A stretch of DNA of 64,000 nt. Source: Symbiodinium sp. CCMP2592 (lineage: Eukaryota; Sar; Dinophyceae; Suessiales; Symbiodiniaceae). Numbering within the stretch: the first letter of the stretch is position 1; each line of letters begins with the position of its first letter. Location of the stretch: the NCBI GenBank assembly GCA_905221615.1, contig CAJNDT010000322.1:65001-129000 (forward strand). Direction: 5' to 3'. Both the position numbers and the translations under genes were made by a program. Positions 1 through 64,000 of this stretch are shown one piece after another. The notes under the pieces were generated by a model. It saw nothing but the letters and a program-made list of their open reading frames with translations, had not been told where the DNA came from and ran no database searches.

Positions 1-798
1 ACTACTACCAATTTTCAATTGAACGCTGCGCGAGCGTGCTCTGCGCTTTGCGGGCGCCTTTGGTCCCGTGCACTCGTGAAACTGGTTATCTGCTAGCATT
101 CATCGCTCTTATTCCTCTCAAACTGCTCAGTTGAGTAAGACTGTACATCTATGGCTTCCTCCTCCGCCACCTTGTTGTGAACAGACGCGTCCGTCTGTGC
201 ACCTGTCCCAGCAATTAGGTCGTACTTCGGGCGAAGCCGGCGCCTAGAGTATCCGTCTTGTGGCGTCCCACACGCATTACTCATGCTGGAGACAGAAGGC
301 CGTAAGGGTCACATGTGCGTAAACCTACATACGACACGGAGTGCTTGTCGTGACTACCCCCCAATAAGCGACGCTCATGCTCTTGGCTTTCCTCGGACTG
401 CTTCCGTTATTCTGGGTAGGTTTCCTGTAGAGCTGAGTGAGTCAAACAGCCGACAGCTGATTGACCATATCGGCTCAGGCGAAGTGCAGTGTCCTGCATT
501 TTGCCGCGGCTAGCGCGCTGCTCTACAGCTCCCGAAGAGATTTGCAAAAGCGTCGGAAGAGCACCGAATTCCCAGAGGCTGTGCCATACGGGATTTGAGG
601 AGTCTGTGACATTTACTAATTGCTCCCGTACTAAAATGGGTGCTTAGCCGAAGCGCCCATATTGGGGCAAGAGCAAATCAGCACTAAGCTGGACTCAAAA
701 GTGGCGCACTAGGGAGCGGCATTCTCGCCGACGCTAAAAGTGATTGCAAGGCGTGCTGGGCCCTAGACTGATCTTGAGTGAACCTAGCACTAGGAGCC
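1..798. other. No recognisable gene
   Basis: Short open frames are present on both strands, but none shows a family motif, a plausible splice pattern or a repeat. I see nothing to annotate here. Confidence 0.5.
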
Positions 799-975
799 AT
801 GTCCTTTGGGGAGAGCGCGGCAGCCTTCAAAGCGCGAGCCAAAGACACTGGGGTGTCGGATGAGAGCATCGCGAAGCTTGAGGCGGAAGGGTTGACAACG
901 ATGGCAACTTTTGCCTTCTGTTGTCATTTCAACCCGGCTGCGACAGATGCTTGTGCTCCGGGCTCGTGGCAGTAG
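799..975 (+). CDS. Small ORF, possible N-terminal fragment of a retroelement protein
   Basis: The frame opens with ATG at 799 and gives about 58 residues, starting MSFGESAAAFKARAKDTG and continuing with an amphipathic stretch ending in TMATFAF before a Cys/His-containing tail. Helical N-termini of this style (MSF/MSW, AFxxRAKE, then LxxxGxxTxxxFAF) are, as I remember them, common at the start of repeated dinoflagellate polyproteins. That resemblance comes from memory and is not tested. The frame stops soon after the motif, so if the reading is right this is a truncated relic. It lies just beyond the 3' side of the minus-strand LINE and runs in the opposite direction, so it does not belong to that element. 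Confidence 0.35.
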   Translation: MSFGESAAAFKARAKDTGVSDESIAKLEAEGLTTMATFAFCCHFNPAATDACAPGSWQ

Positions 976-1214
976 CAGGCGAGGCAGTCATGACGGCCAA
1001 AGGGAGCTGGGGGGAAGCTGACTAAATAAAAAGAGCTGATTGAGAGTAAGGAAATTACAGAGTGTGCATGTCCGCGTGCGCTCATGACACACTTGGCCTT
1101 GACGTGAGGCGGCCTGCGTCAACATGAAATTGACGACGGGCTTCTCACGCACGGGCGCCCTGCTTAGCCTGAGGGCCGAGGTTGGGCCGGCATGCATCGC
1201 CTTAAGCGATGATG

Positions 1215-4200
1215 CTAACGAGTTCGTTGCAAGAAAAGCATGTAGACGTTTCGGGAAAGTGATTGAACCAAGGCCGCTGAGGCCCTCTCCGGAAGCTTGT
1301 AGTCGTCGCAAATCCACACCTGAGATCTCGCATCCGCGGGGTCCTCTGGCCAGAAGGCTCGGTAGTGCCCGGACGCTAGGGAGTCCCCAAAGTGGGCAAC
1401 TCCTGCCAGGACTTGGTAGGATCGTTGGGCAGTGTGCTCGCTGGATGTCCACACGGACACCATGGCACGGCCGGTCCAGGCGCACGGCTGGGTATTCTTG
1501 ACACCGTCTTGCCATCTGCAAATCACAACAGCTAGGAGTTCTGGGGCCCATACCAGCGCTCGACTAAAAGTTTGCGATTCCCAGAATCTTAGGCAGGCTT
1601 GGAGAGACAGAGGTCCCGTCGGAAGGGGAAGGAGAAGAGGACTGACTCCCACATCCGACTCCTCAACGATTCCCCCAGTACGACCCTGCCACTGAGTGTG
1701 CTGAAGGGATCCCATGGGCTTTTGCTGCAGATGGTGAAGAAATTCTGAGACATCGTGTTGCCTGCCATCTAGTCGCCAACCGGCAATGGCATGGCGAAAT
1801 TCAAACAGGCCGAACAAGTTCAGAAGTCTAGGGGCACTCTCATCCCCGAGATGGGTTAAGACAGATTGAAAAGCACCCAGATCATACCCAAAGCTCGATA
1901 CTTGATGCAAGGCCTGGAAGAGAGCGTTAGCGTAGCAGGAGTTTGCCGTGTTAGACAGTACGCGTTTGTGTAAGCCTGTAGGCTGTGGCTCTGTGTTCCT
2001 GGGGGCCTGCGCCACAGACTCCTGGATCGAGTCTGTTGTAGGATGACGAGCTGTGCTCGACGAGTTGGAGGCTGTGCCATTCGACCTAGGTCTAAAAAAG
2101 CTGGCCAACGACTTTGTCTGAGGCTTGGGAGGCGGGGCGACGGGATCGACGTCCGCGTCAGGCTGCCCTCGCAGCCACTGCGTGCTTACCTGATAGAGCA
2201 CCGGACACTGCTCCGGATGCAGTCTGCGGTCATAGACCTTGTAGCCACAGAAGGGACATGAGTGGCCCTTGGCTAACTGGGGCGAGTAGCCCTGACAGAT
2301 ATTAACAGCCCGCCTGTGTAGGCGTGACCAGTCCTTAGGATGCGCCTGACGAAAGTGCGACTTGACTTTGGTGTGGTCAAAAGTCCAGAAGTCACACGTT
2401 AAGCACCGATGATTAAGGACCTTGGAATCCGCAGTCCTCGAGAGCTCCGCGATGCGGTGTTGTGGGAGCAGAGCAATGTCCTGTCTCAGCTGGAAGAGAG
2501 TCCTAATATCGGGATGGTTGGACTGTTTGTCTGCTTCTTTTAGTGAACGGAGCTTCTGAGGTTCCGGACATGCCCCCGAAAGCAAGTGGTCACGTAGGCC
2601 TTTCCATTGATGGAATTTACGCTTACATGCCGCACATTGCGGCATCCCATCCACAGCGTGGAGCTTTCTATCGAAGCTTGAAGGCACAAAGCGGTCAATG
2701 CTCGCCGGATGAACCCTCGACTTATGCAAATGTAGTCCATTTGACGTCTGAAATGAAGCCGCGCAGAGCGTGCACTCGTATGAGGTTACCGGATGTTCCT
2801 CGGGCTCAGGGAGTTGTGACAGGACCAACAGCTTATCTCGGATAACCTGCAGAACCGAGGGGTCTGTCGTGATGTCCGGGCTTTGCACTGCTCGTCGCTC
2901 CAGTTTGCGAAGCCGCTTCCTTAGCTTGGACTGCAGTGCGTGGACAGGGTCCTGGATGTTGTAGAGCTGGAAAAGATCCTTAGTGGTGATCCGAGTGGTG
3001 TGAGCCGGCAGGTTCAGCACCGATCGTACCTTGTAGGCGTGCCAGCTGCGAAGCTGTTTGGCCGACTCTTCGCTTAAACCGACGTCAGATAGGCCAGTCG
3101 TCAAGGTGCCCAGGACAGTACTCTGCCACACCTTAAGGCGCGACATGGTACTTGCATACCTGCGGTTGTAGACGAATTGGCGAACTTGATGCAACTTTTG
3201 CTTCGCCTCCCCCATCCGAAAATGCAGGGTCTGCAACTCGAAGTGGTTGTAGGAGATCATAACTCCTAAGTACTTGCTTGAGGAGACCCACTGGAAGGCA
3301 GGGAACGACTTGTTGGGCCCGATGCGCCACCCTCTGACTGGCTCTCCTTTGGGGTTGGTAATCCAGCAGCTGTGTTTGTTCATCACATTTTGTGCTTCTC
3401 TACCTGCCAGCTTTACCAAAATGACGCACTTGCCGATGTTGACTCTGAGTCGATGTTTGCGGACCTCCTCCAACAGGGCAGCTATAAGTGCATGGATGGC
3501 CTTGAGGTCCTTCTCAGAACGAATAGTCCTATGAAGCGTCAGGTCATCGGCGTAGCCCGTTAAAAACTTCAGAACCTGTTCAGCACCGAACAGATCAACC
3601 AGAGACCGGAAGAGGTCACCTGTGAGGAACGAGAATAGGGTGGGAGCGAGCTTACATCCTTGTTTAATGCCTGCTGTGGTTTCGATAGAAGTGGAATCGC
3701 CTTGGGCATGTAAGACGTATCTGGATCCGTCATGGAGAGCTTGAACGAGGTGGACTGTGTCCTGATCGGCCCCCTCGCGCTGAAGGAGACCGATAATCTC
3801 TTGGCGAGAGACTGTGTCAAACGCCTGGCTTAGGTCTAAAGCAAAGGTCAGACCGCCTACTAGAGATGGCACCTGTGTGCCTTGCTGTATAGCATGTCTC
3901 GTAGGATGAGCCTGCTCCAACAAAGACCGAGCCTCCCGCAGATGGCACACGACTCTTTCCAGCGCATCTGAAAGCCCACGACCAGGAAGGTAGGCAAACT
4001 GTGGCATATGTTTTAGGAACGAGAGGGTCAGGGGTTGTAGCGCCTCTCTTGCCGCTCCAGCCAGTCCTTTAGCATCCGGTCTCAAAATTCCCAAAGGACG
4101 CAAGTTTGCTGGCTTGTCCGAAGGCTTGCCCGGTTTGGGGATTAGACACAGATCTGCGTCGATGAGATCAGATTCTAGTCCATCCTCTACTTGTTTAGCA

Positions 4201-6071
4201 GCCACATGTCGGGAAAGGACCGGTGCAATGACGTCACTGCAAAGTCTCCAAATGGCAGCAGGTGCAGCTCCGTCAGGCACAGCTTTATTAGGCTTGATGG
4301 AATGAATGTGAGCGGCTAATTTGGATGACTCCAAAACCGGAAAAGCTCCAGTCATTGGCCTCAGCGGGGGGTGAGCCGCGAAAACCTGGTTCGCGTACTC
4401 CCTGAGTGCCGCAAGCTCCTGCGCTGGGCCTAGAAGATGTCCTGTGCTGTCCTTGAGCTGAGCCCGACGCGCCGGCTGCCAAGGCTGCAGCTTTTTAAGG
4501 GTTTGAAACGAAATATGTTGGTCGCCCTCCGCTATGCTGGCGTCAACTTCAGCTATGAAACCCGCTATTCTGTCCTTTTTTGCTTGCTTCACAGCTTGTC
4601 TGTGCGCAACTTGCGCCAGCTCCACCTCAGTTTCCGGTTTGGGGAGTGTGTTCAACCCAGGAGGCTGTGCCATTGGTTGATGAGGCTCGATCAGCTGTGC
4701 TGAGGGAGCTGTGTTGTCTGCCCTGCAAAGGGTCCTGGCCCTCCACATACGTCGAGTCTCGGATTCAAGCGGGATCAGTCGTCTTTTGGGGAGCTTGGGG
4801 AAGAAACGTTCTGCACCCTCCAGCAGCAGTGCATTCCAATCTGAAGGGTCCTGACAGGACTCCATTCTGGATTTCACCCAACTATGCAGTGCCTTGGCTG
4901 TGTCGTCCTCCTCACGGACTGCGGCCTGAAGAGCTAGGGAATCATAACGGCGTGTGCTTCCCTTGTGCGGTGGGAGTAACCAGTGGTGCTGGAGGGGGAT
5001 TTCGGCCTTAATTGGGTAGTGCCCTCCCTTCTTCCAGCTACCCAACGGGCAGTCCGTCCAAGGGGCTGACCTTTTGGCCTTGCCTCCTGCAGTGGATTCC
5101 TTAGTAAGGACAAAATCGATTTGCGACTCCACGCCACCTTGAGCAAAGGTGGCAATGTTGTCACAGTGCCAGGTATTAAGGGCCACCAATCGCAACCTTA
5201 GCAGCAGGTTGGACAAGTGGGATTCGTCAGGACGATCCTCCGTGGGCTGCTTCACGTGTGTACCCACCAATGGAGGACACGAGCGCAGGGAGGTATTAAA
5301 GTCGCCTGCCACGACTAGAGAATCCCGCTTGGGCACCTGCTTGACCACCTTAGACATGACTGATAGTACATGAGCACGGTCGTCCTTGTTAGACTGGATG
5401 GACTTGGCCGAGGACCAAGCATGTTGATACACAGCCACAATGACCAGCCTAGTACCTGCCATGTCTGCACGAGCTTCAAGGACCCTGCCTGGACTCCACT
5501 CCTTCCAGCGAAGGCTCTTGGCTGTAAACTTGGGTGAGAAGAGAATCATGACGCCATCCGCCCGGGTCGTGGATGGAGCCGCTTTCGGTTCCTGCCTAGT
5601 CTTGCGCTTCGCGCCCTGCTTCTGCTGGGTGCTACGTTTGGCAGACTCCGAGGCCGAAGAGATGCAATGCCAACCTGAAACACTGAACTCGCTAGTCTCC
5701 GTCCAGTGCGTCTCCTGCAGGATAAGGACGTCGCAGTGGTGGGAGGCTTCAGCTGCCAGCCACGTTTTTAGTTCTCCCCATTGCTGTTGACCTAGGTGCC
5801 CCGCGTTCCAAGAGACTACCCGAATGGATCTTTCTAGTCGTCCTGCCCTGCGGGAGGCTGTGCCATGTGCAGGGGAGTCAGCAGTCTGTGACTGAAGCTC
5901 TCTTCGAGTCGGTGGGGGCCGCACCCCCAACTGGTTGACTAGGGTCGGTGTCAGAACCTGTCCGCGGTATGGTACGGGTCCGTCACTTCTGATTGTCCGT
6001 CTACATGCTGTCTTGAACGAATTCTTGCGAAGAGATGCAAAGTTTTGTGAGTGCACTGGTAGTTGCGCCAT
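1215..6071 (-). CDS. LINE polyprotein: APE-like endonuclease, reverse transcriptase, zinc fingers, USP protease
   Basis: This single intact frame encodes 1618 residues. Residues 83-360 form an exonuclease-endonuclease-phosphatase domain: N89 in SWNA, E120 in LQET, the GDFN motif at 257-260, D319 in QIDF and H351 in GGHYPI. Residues 640-900 are an RT: motif A ALDLSQAFD (744-752), motif B GIKQGCKLAP (801-810) and YADD (840-843). Four zinc-finger-like units follow at about 1100-1121, 1146-1168, 1223-1244 and 1272-1289; two are C2H2 and two end in Cys. The last 250 residues form a USP (family C19) fold: Cys box NTANSCYANALFQAL with C1379, QHD at 1438-1440, His box SGHYRAF with H1569, CDD at 1588-1590 and the usual terminal strand VYMLFLQRTR. 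All catalytic positions are present. The first two domains would carry out target-primed reverse transcription; a deubiquitinase role is inferred from motifs only. The ATG at 6071 is the first in frame. Confidence 0.9.
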   Translation of the reverse strand: MAQLPVHSQNFASLRKNSFKTACRRTIRSDGPVPYRGQVLTPTLVNQLGVRPPPTRRELQSQTADSPAHGTASRRAGRLERSIRVVSWNAGHLGQQQWGELKTWLAAEASHHCDVLILQETHWTETSEFSVSGWHCISSASESAKRSTQQKQGAKRKTRQEPKAAPSTTRADGVMILFSPKFTAKSLRWKEWSPGRVLEARADMAGTRLVIVAVYQHAWSSAKSIQSNKDDRAHVLSVMSKVVKQVPKRDSLVVAGDFNTSLRSCPPLVGTHVKQPTEDRPDESHLSNLLLRLRLVALNTWHCDNIATFAQGGVESQIDFVLTKESTAGGKAKRSAPWTDCPLGSWKKGGHYPIKAEIPLQHHWLLPPHKGSTRRYDSLALQAAVREEDDTAKALHSWVKSRMESCQDPSDWNALLLEGAERFFPKLPKRRLIPLESETRRMWRARTLCRADNTAPSAQLIEPHQPMAQPPGLNTLPKPETEVELAQVAHRQAVKQAKKDRIAGFIAEVDASIAEGDQHISFQTLKKLQPWQPARRAQLKDSTGHLLGPAQELAALREYANQVFAAHPPLRPMTGAFPVLESSKLAAHIHSIKPNKAVPDGAAPAAIWRLCSDVIAPVLSRHVAAKQVEDGLESDLIDADLCLIPKPGKPSDKPANLRPLGILRPDAKGLAGAAREALQPLTLSFLKHMPQFAYLPGRGLSDALERVVCHLREARSLLEQAHPTRHAIQQGTQVPSLVGGLTFALDLSQAFDTVSRQEIIGLLQREGADQDTVHLVQALHDGSRYVLHAQGDSTSIETTAGIKQGCKLAPTLFSFLTGDLFRSLVDLFGAEQVLKFLTGYADDLTLHRTIRSEKDLKAIHALIAALLEEVRKHRLRVNIGKCVILVKLAGREAQNVMNKHSCWITNPKGEPVRGWRIGPNKSFPAFQWVSSSKYLGVMISYNHFELQTLHFRMGEAKQKLHQVRQFVYNRRYASTMSRLKVWQSTVLGTLTTGLSDVGLSEESAKQLRSWHAYKVRSVLNLPAHTTRITTKDLFQLYNIQDPVHALQSKLRKRLRKLERRAVQSPDITTDPSVLQVIRDKLLVLSQLPEPEEHPVTSYECTLCAASFQTSNGLHLHKSRVHPASIDRFVPSSFDRKLHAVDGMPQCAACKRKFHQWKGLRDHLLSGACPEPQKLRSLKEADKQSNHPDIRTLFQLRQDIALLPQHRIAELSRTADSKVLNHRCLTCDFWTFDHTKVKSHFRQAHPKDWSRLHRRAVNICQGYSPQLAKGHSCPFCGYKVYDRRLHPEQCPVLYQVSTQWLRGQPDADVDPVAPPPKPQTKSLASFFRPRSNGTASNSSSTARHPTTDSIQESVAQAPRNTEPQPTGLHKRVLSNTANSCYANALFQALHQVSSFGYDLGAFQSVLTHLGDESAPRLLNLFGLFEFRHAIAGWRLDGRQHDVSEFLHHLQQKPMGSLQHTQWQGRTGGIVEESDVGVSPLLLPLPTGPLSLQACLRFWESQTFSRALVWAPELLAVVICRWQDGVKNTQPCAWTGRAMVSVWTSSEHTAQRSYQVLAGVAHFGDSLASGHYRAFWPEDPADARSQVWICDDYKLPERASAALVQSLSRNVYMLFLQRTR
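2094..2117 (-). other. PIP-box-like peptide just before the USP domain
   Basis: Residues 1319-1326 of the LINE protein read TKSLASFF, followed by RPR. The spacing (hydrophobic at position 4, two aromatics at positions 7 and 8, basic residues after) matches the PCNA-interacting peptide, except that Thr replaces the usual first Gln; a Gln lies one residue upstream. It sits in a Pro/Ser-rich linker between the last zinc finger and the protease, where a docking peptide would be exposed. This is a motif match only. Confidence 0.35.
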
Positions 6072-6363
6072 CCGCTAATTTCGTCAAGAGACAGAAGCCT
6101 AATGACTCCCTCCACTGCGCGGAAGTGGAAACCCTACCGCCTACCCAGTGTTGCAATGTTTTAAACAGAGTCTGGGCCCAGGAATTGGGACCTGGCGGCT
6201 CAAAGCAGCTCCTGTGAGAAAAGGGAGAGGACCATGGCGTAGAAGGAGGCACAAACCTTTACTGTTCAGAAAAAGGCCCGGTTGGAACCTCTAGCACAGC
6301 AGTTGCGCCCCAAGCCTGTTCGAAACCTCTCATTCAGCGCGGCCGCTTGAGCACTTGTGGCGG

Positions 6364-6373
6364 CTCTCTACTA

Positions 6374-6422
<49 letters not shown>

Positions 6423-6530
6423 TACTACTACTACTACTACTATTACTTCTACTACTGCCACCACTATTACTACTACTACTACTACTACTACTACTGTACT
6501 TCTACTACTACTATCATCGGATTTTTCGCG
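6364..6530. repeat. (CTA)n trinucleotide microsatellite
   Basis: An almost continuous CTA/ACT run with a few interruptions. It borders the 5' side of the minus-strand LINE. The Leu-, Thr- or Tyr-rich frames it opens on the plus strand are not genes. Confidence 0.9.
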
Positions 6531-6700
6531 TTTTTTAGTGTTTTTCGTGTTTTTCGCGTTTTTCGTTTTTTTCGCGTTTTTCGCGTTTTTCGCGTTTTTC
6601 GCGTTTTTCGCGTTTTTCGCGTTTTTCGCGTTTTTCGCGTTTTTCGCGTTTTCGCGTTTTTCGCGCTTTTCGCGTTTTTCGCGTTTTCGCGTTTTTCGCC
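6531..6700. repeat. Nonanucleotide array, unit TTTTTCGCG
   Basis: About fifteen tandem copies of a 9-bp unit close to TTTTTCGCG, with 8- and 10-bp variants. It directly abuts the CTA array. The long Phe-rich and Lys/Arg-rich frames are by-products of a period divisible by three. Confidence 0.9.
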
Positions 6701-9400
6701 TCCACCTCTGCGCCTCCGCTTAGCTGAGACACACAAAGCGTTTCCACAGAACCCTAACTCTTCAGTCCCGCTTCAGCACTTGGCCGCCAGGGGTGCCAGT
6801 CGTATGCGATGCTGCATTCATCCACAACTTGATTGGATTATTAGCCTGATGCGCTTCATGGTTTTATGGTTGGGGGCTTAATCAGCGACTCCCGTTTAGA
6901 CTAAAAAAAGGTTCGACAACACTTGGTCGAAATTTCTGAGGTGTAGGTATTTCAGGCAGGCTGCCCCCGTGTAGGGGTCAGACAAAAGTTCAAGCCCGGA
7001 TGCAAACGGAAAGAATGCAATGACCGTATCGACGTTTACGCCGCTTCTTTGAGGAATGAGACGGTGTGTTCTTTTGACGCATTCCCGGGACAATACCCGG
7101 AGGCCTAGACCAAAGAGTTGAAGCGCCACGGTGCACAGTACGCTTTTACTGGCATGAATTGGCATTAGAAAGTGTTGCAAGGCCTTTCTAGCAGAACGGC
7201 GAAGGATGCACAACTGATGAACGAAGGGGTGTACCTGTGTATATCTTCAAGTGCTCGTATGTCGGTTTGGTAAAATATCTAGCTTGATAAACAAGTCAGT
7301 ACCTATGTATGTTTGTATTTTCATATGTATATGTATATGTATACTGTATATGTGTATATACATACATGTATGTACATAAACAAACTGTCACATACACGTA
7401 CACATCTTGGAACTATAGTAGATGCGGGAATCTCACTGCGAACTAAAAGGAATCTTCGGTCAGATTCTCCCACTCAGGTCAAGGTTAGAGGCAAGCTTGC
7501 ACCGAGAAAGAACTCTGCCATCTACCCCCGAACCCTGCTGGCAAACACCTTTGGCAATAGCGTTGACCTGAAGTTTCAGGAGAATCAGTGATTGTATAGC
7601 TACGTGCGACCGGCCGAAGTTGCTCTGGAACAAAGCAAACAACAGTATGAACATGGAAAATCCAATTTTTCAATGCTGTCGGTTGTTCCCAGTCACTGGC
7701 AGAGCTAGTATGTTTGACAGTATCCGAAACGATGATGGATGTTCTTTGCGCACTTTGGAGATACATGGCGCAAGGCACAGTTCAGACTACTTGGACACGT
7801 GTTGCGAGCCAGCCCTGAATCCTTTGTTCAAGCTGCTTCCAAGCAGACGATTTGACACTTTGACCTCCCACAAGGAGGCGGCCAGGCAGGCCCAAAACAG
7901 ATTGGAAGACCGAAGCTTGTAAAGGTGTATATAAGACATTGCCTTGAGATTCTAACAGGCGTTCTGGCACAAGGCAACGTGGGCCTTCATCAGTTAGCTT
8001 AATATTCCCTCCCGATCTCATACTGCAATGCTTGTGCTGGACGTGGGACCATGACTGACATTATGCTTTACGTGATTGACGTTAGCACCTTCGATTTTCT
8101 TTACGAACTACGGTGTGTTCTACATTGCCTCACTTTCTTCAGGCTGATGTTCCTGGCCACCACGACAACATCGTCGACCTAAAGATTCAATTCCTGATTG
8201 CTGGAATGAGGGGGAGCTCCACATACCATCTCTCCACAGGCCGCTGGAATGAATCTGCTTGAGACTGGAAGTTCTGCGAAAAAGGTGCCGGTACCAGCGA
8301 TTGCTGCCATCTGATTGGTCGCTGACCACATACTACAGCTTATGACGAGCACAACAAGCTGGATGCGGGCGCACTTTTCTAGGCCACCAATCTCCCTTTC
8401 GATACCATGGAATTCTGGGCATGGGTGAGCTTGGGCGACCACTGGCCAAACAAGGTGACTATATCTCCACGAGCTCGATCTGACTCCACGCTGGAGCTTC
8501 GGCCATGGCCCCACGCGTAGCACGCGTCTGTCTCCACAGGCCATCAGAAGAGTTTGCCTGCATGTGTCTGGCTTACATGGCAGTTCCAAACCATGTTGCC
8601 CACCACGGGTTGCCGCAGGAGCCGCCAGTGGCGAGCCGGCAGTCCACGATCTCCTTCTGCTAGTTTGCCTCCTTCACTGGACACACCACCCACTCTTTGT
8701 ACGATGATCAGTGGACGCGAATCCTGCACTGCATGGGCATCGAGGGTCGTTCAATTGGCTGAGAGGTTTTGCTCCCTATACATATTTTGTTTTTCTCCTG
8801 CCCTCTGCTGGAAAGCTTACCCAAGTCCAGCTTCGGGTGCCCCCGAAAGGGTAGAGCCCGCGCATCCTCTTTTGTACATTCAATGTTTTCTCAGAGGCTG
8901 CTCCTTCTTTTCCGTTCCGCTACAAGTTTTTCCACCAGCATCGGGTGGCCGTTCCTGATTAATTTCCTTCTTTTTTCTGTACATACTCCTGACGTTTGAG
9001 TGGGCTGCTGACAGGCGCTCCTGAGCATGGATTCGCCTTGCGCATCGGGGCGAGAGAGAGAGAGAGAGATTGGGATTCTAACATGTTCTAAGGTGTTTGA
9101 AGTCAATAGTATGCAAAGTTTTTAGTGAAATCAAACAGTCAGCTAGAAATCCTGAAGGACCCGTTGCTGTGTAACATGAAGAGCACATACCGGGACACAG
9201 TCCCAAAGGCCATCGACGTTTCGAAGCATTCGTCGCGGTACACTCGCCATTTTTGCTTGGGAACCGTGGTGCCAGTTTTCTATTTCTAGGTTCTTCATTG
9301 CAGCACTAATGGTGTTGGTTTTGTATTTTGAATGACTGCCGAACCTGTCTCACTGTCGTAGTGTACCTGTACTCTTGTTTTGCAGGTTCAAACCTGTTGA
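6701..9400. other. No recognisable gene
   Basis: Apart from a short (TATG)n-like run at about 7304-7380 and a (GA)n run near 9050-9068, I see no gene, exon series or element. The open frames are under about 140 codons and carry no motif I recognise. Confidence 0.5.
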
Positions 9401-9420
9401 GAGCCCTGCTCTGCCCGACA

Positions 9421-9650
9421 GAAAAGCACAAGCACATACGCATACACATACACATGCACATGCACATACACATGCACATACAATAAGACGTACACACACA
9501 TGCACATGTACATGTACATATACGATATATGAATATGTATATGTATATGTATATGTCTATGTGTATTTTTGTAGGCATAGGTATAGGTACAGGTATATGT
9601 GTACATGCATATGTGTATGTATATGTATATGTATATGTATATGTACATGC

Positions 9651-9689
<39 letters not shown>

Positions 9690-9713
9690 CGTATACGTAT
9701 ATGTATATGTATA

Positions 9714-9750
<37 letters not shown>

Positions 9751-9894
9751 GTCTATGTATATGGTATATGGTATATGGTATATGGTATATGGTATATGGT
9801 ATATGGTATATGGTATATGGTATATGTATATGTATATGTATATGTGTATGTATATGTATATGTATATGTTATACGTATGTGTATATTTTATACG

Positions 9895-9944
<50 letters not shown>

Positions 9945-10080
9945 TTATTCACATATAGATTTGGATGCACATTCATGTGTTTGTATGTTCATATGATTTT
10001 GCATGTGTATTTGTGTGTGTAGTCTGCATACACGCACATATGGACATACATATATATATATATGTATATAATATATACAC
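9421..10080. repeat. Compound microsatellite: (ACATGC)n, (TATGTA)n, (GGTATAT)n, (AT)n
   Basis: A block of about 660 bp moves from CA/TG-rich six-base units to (TATGTA)n, then (TGTGTA)n, then about ten heptamers of ATGGTAT type (about 9758-9825), then TATGTA again and finally pure (AT)n near 9905-9940. Every open frame inside is a Tyr/Val/Met or Ile/Cys tandem and is not coding. Confidence 0.95.
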
Positions 10081-11230
10081 ATATTATTTGTATGCCATGC
10101 ACCTTGAACCACATTGAACTAGCACGTAACCACATTGAACTAGCGCGTGGCTTCTCGCAGAGCCTGAACGGTTTCACGACCGCCCAACCACGGCAGGACG
10201 TTGGACAATGAATGCAATGCTGGCTGGAAATGAGAAGAATGGATCGCAACGACAACCAATACGTCGCAGCTTGCAAGCTACTCACGGTTGAGCATGTAAG
10301 CATGTATAATATAAGCTTATGCACTCCATGATATTTATTCCTCCTGTTCTTGTAGGCTTTCCGTGGTACAAGTGTCAAACACCCAACCAGATTGCAAGCT
10401 GCAAGATACTGGTTGTTCCTCCAATCCCGTCTTATCAGGCAATCTCGTTTTGCTTTGGGCATTGCTGTTGTAGTGTCGTGAAGCATCCGGGCCATCATGG
10501 CCGTGACCACATCTCTTGTTGTCCTACAGTACTGTGAATCATGTCCCAGTCCGCATTTCGACAAAGCCCAGAATGCGTCTCGACATACATTTCCGTTTCT
10601 GTTGCGAACACCCGTGCTGCGTACGTACACAGACATAGGGATCGTAAAGCAAAGGCTTCAATGCCTCAATCTTGCAGATTATGTCAAAACTGCCTCCAAC
10701 CTTTCGACAGTCCGGCTGTTTATCAGCCCGGTACTCCGAGTACTCCCATGACGTGTGCAAACATGGTGCACTTGGATGTTTTTGGAGAGTTGGAATAATG
10801 GATAGCAGCATGTAGGATGCGGCAAAGCTGACGCTTGTTCTGCAATGCCACTGCATGTGCATGTCCTTCGCCAACCCCCGATCCAACTCAAAGACTTCCG
10901 CTCCCCTTCACGATTTTTTTTTCGATTGCGCCATTGGTTTACTTTAATCCGCTAAAGCCGAAATTTACCAAGATGCACTTCGACATGCACCCTGTCGCGT
11001 ACTACACCTACCAAATTGCACCTCGTGATGCGATTTAATCGCAAAGGTAACTTAGGGTTGTGGATGTTGTAGTGGAATGCAGCGATAGCTAAGTAGTCCA
11101 ACATAATTCCGGGAGGACAAAGGACGCACATAGCAGGTATAGAAACTTGCACTTACAAAGTAGGCGGCAAAAGTCACGAAAACAATTGCCTCTTGTTTTC
11201 GCGTTGCCAAAATCATGTGCATGATCATAG
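10081..11230. other. No recognisable gene; one short direct repeat
   Basis: A 20-bp unit, ACCACATTGAACTAGC plus CGT, occurs twice at about 10108-10147. Otherwise nothing is recognisable up to the copia-type terminal repeat. Confidence 0.5.
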
Positions 11231-11390
11231 TTGAGAAAACACGTACCCCCAGGCCCTTCTTATGTAGATCATCATGAAGCAGTTTCACCCGAAGACGTTA
11301 TTACCGATATTTGGCTCCAGTTTGGCTCAAGACACAAAAGAAACGTTATCATCACTGTGTCTTGGAATCAGAGATTGCACTGCAATGAAC
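11231..11390 (+). repeat. Left copia-type terminal repeat (LTR-like) with spliced-leader-like tract
   Basis: About 160 bp closely match 22012-22160: both contain GAAGCAGTTTCACCCGAAG and the CTTGGAATCAGAGATTG block, with a few substitutions. The left copy has an extra 11-12 bp, so the tract ATTTGGCTCCAG is followed at once by TTTGGCTCAAG, whereas the right copy has one ATTTGGCTCAAG. These tracts match the 3' end of the DinoSL. The homology ends near TGCAATGAAC. Together with the polypurine tract before the right copy, this suggests short LTRs of the same copia family. Whether the two belong to one insertion is uncertain. Confidence 0.6.
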
Positions 11391-11694
11391 TGGTTAACAG
11401 CCTCAGCTTTGCTTGGTGTAGGTAGCGTAGGAGCCTACCGACGCCATAGCACCTTCCATATTGCTCCCTTAGGGTAGGGCTTGAAATCGGAGTGTCATTG
11501 GTCTGTGAGAGACCTACCCGCCATTCCACATTTCTTTCCATATTTGCACTGTTATCTGTACTCCCCGCGTAGGTAGAGCCAGCCACCGGGTAGAGTCTGT
11601 CCTTTCTTTAACATTCTTACCAACCTCAGCCCCTGCTTCGGCACCTTGCCAACAGGGAGCTTTCCATATTGCTGAACCACAGAATCATTAGTGT

Positions 11695-12000
11695 ATGCCC
11701 ACGCCTGAGGGTTGGCCTACGCTTTGGGAACGTGTGGTTTACTTCTTCACAGAGCTGTATTACGATATCCGAATCTTCATCTTAAGGAGGTTCTTTCCTG
11801 TATACTTGGCCAGGCGGCAACGTTGGGTTAGAGCCCGTGTGAGGTTGCGCAGGCTTGTGCGTAAGTTGCTTCGCTCCTTCTACAGGAGAGTTGAGCTCAC
11901 GACTGCCTTGTATCGCATTCACCACTCATCTCATCCTAGGTACATACACGACACCGCCTTTGTAGCAATCTACCTTCAAGTTCCTCGTTATTTCCCATAG
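11695..12000 (+). CDS. Arg-rich 101-residue protein, function unknown
   Basis: An ATG-initiated frame begins about 300 bp inside the left terminal repeat. Its N-terminal half is aromatic and hydrophobic (ERVVYFFTELYYDIRIFI); the middle is very basic (RRQRWVRARVRLRRLVRKL). It could be the first product of the element or a chance frame in the leader. No family is recognised. Its position between the repeat and the next ORF is the main reason to keep it. Confidence 0.35.
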   Translation: MPTPEGWPTLWERVVYFFTELYYDIRIFILRRFFPVYLARRQRWVRARVRLRRLVRKLLRSFYRRVELTTALYRIHHSSHPRYIHDTAFVAIYLQVPRYFP

Positions 12001-12467
12001 CTGTTGTTCGTGTCTCCACGTCGTGTGTCGAGGCGCGCACTTACTCCTCCGCCCCCCGCGTCGAGGAGACAGCTTGGACCATCTGCCTGATACAGGGCTG
12101 ATTCGGCAACTGCCAACAGTCCTCATATCCTCAACATCTTCCTGGACTTTCCGAACAGCCGGTGTCGGCACCTTGCCACCCGGAACACCCGAAATCCAAT
12201 CACCTTGCCCAACGGTCCGTTCACGACTTCAGGGTAGCAAGGCCTCGTGGTGATTGGAAGGATTAGCTGAGATTGAATCAAAGGTTCGATTTCTGGTTTC
12301 GGTCGATCTCATAAGATTTGGGATTCTGGAACAATTGGTAAGCACTTCCGCCTCTGCTGCCGTGTCGGCACTTAGCCACCGGCCGCATCCTGGTTGGTTG
12401 TGGTTGGTTGTCCTGTCGGTTGAGTGTAGTTTTCCGACGAAGTCACCTGCATCATCCGATAGGCCGT

Positions 12468-12550
12468 CAGTTAAGCCAACGATTCTGGCATAGGGACAGT
12501 TAAGCCAACGATTCCGGCAAAGGGGAACATCAAGCCATATCAAGCCACAG
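12468..12550 (+). repeat. Tandem 30-bp leader repeats
   Basis: CAGTTAAGCCAACGATTC occurs at 12468 and again at 12498. It is followed by decayed CAAGCCA(C/T)A units. The repeats lie in the untranslated stretch before the 405-codon frame. Confidence 0.7.
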
Positions 12551-12681
12551 TAGCGGCATTGGGGGATACACCTACTTCAAGCCACAGTTCTGGCACTGAG
12601 GGGTAAATTTGCAAGCCACTCTAACGGCACGGGAGTTTCATTGGGACTTGGAGTTAATAGGCTTTCTCGTCTCACTCGTGT

Positions 12682-13899
12682 ATGCTTTCCTCGAATCGCC
12701 GTGAAGAGCTTCTTGGACTTGCTGCGGCATTTGGAGCCGACGCCCGTGCTTCTAGAGGCGGCCGGGCCGCCAACAATAAGCGCCGCTCACTTCATATAAA
12801 GCTGCTTCAGCTTTGGCGAGAGAGTTTGACAAACCTCGCCGAGGAAGTGTTCAGCAGGCCTCCAGGGCAGGTACCGGCATTGGCCTCCAAATTCTTTAGA
12901 GTAAGCGCGCGGCTTACACAGATCTCTGCGTCTGGGTACGTGATTTATAAGGGGACTCCTCTTCTTCCGAGGGAGGAGGAGGTGGAGGAGGAAGAGTCTG
13001 ACACAGACTCGGTGTTGCAGGAGCCGATTTCGCTACAGGATTTGGCCGAGGTTTCTTTGGACTCTTTGGACACTTCTGAGCGAGCAGAGCCAGCTTCTTC
13101 ATCAGCCGAGCCAGCTTCTTCATCTTCCCACTTGGGCAGCTCACTTGAGCGCAGGTCGCGGTCGCCTTCTGTTCGTGACCAGCCTGACTTCAGTGTGTTA
13201 AGTGGTTCCGATAGGCTAAGCTCCGGTAGACCGCTTCCTCCTGAACCCCCTGCTGCTCCCCTTAGACCCGTGCTAACACGGCACATTTCGGAAACAGGTC
13301 CCACTGCAGCGCCCGCGATCCCAGAACAGAGACCCAAGCAGAAGGCAAGGCCAAAGCCGAGGGCAGCATTGGTTCCTGTTCCTCCGCCTTTGCCTCCGCC
13401 TGCTTTTCGAGCGGCTGTTACGCGTACGGATCGTAATCCTCTTGACTTTGGTGCCGAGATACGGCGTGCATTGGCACAGAGTTCGGGTGTAACACACATT
13501 GTCAGTTTGGACTTCCATAACGTTGCCGATCGGAATTGGGGCTCCACTTGCGCTTTGGTCGATCGCTTGCGTGGCAGGCCTGAGGTGCTGCTTATTCTTT
13601 GCTCGAAGTGTTCCACGGAATCTTTAATCGTTAACGCTTTGGGTTACATTGAGGGCGTCTGCCGCGCTACGGGGTATAACATTCGCGACTGGCCGTGTTA
13701 CTTCATCCCCGGCAGCGACAAGAGCAATCAGCTGTGGAGTGCGATTGGACACGCTGGCCTTCGTGATATTCCATTGGCCCATTTCGACGATAAGTCTTTT
13801 ATTGTGAAGGCATTCAGCGATTGGGGCGTGCACTTGCCGACGTACGGCCGAGCTGAGCTCCTTGACGAGGCATTGCCCATCCTCTCGGAGTGGAGGTGA
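12682..13899 (+). CDS. Element-associated protein with degenerate HAD-like domain
   Basis: This intact ATG-initiated frame encodes 405 residues. Residues 1-90 are helical and basic; 95-245 are Glu-, Ser- and Pro-rich and probably disordered. Residues 265-405 show the four HAD-superfamily motifs in order: SLDFHNV (D277, with His279 where the second Asp normally is), a strand ending in S308 (LLILCS), K347 in GSDKSNQ, and the acidic pair D369-D370 in HFDDK. The nucleophile is kept but the acid/base Asp is His, so phosphatase activity is doubtful. It starts about 1.3 kb inside the left copia-type repeat, where a gag-type product would be expected. I infer it is element-borne, though no nucleocapsid zinc knuckle is visible. 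Confidence 0.6.
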   Translation: MLSSNRREELLGLAAAFGADARASRGGRAANNKRRSLHIKLLQLWRESLTNLAEEVFSRPPGQVPALASKFFRVSARLTQISASGYVIYKGTPLLPREEEVEEEESDTDSVLQEPISLQDLAEVSLDSLDTSERAEPASSSAEPASSSSHLGSSLERRSRSPSVRDQPDFSVLSGSDRLSSGRPLPPEPPAAPLRPVLTRHISETGPTAAPAIPEQRPKQKARPKPRAALVPVPPPLPPPAFRAAVTRTDRNPLDFGAEIRRALAQSSGVTHIVSLDFHNVADRNWGSTCALVDRLRGRPEVLLILCSKCSTESLIVNALGYIEGVCRATGYNIRDWPCYFIPGSDKSNQLWSAIGHAGLRDIPLAHFDDKSFIVKAFSDWGVHLPTYGRAELLDEALPILSEWR

Positions 13900-13977
13900 G
13901 AAAACACCAGAGCGGACAACCGGTGCTTCGGCATTTGGCCAACACCGAAATTAGCAACATCCCCAGTCCTCCTAAGC

Positions 13978-14198
13978 ATGTCTTTCGTGGGCCATGACTC
14001 AGAGGAGCAGAGTTCCTTTCAGATTACATCATCCAGTAGTGGGGTTAGGGCATTGCCGGCGAGAGCATCCTCTAGATCATCCCGAGGTTCACGCAGTAGC
14101 CACAGCCAGCTCTTCCCCATCACCAACCGTAAGAAAAGGCCCTCACCTCAAACAAACCCCCAACCCCTGACAAAGGAGGTAGTGGGTCGTTGGTGCCA
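13978..14198 (+). CDS. Ser/Arg-rich partial ORF ending in the assembly gap
   Basis: An ATG at 13978 opens a frame in the same phase as the preceding 405-codon protein, about 80 bp after its stop. It is Ser- and Arg-rich (SSRSSRGSRSSHS) with a basic patch NRKKRP, then runs into the run of Ns. It may be the next element product or the start of the gene that resumes after the gap. It cannot be resolved here. Confidence 0.4.
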
Positions 14199-14298
14199 NN
14201 NNNNNNNNNNNNNNNNNNNNNNNNNNNNNNNNNNNNNNNNNNNNNNNNNNNNNNNNNNNNNNNNNNNNNNNNNNNNNNNNNNNNNNNNNNNNNNNNNN
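14199..14298. other. Assembly gap (100 N)
   Basis: Exactly 100 undetermined bases, the usual scaffold gap of unknown true length. Joining the left element half to the gene on the right depends on it. Confidence 1.
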
Positions 14299-17062
14299 AG
14301 CGTACGAAGCACTGATTAACGAGAACCCCGAAACAGAAGATGTGCTGTACGATAAAAGAGGCAAAAACGGGTCACTGCGCATCGGTGTGATCAGCGCCTC
14401 CAAAGTCCACTTGAAGAACATATTGGACAAGGAGAAGTCAACGAACGCCCGGGAAACCACATTCAAGGACGAGGGAGCCCAGCTCAAGGATCTCACAAAG
14501 CACCGGAACTTGATCGGTGATGCAATGGGTGCAGCCAGAGAGATGCTCAGAGCAGGCCAGGCCGGATCCATTTACACACCAGGGAACATGGATGTGGATG
14601 TCGAGGCCTTGCAGAAAGACCTAGATGCTCAGCTGATTGAGTTGAGAGGGCCAGGCTGTTCAGGTCTGAGGTTCCAAGTTCTTGAGACGACAGCCATGAC
14701 ACAGAGCCGTGTGGAGTGCGATTGTTGCGTTGATGTCAGCAGCCAGTCACGGGAGTGTCGCGGGAGTGTCGCGGAAGTGTCGCGGAAGTGTCGCGGAAGT
14801 GTCGCGGAAGTGTAGGACTCTAATCTAAGCAGTGTCCAAGGAGTCAGAGGCCGAGGATTCTGAGTCAGGGGACGACCAAGAGAAAGCAGCCGGCAGTTCC
14901 AAGAAACCGGCAACGGCGAAGACTCCGCCCAGCGCTGAGAGGAAAAGGGCAAGGTCCGCACGATCTTCAGGCGGCTCAGATGAGCAGGATCCTTCGGATG
15001 AGGAGGATGGTTCGGGTGATTCTGAGAAAGGAAAGCAGAGGAACAAATCCAGAGGCAGAGGAAAGGGCGGCCGTGGCGGTCGCGGTCGCGGCGGCAAAAG
15101 CAGATGGGATCGAGACACTCCGATCTCTGCCAAAATTCGTGCAGAGAAAACGATTTTGGTCAACCTCTCGGTGGCATTGAAGGAGAAAGCCAACTCGGCG
15201 CACGAAGTGTTGGCACTTCTGAAGAGTCGCGGCAAGAGAGCGGAGCCGGATTGCAAGGTTGAGAAAGACTCAGTGGAGAAAAGGCTGGTCTTTATGCAGT
15301 CGGTGCTCGGTGAAAAATCCGGGGACCTTCAGCTGCTGATCGACGAGTACAAGCCCGAAGACAAAAGCAAGAAGCCGGAGAACAAGGACAAGGACAATGC
15401 CGAAGGGGACGGGGCAGGCGCTCCGGCGGCTGCGGATGGTGCCGGGCCTGCCGGGGCCGGGGCGGCCACGGCGACAGGGTGGGAACGGCAGTTGCAAATG
15501 GCTCCTCCCATCGACAACTACGAGAAGCTCGTGACTCTGCACTCGATAGAGTCTACGCAGGAACAGCTCTTCTGGGAATGCCAGAGCAAGGAGCAGCTTC
15601 AGGAGCTTGTGAAAGCACGAGCAGCAGATCGCAAGCCGATCACCGAGCTTCGATCCGCGCTCGAAGCAAGCATCAAAGAGTTGCGGAAGGCCGTCACAGC
15701 CCACGATCAGCGCGTGGCCAGCATGAAGTCCGCCAAGAAGAATTTCAAGGAGAAGGACAGCAAGTCCGGCAAGTCCAAGCCACTTGTCTTGTTTGACCAC
15801 GGCTTGGACGTCTGTGCCGAGATTGCCCAGATCAAAGACTTGAAGGATCTGGGCTCAGCGAACATGGACCAGCCCTTCATGTTCCGGCTCCCTGATGAGA
15901 TTGCCACCGCCCTTGCCCAGGAAGTGCCTGGTTTGCACATTTCTATGCATCTTGTTTGCCTCGAATTTGCATGCCATGAGACTTATCATGAGAGCAGTCC
16001 AGCACATCCTGAGGCGACGTGTTGTGTTTAGCTCAGGACAGCCTGAAGAGCGCGATGAAGCAGTTCCACATTGCATTCAAAGAGCGTGTAAGTACGTTGG
16101 AGAGACAGAACATGGTCAAGCCTCCTGCTGAAAGGCCCAAGGCTCGTGCAAGTTCCAAGATGACAGGCGAGGCCCTCTCGTGTCTCCAGACGGTCCTCCA
16201 GGGCCAGGGCGAGCAGATCTTGAAAGTGGCTGAGGGCAAGGAAAAGGAATGCCAGCTCCATCACTTTGGTGTGCAAGCCGGGAATGTCACCGCCGGCGCC
16301 GAGCCAGATGAACTGGCCAGTGTGAGGGTGATCTTGCAGGGAACGAGGTGCATCGTCGCAGGTCCCGCCAAGGCAGTGATTGAGGCATTGTCTCTGGAAG
16401 AGCCGGAGAACGGCGGTCAGAATCAGAATGCCGGGGCCCTTTGGCAGAGGTTCTTGAACCTTACGAAAAAGGACTTGGAAAAGACAGCTTGCCATTTGAG
16501 GCAGGGCACTCAGGGTGCCCAGGATGGACTTTATCTTCCATCCGGATGGGTCTTCGCGGAGACCGTGCTCGAGAGAGATGTGGAGGGATTCTTGTGGCGA
16601 GGACAGCCGCGAGCCATCACTGCCATCCCGACCGAGGCGGCCAGCACTGCCATCACTGCCATCCCGACCGAGGCGGCCCAGGCACCCCAAAGCACCCAAG
16701 CCGATGAAGACAAGGCCGAGTCCCAGGCGGAGAATCCCAACAAGCACCAGGGTTCAGCTGAGGCACCCGGAACCGCTGAGGCCCAAGCGGCCCAAGCCGA
16801 GCAAGCCAAGCGCGAGGAGCCCCAGCCCCAGGCCCCAAAGTCCCCAAAGCCAAATGACGGTTTGGCAACAGGTGAGGGTGAGCACAACAAGGGCAAGCCA
16901 GAACCATCGAAGCCTCAAGGGCCTGAAGCCGTAGAGAAGTCAGCAGGCTCAGCCGGCTCAGCAGAGCAAGCAGTGGATCCACCCGTCGCCGCGAAAGCCA
17001 CAAAGCCAAAGAAGACCAAAGATGAATGCATCATCACCTCAGAGGCCATCAACATCAACTGA
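14299..17062 (+). CDS. Multi-exon gene of unknown function with RGG-rich segment
   Basis: The coding sequence resumes right after the gap and covers at least three exons: about 14299-14640, about 14832-15923, and 16037-17062 (TGA). The second intron (15924-16036, GT..AG, acceptor AG|G) is well supported because the frame changes cleanly across it. The product has an acidic/basic disordered stretch, an RGG-like segment (GRGKGGRGGRGRGG near 15055) and helical regions around EKTILVNLSVALKEKANS. Its C-terminus is Ala/Pro/Gln-rich with ITAIPTEAA repeated. RGG tracts often bind RNA; I infer nothing beyond that. Parts of its last exon (about 16320-16610) are the source of the minisatellites at 18.2-19.6 kb. 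Confidence 0.55.
14750..14814 (+). repeat. 11-bp minisatellite, unit TCGCGGAAGTG
   Basis: About six tandem copies, the first ones reading GGGAGTG, sit in the presumed first intron of the gene at 14.3-17.1 kb, about 15 bp before the next exon. Confidence 0.85.
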
Positions 17063-17098
17063 GTGCAGCCACGCCTTAGGCGCTGAGGCATCCATTCA

Positions 17099-17336
17099 GG
17101 CATTTTGATTTCTTCACTTGCAACGTCATGCAACGCATTTTCCACTCGGCATGGCGGCAGCAGCAAGGCACCACGGCACCATTTCAAGATTCAGTGACAG
17201 CTGTGTGAAAAATGTTCCCACGGTGTGCAGCGTGTCTTTGAAGGATTCTTGGCCACAGAATGTGCCACTCACTCTGATCGTGGACCGGTTGACCGTTGAT
17301 TGTATGTTGTGCCATCCGCTGCCATGTTCATGTTAC
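17099..17336 (+). repeat. Duplicated segment, copy 1 (other copy 18020-18215)
   Basis: The stretch with GTCATGCAACGCATTTTCCA, the CAAGATTCAGTGACAGCTGT block and GTATGTTGTGCCATCCGCTG recurs in the same order at 18020-18215, with small deletions in the second copy. The two flank the exons at 17376-18003, so this is a local direct duplication. Confidence 0.85.
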
Positions 17337-17375
17337 GGGTTCTAGTTGCTAGCCCGCTTGCACTGCTTAGCGATC

Positions 17376-18003
17376 CCTCCAGCTACTGTCCGGAGATCAT
17401 GATCATCATCCAGACGGGGCGCTTGTGTGAGGGGCACTTGATGAACGTCATGTTGCAGATGTTGGTACTGCATGGATTCGACGATGGCAAGGTGAAGGAC
17501 CGTGCCGTGCAACTAAGACAAGTTTTGACTGCAGCAGCTTGCATGGCAAGCGATGAGAACAAGAAAGTGTGCCAGGCCGGTCAGTTGTTTGGAGTTGAAA
17601 TCGAAGAGTGGTCAGGAGTCAGGACATGATGTAAGATTTGTTGTGTAGAGATGTAAGACTAGGGGTTTCAAGATGCAATCCCAAAGAACAGGCATCAGCT
17701 GTGCTGTTTCAGTGCGTCGAAGATATGGTGGAATCCATGGACGAGTACGGCAACTTTCGCAAGCTCGTCGAGGTCCCATGGGTTGATTCGGTCCCGTATT
17801 TCCCTGAGCTGGACAAGCGACTCTTGCAAGGGGCATCCCATGCATCTGCGCTGAAAGATGCAAGCGACTTTCTCGATTTCATGCAAGAAGAAAAAATCCG
17901 TAATCCACGAGACTCAGAGTTAGGCCAGGAGAATGAAGCGTTTGAAATGCTTCTAGAAGCTGCGAAGGTTCTGAAAGAGCAATGGGCACGCCTTAGGCGG
18001 TGA
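17376..18003 (+). CDS. Two probable exons of an unknown helical protein
   Basis: Exon-like frame one (about 17376-17611) reads through IMIIIQTGRLCEGHLMNVML and QAGQLFGVEIEEW. Frame two (about 17720-18003) begins near CVEDMVESMDEYGNF and ends WARLRR followed by TGA. Between them is an approximately 100-bp AG-bounded interval with stops. Both parts look coding in composition, with alternating charged and hydrophobic residues and few rare codons, but I recognise no family. They could be 3' exons of the upstream gene's neighbour or part of the duplicated block that surrounds them. Confidence 0.4.
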
Positions 18004-18019
18004 GCCATCAGCCATCAGG

Positions 18020-18215
18020 CAGGCATGTTGAGTTTTTGACTTACACTGTCATGCAACGCATTTTCCATCCGGCATGGCGGCAGCAAGGCACCATTTCAAG
18101 ATTCAGTGACAGCTGTGTGAAAAATGTTGGCCCGTGTCTAAGGTGTGCGTGTCTTTGCAGGATTCTTGCTCTGACCGTGGACCGTTGATTGTATGTTGTG
18201 CCATCCGCTGCCATA
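18020..18215 (+). repeat. Duplicated segment, copy 2
   Basis: Second copy of 17099-17336, ending in GTTGTGCCATCCGCTGCCAT and running straight into the first minisatellite. Confidence 0.85.
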
Positions 18216-18216
18216 T

Positions 18217-18600
18217 AGTGTGCGGGTGATCTTGCAGGGAACGAGGAACGAGAGCCATTGCCATAGTGTGAGGGTGATCTTGCAGGGAACGAGGAACGAG
18301 AGCCATTGCCATAGTGTGAGGGTGATCTTGCAGGGAACGAGGAACGAGAGCCATTGCCATAGTGTGAGGGTGATCTTGCAGGGAACGAGGAACGAGAGCC
18401 ATTGCCATAGTGTGAGGGTGATCTTGCAGGGAACGAGGAACGAGAGCCATAGTGTGAGGGTGATCTTGCAGGGAACGAGGAACGAGAGCCATAGTGTGAG
18501 GGTGATCTTGCAGGGAACGAGGAACGAGAGCCATAGTGTGAGGGTGATCTTGCAGGGAACGAGGAACGAGAGCCATAGTGTGAGGGTGATCTGTCAGGGA
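18217..18600 (+). repeat. Coding-derived minisatellite A, 45/39-bp units
   Basis: Nine tandem units begin TGTGAGGGTGATCTTGCAGG. The first four include an extra TTGCCA (45 bp) and the later ones lack it (39 bp). The unit copies part of the last exon of the upstream gene at 16319-16347 (peptide VRVILQGTR). Both unit lengths are multiples of three, so the frame stays open through the array. Confidence 0.9.
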
Positions 18601-19555
18601 ACGAGGAACGCAGGTCCCGCCAAGGCAGTGATTGAGGCCTCTGGAAGAGGAGAATGGTCAGAATCAGAATGCCGGCCCTCTTTGGCGCACTCAGGGTGCC
18701 CAGGATGGACTTTATCTTCTGGATGTGAAGGGATTCTTGTGGCGAGGACAGCTTGGACTTTATCTTCCTGCGGAGACCGTGCATGAGAAGGATGTGGAGG
18801 GATTCTTGTGGCGAGGACAGCCTGGACTTTACCTTCCCGCGGAGACCGTGCATGAGAAGGATGTGGAGGGATTCTTGAGTGCCCAGGATGGACTTTATCT
18901 TCCCGTGGAGACCGTGCATGAGAAGGATGTGGAGGGATTCTTGATTGCCCAGGATGGACTTTATCTTCCCGTGGAGACCGTGCATGAGAAGGATGTGGAG
19001 GGATTCCAGGGTGGACTTTATCTTCCTGCGGAGACCGTGCATGAGAAGGATGTGGAGGGATTCTGGTGGCGAGGACAGCCTGGACTTTATCTTCCCGCGG
19101 AGACCGTGCTTGAGAAGGATGTGGAGGGATTCCTGAGTGCCCAGGATGGACTTTATCTTCCCGTGGAGACCGTGCATGAGAAGGATGTGGAGGGATTCCT
19201 GAGTGCCCAGGATGGACTTTATCTTCCCGTGGAGACCGTGCATGAGAAGGATGTGGAGGGATTCTTGAGTGCCCCAGGATGGACTTTATCTTCCCGTGGA
19301 GACCGTGCATGAGAAGGATGTGGAGGGATTCCAGGATGGACTTTATCTTCCTGCGGAGACCGTGCATGAGAAGGATGTGGAGGGATTCTGGTGGCGAGGA
19401 CAGCCTGGACTTTATCTTCCCGCGGAGACCGTGCATGAGAAGGATGTGGAGGGATTCCTGAGTGCCCAGGATGGACTTTATCTTCCCGTGGAGACCGTGC
19501 ATATCAAGAATGTGGAGGGATTCTTGTGGCGAGGACAGCCGCCTGCTTGGCATCC
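18600..19555 (+). repeat. Coding-derived minisatellite B, about 57-69-bp units
   Basis: After a shortened copy of 16350-16600, about twelve units follow containing GGACTTTATCTTCCCG and GAAGGATGTGGAGGGATTC. They derive from the exon at 16525-16605 (peptide LYLP..ETV..DVEGF). Most units are 66 or 69 bp and two are 57 bp. The variant CCAGG(A/G)TGGACTTTATC appears at both 57-bp units about 324 bp apart, which points to a higher-order repeat. The plus-strand frame stays open and reads GLYLPAETVHEKDVEGF again and again. Confidence 0.9.
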
Positions 19556-19559
19556 AATC

Positions 19560-20240
19560 TGATTCAGGATCCCCCCGAGTGGGGTGGGCCCCCCGAGGCT
19601 GCTAAGAAAGCCTCGGGGACGGAATTTTTTCGGCTGCAACGGGTGTCTGCCTCATCGTGGCGCAGTCGTCCAGTACCCTTGCGAGGGGAAGCTAAATGGC
19701 ACCCAACATTTGTTCAAAACCTCTAGGCGCTATGCGAAGCCTCAAGAACGATTATTTTTCGGCTGCAAATGGTGGCAGCCTCATCGTGGCGCAGTCGTCC
19801 AGTGCCCTTGTGCGGGGAAGCGAATGGCACCCGAAAAAACTATCAAAGTCCACTAGGGCCAGCCATGGTTTGCTTGATTTTGCTTTGAATTTGTGTTTAA
19901 AATTGCTTGTAACAGTGTCCCCACCCCGATATGCATTCGAAGTAAGCCGTGCAGAATCGAGACTTTACCCACAAGCCAGATTCAGCTACCTGTCGGGTAT
20001 CTTTCGCTGGCCTCAACTTCTGGTTTTGGTTATTTGTCACGCAAAAGAAACACGCACTAGGCCCGGTTCCTGTTTTATTTTGTTTTGAAGCGAAAAAAGC
20101 GCCGGTGACAGGGCCGGCTCCGGATTTATTGTGTTTTCAAGCGTAAAACCGCCGGTGCCAGGGGAAGGCCTTGTACCAGGCCGTTTAAGCCAATCTCAAT
20201 TCCACCGAGGGCCCAGGGTGAAGCTAGCAGCACCCAACAC
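19560..20240 (+). repeat. Intergenic stretch with a 128-bp-spaced direct duplication
   Basis: The block with TCATCGTGGCGCAGTCGTCC occurs at about 19624-19705 and again at 19752-19830. No gene is seen. The last bases before 20246 are probably the continuation of the copia pol upstream of its readable part. Confidence 0.7.
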
Positions 20241-20245
20241 AGCAC

Positions 20246-21529
20246 AAGTACAAAGGCCGTGTAGTCTTTAGGGGGGACCAAGTGCGCGACGCTTCTGGTA
20301 ACCCAGTGCTGTTTGGCTCAGAAGAAACTGCGACGACTCCAACCGGGTTGGTAGGTCTTGCCTCTTGCCTCTTTTATGGGCTCCGCCCAGGTCACGCGAC
20401 CTCGGTTGCGGATGCTATACAAGCGTACTTGCAAGCGAAGATCGGTCGAGAGACCTGGGTAATAATCCCTCGCGAGCTCTGGCTCCCCGAGTGGTCCCGG
20501 AGGTTCTCTCCCGACAGCCGTCTTGTAGTTAAACTTGAGAAAGGCTTATATGGGCATCCAGAATCAGGTAAGAGATGGCAAGACCACTTGACCGTCCAGT
20601 TGAAAAGGCTCGGAGGTCGCGAACTTCCCGCCTACCCTAGCACGTGGGTTTTCGAGTTCGGATCCCAGAAGCTAGTGCTTAATGTTTACGTCGATGACTT
20701 GACTTTAAGATTAGCTTCTAAAGTAAGTCGATGGGATAGGTTCGACGACCGTCAACTACTTCGTTGTGTGTCGTATCTCCATCACTCAAGTCGTGTGACT
20801 TTAAAAGGGTCTGTTTCGCAACAGGACTTAGGTTGCCAGATAAAGGTGTATACAGACGCAGACTTTGCTTCTTGCCCTCTGTCGGCGAAAAGCACGACTG
20901 GAATCCTCGTCGTCGCAAAGACCGGAGACTGCGCATATCTACTCCACTGGGTTTCGCGTAAGCAGTCCTCCACGGCTCGGTCCACGACAGAGGCCGAAAC
21001 GATCTCTCTTGCGACCGCCATGTTTTCAGAGGTAGAAAACCTTCAAGAGTCCTTAGGCGATATCCTTGGGTTCGAGATCCCGGTGTTTTATAGGCAATAT
21101 AATAATACCGTGATTTCTATTCTTAAGGGAGGCTATTCTGCTAAACTCCGCCACATGCCTAGGGTGCACAGGGTCAACGTAGCGTCTATCTGTGAGAGAC
21201 TCGCAGAGCCGCACGTCCAGATAACCTTTTGCCCTACGACGGAGCAACGAGCAAATGGGTTCACGAAAGTAATTAGCCCCCAAGAGTGGCCATCCATGCT
21301 GGAACAGCTTTGCCTGTCTGAGGGTTCCGCAAATGCCCCGATACCTGCTGCTCCATCACCGAACTTCGTTCTTGAAGATCCTCTTGCAGATACTGATCCG
21401 GAGTCTGTTGCCGGCATCCTGCCACACAGACGGAAAATCATATTCTGCAACTGTTCCACTTTCTTCCTCCAGATGCTTCGTCTCGTCCAGTCGTCTCTTT
21501 CGAGGGTAAGGGATTTACGACTGGGTTAA
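20246..21529 (+). pseudogene. Ty1/copia RT-RNase H, internally deleted
   Basis: The frame begins KYKGRVVFRGDQVRD, the conserved start of the copia RT, without its own start codon. It continues through the RT core (VVKLEKGLYGHPESGKRW) to the catalytic YVDD at 20687-20698. Shortly afterwards it jumps to the RT/RNase H connection (RQLLRCVSYLHHSS). The usual stretch between them is missing, so I read a deletion right after YVDD. The RNase H part is recognisable: VYTDADFA, STTG, HWVSRKQSSTARSTTEAE, then the copia C-terminal HMPRVHRVNVASICE region. Integrase and protease are absent. The frame ends at a stop at 21527-21529. It is the pol relic of the element ending in the right terminal repeat. Confidence 0.85.
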
Positions 21530-21979
21530 GGAGCAATACGTCTAAGTTCAGGGGGGTAACGCATGTCCTCACGAGGTTCGTTCGGCAACAAGCCAAGAAC
21601 CTAACCTTCACTGCTGTAGCGATTTACCAAGGTTGTCAGTTTGACCTGCACACTGACAAGTACAACGATCCGGGATCGTACAACTTCGTCTACCCGTTAA
21701 TCAAGGTAAAAGGCGGTCAGATATGGGTCCAGGATCCACTTGGTGATCAGCAATGCCCACAGCGTGATTGCAATAGCCCAGGTCGCATTCAAAGAACTGC
21801 CTGCACTCTTCCAACCGTCTGTTAGACACTGCGCTGTACCGTGGGAAGGGCCACTTCAGTCCCGTGTTGTGCTAGTAGCGTTCACGCCTCGAGCACCAGC
21901 CGCACTGAAACCGTCTGAAGCGCAGTTGTTAGACGAGTTAGGTTTCCGAGTGCCTCGCAGTAGAACTAGTTTCCTGTAA
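21530..21979 (+). pseudogene. 2OG-Fe(II)-oxygenase-like C-terminal domain of the copia element, frameshifted
   Basis: After the RNase H frame, a second frame (codons in phase with 21598) reads LTFTAVAIYQGCQFDLHTD and then GGQIWVQDPLGD. Near 21735-21745 the reading shifts and a third frame carries ELPALFQPSVRHCAVPWEG, SRVVLVAFTPR and the end FRVPRSRTSFL. Taken together the pieces show the metal site of a double-stranded beta-helix oxygenase: HxD (H at 21649, D at 21655), a distal His at 21827 and an Arg at 21863 in a final strand. The shifts make it a relic here. DNA-modifying TET/JBP relatives use this fold, but assignment to that branch would be a guess. Confidence 0.5.
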
Positions 21980-22001
21980 GTAACTGTTTCACGCTGTCTA
22001 C

Positions 22002-22011
22002 AAGGGGGGAG
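22002..22011 (+). promoter_or_regulatory. Polypurine tract before the right terminal repeat
   Basis: The run AAGGGGGGAG stands directly before the repeat that starts TTGAAAAAACACG. A polypurine tract at this place primes plus-strand synthesis in LTR retroelements, so it supports reading 22012 onward as a 3' LTR. Confidence 0.6.
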
Positions 22012-22160
22012 TTGAAAAAACACGTGCCCCCAGGCCCTTCTTATGTTGATCATCATGAAGCAGTTTCACCCGAAGACGTTATTACCGATATTTGGCTCAA
22101 GACACAAAAGAAGCGTTATCATCACTGTGTCTTGGAATCAGAGATTGCCCTGCAATTAAC
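22012..22160 (+). repeat. Right copia-type terminal repeat with spliced-leader-like tract
   Basis: Direct repeat partner of 11231-11390. It contains a single ATTTGGCTCAAG (22090-22101), which equals the last bases of the DinoSL with one T fewer. It follows the oxygenase-like tail and the polypurine tract in the order expected for a 3' LTR. Confidence 0.65.
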
Positions 22161-24430
22161 TATCAGCGTCATATCTTCTTAACACTAGCACCATCATCCA
22201 TCAGTTCTTGTCTGTTTTTCCGCAATCAACAAGGCCGCAGGCGTCTTTTTGGAACAGCAAAGCAAACGAATGAACGAGTGATTGAGTGAATGGATATTTC
22301 TATAGACTACTGAATTTGTTGTCCTGCATCGTAGTTTCTCGTCCTGGCCAGGCTGGAGGCAAAACATACCACGGAAGAACTGCTTGCATGGACGTGTGGA
22401 CTAAGGAAGGGAAGAAGAGAGCAGGGAAAGAACCAAGGGTTAAGTGAATCAATGCACCAGAGGATGAAGTGACAGGAAATCAACCAGTTGGAATGAGCAA
22501 CAGATGTTCGTGACATGTCAATTCGAGTCTTCGAGTTGTCCAGGGCCGTGGGCCGAACAAGCCGTGCCAGATTACATTGCATGAGCTTTCGCACGACTGT
22601 ACTGCCTTGAAAGTTCCCCCGTGAAGGTGATTTTTCCAGCTTGGCAGTCGAAAAGGATGCCATGGAAGAGAAGTGCATCTCCGGAAAACATTCGCCAGCT
22701 TGCATAGCGTGTGGATGCTGTGGTGTGCTGAGGCTGAAAGCTTTTGCTGAGCATGTCCAGGGCGGTGGTGCCTCTGCCTCGGGTGTTTGCAGCATTCCAT
22801 TGGTGCGGTGCTGTATTCGCGAGACAAGCTGCAGAGAGAAATCGCGTATAGGAGGGAGAGAGCGTTACAACGGAAGTTGCAGCAGCATCATCACCGTTGT
22901 TTGCAAAAGCATCGCATGTGAGCACGGTGTTGACAAGTTTGCCGGCCACCGTGGCACTTGTCCAGAAGTGTTGTGAGATCTTGTGAAGCTCGATATCAAG
23001 AGATTGCGCCTTCCCATTCAATGACGTCGTGCTACTCCTTGCAGGGGGAGTGCGCTTGAAGATAACAGAGCAGCAAAAGGCACTTCTAAGGATGTATTGT
23101 CAAACCATGCAGGAGGCAACAAAATGATGTACTGTCACAGTTTACACAGTCGGTCATTCTTGCGAATTTTTCTGTCGGTGCCAACGGTCAAAGCAAAGGG
23201 TCTGCGCAAACACACGCATCGCCGAACGAGACCCCGCTAAATTCAATTTAGTGCCCCGCGAAGCTCATCGCCGACCGTCGACCGTCAAAAGCAAAGCCAG
23301 GACCAGCACTCTGACTGTATGGACTTCAATGCAAATGCTAAGTAGTGACTCCAGTGCCAAGGAGGGGAGGGCATTATGGTCGGGAAGAAAAGTCTGTATA
23401 TACTGGCAGCCCCAAGTCTACGTACCAAGCTTTTTGCCGATCGCTTGGCCTTCGTGTCTGGCTCGGCTCAAGATTCAGACAGTTTCTTGAAGCCTCACTG
23501 GTCGCTTGTCTGTTTGCCCCGTATCTTGTCGCCTTTGTTTCACTTCGCAGATCGAATGCTGAAGACTGGCTCCTTTGCAATACAGATCAGCTTCGGGTTC
23601 GGCGGGCAAAGGGTTTCCGTGAGCTGCCTGCAATTGTGGATGATCCGTATCTCTAACTCCTGCTCGCATGCGCTCGTAGAATTGCGTGCTTCGTCTGAAA
23701 ATAAACTCGCTCTGCCAACGCTCCCAAAAGGTGCGCACTTCTATCCAAAACAGCAGAATGAAACCATGTTGGAAGTCCCAGTTAAGTCTGTGTCAACTTG
23801 CCCCGTGCACGCTCCTAAAAGTTGCGCGCTTCTAGAACAACCGCGTTCCAAAAACGCAGGAACCTCTTGCCTTGCAGCCTTGCCTTTGCTGCTACCTCTG
23901 CTTGCTTCGATACTCAACTGGAAATGCCGTTGTGTCGTGACCGAGAGCAAAGTGGATTTCTCTGCATGCCACATAGAATATCTAACGTTCGAGCCGCTTC
24001 TCAGTCTTAAAGACTCAACCTAATCATGTGCAATCATATCCGCCTCTCAAGATTTGTATGTGTGTCTTTGTGTCATATAAGCCCAAGGGCTTTGCTGTCC
24101 AGGTTTGGCTTTTGATAGGCAGAAATTGGGCATAGAAGGTCGACAGCGGAAAGTGGGCACCATGTCAAGCGCGGGACGGTCGCTGCATCAGTTTAACGGT
24201 TTTGACCATGCATTGGGCACCCTTGAACAACACGGCTGGCATGGTAAACCCACGCTGGAACATGCACAACTGCAAGGTCGGCCAGGATTGTGACATGTAA
24301 ACAACTCTTGATCCCAGGTTGGTGCGTGGTTTCCAGAAGGTATGCGAAATCGTGGCGATCCACTCGTCCTGCAGGCCATTGCTTATTGCTTGTAAGGAAG
24401 ATTACAGAAGCACCTGAGTAAGTAAATACT
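22161..24430. other. No recognisable gene
   Basis: A plus-strand frame at 23376-24023 and minus-strand frames at 22307-23021 are long for chance but show no motif, exon pattern or repeat I can name. I leave them out as genes. Confidence 0.5.
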
Positions 24431-24797
24431 TAAGTACGTATGTTGCATCAATGTGCGTATGTAGGTGCGCTTGTACGTTTGTAGGTACGTGCCCGCATAT
24501 GTACACATGCACGTATACATAGGGTACATACCTGTACCGACCTGTCTACCCGCCTCCCTGCCTGCCTGCCTACCGACCTACCTACTTACTTCCTTGCTTA
24601 CCTACAAACCTGCGTGCTTACCTTCTTGCTTGTTCGCTTACCGGCTTCCTTATGTGCCTACGTACGTAATAAGTAAGTACGTGCTTGCTCACCTTACATA
24701 CATGCATGCATACATACATGCATGCAGAGAAACGAAAATACGTACATACCTACATACATAAGAAGCAGACATAATAGATTGACGCGTTACAGAGTGC

Positions 24798-24832
<35 letters not shown>

Positions 24833-24889
24833 GCCTGCCTGCCTGCCTGCGCCCCCTGCGTGTGCTTTCCGTCTGTCTCTCTGTCGGTA

Positions 24890-24946
<57 letters not shown>

Positions 24947-25262
24947 GTCTGTCGGTGTCCGTCTGCGTTCGTCTGTCTGTGTCTGTCTTCTTGTGTCTGT
25001 GTCTGTGTCTGTCTGTGTGTCGTTGTCTGTCTGTGTGTCTATGCATCCGTGTGTCAGAGTGTCTATGTGTCTATCGATGTATCTGTCTGTCTCTCTCTCT
25101 CTTCTCTCTCTCTCTCTCCATATGTCTCTGTCTGGTGTGTGTCTCTGTCCGTCTCTCTCTCTCTCTCTCTCCGTCTGTGTTTGGTTCTCTGTCTGTCTGT
25201 ATCCTTGTCTTTCCGTGTGTCTGTCAGTCTGTTTGTCTGTCTATCTATCTATGTATGTATGC
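24431..25262. repeat. Compound microsatellite: (TACC/TACG)n then (CTGT)n and (CT)n
   Basis: 24431-24780 is a decayed tetranucleotide array (TACG, CTGC, TACC, CATG types). About 24798-25262 is mostly (CTGT)n with internal (CT)n. The Cys/Val/Leu-rich frames are artefacts of the repeats. Confidence 0.95.
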
Positions 25263-27050
25263 ATGTGCGCTTGAACTTTCGATAGGCTTTCCCAAACCTC
25301 GCCTGACTTGATCGAGCTGCGAGTGCGAAAAATGCCGATATGTATGCACGTACTGGTACTTGTGTGATTTGCGTGTTCCCTGCGCTTGCCCGACCTGGAG
25401 GAGTTCCGTGCCGGTGCTTTTTCTGTTGCTGTGCAGACAGATGTGGGGAGCTTGGCTTGAGCACCTCGTGGCTTCGTGTGAATTTTGGTTCACCACAAGT
25501 ACCTTTGAGGTGGACGTCTGGTGCTTGGCCATGCTGGGAACCAATGCGCTTCAGACGCAGCCGATTGCATCTCGATGTCTGAATACTGCAAAGCATGCCA
25601 CTTGGTCCTTTGAGGTTTGCTGGCCGGTGGAGTCGCTGGTGGGTGGCATTCCAGCCCGCATTGGTATCAGAGCCGGATGCTCGGAAGGGCAAGCCACGCT
25701 GAAGCCGTCACTTCGCGTTTCTGAGATGTGGAAGTTGGGCAGCAGCCACGCGCTGCTTGCTGCAGAGTCGCTTTCAGATTGTGATACCAGAACGAAGGCA
25801 CGGAGCAGTTTCCGTTTAGCTCGGTTCGTGCAAAAGCGAGCGAACGAGGCAGACTTTCGTAGCAATTACGGAAAAAGCATGTGAAGCGGGTGGGCTTGCG
25901 ACTCCCTGGACACAGAGTGCAAATGTGAGAGGAGAGGAATGCTTGGGTACTCTATTGATTTGGTGAATCGAGCTGCCTCTGCGAACATGCTTCGTGTGGT
26001 CGGTTGTCGTTTGACCGGCTGTGGCAGGCAATAAGACTCGCTGGGCTTGTCAAAGCATCCATACAGGCATACGGCCATTTGTTGTTGCTGTTCTGAAGGG
26101 GCATTTCTGAACGAGGACATGGGCATCTGTCCTGTGCAGGAAGGACTGGAAGACCTTGCGGCTAAAGGTTTTTCGGACCAAAGAAACGCAAGGAACGAAG
26201 AGGTGTGGCAGCAACGGTTGCTTGAAGTCGTTGTTCGTTATGTGATTTGACGAGCACGAGTGACAAAAATGTGATTTGAATGGTACGGAATGTGCAGGCC
26301 AAGTCGAAGTAGATGAGCCCAACACTGACGACCTGGAGTCTCACCGGTGCTGACAGGATTCATAATGGCCAGAATGGGAAAAAGGGGATCTGCGACTGTG
26401 AGATGCGAACGACGATCATTTAGCTGAGTGCGTGGACATCTTCTCATTGACATCCGCCAGCAGGTCAGGTAAGATGCACCTGACATGTCATAGGCTATCG
26501 GGGTATGAGTCACATTTCTTCAAGCCTTGTTCGTCCCGGTGTCACGCCCAACCACTGCAGTATCACAAGATAAGGCTACATGACGAATCAGCCCAGGCTT
26601 AGATTCAGTGACTTTGCATCATGGGAGTCGCTCATGGGTGCGTTTGCAAGAAGGAGGAAAGAGTTGAAGCTGACGTTGATGACGAGTCTTGGTGTAACTT
26701 GAAAGGAAAGCTGTGAGCTCTTTGACTCTTTGGTGTGTGTGCCACCGCCCAGGACGACTTGGTCTCCATCGCTTCCACTCCAACTCTCGCAAGCTCTGAA
26801 ATTCTAGAGTTTCTCCACAAGGCAGGGTGGAAAGACGGGCATTGTGGGAGCGGGAAGAGCTGGACTGAGTTGGGAGCTTGTGATTCACGTGGCAGGTTCC
26901 GCTGTTCAAAAGGTTACAAGAAGATTTGCTGCCCACTCTAGCACCAACATGTGCAAGCAAAACCTTCCTACCGGGATGCTTGGCTGCCATGTCGATTGCT
27001 GCGATGTGCTTTGTTGAGACGGCTCCTGGCAGAGGTTGAGCACTGAGGTG
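25263..27050. other. No recognisable gene; possible upstream intron sequence of the PKG gene
   Basis: A 174-codon frame at 25360-25884 has no motif. If the kinase gene that becomes visible at 27.05 kb extends upstream, its first exons could be here or before the window, but I found none. Confidence 0.4.
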
Positions 27051-27053
27051 ATG

Positions 27054-27829
27054 TGGTCATCGAACAAGGCGACGAGGGCCACGAGCTCTTCGTCATCAGG
27101 CGCAAGATGTGACGATGGGGGTGATCACCTCCAGGAAGAGCAGGGGGGGGCGGGCATGGGCGGGCCTGGGCGGGCATGGGCCCATCTGCGCGCAGGTCCG
27201 GCATCTGCTCCGTGCAGGTGAACGGCCACGAAGTGGCGCAGCTCAAGGCCGGGGCGGCCGGGGCGGCCGGGGCGGCGCACAGCGGAGACCTGCGGAGACC
27301 TGCGGTGGAGAGACCCCTTCCCCGTTTGATGAAAGGATGGCGACTACTTCGGTGAGAATGCCTTGCTCAGGGCTGAGCCACGAAATGCCACCATAGTAGC
27401 GCAGCTCGGATGCAATAGGGTGAAGCAAAACCGCAGCAAAACCCCCCTCCCAATTTCAAGAAACAAAGCCCAACAGTCCTCGATAGAGTGTTCGTCACCG
27501 TTAGTTATCGTTCGAGCAACTGCAAGGTGGGTGAGGGTCGGTGGGGGGGTAGGTGGGTGCGTGGGTGCCGGTGCGTGCGTGCGTGGGTGGTGGAAATGTG
27601 TGTAGGTGTGTGTGTGTGTGTGTGTGTGAGTTTGTGTGTGTCTGTGTGTGCGTGGGTGTTGTCGATTCCATCATATTTCGTGGTCACAGGTTTGAAGGCC
27701 AAATGGACATTCTGACACTGTCCACGTTTCTGTCCAAGGAAGCAGCCGCTGACAACCATCATCGTCCGGCGCAGCAAGTTCGAAGAGTTGGGCTTGCGTG
27801 AGAAGTTGGTGTTCAAACAGAGAAATGCG
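27054..27829 (+). CDS. PKG exons: first cyclic-nucleotide-binding domain
   Basis: Four blocks: about 27054-27099 ([17 protein letters not shown]), 27196-27247 ([17 protein letters not shown]), 27336-about 27395 ([20 protein letters not shown]) and about 27743-27829 ([20 protein letters not shown]). The phosphate-binding cassette is [15 protein letters not shown], with the Glu and Arg that contact the cyclic phosphate. The first two introns appear to use GC donors (at 27100 and 27248). Their sequence is rich in GGGCGGGCCTGG-like and GGGGCGGCC tandem units, which may obscure them from gene finders. Confidence 0.8.
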
Positions 27830-30800
27830 CAAAGCTCAGTTTGCAGGACACTCGGGAGCATCCGTGCTTCTGCCTTCTGCACCTGCAGTGTTACTTTGTA
27901 TCTGCAGGCCGTCGGAGGCGGATTTCTGGAGTCAGAGGCCCCGAGTCAGCACTCGGCAGTGCAGTGCGAATTGTTGCTTCTGGCAAGTCGTTAGACTTGG
28001 GTTGTGTTGCTTTGTCAAGGCGAAGCCTCCAAGCCCGAAGACCGAAGAAGAACGCCGGATCATGGCAAAGGCATGCACTTTTGAAGGGCTTTGTTTCAGC
28101 GTACTTGTCCCTCATGGCAAGGCCCTGAAGGAGAACACGAATCTCCAAGGTCTGGTGGCTGCCCTAAGAGCATGTTTTCCCATGATGCACTTGCACATTT
28201 GTGCAGCTTATCTCGCATGGCCTCTCGTATTGGGGTCCGGGCTTAGGTGTCGCTAGACGAATCGAGCACAGAGAGACTTATCGACACCGCTTGGAAGGCG
28301 GCCCGTTTTTAGAGTTTTGTCAAGGTGTCTTCCTGTCTCTTGCAGGAAGAGGTGAAGGCTGGCACTGACGTGATCACCGAAGGTGATCTCAATGCCTCGT
28401 TCTTCTACATGGTCAAGCCTCGGCTCCCAGACCAACCCGTGGCATGTCTCGCAACACATGCAACCTCGGTAGTCAGGTCAGGAAAGTTCGACGTCATCCA
28501 GCTCGCTGCCCAGCCTCTAGCAGAAGTGCTGTAACGTCGACAAGGGGCCCGTTTCAGCTGTCGCTTCAGGAAAGAGCACCGTCCGTGGCTCAGTTGCAGA
28601 GTACTAACCACCGTCAAAGGTTCGGCGTTGTGCAGGCGTTGGTCAGCTCAAGCCTGGAAACAGCTTCGGCGAGTTGCATCCTTACCACAACGACCTCGCC
28701 AGATTTTTTCTGTTCTCAGCTTTCTGCATCCCCTGAGGCTGGCGCTAATCTACACTGCGCCACGCGCTGCGACGGTCAAGGCTGTGTCCAACGTTCATTG
28801 CTGCCGTGTTTTGCGTTTTGGCTCACGCCGTGAATGTCAAGGCCGTGGTCGATTCCGAACTCTGGGTCATTGATAGGCAGCCTGGCTTATCTTGCGCGGT
28901 GCACTCGCACTTGTGGTATCGCTGCATCATGAATGATTCATGCCTGCCGTTCGGCCGAAGTCGGAACGCTTTGTTTGAGAGCACATATACGAGCGGGGTA
29001 ACCACGCGCGGTTTGATCTTGTTCACACGATTTCCTGGTCACACGTGATTGCACGGAGAACATGGTCAAGATTTGCTCCGAGCTTTGTTTCAGACACAAA
29101 CCTCACTTCGATGCTGATTGAAGAGAGTATGTGGTTTGCGCGGCTTCGTGAACTGTGATAGCATCGGTGTGGGCAGCAAAACGTTTTTTCGTTCCCAGAG
29201 CCCACGCTTTACTTAGTGGCCGTGTGTGGATGGCACGAGAGGTTCGAGTGCGGTTCTCTTTCGCCGACGGCTCACGGCAACATCGCAGGTTGCCATCCTC
29301 GTTTGCCGACGGAGCATTGAAAAGAAGCGTCAGAAGTGTGTAGTCGTTTGTTTTTGAAAGACCTCTGGGCATTCCGCGCGTGTTGGTTGATTTTCTTTGC
29401 CCGGCCGAAGCTCGCACTAGAGTCAGCCTTTTGGACGCCAGCTCAACACGAGGACCGATTTCAAAGCCGTTCTGGCTGCTCGAGGCGACAAGTGTCAGGA
29501 CGGGTCTCAAACTGCTTCAAGGTGAAGGGGCGGCTGCAGGATTAACCCTGACAGGAGTATGTTGCATTGTTGGACAAGGCTTGGCATGGACTGGCCACGG
29601 TACTGGATGCATTGTCTGTGGCATGATTCGCTACAAGCCCAGGTGGATCTTCTCAAGGGTCTTTTGAAACCTGAAGAGAAAGAAGTGTGCGTCTCAGTGT
29701 GCAGCTATATGCGGCTATGTTGTATGTAAAGGTCCTAGGGTTAGCTCGCTGCCTTTGCAAGGCTTTGGCGAAGTCCTTGACTGTTGGGGGCACAGCTCAC
29801 TCGTCAGACTTTCCAAATTTCGCGGTGCGAACCGTGCATGTCGGAAGGAGATGTCCTTCTCCAAAGATGAGATGGTCTTCGAACAAGGTGGCTTGGCATG
29901 TGCCAGCTTGTCAGACTGTCAGGCTTGCGAGATGCTGCATATGGTATTCATGTGGACTCCTCGAGACGGAGGTGAGAAGGGAGATGCATTCTACATTCTG
30001 ACCGAGGGGCAGGCAAGGACATGACTTGACCTGATTAATGTGTTCTTGAGTGGTTCTTGCTAGTTTTACATCGATTTCCCTCTTTGTCATCGGTCGTCTC
30101 CGTCCATCTACGTGGCCGTCTGTACGTCTTACTGTCTACATGGCTACAGAATCTGCACCTGCTGTTGAGAAAAGTTGGGCCTCGTTTTGCCGGAATATTA
30201 TCAACAAACACAGAAAAGTTGGAGTGAACCCCATGATGAAGGGATGCAGCTGCACTGCCGTATTGGTGTAGTTGGATGGGGCGTGTTTCAGTATAAAGGC
30301 CTTCCTCAAGTTGTCAAGCATCGTCTGCATTGCGGGGTCGTGCGGTATGACGTGTAGAAAGAGGTCCTGATGTTAGACAATTCAGCCAGCTTCTCTGCCC
30401 CACCTTTCTCTTTTTCTTCGTTTGTTTTGCGTGTTTGTTTGTTGATGCTAAAGTTTATGATGTTTATGCTATCTGCACTTTCAAAGCATTGGGCATGACG
30501 CGGTGCTTATTCCTGTCATTTTTCTACAGTGCATGCTCCTACTGGTACTTGGCACGTTAGACATGCTGGAGGAGGCAAAGATGACAATCATGCTACGTGC
30601 ACGGTACATGTTATAATCTACCTGCCTTGTTACGGCACGGCATAACTTACAACAGGAGGTTACGATGCGGAATATGATACTGTGCTGCAAGTCAGAAGAA
30701 CTGCAGATGCCTTGTTGCCGAAGCCAGTTTGGCGTCTGCAGACAACTGCCAGCGGCACCTGAAAGCGCTGCGATGAGAAACACCATAACACTCCATCGGA

Positions 30801-33800
30801 GCCGGGCCCCCGGCTCACCCTTCGTCCGTTGACGTCGTCCGATTCGGCACGTGTGCGTTACTGACGTGGCATCACTGGGTCCATGGTCTGTTTTCAACTC
30901 TTGGCTTCGGCGCACAGCGACATGGGATGACATGGGTACGTGCACGAAGCTCAGACATTCGTCGTACGAGTAATGCTGGACACTTGCTGCATGTCGTTGC
31001 ATTGGAGCCCGTTGTGGCGTGCATGAACTGCACCAAGACAGATATTCTACGAAACCAGTTTTTGTTGTCATACCTTAGCACTTTGGATCACTGTTGGGAT
31101 CGTTGTCCGGCTCTACTTGGTACACATGTCCTGTTCAGTTTGTCGTGCTGGTCTGTGTTTAGGCGTGCTTTGCTTCTTAATCCGATGTTGTGTCGAATGA
31201 AACGCAAAGAAGTTGGACTTAACAGCAGTGCCTGAAACTGCATGGGCAGCAACTGCGATTCACATGCAGAGACGCCGCGCAAGCACAGCCCTGATTTGGA
31301 CGAGTCTGCTTACACCCAAAGCAGGTCGCGGTCATCAAAGACGGCGTAGAGCAGATAAAGCTTACGGCACGGATCTCAGTCAGAGGCACTAGCATAAAGC
31401 GCTGGGACCTGCTCGCATTTGCTGCAGGCTACTCTGCAAGAAGCCCGCTATTTCGGGGAGCGGGCCTTGCTGACAAACGAGGGCCGAGCTGCCACCATCA
31501 AGGTGGGGCTTTTTGCACTGGCCGTCGTTTCACATGCGCTGGGCTTTGACTACATCTTACCACCACAAGAGACTGGGTCAAGGCTGGCGCGTGTTGCTAG
31601 AAGTTAAAGCACCAAGAAGCCACCTGTCGAGAGCACTGAGCGTGAATGCCGGTGTCAGAGAGCAAACCATGGAACATGCTTCCAGGTGCAAGAAAATTTG
31701 ATAGACGCTCAGAATCAAAGCAAGCCTTGAGGCTGACCAATGGTTGAATGTTTGGATCCTACATAAGCTTGGGCTCACTCTCGCCTTCCCGAAACATGTC
31801 CCACCGATACCGATACCGGGATTCGGACTGGCTGTACTGCACTCCTGGCAACTTCAGAACGGAGAGAGGTATCAGATGCTGACCAGGTCACGTCGGACAC
31901 AGCAAAGTTCCTGCGTCTGGACAGATTGCAGCGAGCTCAGCCTGCTCCACTTTTGCGGCATGGTGGGTGTGTGTGTGTGTGTGTGTGTGTGCGTGTGTTT
32001 GTTTCTGCTGTACATGCGACAGACCTGCCTTCATTTTGCTAGATTTTAATGCTCATCATCACGGCTTTTGGTCATGTTTTCCTTGCTTGGCAGTTTACTG
32101 TATCACGCAGGGGGCGACGGGGGTCGTTCAAGTGGCTGTCGCCAACGAAGCTCCGCTTGATTCGACCAGGAAAACGTACCTGCCAAAGTAAATGCACGAC
32201 CTGGGTGTCTGCCTACAGAACTGGTGTGCTCATAGTTTCTTTTCCTTGACAAAGCAAGGTTTTTTCAAGGTTCAGGTGGTGGCTTGACAGCGCAGTTGCT
32301 GCAATCTGCAGTCGAAAAGCTTTTAGCATTGATCACTACATGAAAGGAAGCAGTCATCTTTGTTTGTAGAACACGAGGGCATGTGCAGCCATGAATTAAC
32401 GACCTTTGTCGTCTTCCAGATCAAGCTTGGGTCTCGCTGCTCCAGCAAGACTTTGTCTTACATGGTTGTGGGCATGTGTGTACTTGTATGCATCTGTATG
32501 CGTGAATGCATGTGTATGCACATCTCTATGTACATCTGTATGTATGCCTGTATGTATGTCCGTATGTCTGGAAGTATGTCTATATGTCTGTATGTCTGTA
32601 TGCCTGTATGCTGTATGTCTGTATGCCTGTATGCTGTATGCCTGTATGCCTGTATGTCTGTGTGTCTGTCTGCCTGGCTGTTTGTCTGGCTGTCTAGCTG
32701 TCTGTATGCATGCAGGAATGCATGGATGCATGGATGCACGGATGTATGCATGTATGTATGTATGTATGCATAAGGGCATGTGTATGCATCTGTATATGTG
32801 GATGTGTCGGTCTACCTTCATTGCCGCCTTGCTCGAGGGAGGGCCCTGAACCTAGCGGGCAGTTCGGTGACGACTGGCACAGGTCACTTTGCCTCACATG
32901 TTCGAGAACAGGTTCGAGAGCAGGGGGGAGATGCCGGTACCAGAGGAACTGAAGGCCGCCACTCAGGACTTCAACCTACTCAAATCGCTCCTGCCGTCCC
33001 CCAGCCTGACGGATACCTTCGCGATGGACCTGGACGAGAACCCGGAGCTGGACGACAGCAGACCTCCGGAATGGCAAAAGCCCAGACCCAAAGGCGGAAA
33101 ACAGGGCGGAAAGGGAAAGCACCAGCAGTCGCCTCAAGCGGAGCGCTTCGGGAGCTCCTGGAAAGGCAACGACTGGACCAATCGTTGCCAACAAGCCGTG
33201 GCAACAGCAGCAGAACCGTCAGCATGCTGACGACCTCAGGCCTCTGACAGGAGGTTCAGCTCAACATCTGCAAGCAGGACACCTCCTACGTCATCTTCAT
33301 CAATACGCAGGAGACCAAAAGCTTGGCGCACACGTTGTCCGGCATCGGGGAACAATGGCACTTGACGAAGCGGGAAGCCCCGGAAAGGTTCAGCTCGCCC
33401 ATACGAGTGGTCATGTTCCAACACTTCATCGAAACAGTCCAGTCCAAATTCGACCGGATGCTTGCGAGTCCATCATCCCGTTCCAAGGCCCAGGAAATGG
33501 GCTTTCTTCTAGAGCAGGACAACAAGATTCCTGGTCTTCGTCGGGATCCGAGCCTCAAGAAACATGTCAAGGACGATCGCATCGAGCCCCTGCTGCCAGC
33601 GGAGATCAAGGAGATCCTGGGCAAACTCCTCGTTCTTTGCACCATGGAGAGGGTTATCGCCAGGTTCCATGGCATGCGGAAGCTCAACGAGGAGTACTCC
33701 TCCCCAACTTATGGGATGTTCTTGGAAGCGGGAATGAGGACACAGGAGGCTCAGAAGACGTGGGGATTGCTTCACCGCTTCAATCAATCGGCGACTTGGA

Positions 33801-36800
33801 TGGCAGCCGGCTGACTGAGCACCCTTGCGAAACGACAACGACTCGCACCGGCCTCGCAGTGACATCCATGTGCCTCAGCAACTATAGTAACTACTGTTAT
33901 GCCTCTGATAGCAGGCATCATGCCTTCCTTCTGCGAATCATTCGCCGTTCCCTCACGAGTGCTGTGCACACTTGGACACACCCACTCAAAGCTTCTATCA
34001 CAAGAGGCTGGAAACACCCTACCAGGCAACACGATGCTGTTGAATTTTTGCAGCATCTCGATGCCAGTCGTTTGTTGTCTAGTGAGGGCATCGATCTGAT
34101 CTGGCAGGCTAGGGAGAGGCATGACGCGTCGTTTAGGGTCACTGACGGAGGCCAATCGGCTCCTTTGACTGTGCCCCTCCAGGCCCTGCGTGCGCTGCTC
34201 TGGAAACGAATTGTGCAATGTGCCCACGGTCTGCTGCTTGATGCTTTTGCATGTTGACGTGGTGGTCCTTAGCCCATCGTTGGAACGACCCGGTGTAACA
34301 AACCGGACTTTGGGGGATGACACGACAGAGAGAGAGAGCGCGCGCAGGGGGAGGGAACTTGCTTTCCCTCACCCCAAATGCCCGGCAAGCAAGCAAGCAA
34401 GAGAGAGAGAGGGAGAGAGAGAGAGAGCGCGCGAACAGGGGGAGCACAAAGCGCACGGTGGAGGGGGAAACTCCTTCACCCTAGCCTTGGCGAAATGAAA
34501 ATAGAAACAGGACATCTGATATCCTGGACCAGTGCGCATTCGTGCGTGGAGTAGGTCGTGACCTGCTCAAGCCAGAGAAGCCGGGCTTTTGTTTTTCCAA
34601 ATCGTCAAAAGTGAATTAGTTTGTGTTTTCTTCACACTAATAGAGGGCATTACGTCAGTGTCAGGTGGTTGATCGCTCCTTCAATCATTTCTTTCTCTTG
34701 CTTTGTCGGCATGCTTCTTTTAGTTGGAGTGGGACAGTTGCTGCAAGCTGTCCAAGACCCTGCGGTCTACTATGTGGCAAGTGAATGGCGGCAGGTTGCA
34801 CATATTCGCTGAAGTATACTCCATACCTGTGTCCTTGACCTTGCCGTTGCTCGGGTGGGCTTGAATCGTACGGGCATAACTGGCTTACTTTGTAAGGCCG
34901 ACTAACTAGCAGGCGCCTTTCCAATAACGCTTGCGGCACCTGTTCTGAGATTGTATCGAGGTCTTTTGAGATGTTGCTCGGCTCTCTAGAGGAGTGACAT
35001 GTCACCGCCGGGTTAAAGTGGAAGACTTCAGAAGCCAGAGGCAGAAATATTCAAGTTGGCGACGGTGCATCGGCAGGAATTGAAAAAGCTCGGGACAGAC
35101 CGCAAAGCTGTGGTTATGAATCCCGCTCCTTTGCTTCGCAACCAGAGGGACGGGGGTTATTTTGTGTGAGCCAATGCGAGCTGGCTTGTGTGTGTTTTGT
35201 GAGAAAAGGCGAAGATGCAGAGGAACATGTCCATGCTGCGCACTGCATCCCAGATGACAATCGGAGGCGCGGCCGTCACGTGGCGCGCAGACTTGCTTCG
35301 TCAGGAAGATGGGGTTTCCTCTTCGTAGGAGCTACAACATGCCATGGCTGGATGCTCAACATTTGTATTTGTGCCAGCAGGTTCGGACGGACAAGATGCT
35401 CAAGATTTCGGTCCTATAGAGAGGCGGGGGCAATGCAATGCGAAACTTGCCGACGTGACCTAGGGCTATGGTGGCTGAAAGGGCTGTAGCGGCTAGCAAT
35501 GATGCGACGATCGTTCAGAGCTTAGCCCATTGTTGGCTCAAAAAGGAAGGACAAAGTTGGAATCCTTCCCAGCATCGATGCTCTGGCTTGTGTCCTCCGC
35601 ATGGCTTTCGTTGGCCAGTGCGGTCACTTATGTCCATGAACAGGCTTGTTCTGATCTTGCTTTCGCAAGTGCTTTTTGAAGCCCCAGGCACATCTCGAGT
35701 GAGACATGCTAGACATGCGCACGGGCAATGCAATCAGTGACGGCGACCAGGATTACATGAGCGGCTTCTTCGACCAGTGGGATTTCGTGCCTGCCGATGA
35801 TCCTACTCACGGCACTGTTGACTACATCACGCGTGAGGATGCAGAGGCTTTGGAACTGGTGCGCAGTCATACGAACGGCGTTTTCATCGGCGTTGACAAC
35901 ACGTGACTCTGCAGAGATTGCAGGTTCGAGCAGCAGAGTGTTTGCTTCCCTTTGGTGGCAAAGCCAAGGACTGTGCTGAATCTCACCGAGGGCAGAGGGC
36001 GCAAATCCATTAGACTAGAGTCCACCAAGCGGTACAACGATGGGCTGTTCATCATTACCCTGGACCACGCTCCAACAGGTAAGGCTATGAATGCCACACA
36101 TGTCTTAGATAGACCGTTTTGCTAGGACTGAGCGTGGAGGTCGAGGTTGATTGTAGCGATTGCCCAGTATGCTTCATGAGGCTGTGGCTCCTGGCCGGCA
36201 TTTTGGATGTTTGGAGAAGACCCGGACCATATTTGGCCAGAATGGGGGGAGTTTCTTGGTGTTAGCAGCTGTTAGGCTTTTTTGATCACCTTGTCTGCTA
36301 CAGTCACACGCGCGGTCAAGGTTTGACATTATTGAGTGGATTCACGACGAGGAGAATGTGTCTACGACTTTACACACGAAGGCTGGCTGTACCCAGTCGC
36401 ATCTCAGAGAGGGAAAGGACATGAAAGGCTGGTGGAATCCTGGCATCTATGGGAGGGGAAAGGCGTCGAACTGTGATGTACACGCACAAGGACAATGGCA
36501 AAACCAGGGCTGTTCACAACGCGGCTTGGCGGGCACAGTGGGCCCCAGTTTCAATGCGGGCGGTGGTGGCACGTACGCAGCCGAGTGGGACCCTTTGGCC
36601 GGACACATGCGCGTCTGGTTTTGGCCTTCTGGCTCTGAACCCGAAGATGCAAAAGGCCCGACACCGGACCCGGAACTTTGGGGACAGCCGGATTTCTATT
36701 TCGAGCTTAGCGATGTATGTACCAAAAGTCATTTCAAGAATATGAAGCTGGTCTTTGACATCACCTTTTGCGGCGACCTGGGCTCTCCCACCTTTCATGA

Positions 36801-39800
36801 ACACTGTGGCGCCAAAGTGGGCCACAGCAATTGTGAGGCCTTCGTCCGGCAGGAGCGCTCGTTTGGGTGCACGTTTATGTTGTGAAAGTTCTGTTCCGCT
36901 ACCAAGTAGCAGCAGATCCCAGGAACCTGGGGCATTTCACCAGACGTACTGGTGGGTGTCGGCCCTTGATGTTTACCACCGCGAGGAGAGCTTGGATTCC
37001 GCCTAAGCTGTTTGCGGGTCCGCTATGAGTGACGACTGGTTAACATTTTCGTATCTCGGGCTTGAGGCTTTCACGGATCTTGACTCGGTTGAAACCTCCG
37101 CCGGATGCAGGTGCGGGTCTCTGTGCTTGTCAGTCTTGCATGTCTTGCGGTGATGCGTCGCTATGGAGTATGCTGCAGGCCGGAGCACGTGACCGGCCTG
37201 GAATCTCGGATTCAGGACGACCGGTTCATCTCGAATTGACGGAAGGACGGAAAGCAGCGCTCTTGCCAGGAGCTCGAGGGCATCCTCGCCCAGAGAGATG
37301 GCGAACTACGCGATCTCTGGGCGCAGCTGAAGAAGGAGCAAGGGCCGGGGGGAGTCGGGGGGAGCCGACGGAAAGCGCCGTTCGGCCCTCAGCCTATGCC
37401 CTAGGCTTTCTTGCAAGGAAGGCCGCGGCCAGCCCCCGAGCCTCGAAGCGGATCTGCTTCCACCCGGACATGGGCCGCCCGGGGCCTGGACCGCACAGCA
37501 GATCTGCTATTTCCTTCCCTGATATTCTTGCCCTCTATACAAGGTCGGTATCTGTGGCGGCCATTGATCACTGATCTCGCTTGGGTTGATGGCTATAGTC
37601 AGCATGGTCCGGATCGAGTGCCACAGGATGGACGAAATATTCTGGACCTGTGTGTTTTGATTCCTGACATCGTGGTCTCTTGGCGAAGTTGACAGGCAAT
37701 GATCTTGGTTTGGATGTGATGAGCCAGGCTTAGTTTAAAATTCAATCGGCCCCAGCCAGGCCTGCCAGAAAGCTTTCACTGCCAGACCTGCATGTGACTA
37801 GCACATGCCTAGTCACGTCCTGCAGGCAGCGTGTGACATAGAACATATGCCACGAACCATGTGATGCATCTGCCCAATTGCCGGCTTGACCAGCTCGAGC
37901 ATTGCTAGAGAGAGAGGCGGAGAGAGAGACAGAGAGAGATAGTGAGAAATCGGACAAGGAAGGAGCCCCTACGAACCAGGGAACTTCTGTGCGCGGGTTG
38001 CGGGCGGCTGGGTAAGTGTAAGAACCAGGAGCGAGTCAGCGAGCGAGAGAGAGAGAGGGAGAGAGAAAGACACGCGTCTTACCAATTGGGACTCTATGAA
38101 TGGCGCATTCTGCCGCTCACCCTAAGCCGGAACAGAGGGGTGTCTGGTGAGTGAGGGGGCTTTGTCATGCCTTGAAGATCAAGCAGGGAGGCGCTTTTGA
38201 ACAATTTTGTTCATGTGATGCTGTCCCACTAACCCGGTAGCTGCTTTTTCCAAACATGTGATTTTTCAATCAACTCCTCATCAAGGATGTCACTATATTT
38301 ATATGAGGGTGGCGCCACGTGCCAGGTCTTCCAGCACTAGTTACTTTCTAGTTAGTATGTAACCGTATCAACGAGGAATTCTCCGAGTGCCAGACGGCGT
38401 GTTGTTACGGTGCTCGAGCATCGCCCTTGAGGAAGGGACGATGCGGGGTGTTCCATCCATCTTGCCTTTGGAGCGCACGCGCCACGAGAGCAGCGCTGTC
38501 AGATCTTGTGGTCAGGCATTATTCGGGACTGACAGGGCCTGTCGTTCGAGCCAGGGACGAGAAGAGACAAGACAGCAAAGACAGGGACACGAGCTTTGTT
38601 CTGTGTTGGCTCGCTGAGCCTCCGGAGCGGAAAGGTTGGCTGGAATTGATAAAGACAAGGGCGCAACTTCGGCATAGGGCGTGAAAGAAAGAGTGGGCCC
38701 TCAACAGGAAGCAGCTGAAGACTCTGGGCATCCTTGGCTGTGGAGGCTTCGGTTTTGTGGAGTGCGGCACTCAGAGCAACGCCTCTTGGGGCCTGGGTGT
38801 ATGATGGTCAGCACCGGTTGTGCGTCTCCGCAAAGTGCCCTTGTCTTGTCTCTTAGACTCAGTTGCAATTGTGGCCACGTGTCCTTTTGTTGAGCTCGGT
38901 ACGTGGGGCCAAGGCTCGTCGAGCATGCGCTCTCGGGCGAGACTTTTGCCCTCAAGGCAGGGAGCATGTCACCTGCGTATTAGCTAAGGTCTTGACTCTT
39001 GACCGTGGGGTTGTGATGCAGTTCGTGCTGTCCGTGCCACAGAGCTCGTGACTTTCCATGCCGGGTATCCTCGAGGCGATTAGCAAGGGCTACATTGTCA
39101 AGAGTGGAATGAAGAACAGCGTGTTGCAGGCCCAGGGCCATGTGCGTTTCCCTTTCCCAGTATCTATTCTGTTTCCTAGGTAGAGTTGGCCTTTCCTGTG
39201 AAGTTGCTGATGCTTGCGTTGTCCAGTTCTCTCAGTTGCCACTGCTCGAATGCAGTTGCCATGCTGCAAAGCAACGAGCAGCCGCTCCTGTCAGCCACAC
39301 TCGGGACGACATCGAATTCGAAGCGAACCATGAAATTCAAACCTGGGTGCGTCCTGTCCCCTTGCCTGGAGCTTCTTGTTGGGCACAGAGCGAGTTAAGC
39401 AGGTTTGCCGGCGTTGTTCTGCTTAGCGGGTAAAAGCGCACAAGCGCTACAGGTAAAACTACAAGTAGCTGTTTCGCTTCTACTCCTTCCAGCGCCGTTC
39501 TCCAGCGTTTTTGGGGCAGGCCAGCCGCACATACAAACGCAAAAGCAAGGGTAAAGGAATAAAACTGCCTGGTTTCCTGGCATGAGTGTGTACGCACACG
39601 TACGAGTAGTGTTAAAGCGTAAAAGGCATGTTCTCAGGCTAAAGGCATGCAAGGGTAGAGTGCATGGTTTCGGCGTAAAGGCGCAGAGGGCAATTTTTTG
39701 GAGGTATTCGATGTTTTCGCCTGAACCCTGAACCTAAACCGCGGCCCAAACTCCGTAACTCTTCCCAAACCCGTCCGGCTCCCTACGTGCACCACGCATC

Positions 39801-42800
39801 GTGAAGAATGACCGGCCCGGGCCGGGCTTGAGGATTCAGGACTTAAACGGTGATGAAGGGTTGTTATTGAACAAGCCGTCGAAGGTTTAAGTTAAACGTT
39901 GCTCACGCCAGTTGGCTGACCTGCCGCCTCGAACCTCTTTGTAATGAAACCTCGCTTTGCCTCTTTATCATTCTTGGTCTGCTTGTTGATGCTTTCTGCT
40001 TTTGTTGCAGGTGCTTTTCAAGTCTAAGTGTTTATGTTGATTTTGCTTGCGAAATTTTGGCTTGTTTCGTATCCAGACCATGTTGATGTCCATGGCCTAT
40101 GCCGTTCTGCGAACAGCATCCACGGCCCAACCATGATGACGTCCATGGTCGGATGTCTAATCGGTGAGAAGAGATGAGTTCACGGTCGCCGCAGAGGGTT
40201 TTGAGGTTTTTCAATTTGCGGCAAATCTTTTCGAATCGGATGTTGTAATCTGTTCGGCTTTGGGTCCATGGATAGAGCGAAATTACGGATTCACTCCCTT
40301 TCGTGCTTTTGAATTCTGAGTTTGTACAGCTTTACTTTTTTTCACTCGGTACCTCTTTTTTAACCTTTTGCATTTCCGCTGGTTTTTCAGTTTTACATTT
40401 TTCGCCCCATGGCCCGTTTTACGCTTTTGCATCTTTCGCTGCTTTTACAGTTTAGCTTTTCGAGTGGTAGGCAGTCTTTGATTTACAATTTACGGCGAGC
40501 TGCGGTAGGGCATCATATCGTACATGCTTTACTTTACCTATAACAGTTCTACCAATTTTCCTGTTTGCTTGGCCTTTATTGAGTCCATCCCAGTCAAGCT
40601 AGGGTCTGGAGTTACAAGAACAAGACCCGAGCCAGAGACTCCTGGGAACAGCGTAAACCATCCAAAACTTGTCCTAAATTTGCAAGCAAAGAGAGAGTCT
40701 TCACAATGCAAAGGACGCATGAATGCCAGGAGAAAGCGGTCCACATGCAGTGCGACTCGCTCTTCATAGTGAGGCTGTTCGAGCGACTCGAAAGCACTAT
40801 GCAACACTAGCGGCAAGAGGGGTTGCGCTGCAGTAGGTGCCCGGCAAGCTTGCCAAGTCCTTACTCCTTACCTGTAGGACATACAACTCACCAGACAGCT
40901 GGCTCCCCAGCACATGAGACAATGCGCTCTGCTTTGACTTATGCCTCGGCCTGGAAGAAAGCAAATTCCTTGTTGCCAGTGCTCTATTTCCTGATGGAAG
41001 CCGCACTCGGCGGGGAGCTTTATGCAACGTGAGGAGCCGAGCTGTCTCTGTCTCGGTTGACATATGTTGTCTGTCCGTTCGTGTCTGGCAGGTACAACCG
41101 GAAAGGGTTCTTTGGCAAGGACATGCCCCACCTGCAACCGGCTTTTGGGATGGAGTTGCAGTGCATATATATACATATATATATATATGTGTACGTACGT
41201 ATGTAGGTATGTATGTTTGACTAAGGGCATGTATATGTGCATGTATATGTCTATGTGTGAGTGTGTGTGTACACGTGCCTGTATCATCAACACATGCTTG
41301 CATGTGTATATATGTATGTATGTATGTACGTATGCATGTATGTATGTATATACTTATGTATGTATGTACGCATGTATGTATGTATGTATGTATGTAAGGC
41401 TCAGCAGCAGGGTGCCCCTTTCTGGGTTTGGTGTTTTTTGGGTTCGGGGTTCTGGCTTCGGCGCGGTTCTCCCTGCCTGGGGGTTGGTTTCCCTTCCTCC
41501 CCTTGACTTCGGGGCACCGCCATGGCAGCCTCTGCGGATATCGGTCATACTCAGAAGCTGAGTGCTACCAACAAAATTCCTGCTCCGAAGTCCTCAGGCT
41601 GGCTCTGGTGGACACATTCGACTGCTTTGATTGCCGGTTTTTCAGCTGTGCACAGGATCTCCACAGGCAGCCAAGTCAGTGCCCTATGTCACTCAGTCAT
41701 ACCCCTGCCCCGGCTGGACTGCATCCGACTGACAGGTTCGTGGCTGGCTACGCGGCTACACTTGGTCAGGAAAACCGCACAGGTGCTGCCCTGCCTTCGA
41801 GGTTGTATGACTGGGAACATGACAACTCAGGCTCGCTGCTACAGACCATACCAAGGCAAAGGGCATTACCGAGTGCAGGCCTCGATGGCTGCTCTCCTGC
41901 CTCTCTTCCAGAGTTCCAGCTTAGACCGCGGCGGCGTCGCAGGATCAAGCTACCAACGATTGCAGCCACTATGTTTCGGCAGTGGCAATACCTAGACACA
42001 TTGTCTGTGCAAGCTGCACGTGAGACAGGCTTAACTTCGGATACTGATCCCAGCCCCTTTGCGTTTCCGAACAGGTGGGCGCCCCTTCGGTATTCTATCA
42101 GCGATCTTCCCAATGCTACATTGGCCACAGGTCCGCCACCAGCTCTTCATTCCTGGATACCATGGACTAGGTTTCACTCTGGGAACGAGCCGTCGACCTG
42201 GGTGCCGGAAGGTATAATCAGGGCTTGCTGCTCCGTCGAAGCACTGTCAGGATGCTTGCCGTTGGATATGCCGCTGTGTAATAGGCTCACTTCCCTCATG
42301 TGTCCATCGAACCGTAGTTTGTGATCCACCAGCTCGGCCTCCCTTGCCGGGTCGGTGCCTCAACAACACACTGACACGAGCCGTGCTCTTGCCTGGCCTG
42401 CCGAGGTTTGAGGTTCCCTCCCCTTGGGTCTGGCCCCTGCAGTTGCTGTGTCCTGCCTGGCTTGAGGTCCCCTCGCCGGAAGCTCCTACTACCAGCCGCC
42501 ACTTGTGCGCTCAGGCTTGAGGTCTCCTCGCCGGGTGTGCTGCCCTCAGCTTGCATCGTCTGGAGACATCGCTCCGTCACGTTCTTGCTCTCCAGCCGGA
42601 GCTTTGCTTCAATCTGGGTGGACATTGGGCCGCTTCGGTCCACGCCTCACGCTGCTCCTGTCCCTCAGTTAGCCTTGCAAATGCACCTGTTGCCTGTGAA
42701 TCTGCCCCTGCACTCAATCTGTAAACTGCAGCCCCGGGCTCCGCACTTTGCCCCACCCCTCTCTGCCGAATGGTGGGTGGCCGTGGCTCTTGACGGCTTC

Positions 42801-45800
42801 CGTTCTTCCACGTCTGGGTGCCCTTGGTCTGGCGGAGATCTATGCCACCGAAGAAAAGGAAGAAACGGAGACATCATTCTCCTCCGGTCTCGAGTTCTGA
42901 TAGCTCCGAGACGGAGGCTTTGGGCACAGGAGCGGCTTCTGCGAGTTCGGGCGTTCCTCCAGGACGTGAAGGCATGCCTCCAATGCGGCCCATGGGACCG
43001 CCACCCCCACTGCCGGTCAACTTGCCGAAATCGGCTACAGCTGGGAGGATGCCCAAGGCTGGCACAGGAGCGACACCGGCGACCAGAGGATCACCCGTGG
43101 CCAGGCCACCAGCAACAAGCTCGCTGCCAGGTGCACCTTTCGGGAGACCTACGCCAGGCGGCTCTTCGTCCAGAAGCAGTGTCTCTGTCCTCTGGCTATC
43201 ATGCGCTTTCACTCCACTCAGCGCCTCAGCGGCCCACTTCAAGGGCCCACTGTACCCTTCCTCCTCCAGGTGGGGTTTCGGTCGCCGGAAGCTGCCGAGC
43301 TCTATCTGAGCCTCCGATCGCTGACCAACTCAGCGATTTGGCAGTTGGTGGGCGGATCTTTGCGTCCGGAGAAGATGGGACGATCAGCCCTAGCAGCCGA
43401 GCTCGCCCGTCGCCTGCAGGGGTCCTGCACTCAGATAGCTTGTACACCCAGTCGCCTGTGTTGCTTCGTATCACCAACTCTTCCAATCACTGCTACGCCA
43501 ACTCAGTCCTTTGCTACCTCCATTGGGCCAACCAACTGATCTGTTCCGGCATGGCTCGCCCTCAGGTGATTTGGTCCGCGGCCATGCATTCAGTTGTGCG
43601 GAGAATGATCACACAGGCGCCTGCTCCGGACCTTTGGTCCTCTCTTCGATGGTCACTTCTGCATGCTCGTTGGGCATGTCCCCACTCCCAGCATGACGTG
43701 GCTGAATACCTTGTTTTCTGCCGCAGGTTTGTCATTCCAGATCTGCTCTTGGGCAGGTGGCAAAACCGTCTTCTTATTGCAGATAGCAGCAACCCCCGTT
43801 GCCAGGTGCGCGACTGTGGGGACGCATGGCCTATGCTCCTCGCTATGTCTCCATCTCAGTGCAGCAGTGGCTCCAACAGCAGGCTCACAATTCAGCGACT
43901 CATTCACGCCTGGAAGGATCAAGCAGCAGCTGGACTCACTGCCATGGACAGTGAGCCGGGTCTTTTGGTTTTGCTGGTTAACCGGTTTAGCCCCACGGCC
44001 ACTGGTGCCAAGGATGTCACTAGGGTGCTGCCGGATCCTCGCATTTTGATACCTTGCTTTCAGCATCGTCCTATCCCGCATGACTCTATCTTGAATGTTC
44101 GCCATTGCGAATATCAGCTGATTGCAATCATCCTACATGAGGGTCCCAATGCAGCCTCTGGTCACTACCGTGCGCTCCTCTGCAGTTATCCTCCTGATTC
44201 GGAGCCCATCTTCTGGCAATGCGACGATTCAAAAGTGCCGATTATTCAGTCCGTGATGCCATCACAAGCACTGACCACAGGCTATCTGTTTTTCTACTGC
44301 CGCACCATGCAGTCCTGAGCATGTTCGAGACGTTATTGGGCCATTCGTGGCAGGTCCCGATCATTGCTTTCACTGCCAGCACGTTTCTCACCGACGTGTG
44401 CAAATGCACATGGCTCACAGCAGCCGGGGTGGCTCCCTGTCATAACAGCCTCGCAAAGCGGAGCTCCTCTGCAGCGTCTGAAAGAAAGATGTATGTATGT
44501 ACGTATGCATGTATGTATGCATGTATGTATGTATGTGGGCAGCAACCTCGCCTGACTTATCATGGAATGCGAGTGACAAAAATGTATGTATGTAGGTACA
44601 TATGCCTTGCTTGCTGCTTGCTTGTTTGCTTGCTTGTGCGTGTGTGTGTGTGTGTATGTGTTTGCTTGTGTGCGTGTTTTGCAGCAGTCAAAGACTTCAG
44701 CAGTTGCTTCTTCACGCTTTTGGACTTCTTCGTCTCAGACCGTGCAACTTGCAACTTTCGCTTTCTATTGAGAGAGCCGCTTCGTGCCGCGAAACAGGCC
44801 CAGCAAACAGTGATAAACAGTGTCGAGGTCAGACAGTCAGATGTGGTCGCACTCATAGGTTGCTGGTGCTGCCACAAACATGGTAGTTCTCATTAAGTCG
44901 AGAAGACACCTAGGGATCGCTTGGCATTTTCTACCAGCCTGCCATCCGGCCACCATACCAACATATACCAACAACAACCGTTGGCAAATACAAGAATATT
45001 TTGCGGACAGCCATGACGTCGCGTGAAGCTGCCGAGAGGCCGGCACGGCACACCTTAGATTCCGAATCCATTTCAGTCAGAGTGACTTGCTCGATTTTGG
45101 TTTTTTGTTTCGCTTGCGCACCATGCGACGGTTTGAGGCAAGCACTGGAGCTCCTCATTCGAAAATACGATGTGGACGAGGTGGTCCAGGACGGCATTTC
45201 TTTGAGTGATAGAACGGAGAACCGTTGCAGATGTCCTTGAGGAGATGCTCAAGCAAGTGCTTATCGCGAAGCCTGAGAACCCGCGAAGGTTTCTGCTGCA
45301 ATACTTAGAAAAGGACGCGAGCCCAGCTCGGCAACATGCCGATAGTCCTGTTCCTGTTCTTGCGCACGAAGCCTGTGAGCTCCTCGCGCTCGGCTTGCCT
45401 GACTGTCGAGAAGCAGACTCCTGCAAGGACATAGAGTCTGACGGCGGTGACCTCTCTGATGCGGACCTGCAGAAGCTTTTCCTGGTCTCCCGAAGGATAA
45501 CTGGCAAAATCATCCCGCAAGAAACCATCAGCAACCTATCTGAAGAGCAGAGAATTTTTTCCACCATGCTACCCAAGATCTACTGTGGCTCATGTAGGAG
45601 CGCATAGCAGAAGCAAACTCACGACAGGGAATCGACGGTTTGTGTGAAGAGTGTGGGTGACTGAACGGCAAGAACCAGGCTGAACTAGCTGAAGGAAACC
45701 CAGAGGAACATACGCCGAGTTGTCAGGCAACAGAGTCTTCCACTTATTTATGCACAAAACCCTTCATTTGCACACACTGCGGATTTGGAGAATGCAACGA

Positions 45801-48800
45801 CTGGTGTCTCGCAAATTTCGTGGCATTACCTGATTCCAGACATCACCATCTCCGAGACGCTGGAGCTGTTGAGCTGTGATGCGGTTTCCCTCTATGTGGG
45901 GGGCTTGGCTGGAATCGATCCTGTAGTGGCCAACACTGTATCAGTGCGACAGCGGCAACAGTTGTGCGAAGGTTTTGGACAGGAAGATGCAGATGCTTCG
46001 GTTATATGAGTCGAACTCTGAAGCTCCAGTCATGGTGAAGTCTCTTGGGCCAGAGTTGGCACTTGTTCCCAGTCAGGGTTTCACGCCGGGTCATTGTGGC
46101 TGTTTGCAGATCAGTGTTCTTGCTTTGGAACTGCCAGGCTGGGCCAAGGCATTGCGGGCACTGTCTTCCTTACGCAGGAACCAGTCAACATCCCAAACTG
46201 CTACCAGGACTGCTGCGAAATTCTTGGAAAACCTAAGAGCCGCAAGCAGAGGCCAGCATAGTACAGCTCAACCACGGCTTGCAGTGCAGTCACACCTAGG
46301 ACCTAGACCAACCATCCACATTCGAAGAGAAAGATGCTTTAGTAGGTGCAACTTGACAGAACAACTCCGATATCAGGAAGTGCTGACATGTTATTGTGTG
46401 CATGCATTCGTGGTAGTTGCGAACATGCCGGTGTGGCGAATGCATTGGTCCCCTGTCGCCGTTCACGGCAAAAGCAAGGGTTGCGGCGGTGTGTGTTAGT
46501 ATACAAAGCAACACTGTAGTCACCCATCACTATGCATCAAGTATTTTGACTCCAATCATGCTCAATGTCATTGCAGTTTACAACCTCTTAGGGCGCAAAT
46601 GCACCCTCATGGAGCTGCTTGCATCTCGGTAAAGCCGACCTCTGGAATTCCTTTTGGTCATGATCTCCAGATGGATCCTCGCAGGCTGCATTTCGCTTCT
46701 AAGCGTTTTTTGCCTCGTGGTCTTAGCTTCGAAGAAGCAGAGAACGGTGGCTATGAGTCTTTCGAGTTCCAGTGCCAGGAAGCTTTGGAGTGGTTCTGCT
46801 GGCGATCCTCACGACGGTGAGGGGTTGTACATGGTCTTCAACAGCTTGCTAGTTTTCCTCTCAGTGATGGTCGCCGTAGTCGGCGCATTTACAACCTTGA
46901 CGACGTCCTCGTACATTCGCCTCGTGCGAAGCTCGTGTTGGTATGTCGTGATGGTAGTGCAATGTGGTCTAGGCCTCGGGGTTTCCACAGTTTGGTGTAT
47001 GCACTTTGTGGGCATGCGCTCCTTCGTGCTTTGGAGAATTGACGTTGAGGAGGAGCTGAACACACCCGTCGGCTTTGAACTGGGGCTGACATTGCTATCG
47101 GCTGGCGTTTGCTGGCTTTTTGCTAGCCTGGCTATACATGTGTCCGTCGGCCAAACGGTAATCTTTAAAAGTCACTACACTCGAATGCCCGCAGCTACGG
47201 TGTTGCTTTCTACTGGTGTGGGAAGTATGCACTACCTCGGGCTGTTGGCGGAGCACGGCCAGTTTGTTTGCGTCTTTGATGGATGGCTTGTGCTGCTAAG
47301 CGTCCTGGTGTGTTTAGGGTGCTGTTCCATCATCCTTGTAGTTATCGGTAATCTGCCCAACAAGACACTCTGGCGATGTGCCGGTTCGTGCCTGGTGGCG
47401 ACACTTGCGAGTGTGGTACATTACTTCGGCATGCTGCCGGTTTCCCACTTTGTTCGTCAAGAATTGATTGAGACATTGCTTGGTGCGGAGCCACTGGACG
47501 TCACAGCAGAAGCCACGGTGATCGTGGCCTTGTTCTGTGATGTGTTGTTGATGACTGGAAATGCCTTTTATTTGGAAGTCATCAAGGACCGCGACAAACA
47601 AGCCATGGCAGAAGAGCTCGAGTACAAGCAGTATGTAAGCGATGCCCGAAAACTCATCAAGGCCTCCAGAATGATGCAATTCCCCTTGGCACTCGTTCGA
47701 GCCCAGGAGTTCAAGAAGCTCGGCAGGTTGGCACAGCATGAATGGTTGCGAGACAAGAACTTATTGCTCATGCTGGATACTCCCCGCGCGGCAGCAAAAC
47801 TTCGCAGGAAAGGTTGCATTGTTTTCTTCTCGCATCAATGGCTTTCCGCACAGCTTCCAGATCCGGATGAGCGTCAGTACACTGCTATGGTGAGGGCTAT
47901 TGAGGATATGGTGCGGGTGCGACGCTTATCAATCAGCAACATCTTTGTCTGGGTTGATTACTGTAGCATTCCGCAGTGTTCTGCTGAGCAGCAGCAGCTT
48001 GCCATCAACTCTCTACCGGCGCCGCTCGGCCCTCTTCTGTTCGTGTCAGTGCCAGTTTTTGCATCAGTAGTGACAGCAGCTTCAAATGCAGATGCTCATG
48101 CCCCACGTTTGCGGCCTAAGGTATGTCGCAGCCTGCTCAGCATTCATCATCGTGGCCCCTGAGGCGATGCATGCCGAGCGGAAGTGCCCTTGTAATTTTG
48201 CATCCTATTCGAGCCGGTTCTGGTGTCGTTGTGAAGTTTTTTGTGCCGTTCTGACGGCCATGAGCCACCATTGGACAGACACGGATGCAAGCTTTCTGGT
48301 TTCACGGAGCATGGCTCGAACGGTGAGCGTGGATATGGTGCCCACCGACTCTGAAGAAGGTTTAAGACAGCGAGTGTATTTGACTAGTGGAGGTGGGCTG
48401 CAGCCGCTGCCGTTCATGGATGAAGATGGCATGCAGAACCAGTTCGTGGACTTATTGGACGTATATTCTGGCGAACTGGACTGCTGCGTTCGGCAGCACA
48501 AAACCGCAACGGGAGAACATGTTCTGTGCGACAAGTTGCGTGTTGTGCATGCGCTCACGGGTCTTTATGGTAGTATGCTGGTGCAGATGCTGAGGCTCCG
48601 CATGCAGAAGCCGCGTGAAAGGCACTTGCTCAGGTTGCAGCGTTTGGGCGAGAAGTTGATAAACGCTCGCGACGTCTACTTCCCACCGCAGTATTTCGGG
48701 AGTCGCATCGAAGCCATGCACGAGTATCTTCAGAACTTCTCCAATTCCACTAGGCAGAGCTCAGACGATGATTCCAGCTTGGGTTCCCCCACCTCGACAC

Positions 48801-51800
48801 AGAATTCCATCCAGGTCGAGGAGCTCCTTGCGGACCTCGATGAGCATGGCGATGGAGATGGCTCAAGTGACAACTCCGCCGCAGATGCGGACCGGGACGA
48901 TGAGTCTGAACACTTCGAGGCAGTGGTAGAAGCACGGATCTGATGTGCCCAGACACACGAATGCGTGCAATCCGGGCCTTGGTTGGCAGCTTGGTCACCA
49001 TGAGGCACAGTCGATTACGCACCTCAACTACAGGCGTTGCTGTCCTGCAGCATACGACGGAGAACGGGGAGTTTTTGAACCCAGTGTTTCACATCTATCA
49101 GAGCGTTTGTGCGTGTCAGTTGTTGTCGAAAAAGGAAGGACTACTCTTGCAACATTCCACTCAATTTCGTGAGCGAAGTCATGCTTCTTCCTGTTTCTGC
49201 CTTCACCGATGCTGATCTGATAAAGTCCCAGGACAGCCGCTTTGACCAGTCGTTCGACCAAGACACGGGCTACCACACCAGAAGCATGATCGTGGTGGCT
49301 TTGAAATTATGACGATCATGATGTCTTCTGCTGGTGTGGATGCGAGAGCTTTGAGGAAAGCAGAGCTTTGAGGAAAGGTGTTTGGACTCCTCGATCGATT
49401 TATGCGGGGGCCAAGGTTCCGATTGTGGACTTTGAGGGCCAGTGCACCGGAGTCATCCAGGCAATGGAGCATTTAGAGACTTACTTACATTCATCGGGTC
49501 AGCTTCGATGATGATTCCAGTTGCTCAAGAGGCTATCAACAAGATGCCTAGCGGCTTTGATGCCGAGATCCGGCCAAGAGGCAAGCTCGCCGTTCCTTTC
49601 TCCAGACAGGATGAGTGCCCTGTTTCCATCAATCGCTTGCCTTCGAACAGGTTGTGCCCGATGGTCGAGTCAAGTGGCAGCATCTGAGGCGAATGCTCCT
49701 GCACTTGGCCGAGCATATAGCAATCGCCCTCCAGAACGCGGAAGTGTACCGCGAGGCGGAGCAGCAGATTAAATTGTACTTCTGGGTTTCAGGTGTCAGA
49801 GGGTCTGCTGCAACCCTGCGCAAACAGGCCATCAACTGCAGCGATCGTGCCACGGGCTTGCTCAACACCATCCAGAGCATGTCACAGGAGCCATTGCCAC
49901 TTTGAAGGGGCTCGGAGCCTACGCATAGGAGCCCTGCCACAGGATCTAGGCCCTCAGTCTCTGCTCCTGATGGTCACGATGCACGCGCCCCTTGGTGGCT
50001 TATGCAGACTAGAACACAACATGGAACAGCTGAGAGTGTGGTCGAACAGAGCTACTCAGGAGCAAAGTGTGCAGTGCACAGAGGCGGGTGACTTTACAGA
50101 GCCGCAGACCGCAGAGCATCGCAGATTTGTGTAGCGTTCCACAAGGTGCAGCGTCTTCCTCCTTGACGAGGCGGCGCAGCAGCTCTGGTCCGTCTCCACG
50201 GACACCGGGGCAGAGATCCGCATACCCAAAGACAAGGGCTGCGCGGCTTTGTGTCGAGAAGCACACCAGGTGCTCACCAACTCTTACAGTTTCCAAACTA
50301 AGACTAAGGTATTGCTGGAGAATGCTGCTGCCAAGGAAGGGTCATCAACATCCCTGATTCTTTGGCAGCTTTAAGCACCGCACAAACTGCACACCGGACC
50401 GTGCCAGCACGAGGACGCCTACGCCCAATAAGTCCAAGCTATGTGCTGGAATCGCTTTCCAAGACGTCCTGAAAGCGGGGGGCTGGGGTTGGGCTCGCAA
50501 GTCATTAAGAGAGGTGCATGAATTCATCTGCGTCGACTTCACCATTGTCAGCATAGTAGTAGTAACCACCTTTCTGTGTTGCACGGCATTCTCGAAACTG
50601 TAGTTTCGGCACCACTTGCCGGGGTGGGAGATGTTGACGTGGATGATCATGATGACGATGACGGTGGAGCTGATGCTGCCGGTGATAACGAGAAAGACCA
50701 CAAGGATGAAGTGATATCGTCTTCGCGTGTGCTTCTCGTCCACTGAGTGGTGGCGCGACACAGCGCGACCACAGTTCCAACCAATGTCTGGTGCACCGAC
50801 ACTTTTCGCGCATGCAGAATTTTGGATTTTCAGGGCCAAAGTGTTCCGAAATTATATTCCTAACTCATATGGGTGAACGGGCACATTGTGTCTCGCCTGT
50901 ACGCCAAAATCCAACCCACCCGCTTTATTTGTGCCGCGTGTCCGCGCATGTCTTGTCGAAACATGCAACCCTCTGGTGTACGGATGCAGTGGCTTCTGGC
51001 CGCTGAGGCTTGCATTTTGTAGGCACTCAAGCAGAGCTGCGGCCCAAGGATGCATACGCTGATCCGCGCTTCAACAAGCAAGTGGACATCCAGACAGGCA
51101 GGATTTCAATTCAACCCTTTGAGAGACAATCTGTGCAAGTGCATGGCAAATCAGGCTACCGGACCAGGAGTATCCTGGCTGTCCCGATCATTGCAAGGGG
51201 TGAGTCTCACACCTCTCACGTCGTCGGCGTCATTCAGATGATCAACAAGGTGGAGGGAGAGAGAGAGTGAGAAACCTTGTGTTTGTGAAGTCTTTCTGGG
51301 GGGAACATAACGCCACAGGCTACTACGATTGCATGGGGATATGCTGCATGTTCAACTTCTTCCAGAGCGGGGAGCTATGACGGGTGCCAGCGGGGCGGGG
51401 TTTCTCTCGGTAGTTGGCGTACAGGGTGGGGGGGGGCTCCTCCCCGTGGTTTGTAGTTCTTTGCCGCTGCCGAAAGCGACCGCAAGCCCCAATGTCGCCC
51501 CCCTGTCACTACCACAATGGGGGAATGGGGGGAGCGGGCGCGCTAACTGATCCCGAAGCCCGGCAGACAGACAGAGAGAGCTTGTACGGTTTACGTTGTG
51601 CTAATCGTGAGCACACAGGTCGCTTATGATGGGCAGCTGGAGTACTTCGACGATGAAGATGTGGAGATCATGGAGCTTTTCGCATCCTTTGTGGGTCCCA
51701 AGCTGCCGCCTCGGGAAGTCGGCTTTGGCTTTGCTGCAACGTGCTGCGGTAGCTGCCCCAGGACTTCCTCGATGCTTTCGGTCCCGAGCTCAGCACTGGC

Positions 51801-52515
51801 ACCTGCCCAGTCCGGAAGGAAAAGCCCGTTTTGCCGCCCTTCCGCCCAGGGCACAGAGAAGAAGGAAGTCTCGGAAGGGCGCTTGGCTCTCGGTTTGGAG
51901 ATTCCGACCTCCCCTGGATCACAGCGGCCGCTGGGCGAGGCTTATGGAACCGACAGCAAGGGCTGGAGGGCTGCTTTTAGGGGCGCCGCATTTAGCCGAG
52001 GGGCAGAAAGGGCTCGAAGAAGTCGGGCCTGGAGGCACTCGCGGAAAGCTGATGCAGGCACGAAAAGAAGCCTTTTCCCATCTCTGAGGGTATCCTTTCG
52101 TTCTCCGGGCCGTTTGGAGGTGACGTTTCCACGTAGTGTGGGGCTTTACGATGCTGCTCGTCGAGCAAGGCATCGGCATGTACAAATGGTTACAAATGTA
52201 TAGAGATGGAATGTAGGAGCCCCCTGAATACCGGGGGGCGAGTCTTGGAGACAAGATGTGTCGGCCAGCCCATCAGCCGACAAAAGCGACCTTGGTGAAG
52301 CACGCGGCGTATGCGGTAGCTCCGCCAGTAGTCCTTCTGATTGAAGGACAACTTTGCAAAGTTCTATGTTGCTGGCGTGGTCTTGGCCTTCGACCATCTT
52401 CATGGATGCAGGGCTGCAGTGAGTTCTGTATCAAAAAAGAGCTCTAGAAGTGTGACTTCTTCCTTGGCTTCTAACGGAGGAAAGAAGATCATTTATCGGG
52501 ACCTGAAGCCGGAGA
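27054..52515 (+). CDS. cGMP-dependent protein kinase gene, partial (exons spread over 25 kb)
   Basis: At least fifteen short exon-like blocks on the plus strand give, in the right order, the parts of a protozoan-type PKG: three cyclic-nucleotide-binding (CNB) domains, then a kinase domain as far as the catalytic loop. Where I checked the joins, splicing at GT, GC or GA donors and AG|G acceptors restores family motifs across codons: [73 protein letters not shown]. No in-frame stop remains inside these joined parts. A PKG would be cytosolic or membrane-associated and activated by cGMP. The N-terminus and everything after the HRD-type loop (DFG, APE and later) are not seen. They may lie in exons I missed, beyond 64 kb, or be lost. 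Several other genes and elements sit in its introns. Confidence 0.8.
28040..29493 (+). CDS. PKG exons: second cyclic-nucleotide-binding domain
   Basis: Blocks in order: [12 protein letters not shown] (about 28040-28075), [13 protein letters not shown] (about 28119-28160), [20 protein letters not shown] (from 28346), SGKFDVI (about 28481-28500), [11 protein letters not shown] (about 28639-28672), [16 protein letters not shown] (from about 28738), [11 protein letters not shown] (about 28848-28880) and DFKAVLAA (about 29457-29485). The cassette [16 protein letters not shown] is split by an intron with a GT donor, and the frame is restored exactly. The Arg of PRAAT is kept. A block linking KFDV to GQLKPG (the short strand with VSAVASGKS) lies near 28555-28600 and is less certain. 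Confidence 0.8.
29642..31505 (+). CDS. PKG exons: third cyclic-nucleotide-binding domain
   Basis: Blocks: [14 protein letters not shown] (about 29642-29685), [14 protein letters not shown] (about 29846-29886), then GT-AG splicing to [14 protein letters not shown] (about 29970-30015), and [20 protein letters not shown] (about 31438-31505). The cassette [16 protein letters not shown] keeps Glu and Arg, with Gly in place of the common Pro. I did not find the short strand expected between GQA and EARY; it should lie between 30020 and 31430. Confidence 0.8.
30020..31425 (+). other. PKG intron sequence, nothing else recognised
   Basis: No element, repeat array or second gene is visible. A small missing exon of the third nucleotide-binding domain is expected somewhere here. 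Confidence 0.4.
31506..32465 (+). other. Intron stretch with GT run and one copy of the recurring CAACGAAG motif
   Basis: (GT)n is at about 31966-31993. At about 32110-32182 the sequence GCCAACGAAGCTCCG and, further on, AAAACGTACCTGCC repeat the module seen at 53.3, 55.0, 55.5 and 63.7 kb. No gene is recognised. Confidence 0.6.
32466..32805. repeat. (TGTA/TGCC)n microsatellite at the 5' side of a USP element
   Basis: A decayed tetranucleotide array (TGTATGTC, TGTATGCC, TGCATGTA). The first retroelement coding sequence follows within about 80 bp. Confidence 0.9.
32889..33814 (+). pseudogene. ORF1-like protein of the USP element, frameshifted
   Basis: From ATG 32889 the frame reads [19 protein letters not shown], an acidic stretch and a basic [10 protein letters not shown] segment, and ends at about 33230. 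A second frame, from about 33248, carries [19 protein letters not shown], a helical region with [20 protein letters not shown], and [18 protein letters not shown], and ends at 33814. I infer one former ORF broken near 33190-33250. Position and composition suit a LINE ORF1 (nucleic-acid-binding), but no zinc knuckle or RRM is evident. Confidence 0.5.
33850..34257 (+). pseudogene. USP protease fragment (N-terminal half)
   Basis: The stretch [15 protein letters not shown] (Cys codon 33895-33897) matches the USP Cys box, and [13 protein letters not shown] matches the QHD/E box of the intact copies. The frame then runs to DAFAC and a stop at 34255-34257. No His box or terminal strand follows, so the catalytic site is incomplete. 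It is related to the proteases at 1218-1964 and 43.4-44.3 kb but clearly diverged from both. Confidence 0.7.
34325..34440. repeat. GA-rich and GCAA-rich low-complexity stretch
   Basis: (GA)n with GCGCGC, an AAGC run, and (GA)n again, repeated as two similar halves each ending in CAGGGGGAG. It marks the 3' side of the deleted USP element. Confidence 0.85.
34445..35600. other. No recognisable gene
   Basis: Stretch between the deleted USP element and the glucanase gene. Open frames are short and without motifs. Confidence 0.5.
35630..36885 (+). CDS. GH16 family endo-beta-glucanase, five exons, apparently intact
   Basis: Exons 35630-35698, 35751-35902, 35969-36078, 36181-36250 and 36321-36885 add up to 966 nt, giving 321 residues plus TGA. 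All introns are GT..AG with AG|G acceptors (52, 66, 102 and 70 nt). The start [16 protein letters not shown] looks like a signal peptide. The mature part carries the signatures of fungal-type GH16 laminarinase/licheninase proteins: [42 protein letters not shown], the catalytic EFDIIE (its first Glu split by the fourth intron), [24 protein letters not shown] and CGDLGSPTF. Both catalytic Glu and the central Asp are present, so hydrolysis of beta-1,3 or mixed-linkage glucan outside the cell or in vacuoles is likely. It sits in the intron between the PKG nucleotide-binding and kinase exons. The first exon and its 52-nt intron are the least certain. Confidence 0.85.
36886..38707 (+). other. Intron stretch with GA repeats and a possible coiled-coil exon
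   Basis: (GA)n lies at about 37905-37940 and 38040-38070. Around 37250-37350 a frame reads [15 protein letters not shown] and WAQLKKEQG, a coiled-coil-like piece with no clear owner. I found no kinase exon before 38708. Confidence 0.4.
38708..41119 (+). CDS. PKG exons: kinase N-lobe
   Basis: Exons with supported edges: 38708-38761 ([18 protein letters not shown], the glycine loop), 38914-38956 ([14 protein letters not shown], with the ATP-binding Lys), 39076-39129 ([18 protein letters not shown]), 40730-about 40793 ([18 protein letters not shown]), 40980-41028 ([16 protein letters not shown], the hinge) and 41092-41119 (YNRKGFFGK). Donors are GT (38762, 41029), GC (38957, 39130, probably 40794) and apparently GA (41120). 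All acceptors but one are AG|G. A few residues between the fourth and fifth exon (usually F-N-D or similar) are missing. The composition GILGCGGFG and [11 protein letters not shown] is typical of PKG rather than PKA. Confidence 0.85.
39130..40729 (+). other. PKG intron, AT-rich low-complexity part
   Basis: About 1.6 kb without a second gene. 39430-39700 and 40320-40460 hold decayed runs of TTTTAC/CTTTTGC or AAAGGC type. Nothing else is seen. Confidence 0.5.
41164..41397. repeat. (TA)n and (TGTA)n microsatellite at the 5' side of a USP element
   Basis: Begins with TA repeats (41164-41190), changes to TGTATG with AAGGGCATGTATATG, and ends as almost pure (GTAT)n directly before the element sequence. 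The same tetranucleotide resumes at 44488 on the other side. Confidence 0.9.
42842..43306 (+). pseudogene. NLS-bearing N-terminal part of the USP element protein, frameshifted
   Basis: The frame starts with ATG at 42842 and reads [12 protein letters not shown], a strong nuclear localisation signal, then Ser/Pro/Gly-rich sequence. After about 43200 the protein-like signal moves to another frame ([20 protein letters not shown], about 43287-43420), and finally to the frame of the protease. I infer one former ORF of roughly 490 codons with two frameshifts upstream of the USP domain. Confidence 0.5.
43420..44318 (+). CDS. USP-type ubiquitin-specific protease domain, catalytic residues complete
   Basis: The frame is open from 42408, but protein-like sequence begins near 43420. 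Motifs: Cys box [15 protein letters not shown] (Cys codon 43491-43493), QHDVAEYL (43689 on), the core strand [10 protein letters not shown], His box [14 protein letters not shown] (His codon 44163-44165), CDDSKV (Asp codon 44223-44225) and the last strand [12 protein letters not shown] before TGA. Spacing between Cys and His is about 225 residues, compact for a USP but similar to the LINE copy (190). The module has no internal stop although the upstream part of the element is frameshifted. Ubiquitin or a ubiquitin-like protein is the expected substrate; this is inferred from the fold. Confidence 0.85.
44488..44600. repeat. (TGTA)n microsatellite at the 3' side of a USP element
   Basis: ATGTATGTATGTACGTATGC-type array at 44488-44536, a 40-bp unique gap, and a second short run at 44583-44597. 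Confidence 0.9.
44601..45120 (+). other. Intron stretch, nothing recognised
   Basis: (GT)n at about 44638-44670; no gene motif. Confidence 0.4.
45121..51752 (+). CDS. RIIa plus tandem GAF domain protein, multi-exon, nested in a PKG intron
   Basis: Exon-like blocks in order. RIIa-type dimerisation domain at about 45221-45320 ([27 protein letters not shown]). First GAF: about 45810-45898 ([20 protein letters not shown]), 45946-46035, 49205-49300 ([19 protein letters not shown]), 49400-49465 ([19 protein letters not shown]) and 49640-49760 ([20 protein letters not shown]). Second GAF: about 50150-50245 ([20 protein letters not shown]), 51022-51255 ([31 protein letters not shown]) and 51605-51710 ([20 protein letters not shown]). 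The last frame runs on to 52203 with a basic tail. Tandem GAF domains bind cGMP or cAMP in phosphodiesterases, and RIIa folds occur in such protist proteins, but no HD-type phosphodiesterase domain follows here. Exon edges are approximate. An MHYT gene interrupts the first GAF. Confidence 0.65.
46660..48943 (+). CDS. MHYT-domain membrane sensor with C-terminal HET/TIR-like domain
   Basis: ATG at 46660. Exon 1 runs to about 48018, with a short intron to about 48121; shifting frame there restores [21 protein letters not shown]. The intron edges are ambiguous by one base and no standard donor fits. The N-terminal 300 residues have about seven hydrophobic segments with MHYT-type motifs MHFVGM, MHYLGL and VHYFGM, the metal/gas-sensing MHYT fold. 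After a charged linker comes a soluble part with VFFSHQWLS and [12 protein letters not shown], resembling HET or TIR-like folds. The C-terminus is acidic and Ser-rich. The total is about 725 residues, ending at TGA 48941-48943. Having mainly one large exon, it looks like a retrogene compared with its exon-rich surroundings. It lies inside an intron of the GAF gene. Confidence 0.75.
52347..52515 (+). CDS. PKG exons: start of kinase C-lobe and catalytic loop
   Basis: Exon 52347-52404 reads [20 protein letters not shown] and joins YNRKGFFGK of the exon ending 41119 in frame. Exon 52480-about 52512 reads [11 protein letters not shown], the catalytic loop with Asp and Lys. Both apparent donors (52405 and about 52512) begin GA, a type reported for dinoflagellates. 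If the second is not used, the frame reads ETCLRP and soon stops, which would mean decay. No DFG or APE exon was found between here and 64 kb. Confidence 0.75.
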
Positions 52516-52644
52516 CCTGCCTGAGACCTGCAATCGGAAGAGAGCTGAGGCAGTAGCACTCAGTGATCATGAAGGAACCATGCGCGATGGCATTGTATCT
52601 TAGGAGCCGTTTTGCCGACGGAAGGTTTCGTTCCCACGGTAGCA

Positions 52645-53193
52645 ATGGCACTTGCAGGGCTGGATGAAGAACTTACACGCAAGATTCGTTCAGCCCGGCC
52701 TAAACCTGCGCCGAGTGCTCGACGCGGGGAAGCCTACCTTGAAGGCCGTGGAAGCGGGGGGTCTCAGGAGCTGCGAGATGCAGCTTCTGCAGATGCTCTG
52801 CTGGTCGCTCGCGTAACAAGCCTCGCCCCGCTGTTGCACGCCACTCGCGTGGCTGGAAAGTCGATTCAGGCTGCTGCGGCAGGCCTTCTGCGGAGTACCA
52901 AGAGCATCGCGGCAGACACGACCTTCCAGAAACAACTCGAGGACAAAGATCCTCCAGCAGCTTCTGGGACCAAGGCCATGATCGACGCATTCCATGACAT
53001 CGGACAGGCTTTGGCTGACTTGGCGGCCAATCTGTCAAACCGTGTCCTGGCCCCGCTGGAAGCACTCTCCAACAGCCTGAAGGCAGGGACAAAGTCTCCT
53101 GTGACTAGCGTAGGCGTGTGGACACCTGACGTGCAGGAGGAGTGTGTGGAAGAGAGGCTGAAGCTTTTGGAGCTTGATCAGCAGGACACGTAA
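52645..53193 (+). CDS. Helical protein exon, possibly BAR-like
   Basis: ATG at 52645 in a frame open from 52612; 183 codons to a TAA at 53191. After a basic N-terminus (KIRSARPKPAPSARR) the sequence is helical with heptad-like hydrophobics: MIDAFHDIGQALADLAANL and VLAPLEALSNSLKAG. This pattern (whole-length amphipathic helix, then a PLE-type turn) resembles BAR-domain helices. It may be one exon of a longer gene; it ends with ERLKLLELDQQDT just before a (GT)n repeat. No neighbour supports a role. Confidence 0.4.
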   Translation: MALAGLDEELTRKIRSARPKPAPSARRGEAYLEGRGSGGSQELRDAASADALLVARVTSLAPLLHATRVAGKSIQAAAAGLLRSTKSIAADTTFQKQLEDKDPPAASGTKAMIDAFHDIGQALADLAANLSNRVLAPLEALSNSLKAGTKSPVTSVGVWTPDVQEECVEERLKLLELDQQDT

Positions 53194-53198
53194 GAGGG

Positions 53199-53264
53199 AT
53201 GTGTGTGTGTGTGTGTGTGTGTCTCTGGGTGTCTCTGGGTGTCTGTGTGTGTGTGTGTGTGTGT
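53199..53264. repeat. (GT)n microsatellite
   Basis: Two (GT)n runs separated by CTCTGGGTGTCTCTGGGTGT. The recurring CAACGAAG module follows immediately. Confidence 0.9.
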
Positions 53265-53415
53265 GAACCTCTCCTTCATGAGATAAGGGGCTCACAACCA
53301 TTTTTCGCCAACCTTTTCAGGCGACCACCGGGGGAGCGGTGGTCAACGAAGACCTCCCCAAAAACCCTGTGCAAACGTACCTGCTCTCTCCACCCTTATC
53401 GCATCTGGGGCAGTC
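53265..53415 (+). repeat. Recurring module, copy with GTGGTCAACGAAGAC
   Basis: Starts GAACCTCTCCTTCATGAGAT next to (GT)n and contains GGTGGTCAACGAAGAC and CTGTGCAAACGTACCTGCTC. Shares these blocks with 54965-55135 and, more distantly, with 32110-32182 and the terminal repeats of the Penelope-like element. Confidence 0.7.
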
Positions 53416-53647
53416 GAGCCAACTGGTGAATGAGGAGTGGAGCTGACGACGAGGACGAGGATTACGACGACGAACACGAAGACGTTTTGCCACAGCCATA
53501 CACAGCCAGCAAGAGTACCTTGAACAGAGACTCCGTCCGAGAGTGCACCCAACACTTTCTCCGTGTACCGACAACGGCTTTCCGTCATGGTCTCCATCGG
53601 AGGCAGTCCTCGTTGAAGGGGATATTCCTCCACCCTTTGGGGTGCTT

Positions 53648-53769
<122 letters not shown>

Positions 53770-54964
53770 CCCTTCACCTACTCACCTACTCACCTGAGTT
53801 CTCGCTGTGGGTATTATTTACTGAAACCTTCTCACTCGCGAAGAGGGTAGACAACGTACGACTCTGGTAATTCTAGAGTGGTCTGTGAGCCCTCCACCAG
53901 CTCGTCTGTCCCGCTTATTCGTATTTCCATGCTCTCTATTCTGCCTTTGCACAGGAGGGCATATGCATCTGACATAAGGTTTGCGGTAGAGTGCTAACGC
54001 ATTCTTCAAAGCACAATCGGTCGGATTCGCCATATATATGCAAAAATTCGGCATATGTCAGTTGAAGCACATCAGCAACATCACCTGCACGAACGTGTGC
54101 CCCGATGCCGGTGGCACGATGCAGCGGTACCGACAGCACAACCAGGGCAGGAACACCAGTCTGCCACTGACCATGGCTGGTCACCAGGCACACGCGTTGT
54201 CACAGCTGAAGGGAACACTTGTCATGCCAGTGAACACGGCAGAATCACCGCACAGCAGCATACCACATTGCCCTAAGATTTTCAACAGGCATGCGCCCCT
54301 GTCAAGGGGCACTGTGTGTGACTGAGTGAGTGTGTGTATGTGTGAGAACCTCTTTCACGAAAGCTAGCTCTGTTGAGCTTGCGGGAGTTGTCCTTTAGCA
54401 ATTCAACGGACGTCCAAGAGTTAAGTTGGGGGTGGGGGGGGGAGGGGGTGCCGCCCCCCCCTCACCTCGTTCATGAAGTATCTTCGAAGGATAAGGTGCG
54501 GCGCGCCACCCCTCCCTCCCCTCCCTCCTTGAAGGTTGCGGCGCGTCGGATAAGGTAGAGGGGGGGGGCCCTCTCCCCTACCCTCAAGTCTCTCCCCCTC
54601 CCCCCCCCCTCGCAAGGTCCCTCAGTTTGCTTCTGTTTGAAGTCTGTTGCTTGCGCTGCGGCTTGGCTCCAGCTCTTCCGTCTCTCTCGCAGCGCTTCAG
54701 TGTCATGTGCAGGTGAATTTCGCAACAATTGTCGGCGGCTAGCGCATTTGCTAAAGACTACCCTTCTCTCGAAATCTTTCAGCGCCTTGACATGTTCTGT
54801 CTCTAAGCCACCAGAACTCGGAGATAGAATCTGGCTCCACGCCTTTTTTCAGTTGTAGTCTTCATGTCAAACGTCCCCCCGTGCAAGTCATTCGCATCGC
54901 CTCACCAGTCACCCCGTGTTCCCAGCTACGCTTCCTTTCCCGTAGCTTTCGTCGCCCTCTTCTC
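53770..54964. other. No recognisable gene; G/C-rich low-complexity block
   Basis: 54420-54620 has runs of G and C with two partial copies of GATAAGGT(G/A) plus CGGCGCG. No gene motif is seen. Confidence 0.5.
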
Positions 54965-55135
54965 AAGTCGTTCATGAGATAAGGGGTTGACAACCCACTC
55001 ATTCGACAATATCTTTTGCAAGGGACCACCGAGGCCTCCGGAAAGCAGTGGTCAACGAAGACGTCGTTGGAGAGCCTGTGCAAATGTACCTACTCGCTCG
55101 ACCCTGATTGCATCTGGGGCCGAGCAGCCGTGCAG
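54965..55135 (+). repeat. Recurring module, second copy
   Basis: GTTCATGAGATAAGGGG, CAGTGGTCAACGAAGACGTC, CCTGTGCAAATGTACCTACT and GCATCTGGGGC match the copy at 53265-53415 in order and spacing. Confidence 0.75.
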
Positions 55136-55390
55136 TGAGCCTTCTATCATCCACTGCCAACGAAGACGATGATACAAGCGCTGTGAAGCAGTCCGGGACG
55201 CCAGATCTTCCACCTGCTGAAGTGGCCGCCCAAATATACCCCCAAAGCTATTGCCAGTCATAGTGGCCACAATGAGCAATGTGACCAAGTACCCAAAGCC
55301 AGAGAAGATGCAACAGAGCACAAACAGCATTCATCGGGGTAAGGATGACTGGTCTGCAAGTCAGTCACAGTGTGTGTGTGTGTGTGTGTG

Positions 55391-55781
55391 GACCTCTGTT
55401 ACCAAGAGGAACCGTTTTTGAAACACGTTGGACAGTTGTGCTGAATTACAGAAAATTGCAGGGGGCAGAGGGTCTCATTTCACGGCCTCTGCCAACGAAG
55501 CTCCGGGATATTGAGACAGGTAAACGTACCTGCAGTGGTCGGCATGGGCACTTTCGTGCAGCTTGTGACCACACAACTGTTGATTGCGAGTAGGAGTGCA
55601 GTGCAGTTTCATGTGCATGTCTGGGAGATTTTGCCTTGTACAGTGGAAAAGTCAGAGATCAAGTGAAGATGAGCCTTGAGGCCAGATAGGTACCGGACCC
55701 CCTGGAAGCTTCATGCTTTCGAGATACATCAAGCTGTGCTTGATAACCAGATTGATTAGTGGCTGCGCGATGGATGTCTAA
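55391..55781 (+). repeat. Left direct repeat (pseudo-LTR) of the Penelope-like element
   Basis: Begins GACCTCTGTTACCAAGAGG (hairpin CCTCT/AGAGG) after (TG)n. Contains CTGCCAACGAAGCTCC and the perfect hairpin CAGGTA-AACG-TACCTG near 55517-55532. The 391 bases shared with the right copy are a minimum, because the window ends there. Confidence 0.95.
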
Positions 55782-56129
55782 GTGTGTCCCAGGTAGTTAC
55801 AAGCTGGTCTTGTATTCGTTTACCGCGCTACCTGCGGCGGGGTTAGCCCGTGCGAGTACCTGCCAGGGTGGATCTGATAAAGGCAGGGATACATTGTTTT
55901 GGGCCCGTCGTGGTCCTCACAGGTCCGACTGAATTTGCTGCTCCGATGGTGCAGACATCTGATTACTTCAGTCGCGATGTTTTCTCTGCTCCTGACTTAA
56001 TGTCAGGTTTGATGCCAGGTTTCATTGCAGGTCCTGAATTTTTGCAGATCCGATGGAACCAACGGCTTTTCTATCCGCAGACCACGATTTCAGCTCCGAG
56101 ACACAAACCTGTAGCAATCTTTTGCGATC

Positions 56130-57119
56130 ATGTCGTGGACCCGTGAACAAGATTGGGCCAAGTCGTCCTGGGCTAGTTCGTCTTGGGAGAAGAAAGGATC
56201 GTCGGGTTGGAACAACCGTGACTGGCAAAAATCCCCTCAACAGTCTGTTCCCAGCACCAATGTTGCCATCCCATCGTCTTTTACCAGTGACTGGGAGTGT
56301 TACGACAAGAATGCTATTTCTGGCAAGAAGTTCTTTCGTAACATCCAATCCACGCCCTGGTCTACGAAAGCTGGACTGGCTGGAAAAGATGTCGCCGATC
56401 TTCGTGTCTCAGACCTGACGAGAAAAGGTCTTGATGACTTCAGTCTCCGCTGTTTGTCCAATGGAGAATTTCAGAGCTTAGTATTCGTGAGGTCGATTTC
56501 AGAAGCAGTGTTTGTGACTAACCTGCTTCGTCACATTCGGCAAGACCGGATTGATCTTGATGCCGTGGCAGCAAATATGCACGGCCCAGCTCCGCCTGAC
56601 AAGCACAGGGAGTCTGCGAGATTTATGCAACCATTGCTTGGCGAAATTGTTTCAACAATCAAAGCCAATTCGCCTCCCCCGGCGGATTCAAGCCAGCAAT
56701 CGCCTGAGAGTGAACAGCTTGCTCGTGCGAAGCGAAAGTTGAAGGAAGCTGGGATTGCTCTTACTCCAGAGAAGAAGCAGGCCAAAACTGGCCCAAAGCC
56801 CACCGCTTCACCTTCACCGTCAGCTGAGCAGATTTTGAATGCGGAACTCCCGAATCCGCCGAACTCTGTTCCGAGTTCCAGCTCCCCTGATGTTGTTGAA
56901 AAATGGCTCAAGAAGCATCAGAGCCAGTTTCGTGGTCAAGCTGCAGCTTTTAAGAAACATGTGGCTGATGTTTGCTCTGTGCTGAAAGATTCAGCCACTG
57001 ATCGGCAAAGCCTTGCAGATCTCGCTATCAAGTACGGCTTGAAGAAAAGCCATGCCAGCAAGATGTCATTCACCAATTTGTCTTCGTTCATTGGTGCATG
57101 TCAGTTTGAATCAGCTTGA
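56130..57119 (+). CDS. Penelope-like element ORF1, unknown helical/disordered protein
   Basis: ATG at 56130; 329 codons to TGA at 57117-57119. The N-terminus is Trp/Ser-rich (WTREQDWAKSSWASSSWEKK). The middle has a conserved-looking region (SGKKFFRNIQSTPWSTKAGL to NLLRHIRQDRIDLD), then Pro/Ser-rich linkers with KRKLKEAGIALTPEKKQ, and a helical C-terminus (WLKKHQSQFRGQAAAFKKH). No known domain is recognised; a nucleic-acid-binding ORF1 role is inferred from place. The next frame continues in the same phase after the single stop. Upstream, several CAG acceptor-like sites (near 55966, 56010, 56030 and 56048) precede the start. Confidence 0.75.
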   Translation: MSWTREQDWAKSSWASSSWEKKGSSGWNNRDWQKSPQQSVPSTNVAIPSSFTSDWECYDKNAISGKKFFRNIQSTPWSTKAGLAGKDVADLRVSDLTRKGLDDFSLRCLSNGEFQSLVFVRSISEAVFVTNLLRHIRQDRIDLDAVAANMHGPAPPDKHRESARFMQPLLGEIVSTIKANSPPPADSSQQSPESEQLARAKRKLKEAGIALTPEKKQAKTGPKPTASPSPSAEQILNAELPNPPNSVPSSSSPDVVEKWLKKHQSQFRGQAAAFKKHVADVCSVLKDSATDRQSLADLAIKYGLKKSHASKMSFTNLSSFIGACQFESA

Positions 57120-57126
57120 CTAGCTA
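57111..57126 (+). promoter_or_regulatory. Candidate stop-codon readthrough site UGA-CUA-G
   Basis: The sequence around the ORF1 stop is GCT TGA CTA GCT. The downstream frame is in phase with ORF1, open for 912 codons, and has no ATG until 57216. UGA followed by CUA(G) is the best-known leaky stop context in animal viruses and cellular readthrough genes. Selenocysteine insertion at UGA is an alternative. Confidence 0.6.
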
Positions 57127-59855
57127 CCCAAGCAAAAACGGTGCAACATCAGCCGATTCAGGTCCGTAAGAGGCTTGCTTCAGCAGTGTGCACGCTTGGT
57201 ACAGCAGCAGCTTTCATGTTGGAGTTTGGCGATGGAATACCCAAGACTCCGCTTATTTGGGTGCATACATTGATGTCGTTGGTGTTGTTGTTTTACCTCA
57301 ATGCACCCAGCCAGGATGATTCACACAGATTCAAGATTGTTCGGAGATTGCAGCAGTTCGGAGTGGATCCAGATACTCTGCATTATTCTCTGTTTGAGAA
57401 GCCGAACACTGTATATTGCATTTTTCAAGTTGATTTCGACATGGGTCGATTTCGTTCGGGCTACCGTCAGCCCTCATCACTTCTGTATGTGGGAAGCACT
57501 GCTGTCGGTGCAGCCAAGCGGCATTTGAACCGCATGGCAGTCTACAGAAGACTTCAAAGAACCGAATTTGTGGATGCAGAATTGTCCCTGAGATATTGGG
57601 CATCCCAACACAACCTTTTCCAGTTTGTGCTTGTTCCGCTGGAATTTTGTGACAGCTACCAGCGAGCTTGGACTGTTGAGCACGAACTCATTGCTCAATG
57701 GCAGGCACCTTTGAATTATCCCAGAGCAATGTCTCTCATTAAGAAGACCGCTCTCGGTTTCCGAATTTCGTCCAAACACAGAGGGTCATTGTATTGCACC
57801 TTTGGCCTCCGACTTTGGCGCAAACTGCGAAAGCGCATGTTTGGTCGCAGTTCGAAATTCTTCATTCATGACTCTCGGGAGTTAGCCTGGGGGCTTCTGT
57901 TTAAGCTGGCATCGAGAACCCGAGCATCCTTTGAAACAGCGAAGCTGCTCCGATCCAACAAGACGGCTGACGAGGAAGTGTATGCCCTCATCAAACTCAG
58001 TCGCAATATCGAAAACCCTCATCGCAACAGGGTGCAAGGAATACTCAAAGGTGTAGCCAAGTTTCGCAAGAAGATGCACTGGCCACGGACTTCCCGACCT
58101 TTGGGAGTCCTGCCAACTGCGTCTCCTTCGTTTTCCAAGGAGTGCGAGAAGTGGTTAAAAGACCTCATCCTCCGGTACAAGTATCTATTTCCATCTTTTC
58201 ATGTTCCAAAGAACAGCCTACGTGAAGTTCCGCACCTGAGTATCAAGAAATTTCTCCACAACTTCCGATCTTGGGAAGAAACGATGTGGGAGCACGACTT
58301 TGATTTGGAGTCGGTGCACTGTCCGTGTGAGCAGTTTGCAGGAAAACTTCCTGCTCATTGCTTCGTGTCTGGCCACGTAGCCACAGGTTTGGAGAACCTG
58401 ACCAAGCTACTACCAGGCTGTTCGAGCATCTTATCGGCCAGTGCCGCGAGCACCTTTTTCCCAGGCCGCAATCACTGGATGGCCAAGTCCAGAGCTCTGT
58501 TTGATCAGTGGCTCAAGAGACACAAGCTACCAGCGACGTTGCATCCAATTTTTCAATCCTTTTGTGACCACCAGTGGCAGCAACATGTTGCAGCCCTGGA
58601 ACAATCAGACAGACTACACTGGGCTTTGGTACAGAAGGTGAAGTCTGCCTTGCACTCAGATTTTGTTCTGTACAACGAAGATCATCATCCGAATCATGTC
58701 TTGTGCTATTGTCCTCGCTTCTTCCTTCGAGGAGTTAGCACCACTTGGAACGATCCCTCTGTGTTTCGTACTCTTGATGGTACCCCTGAAGAATGGAGAC
58801 AGCGCATTTTGGAGCGCGTTCCTCGAGATCTGTCCAGAAGATACGCCTGGGCCTTCAAAGAAACAGCTCCGCTGCCTCAAGGCACTGTGTTCCTGAAACG
58901 GAAGAAACAGTTTGCCAAGGGACGGACCATCATTTCGTATTCCAATTCGTTGTGCAGCAAGCTATTGGAGCTGACCTCCATTGCGTTAACCTTAATGGTC
59001 AAGACGCTGTTTGCTGACAGCCCAGGCATGCAGAGCATGCCACAGCTCTGGAGGTCTCTTCATGCTTATTGGGCGAAGCCCAGCCAAGAGGAAGACGTCG
59101 AATGGAACGACGATCTCGTGGGATTTTTCAATGCAGTTCCCCGAAAAGACATCATGCACGCAGTGCATTTGATTGTCCAAGAATACTGCCAAACTTCTGG
59201 CTGTTCGATCCTCTCGATCGATATGTTGTCAAAAACGGGACACCCGGGCAAACCTCGGGGGAGAACGAAATCAAACTTAAAGAGGTGTTGGGTTTCTGAT
59301 GTTCCGCTGATTGTGGATCTATCCTTCGCCACGGGAGTTTTTACAGCTGCTGGAAAGTGCAGGCAGCAAGTGGAGGGGACGTGTATAGGCAATCAAATAT
59401 CGCCGATCCTCTCCGGACTTCCTGTACTCCTGGCCGAGCGGCAGTTTTTGCAGTCTTTGCCGACGGCCATCCAATCGTCTTTCTTGTTTCTCCGTTACGT
59501 CGATAACAGACTGATTCTGGGACCTCAGAAAATTCTACTGTCGTCCCAACTCCGGAGATTCTGCGATCCTAACTTTTATGATGGGATTCAGTTGGAAACT
59601 GTGTCAGACCATCAATGGTTGGGTTTGACCATTTGCGCCAAGACTCGCTCAGCAACTTTTAATCTCCCGGAGCAACCATGGCAGATCCGCTCGCCCAACA
59701 GCGCTGGATCGTGGCAGCTGGCAGCCTCGGGATACTTTTCTCGAGCATCTTTGATTCGCCAGTACTCCTGGCCCCCCGAGTCAAGACCGGGACAACTTCG
59801 CAGACTCAAGCAACTGTATGTACAGGCAGGTTTTCCTGTGAATGCGTTGCAATGA
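57120..59855 (+). CDS. Penelope-like protein: N-terminal GIY-YIG nuclease plus reverse transcriptase
   Basis: The frame is open from the codon after the ORF1 stop to 59855. Numbered from 57141, residues 90-194 form a GIY-YIG nuclease: VYCIF and LLYVGS as the two signature strands, R131 after HLNRM, catalytic Glu in VEHELIAQW and Asn in PLNYP. A long helical region follows. The RT has motif A WNDDLVGFF (D657-D658), motif B GTCIGNQISPILSG and motif C RYVDN (786-789), where the usual second Asp is Asn. The nuclease stands before the RT, the permuted order described for the Naiad and Chlamys groups of Penelope-like elements rather than the classical RT-then-GIY-YIG order. A hydrophobic stretch (LIWVHTLMSLVLLFYLN) precedes the nuclease. 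It is expected to nick its target and prime reverse transcription. Confidence 0.85.
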   Translation, partial: LATQAKTVQHQPIQVRKRLASAVCTLGTAAAFMLEFGDGIPKTPLIWVHTLMSLVLLFYLNAPSQDDSHRFKIVRRLQQFGVDPDTLHYSLFEKPNTVYCIFQVDFDMGRFRSGYRQPSSLLYVGSTAVGAAKRHLNRMAVYRRLQRTEFVDAELSLRYWASQHNLFQFVLVPLEFCDSYQRAWTVEHELIAQWQAPLNYPRAMSLIKKTALGFRISSKHRGSLYCTFGLRLWRKLRKRMFGRSSKFFIHDSRELAWGLLFKLASRTRASFETAKLLRSNKTADEEVYALIKLSRNIENPHRNRVQGILKGVAKFRKKMHWPRTSRPLGVLPTASPSFSKECEKWLKDLILRYKYLFPSFHVPKNSLREVPHLSIKKFLHNFRSWEETMWEHDFDLESVHCPCEQFAGKLPAHCFVSGHVATGLENLTKLLPGCSSILSASAASTFFPGRNHWMAKSRALFDQWLKRHKLPATLHPIFQSFCDHQWQQHVAALEQSDRLHWALVQKVKSALHSDFVLYNEDHHPNHVLCYCPRFFLRGVSTTWNDPSVFRTLDGTPEEWRQRILERVPRDLSRRYAWAFKETAPLPQGTVFLKRKKQFAKGRTIISYSNSLCSKLLELTSIALTLMVKTLFADSPGMQSMPQLWRSLHAYWAKPSQEEDVEWNDDLVGFFNAVPRKDIMHAVHLIVQEYCQTSGCSILSIDMLSKTGHPGKPRGRTKSNLKRCWVSDVPLIVDLSFATGVFTAAGKCRQQVEGTCIGNQISPILSGLPVLLAERQFLQSLPTAIQSSFLFLRYVDNRLILGPQKILLSSQLRRFCDPNFYDGIQLETVSDHQWLGLTICAKTRSATFNLPEQPWQIRSPNSAGSWQLAASGYFSRASLIRQYSWPPESRPGQLRRLKQLYVQAGFPVNALQ

Positions 59856-60008
59856 AGTCAGCAAATAAGTCTGTCGATTGAGAGTTTCGCTGCCTCTTTG
59901 CAATGTTTTTGTCCCTAATTGTGCACGTGAGCTACTGATTCAGTACCATAGCTGCATTGGTTTTCAGCTGGATATCGGCCTGTTGGAGGAATATTTCAAC
60001 CCAGAGCC

Positions 60009-61889
60009 ATGGCCCAGCAATACCATTTTCACTTCTACGGAGGACCCCCTGGAGTGCAGACTTCAAGCGGACCGCAACCTCCGGTTACAATTCTTTCGAC
60101 TCCTCAGGAAGCTAGCAGAGCTCGGTCGGTTTCGGTACACCCACCACCTCGAGCTCCGCTTCCAATTCAACTCACACCGGGGGAGCCGGCCAAGTCTACT
60201 CACCCCAGCCGTGAGCGTCATGATCGCAGTCGCTCGAGACGACGACGGCGTCGACATCATCGGCATGAACGTCACCCTGAGGGACCTCCCGCGGCCCCAG
60301 TTCGACCAGTTCTGCCTCCCCCTCAGCCTCCTACTCGACCACCAACAAGGTCGGTCAGTGCTGTTCCTCCGATGCGCCCACCTTTTCGTTCGGCCAGCTT
60401 AGAAAACATGCCACCCCGGCCTAGACCGAGATCTATTGAGCCGGCTTCTGTCCGTTCTCGGCCTCATGAAAACAAAGGGCCCAGCAACAGTCCACAGCGA
60501 CCGCCGGGGCAATGGGTACCTAGTGTTCCTGCTGGGAATCTGAGCCAAAGGCCAGTAACACCCAGAGTTCAAGCTCCTGCTTCGCATTCTCAAGCAGCTA
60601 CTGATGCATTACATCAAGCTGCTCAAGCTTTTAGAGCTCCCGGCAATGCACAAAGCAAACCGGAGACAGGCCCGATTTTGGAGAACAAGGAGCCTGTCGC
60701 GGCAGCTGTCTCACCGGAGTTTCACAAGAACACGTCGCCCAAGACACCTCCCAAGAATCCGGCTCCAAAGAGCCCAGTTCCTCCTGCTCAATCCGGTTTG
60801 ATTTCTGTTGATGAGGAACAGCTATTTCATGCTGCTCATCGCAGCAGCTATGAACAACTGCGAGAGCAAATCACAGCTCGAGCCAAAGGCCGCAATGCTG
60901 TCGATTTCTATGAGGAGGGAATGAGTTCTCTCTTGGCGTATATGTTCTTTGTTTTGCATTATCATGAGAATTTTCTCACAACTGAAGGCTTGCATACGTG
61001 GCCTATTATCCCACATTCTCATATGCGAAGATTCACTGATCGCATCACTTTTACTCGGCAACGTTCATTGCCAGTTTCCAAAATCCTCAAAGAGGATGTT
61101 GAGGATGTGCTGAAATTTTTGTTGACCCGATTTGGCCAGGCAGACCGACCTTTTCTGCCTGTGATTCCTATTGGCCAACGGGAGATTGTCACTCTTGCCC
61201 GGTCCATTTTGGCCAGCAAGATACCATATAAGGCAATTTTTCAGCATGATGCCAAGGCGTATGCCATGCCCCAAGAAGCATTGCATGTTTGGGAGTTTCC
61301 AGTGGCACATATGCCAGGACCTGAAGAGCAGACCAACTGCTATTATCTTTGGGGACACGGGACCACGGCCGAAGGCCTGGTCGGCATCCTCACGTTGGGC
61401 AGGGTCATTCGCTCTAGCGCCGAAGCTGTACATGTGGCGCCGCACGATCATGTGTGCTCCTTTTATGGCAAAGCCACACAAAACGTGTACTATGAAGAGA
61501 GCAAGTTAGACTTCGTGTCAAAACTGCACCACTCCACGAAGAATTCCGCAGGAGTGGTCGTTGGAGGATATCTTGGATCTGCGCATCACAAATCCAAATC
61601 CTCCAGTACTGTACATGAAGGACACTTGTGCAAGTTCCACCCGCTTGTACACTCCCCTTCAGGAGATAAGCGCTGGGCGGTACGTGAAGCCGCAGGGCGC
61701 ATCGACAAAATTTGGATTTTGTCAAGCACCCACTCCATTACGTTGCCGATGTCCACCCCCAACAATCCCCGGCCGATTACTTTTGAAACGGGGGAAGGAC
61801 AGGATTGGGGAGTCAGCTGGCCGGGCTTGGAGTACTCTGTACGAAGCACCGAAGCTTTACCGGTATCCGATGTACAGAGAGAGGCTTAA
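60009..61889 (+). CDS. Penelope-like element ORF3: R/S/P-rich protein with possible ADP-ribosyltransferase-like domain
   Basis: ATG at 60009; 626 codons. Residues 1-260 are Pro/Arg/Ser-rich with a block of eight to ten basic residues (SRSRRRRRRHHRHERH). Residues 270-620 are globular. From 445 the sequence YYLWGHGTTAEGLVGILTLG, then FYGKATQNVYYEES, AGVVVGGYLG and RWAVREAAGRIDKIWIL follow the order of the PARP/ART fold: a His-Gly-Thr strand and helix, a Tyr in the second motif, and a late acidic position. Only the first motif is convincing, so this is a tentative fold call. No such cargo is usual in Penelope-like elements. The frame lies 153 bp after the RT stop, with an AG-ended pyrimidine tract between. 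Confidence 0.7.
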   Translation: MAQQYHFHFYGGPPGVQTSSGPQPPVTILSTPQEASRARSVSVHPPPRAPLPIQLTPGEPAKSTHPSRERHDRSRSRRRRRRHHRHERHPEGPPAAPVRPVLPPPQPPTRPPTRSVSAVPPMRPPFRSASLENMPPRPRPRSIEPASVRSRPHENKGPSNSPQRPPGQWVPSVPAGNLSQRPVTPRVQAPASHSQAATDALHQAAQAFRAPGNAQSKPETGPILENKEPVAAAVSPEFHKNTSPKTPPKNPAPKSPVPPAQSGLISVDEEQLFHAAHRSSYEQLREQITARAKGRNAVDFYEEGMSSLLAYMFFVLHYHENFLTTEGLHTWPIIPHSHMRRFTDRITFTRQRSLPVSKILKEDVEDVLKFLLTRFGQADRPFLPVIPIGQREIVTLARSILASKIPYKAIFQHDAKAYAMPQEALHVWEFPVAHMPGPEEQTNCYYLWGHGTTAEGLVGILTLGRVIRSSAEAVHVAPHDHVCSFYGKATQNVYYEESKLDFVSKLHHSTKNSAGVVVGGYLGSAHHKSKSSSTVHEGHLCKFHPLVHSPSGDKRWAVREAAGRIDKIWILSSTHSITLPMSTPNNPRPITFETGEGQDWGVSWPGLEYSVRSTEALPVSDVQREA

Positions 61890-61910
61890 GATTCATGGAG
61901 TCTGTCATGC

Positions 61911-62291
61911 ATGAAAAAAGACTGTTGCAATACAGAATGTATATGCAGAAGAGTCTTGCATGCAATGTGTTCGTTTAGGTTTTTTAAAATCGCTCTGTTC
62001 AGTTCCAGCGTTCGGCTTTCAGCGGTACACGCCATGTCGGATCGATCCCGATCGCGTTCTCCGACTGTTTCGTGGCGATTTTATTGGGTCAAAATTCAAG
62101 GACCCAGTGGCAATGAAACGTGGTGGAAATCTTGGTTTCCCGCCACTTCTCGCTGGATTTCGGACCGTTTGGCTGCTGACAATCAGTGGCACCAAGCTTC
62201 TCAGACCACTTCTTCGGTGGACTTGAACCTCCCTACTGAGAGCGCCAATTCTTTGTCACCCCGAAAACGCAAGCGAGATGCATCACCGTGA
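61911..62291 (+). CDS. Penelope-like element ORF4, small SR-rich protein
   Basis: The frame opens with ATG at 61911, 21 bp after the ORF3 stop. A better start may be the ATG at 62034, giving 85 residues: MSDRSRSRSPTVSW, an aromatic middle (FYWVKIQGPSGNETWWKSWF) and a basic tail SPRKRKRD like a nuclear localisation signal. A pyrimidine tract ending in CAG lies just before 62002. Function unknown. Confidence 0.5.
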   Translation: MKKDCCNTECICRRVLHAMCSFRFFKIALFSSSVRLSAVHAMSDRSRSRSPTVSWRFYWVKIQGPSGNETWWKSWFPATSRWISDRLAADNQWHQASQTTSSVDLNLPTESANSLSPRKRKRDASP

Positions 62292-62580
62292 GAGCTTTTG
62301 TCATGCTGGAACAGCAGACGACTCGTCTGCTTAATTCGTTTTCCCAATTGACATTTTTGGGACTTTCATCATTACCGGATTAGAGCGCCTGCACCACTAA
62401 AGTGGAACCGTCTTTGCGCATTGCAAAACAACGCGTATGAGCGTGACGCTCAGTTTTATGTCTTTTTCGCCTTTTCTCTCTCCCCTTATCTCTGTCTCTC
62501 GTTGAGCCGAAGGCGTGTTTTCCTTTTTTACTCATGTGGTGCCGCCAGCCGTTTCCGTCTTGATTACTCGACCCACCGGC

Positions 62581-62991
62581 ATGGCTTCCCGTCAAGACCA
62601 CGGGGTACCATATGATGAACTTCCTGATGATGCTAGCTCCTGGTCTTCGGCTTTTGATCCTCCCAAAGACTCGGCACCCACAGAGGTGGCGTCTTGGGTT
62701 AAGAAGTCCTCCAGCAAGTGCAAGAAGACCAAGAAGTCCAAGAAGTCCAAAAGGCTGAAAAAGGACCGGTCACCAAACAAGTCTCAGAAGTCCATGAAGT
62801 CCAAGAAGGACAAACCTGAGCGTTCGCCCGTTCCCTCTGAAGCGAGTGATATCACACTTGGGGATCCGATGCAGTTTCACCGAAATCCTGCAGCACGGTC
62901 GAAGGCTTGTGCAAAAATGCTGGTCAGAGCCAACCTCCGTTGTGCTTGCCATTTTTGGTATGTTGCACAGTGTCCCAACCGAAACGCTTGA
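62581..62991 (+). CDS. Penelope-like element ORF5, Lys-rich protein
   Basis: ATG at 62581, 136 codons. Acidic start (YDELPDDASSW), then a long Lys/Ser block (KKSSSKCKKTKKSKKSKR, SPNKSQKSMKSKKDKPERSP), then a neutral end with RANLRCACHFWY. The basic part could bind nucleic acid. An approximately 40-base pyrimidine-rich tract at 62461-62500 precedes it and could serve as a trans-splice acceptor. Confidence 0.5.
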   Translation: MASRQDHGVPYDELPDDASSWSSAFDPPKDSAPTEVASWVKKSSSKCKKTKKSKKSKRLKKDRSPNKSQKSMKSKKDKPERSPVPSEASDITLGDPMQFHRNPAARSKACAKMLVRANLRCACHFWYVAQCPNRNA

Positions 62992-63186
62992 TTCTTATTT
63001 TGATTTGGACACCGGACGTGTACAGGATTACATGTCACTTGCTGGGAAAAACTACCAGTGATTCTTGGCATGACCTTGTGACCTGACTTACATTTTTTCT
63101 GTCCTGCATACAGTGAGAGCATTTGCCTGTACAGTTTTCCTGCTCCCACTCATCAGCGACCCAGTGTATGTGTAGCTTTATCCGCC

Positions 63187-63576
63187 ATGAAACGAGATGC
63201 AGCACAAGCGTCGCTTCCACCCGATGGCGGTAAAGATGATGATCCACTTATTCTCCCTCGGACACCGAAACATCTGCCTCCGCTGCGGATGACCCGAGGA
63301 TTTTGGATTGAAAATTTGCCTTCGGACGGCCGCCACCATGGTGCCGCCGTTGCATGTTTCGACATTCCGGCCGAAGGCATTATCGACGACCTTAAAGAGG
63401 CTATCAGTTTGGAGTGGAGTCGCATCCCCAAGCGTGCGTTTAAACTCACGCAAAGCGGGACTCATTTACCATACTACGTCAAACTCAGTACTGTCAACAA
63501 CACAGTACCATTGACCTTTCACTGGGCTGAGCCATATTCGGACGAAAACCGTCCTCGTTTGGAGTCCAGACCCTAG
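63187..63576 (+). CDS. Penelope-like element ORF6, unknown 129-residue protein
   Basis: ATG at 63187; sequence MKRDAAQASLPPDGGKDDDP, then a compact region with GFWIENLPSDG, VACFDIPAEGIIDDLKEAI and THLPYYVKLSTVNNTVPLTF. Composition suggests a small globular alpha/beta protein; no family recognised. It ends 33 bp before the right direct repeat. The tract TTTTTTCTGTCCTGCATACAG (63093-63113) lies upstream as an acceptor-like site. Confidence 0.5.
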   Translation: MKRDAAQASLPPDGGKDDDPLILPRTPKHLPPLRMTRGFWIENLPSDGRHHGAAVACFDIPAEGIIDDLKEAISLEWSRIPKRAFKLTQSGTHLPYYVKLSTVNNTVPLTFHWAEPYSDENRPRLESRP

Positions 63577-63609
63577 GTCGTTTCGCCTTAGTGGCTTACT
63601 GTGTGTGTG

Positions 63610-64000
63610 GACCTCTGTTACCAAGAGGAACCGTTTTTGAAACACGTTGGACAGTTGTGCTGAATTACAGAAAATTGCAGGGGGCAGAGGGTCTCATTTC
63701 ACGGCCTCTGCCAACGAAGCTCCGTGATATTGAGACAGGTAAACGTACCTGCAGTGGTCGGCATGGGCACTTTCGTGCAGCTTGTGACCACACAACTGTT
63801 GATTGCGAGTAGGAGTGCAGTGCAGTTTCATGTGCATGTCTGGGAGATTTTGCCTTGTACAGTGGAAAAGTCAGAGATCAAGTGAAGATGAGCCTTGAGG
63901 CCAGATAGGTACCGGACCCCCTGGAAGCTTCATGCTTTCGAGATACATCAAGCTGTGCTTGATAACCAGATTGATTAGTGGCTGCGCGATGGATGTCTAA
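63610..64000 (+). repeat. Right direct repeat (pseudo-LTR) of the Penelope-like element
   Basis: Identical to 55391-55781 except T for G in CTCCGTGATATTG. Preceded by a short (TG)n. Cut by the window edge, so its true length is unknown. Confidence 0.95.

Follow-up and report, generated by a model that had tools for sequence, protein, structure and literature searches.

A Symbiodinium LINE whose protein ends in what looks like a complete ubiquitin-specific protease

Why should a LINE carry, at the end of the protein with which it copies itself, an apparently complete enzyme for removing ubiquitin? The question is raised by a 64-kb stretch of DNA from Symbiodinium sp. CCMP2592 (hereafter the window), the first 6.4 kb of which are occupied by one minus-strand element. 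A preliminary description of this DNA had claimed an intact 1618-residue LINE protein with a ubiquitin-specific protease (USP, peptidase C19) domain at 1218–1964. The frame is indeed free of stops from its methionine, and coordinate mapping places that interval exactly on residues 1370–1618, the individual residue numbers being likewise exact. The ORF listing gives the open frame as 1215–6074 (minus strand), with 1619 codons ahead of the stop.

Sequence and model together give the encoded protein, P0001, the order endonuclease (EN), reverse transcriptase (RT), zinc units, linker and USP (Table 1). An APE-like endonuclease thus lies N-terminal to RVT_1 within one frame, as is the case in APE-type LINEs. 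The EN motifs QET, GDFN and [ST]QID are all present in eight of the nine aligned proteins that reach this region, P0001 included, the exception being P0039 with QET, GDTN and SRID. [YF]ADD is found in all 12 aligned proteins, and the RT matches among PDB sequences include L1 ORF2p and R2. No zinc-finger family rises above its Pfam cut-off in P0001; 14 of the 16 zinc ligand columns are invariant in the 12 proteins, and the remaining two are each kept in 11. From 6075 to 18000, upstream of the LINE ORF on its own strand, there is no ORF of at least 250 aa, and so no separate ORF1 is seen at the element. A tRNA scan of the window with ARAGORN was negative. Our conclusion is that the element is a single-ORF APE-type LINE, belonging to a group in which a USP forms the C-terminal end of the protein.

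Table 1. Positions of the LINE, its domains, candidate catalytic residues and flanking array in the window
Feature	Positions	Strand	Basis or remark
Single intact LINE ORF, P0001	1218..6071	-	Met at 6071, 1618 aa stop-free; stop codon 1215-1217
APE-type endonuclease, residues 87-325 (Exo_endo_phos)	5097..5813	-	Pfam 26.3 bits, cut-off 24.5
Reverse transcriptase, residues 644-938 (RVT_1), YADD at 840	3258..4142	-	Pfam 77.2 bits, cut-off 29.6
Zinc region, four C2H2/CCHC-like units, residues 1100-1289	2205..2774	-	Named by ligand spacing
PIP-box-like motif TKSLASFF, residues 1319-1326, in linker	2094..2117	-	Motif match
USP (C19) domain, residues 1370-1618	1218..1964	-	Pfam UCH, profile searches, predicted fold
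Cys1379, catalytic nucleophile by alignment	1935..1937	-	12/12 and 11/11 in two comparisons
Gln-His-Asp 1438-1440, QxDxxEF box	1752..1760	-	Q1438 and D1440 in 12/12
His1569 of GHYR box, catalytic by alignment	1365..1367	-	12/12; GHY1568-1570 at 1362-1370
Asp1589-Asp1590, third triad residue by alignment	1302..1307	-	D1590 in 12/12, D1589 in 11/12
(AGT)n array, 146 bases	6368..6513	-	Directly upstream of presumed 5' end; boundaries inferred from single copy

On its 3' side the element reads GTAGTAGT at the window edge (positions 1–9), and the 3' flank extends past the window. An (AGT)n microsatellite may have been the insertion site of the element, seen here as a single copy. Next to the (AGT)n array, at 6522–6699, lies a tandem array with a 9-base unit, TTTTTCGCG, in 19.9 copies.

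Is the C-terminal domain truly a USP? Pfam UCH (PF00443) spans residues 1372–1613, covering profile positions 3–253 of 254, and the match is significant over that length, scoring 27.5 bits in the whole of P0001 (a modest value) and 35.5 and 35.4 bits for two excised versions of the domain, against a cut-off of 23.9. The Pfam scan of P0001 revealed no other protease family at E up to 1. A single-sequence phmmer search of the domain against PDB sequences was not significant, its 11 matches being headed by a chance match to Lsm5 (E 0.092), followed by ten USP rows at E 0.38 to 0.7; a profile is therefore needed to detect USPs, and one built from 11 sequences finds those in the PDB at 2e-15. The predicted structure of the domain, compared with the PDB, has the USP fold. 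The preliminary description had proposed these UCH and structure checks, and would have been contradicted by the lack of both match and fold; both are present.

The catalytic residues that it had named (Cys1379, Gln-His-Asp 1438–1440, His1569 and Asp1589/1590) were all located and aligned with those of relatives. The Cys, His and Asp expected of family C19 stand in their boxes in all 12 proteins (C1379, H1569, D1590), and Glu1443 is likewise kept in 12 of 12. In fold, Cys box, QxDxxEF box, GHY box and Asp the domain resembles C19 USPs such as USP30, USP46, USP12 and USP2. It differs from them in its length (a UCH match of ~242 residues, versus 280–370 in 45 of the 50 PDB chains listed), in having no CxxC pair among its five cysteines (residues 1370–1618), and in being fused to EN and RT. 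As judged from the sequence, then, the USP is complete in its catalytic residues and is fused in frame to the EN–RT protein of a LINE.

We searched for relatives with several parts of these proteins. The USP part of P0001 found five, and the USP of P0005 found P0005 itself and two more. The RT–zinc part, a query that carries no selection for the USP, found 39 among 7994 scored candidates, these being the ones sharing most words, at 0.55 to 1.75 times the query's length. In an alignment of six proteins, P0002 is the nearest relative of P0001 (59% identity overall) and P0003, whose cluster of related proteins has 104 member sequences, is 49% identical. A 12-domain USP profile built from the nearer proteins, with P0022, P0024, P0031, P0036, P0039 and P0040 left out, finds these six at E 1e-19 to 2e-45, and Pfam UCH is matched by all 11 tested LINE USP domains, the same six included. 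By the 11-member profile the USP is complete in 18, partial in seven and absent in 19 of 44 proteins (P0001 included), with the profile's own 11 members counting among the 18 by construction; within the 39 RT–zinc relatives the figures are 14, six and 19. Many of the USP-complete proteins belong to a single family, that of P0003. Seventeen of the 19 USP-less proteins leave the full-length profile before position 1300, which is before the linker, and three of these (P0042–P0044) are remote LINEs with 91–489 further residues and no USP. P0038 continues past the zinc region with no recognisable USP, and P0034, which scored none, has gaps in its gene model, the best stretch of which reaches 32.7 bits to the 12-domain profile.

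Organism names are attached to four of the 39 relatives, all Symbiodinium (CCMP2456, microadriaticum twice, and pilosum), in line with a dinoflagellate host for the window. Viral contigs yielded no relative for P0001 or P0036, and for P0003 a single pattern match without a relative. The P0003 query also led to a 12,062-base contig titled as a bacterial MAG, in which the LINE profile recognises a USP-like stretch and nothing else, and which we regard as an unrelated USP and left out of account. Judged by these related families, the fusion is not peculiar to one copy. The preliminary description had asked for the same fusion in other LINEs, and it is found in related families, some of whose members are named Symbiodinium; its further wording, that the domain might be missing from all other copies, is answered at the level of these families from P0002 outwards, there being no second copy of the element within the window by blastn.

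The aligned proteins are highly diverged, with lowest identities across the 12 of 23% for RT and 19% for USP, and among 11 proteins the RT and USP distances are correlated (r = 0.80, P 5e-5). The RT and USP trees agree on one six-member group and on the pairs P0001–P0002, P0005–P0007 and P0022–P0024, some shared forks lacking full support in both trees and long branches being flagged in both; P0036 is placed differently in the two. These observations fit an old acquisition of the USP, then descent together with the RT. They do not establish a single origin, as the tree was confined to USPs of the LINE proteins. By alignment, the catalytic residues are conserved over this large divergence and distant relatives retain a predicted USP.

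Elsewhere in the window, a second USP frame lies on the plus strand at 43467–44306, within ORF 42375–44318. It scores 41.2 bits to UCH, has Cys, QHD, GHYR and CDD motifs, and is nearest to P0005 (29% identity) of the eight LINE proteins tested. The LINE profile finds no EN or RT beside this frame, its match extending to 42969 with hardly any added score, and the frame may belong to a host gene or be what is left of a LINE from another family, truncated at its 5' end; an AlphaFold2 model of it (pLDDT 56) was set aside. A USP-like fragment at 33916–34185 (plus strand) scores 27.4 bits to the LINE USP profile, with no UCH match at E up to 0.01 for its ORF. The plus strand further carries an RVT_2 reverse transcriptase match at 20228–21526 (32.8 bits, cut-off 31.6), which we take to be Copia-type, and an MHYT-domain match at 46633–48159 (50.5 bits), which in Pfam stands for an N-terminal repeat of bacterial signalling proteins.

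The linker ahead of the USP is poorly conserved, at 7–28% identity in 64 of 66 protein pairs, and contains in P0001 a motif resembling a PIP box, the PCNA-binding peptide with consensus Qxx[ILM]xx[FWY][FWY] and core xxx[ILMV]xx[FWY][FWY]. P0001 has the hydrophobic core, with T instead of Q at position 1. Corresponding motifs are TTPLHRYF in P0002, TRSLKDFF in the P0003 family, TRSLIDYF in P0013, TGPIQAFF in P0024, AGPLQSFF in P0022 and QSQLQRWF in P0031, the last having a second core match, IQQLQLFF, adjoining its zinc region. Across 11 members of the P0003 family the motif is constant in six of its eight columns and varies in two, one a free position and the other F/Y. Five of ten representative linkers have the core, where 20,000 shuffles give 0.86 (P about 1.5e-4), and Thr is at position 1 in four of these five; the core is absent from P0005, P0007, P0036, P0039 and P0040, the first two of which are closely related. 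A [QT]-first form, a class chosen after seeing the motifs, occurs in five of ten linkers versus 0.13, and the canonical Q-first form in one (P0031), which is not significant (P 0.08). We take the motif for a promising lead and do not call it a PIP box. It is an addition to the preliminary description, as are the spread of the USP, the conserved zinc region and the second USP frame.

What might the USP do for the element? We think it probable, if not strongly so, that it is an active deubiquitinase working in cis, which would clear ubiquitin from the element's own particle or from host proteins at the insertion site, with PCNA as a candidate in the subgroup that has the PIP-like motif. The preliminary description had proposed protection of element proteins or the RT complex from ubiquitin-dependent removal, which, like the activity of the enzyme, is here a hypothesis. 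Being part of the protein that both cuts the target and carries out reverse transcription, a USP of this kind would remove ubiquitin from the protein/RNA particle or from host proteins at the insertion site, and would thereby keep the complex from stalling, extraction or degradation while target-primed reverse transcription proceeds. Where the motif precedes the USP, as in the subgroup of P0001, it may serve to dock the enzyme on PCNA; ubiquitinated PCNA would then be a leading candidate substrate, alongside the element's own protein. Since the motif is absent from half of the ten linkers, docking on PCNA cannot account for the USP in the group as a whole. By analogy with human L1 one could go further, to a LINE clade encoding a PCNA-docked deubiquitinase that undoes the ubiquitin of a Rad18-like ligase at the nicked target, an element-borne counter to host restriction, although we rate this extension as rather unlikely. 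Passages of PMC6203705 describe restriction of L1 retrotransposition by Rad18 through its Rad6-binding domain and ubiquitination of L1 ORF1p by Rad6–Rad18, and its authors suggest a possible involvement of PCNA mono-ubiquitination. The same passages also speak against PCNA, in that L1 was still suppressed, if more mildly, by Rad18 with a mutated RING, and inhibition did not increase with extra Rad6. L1 ORF2p contacts PCNA through a PIP box or, as part of a newer structure paper has it, through another site outside the canonical PIP box (PMC7617806).

A serious contender, which we place a little short of probable, is that the USP shields only the element's own protein and RNP from proteasomal turnover, with the PIP-like motif incidental or serving processivity and not substrate choice. 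Retention of the USP in the five proteins without the motif is in keeping with this, as is the ORF1p ubiquitination described in PMC6203705, and fusion to EN–RT would favour action in cis; the PIP core in the other five linkers would then be left unexplained. The position of the USP at the C-terminus, after a linker, might also suggest a protease that processes the 1618-residue protein, like those of some retroelements. This we find highly improbable. USPs cleave after the ubiquitin tail, and P0001 contains no LRGG at which it could process itself and no ubiquitin family in its Pfam scan at E up to 1; the linkers, moreover, are so dissimilar that no shared cutting site stands out. That the domain is an unused passenger, acquired when a USP gene of the host happened to be captured, is barely credible: a passenger would be expected to lose its catalytic residues, and all 12 proteins keep the triad positions even at identities as low as 19%; the correlated RT and USP distances argue against it too. 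Improbable as well is a USP that strips ubiquitin from chromatin proteins and so opens the target for insertion: Foldseek does match the domain to USP16 on an H2AK119Ub nucleosome (8wg5, at rank 40), but part of PMC6723414 describes a histone deficit in dinoflagellates, which would leave few nucleosomes for the USP to act on.

How does the favoured reading, a USP acting in cis from within a LINE protein, compare with known systems? L1 ORF2p also has EN then RT in one protein, and is among the PDB matches of the P0001 RT; it is not known to carry a USP, unlike P0001, at which in turn no separate ORF1 was seen (ORFs of at least 250 aa, 6075–18000). The preliminary description had given OTU and Ulp1 as the protease types of non-LTR elements. 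The OTU half is familiar background: Dualen/RandI LINEs carry an OTU-like protease, a deubiquitinase-type domain as in P0001 but of another family than USP. The Ulp1 half is borne out by parts of PMC4640811, where the non-LTR elements NeSL and Utopia have an Ulp1-like cysteine protease acting on ubiquitin-like proteins. Theirs is N-terminal and accompanied by a restriction-like endonuclease, whereas P0001 has a C-terminal UCH domain and an APE-type endonuclease, and so falls outside both. Sections of PMC2836005 list OTU or Ulp1 in Ginger1, Ulp1 in Mutator, OTU in some Helitrons and, in Trichomonas, peptidase C19 joined to a transposase_11 domain, so that fusion of C19 to a transposon protein has precedent; Ginger1 and the Trichomonas case are DNA transposons, however, and not reverse-transcribing. 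SymbioLINE-Dnmt elements, described in parts of PMC5890265, are Symbiodinium LINEs with an acquired enzyme domain, but this is a methyltransferase (DNMT) and sits in an upstream ORF. In the main text of that paper ubiquitin, UCH, protease and peptidase are absent as whole words, and the main texts of PMC6338049 and PMC5718144 lack the word ubiquitin. Titles and abstract openings of the top-ranked open-licence PMC literature on LINE-added domains and dinoflagellate LINEs report no USP in a LINE.

The USP may help the element to escape the host ubiquitin system. Control of LINEs via ubiquitin has been studied from the host side, as with Rad18 and human L1 in the passages of PMC6203705, and an element carrying its own USP would provide evidence from the element's side. 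The question is testable, as one Cys-to-Ala change would separate deubiquitinase from reverse transcription. If true, the USP would add to the ubiquitin-type proteases known in LINEs, and would do so in hosts whose genomes hold many LINE remnants, as described in passages of PMC8045281, which do not mention ubiquitin.
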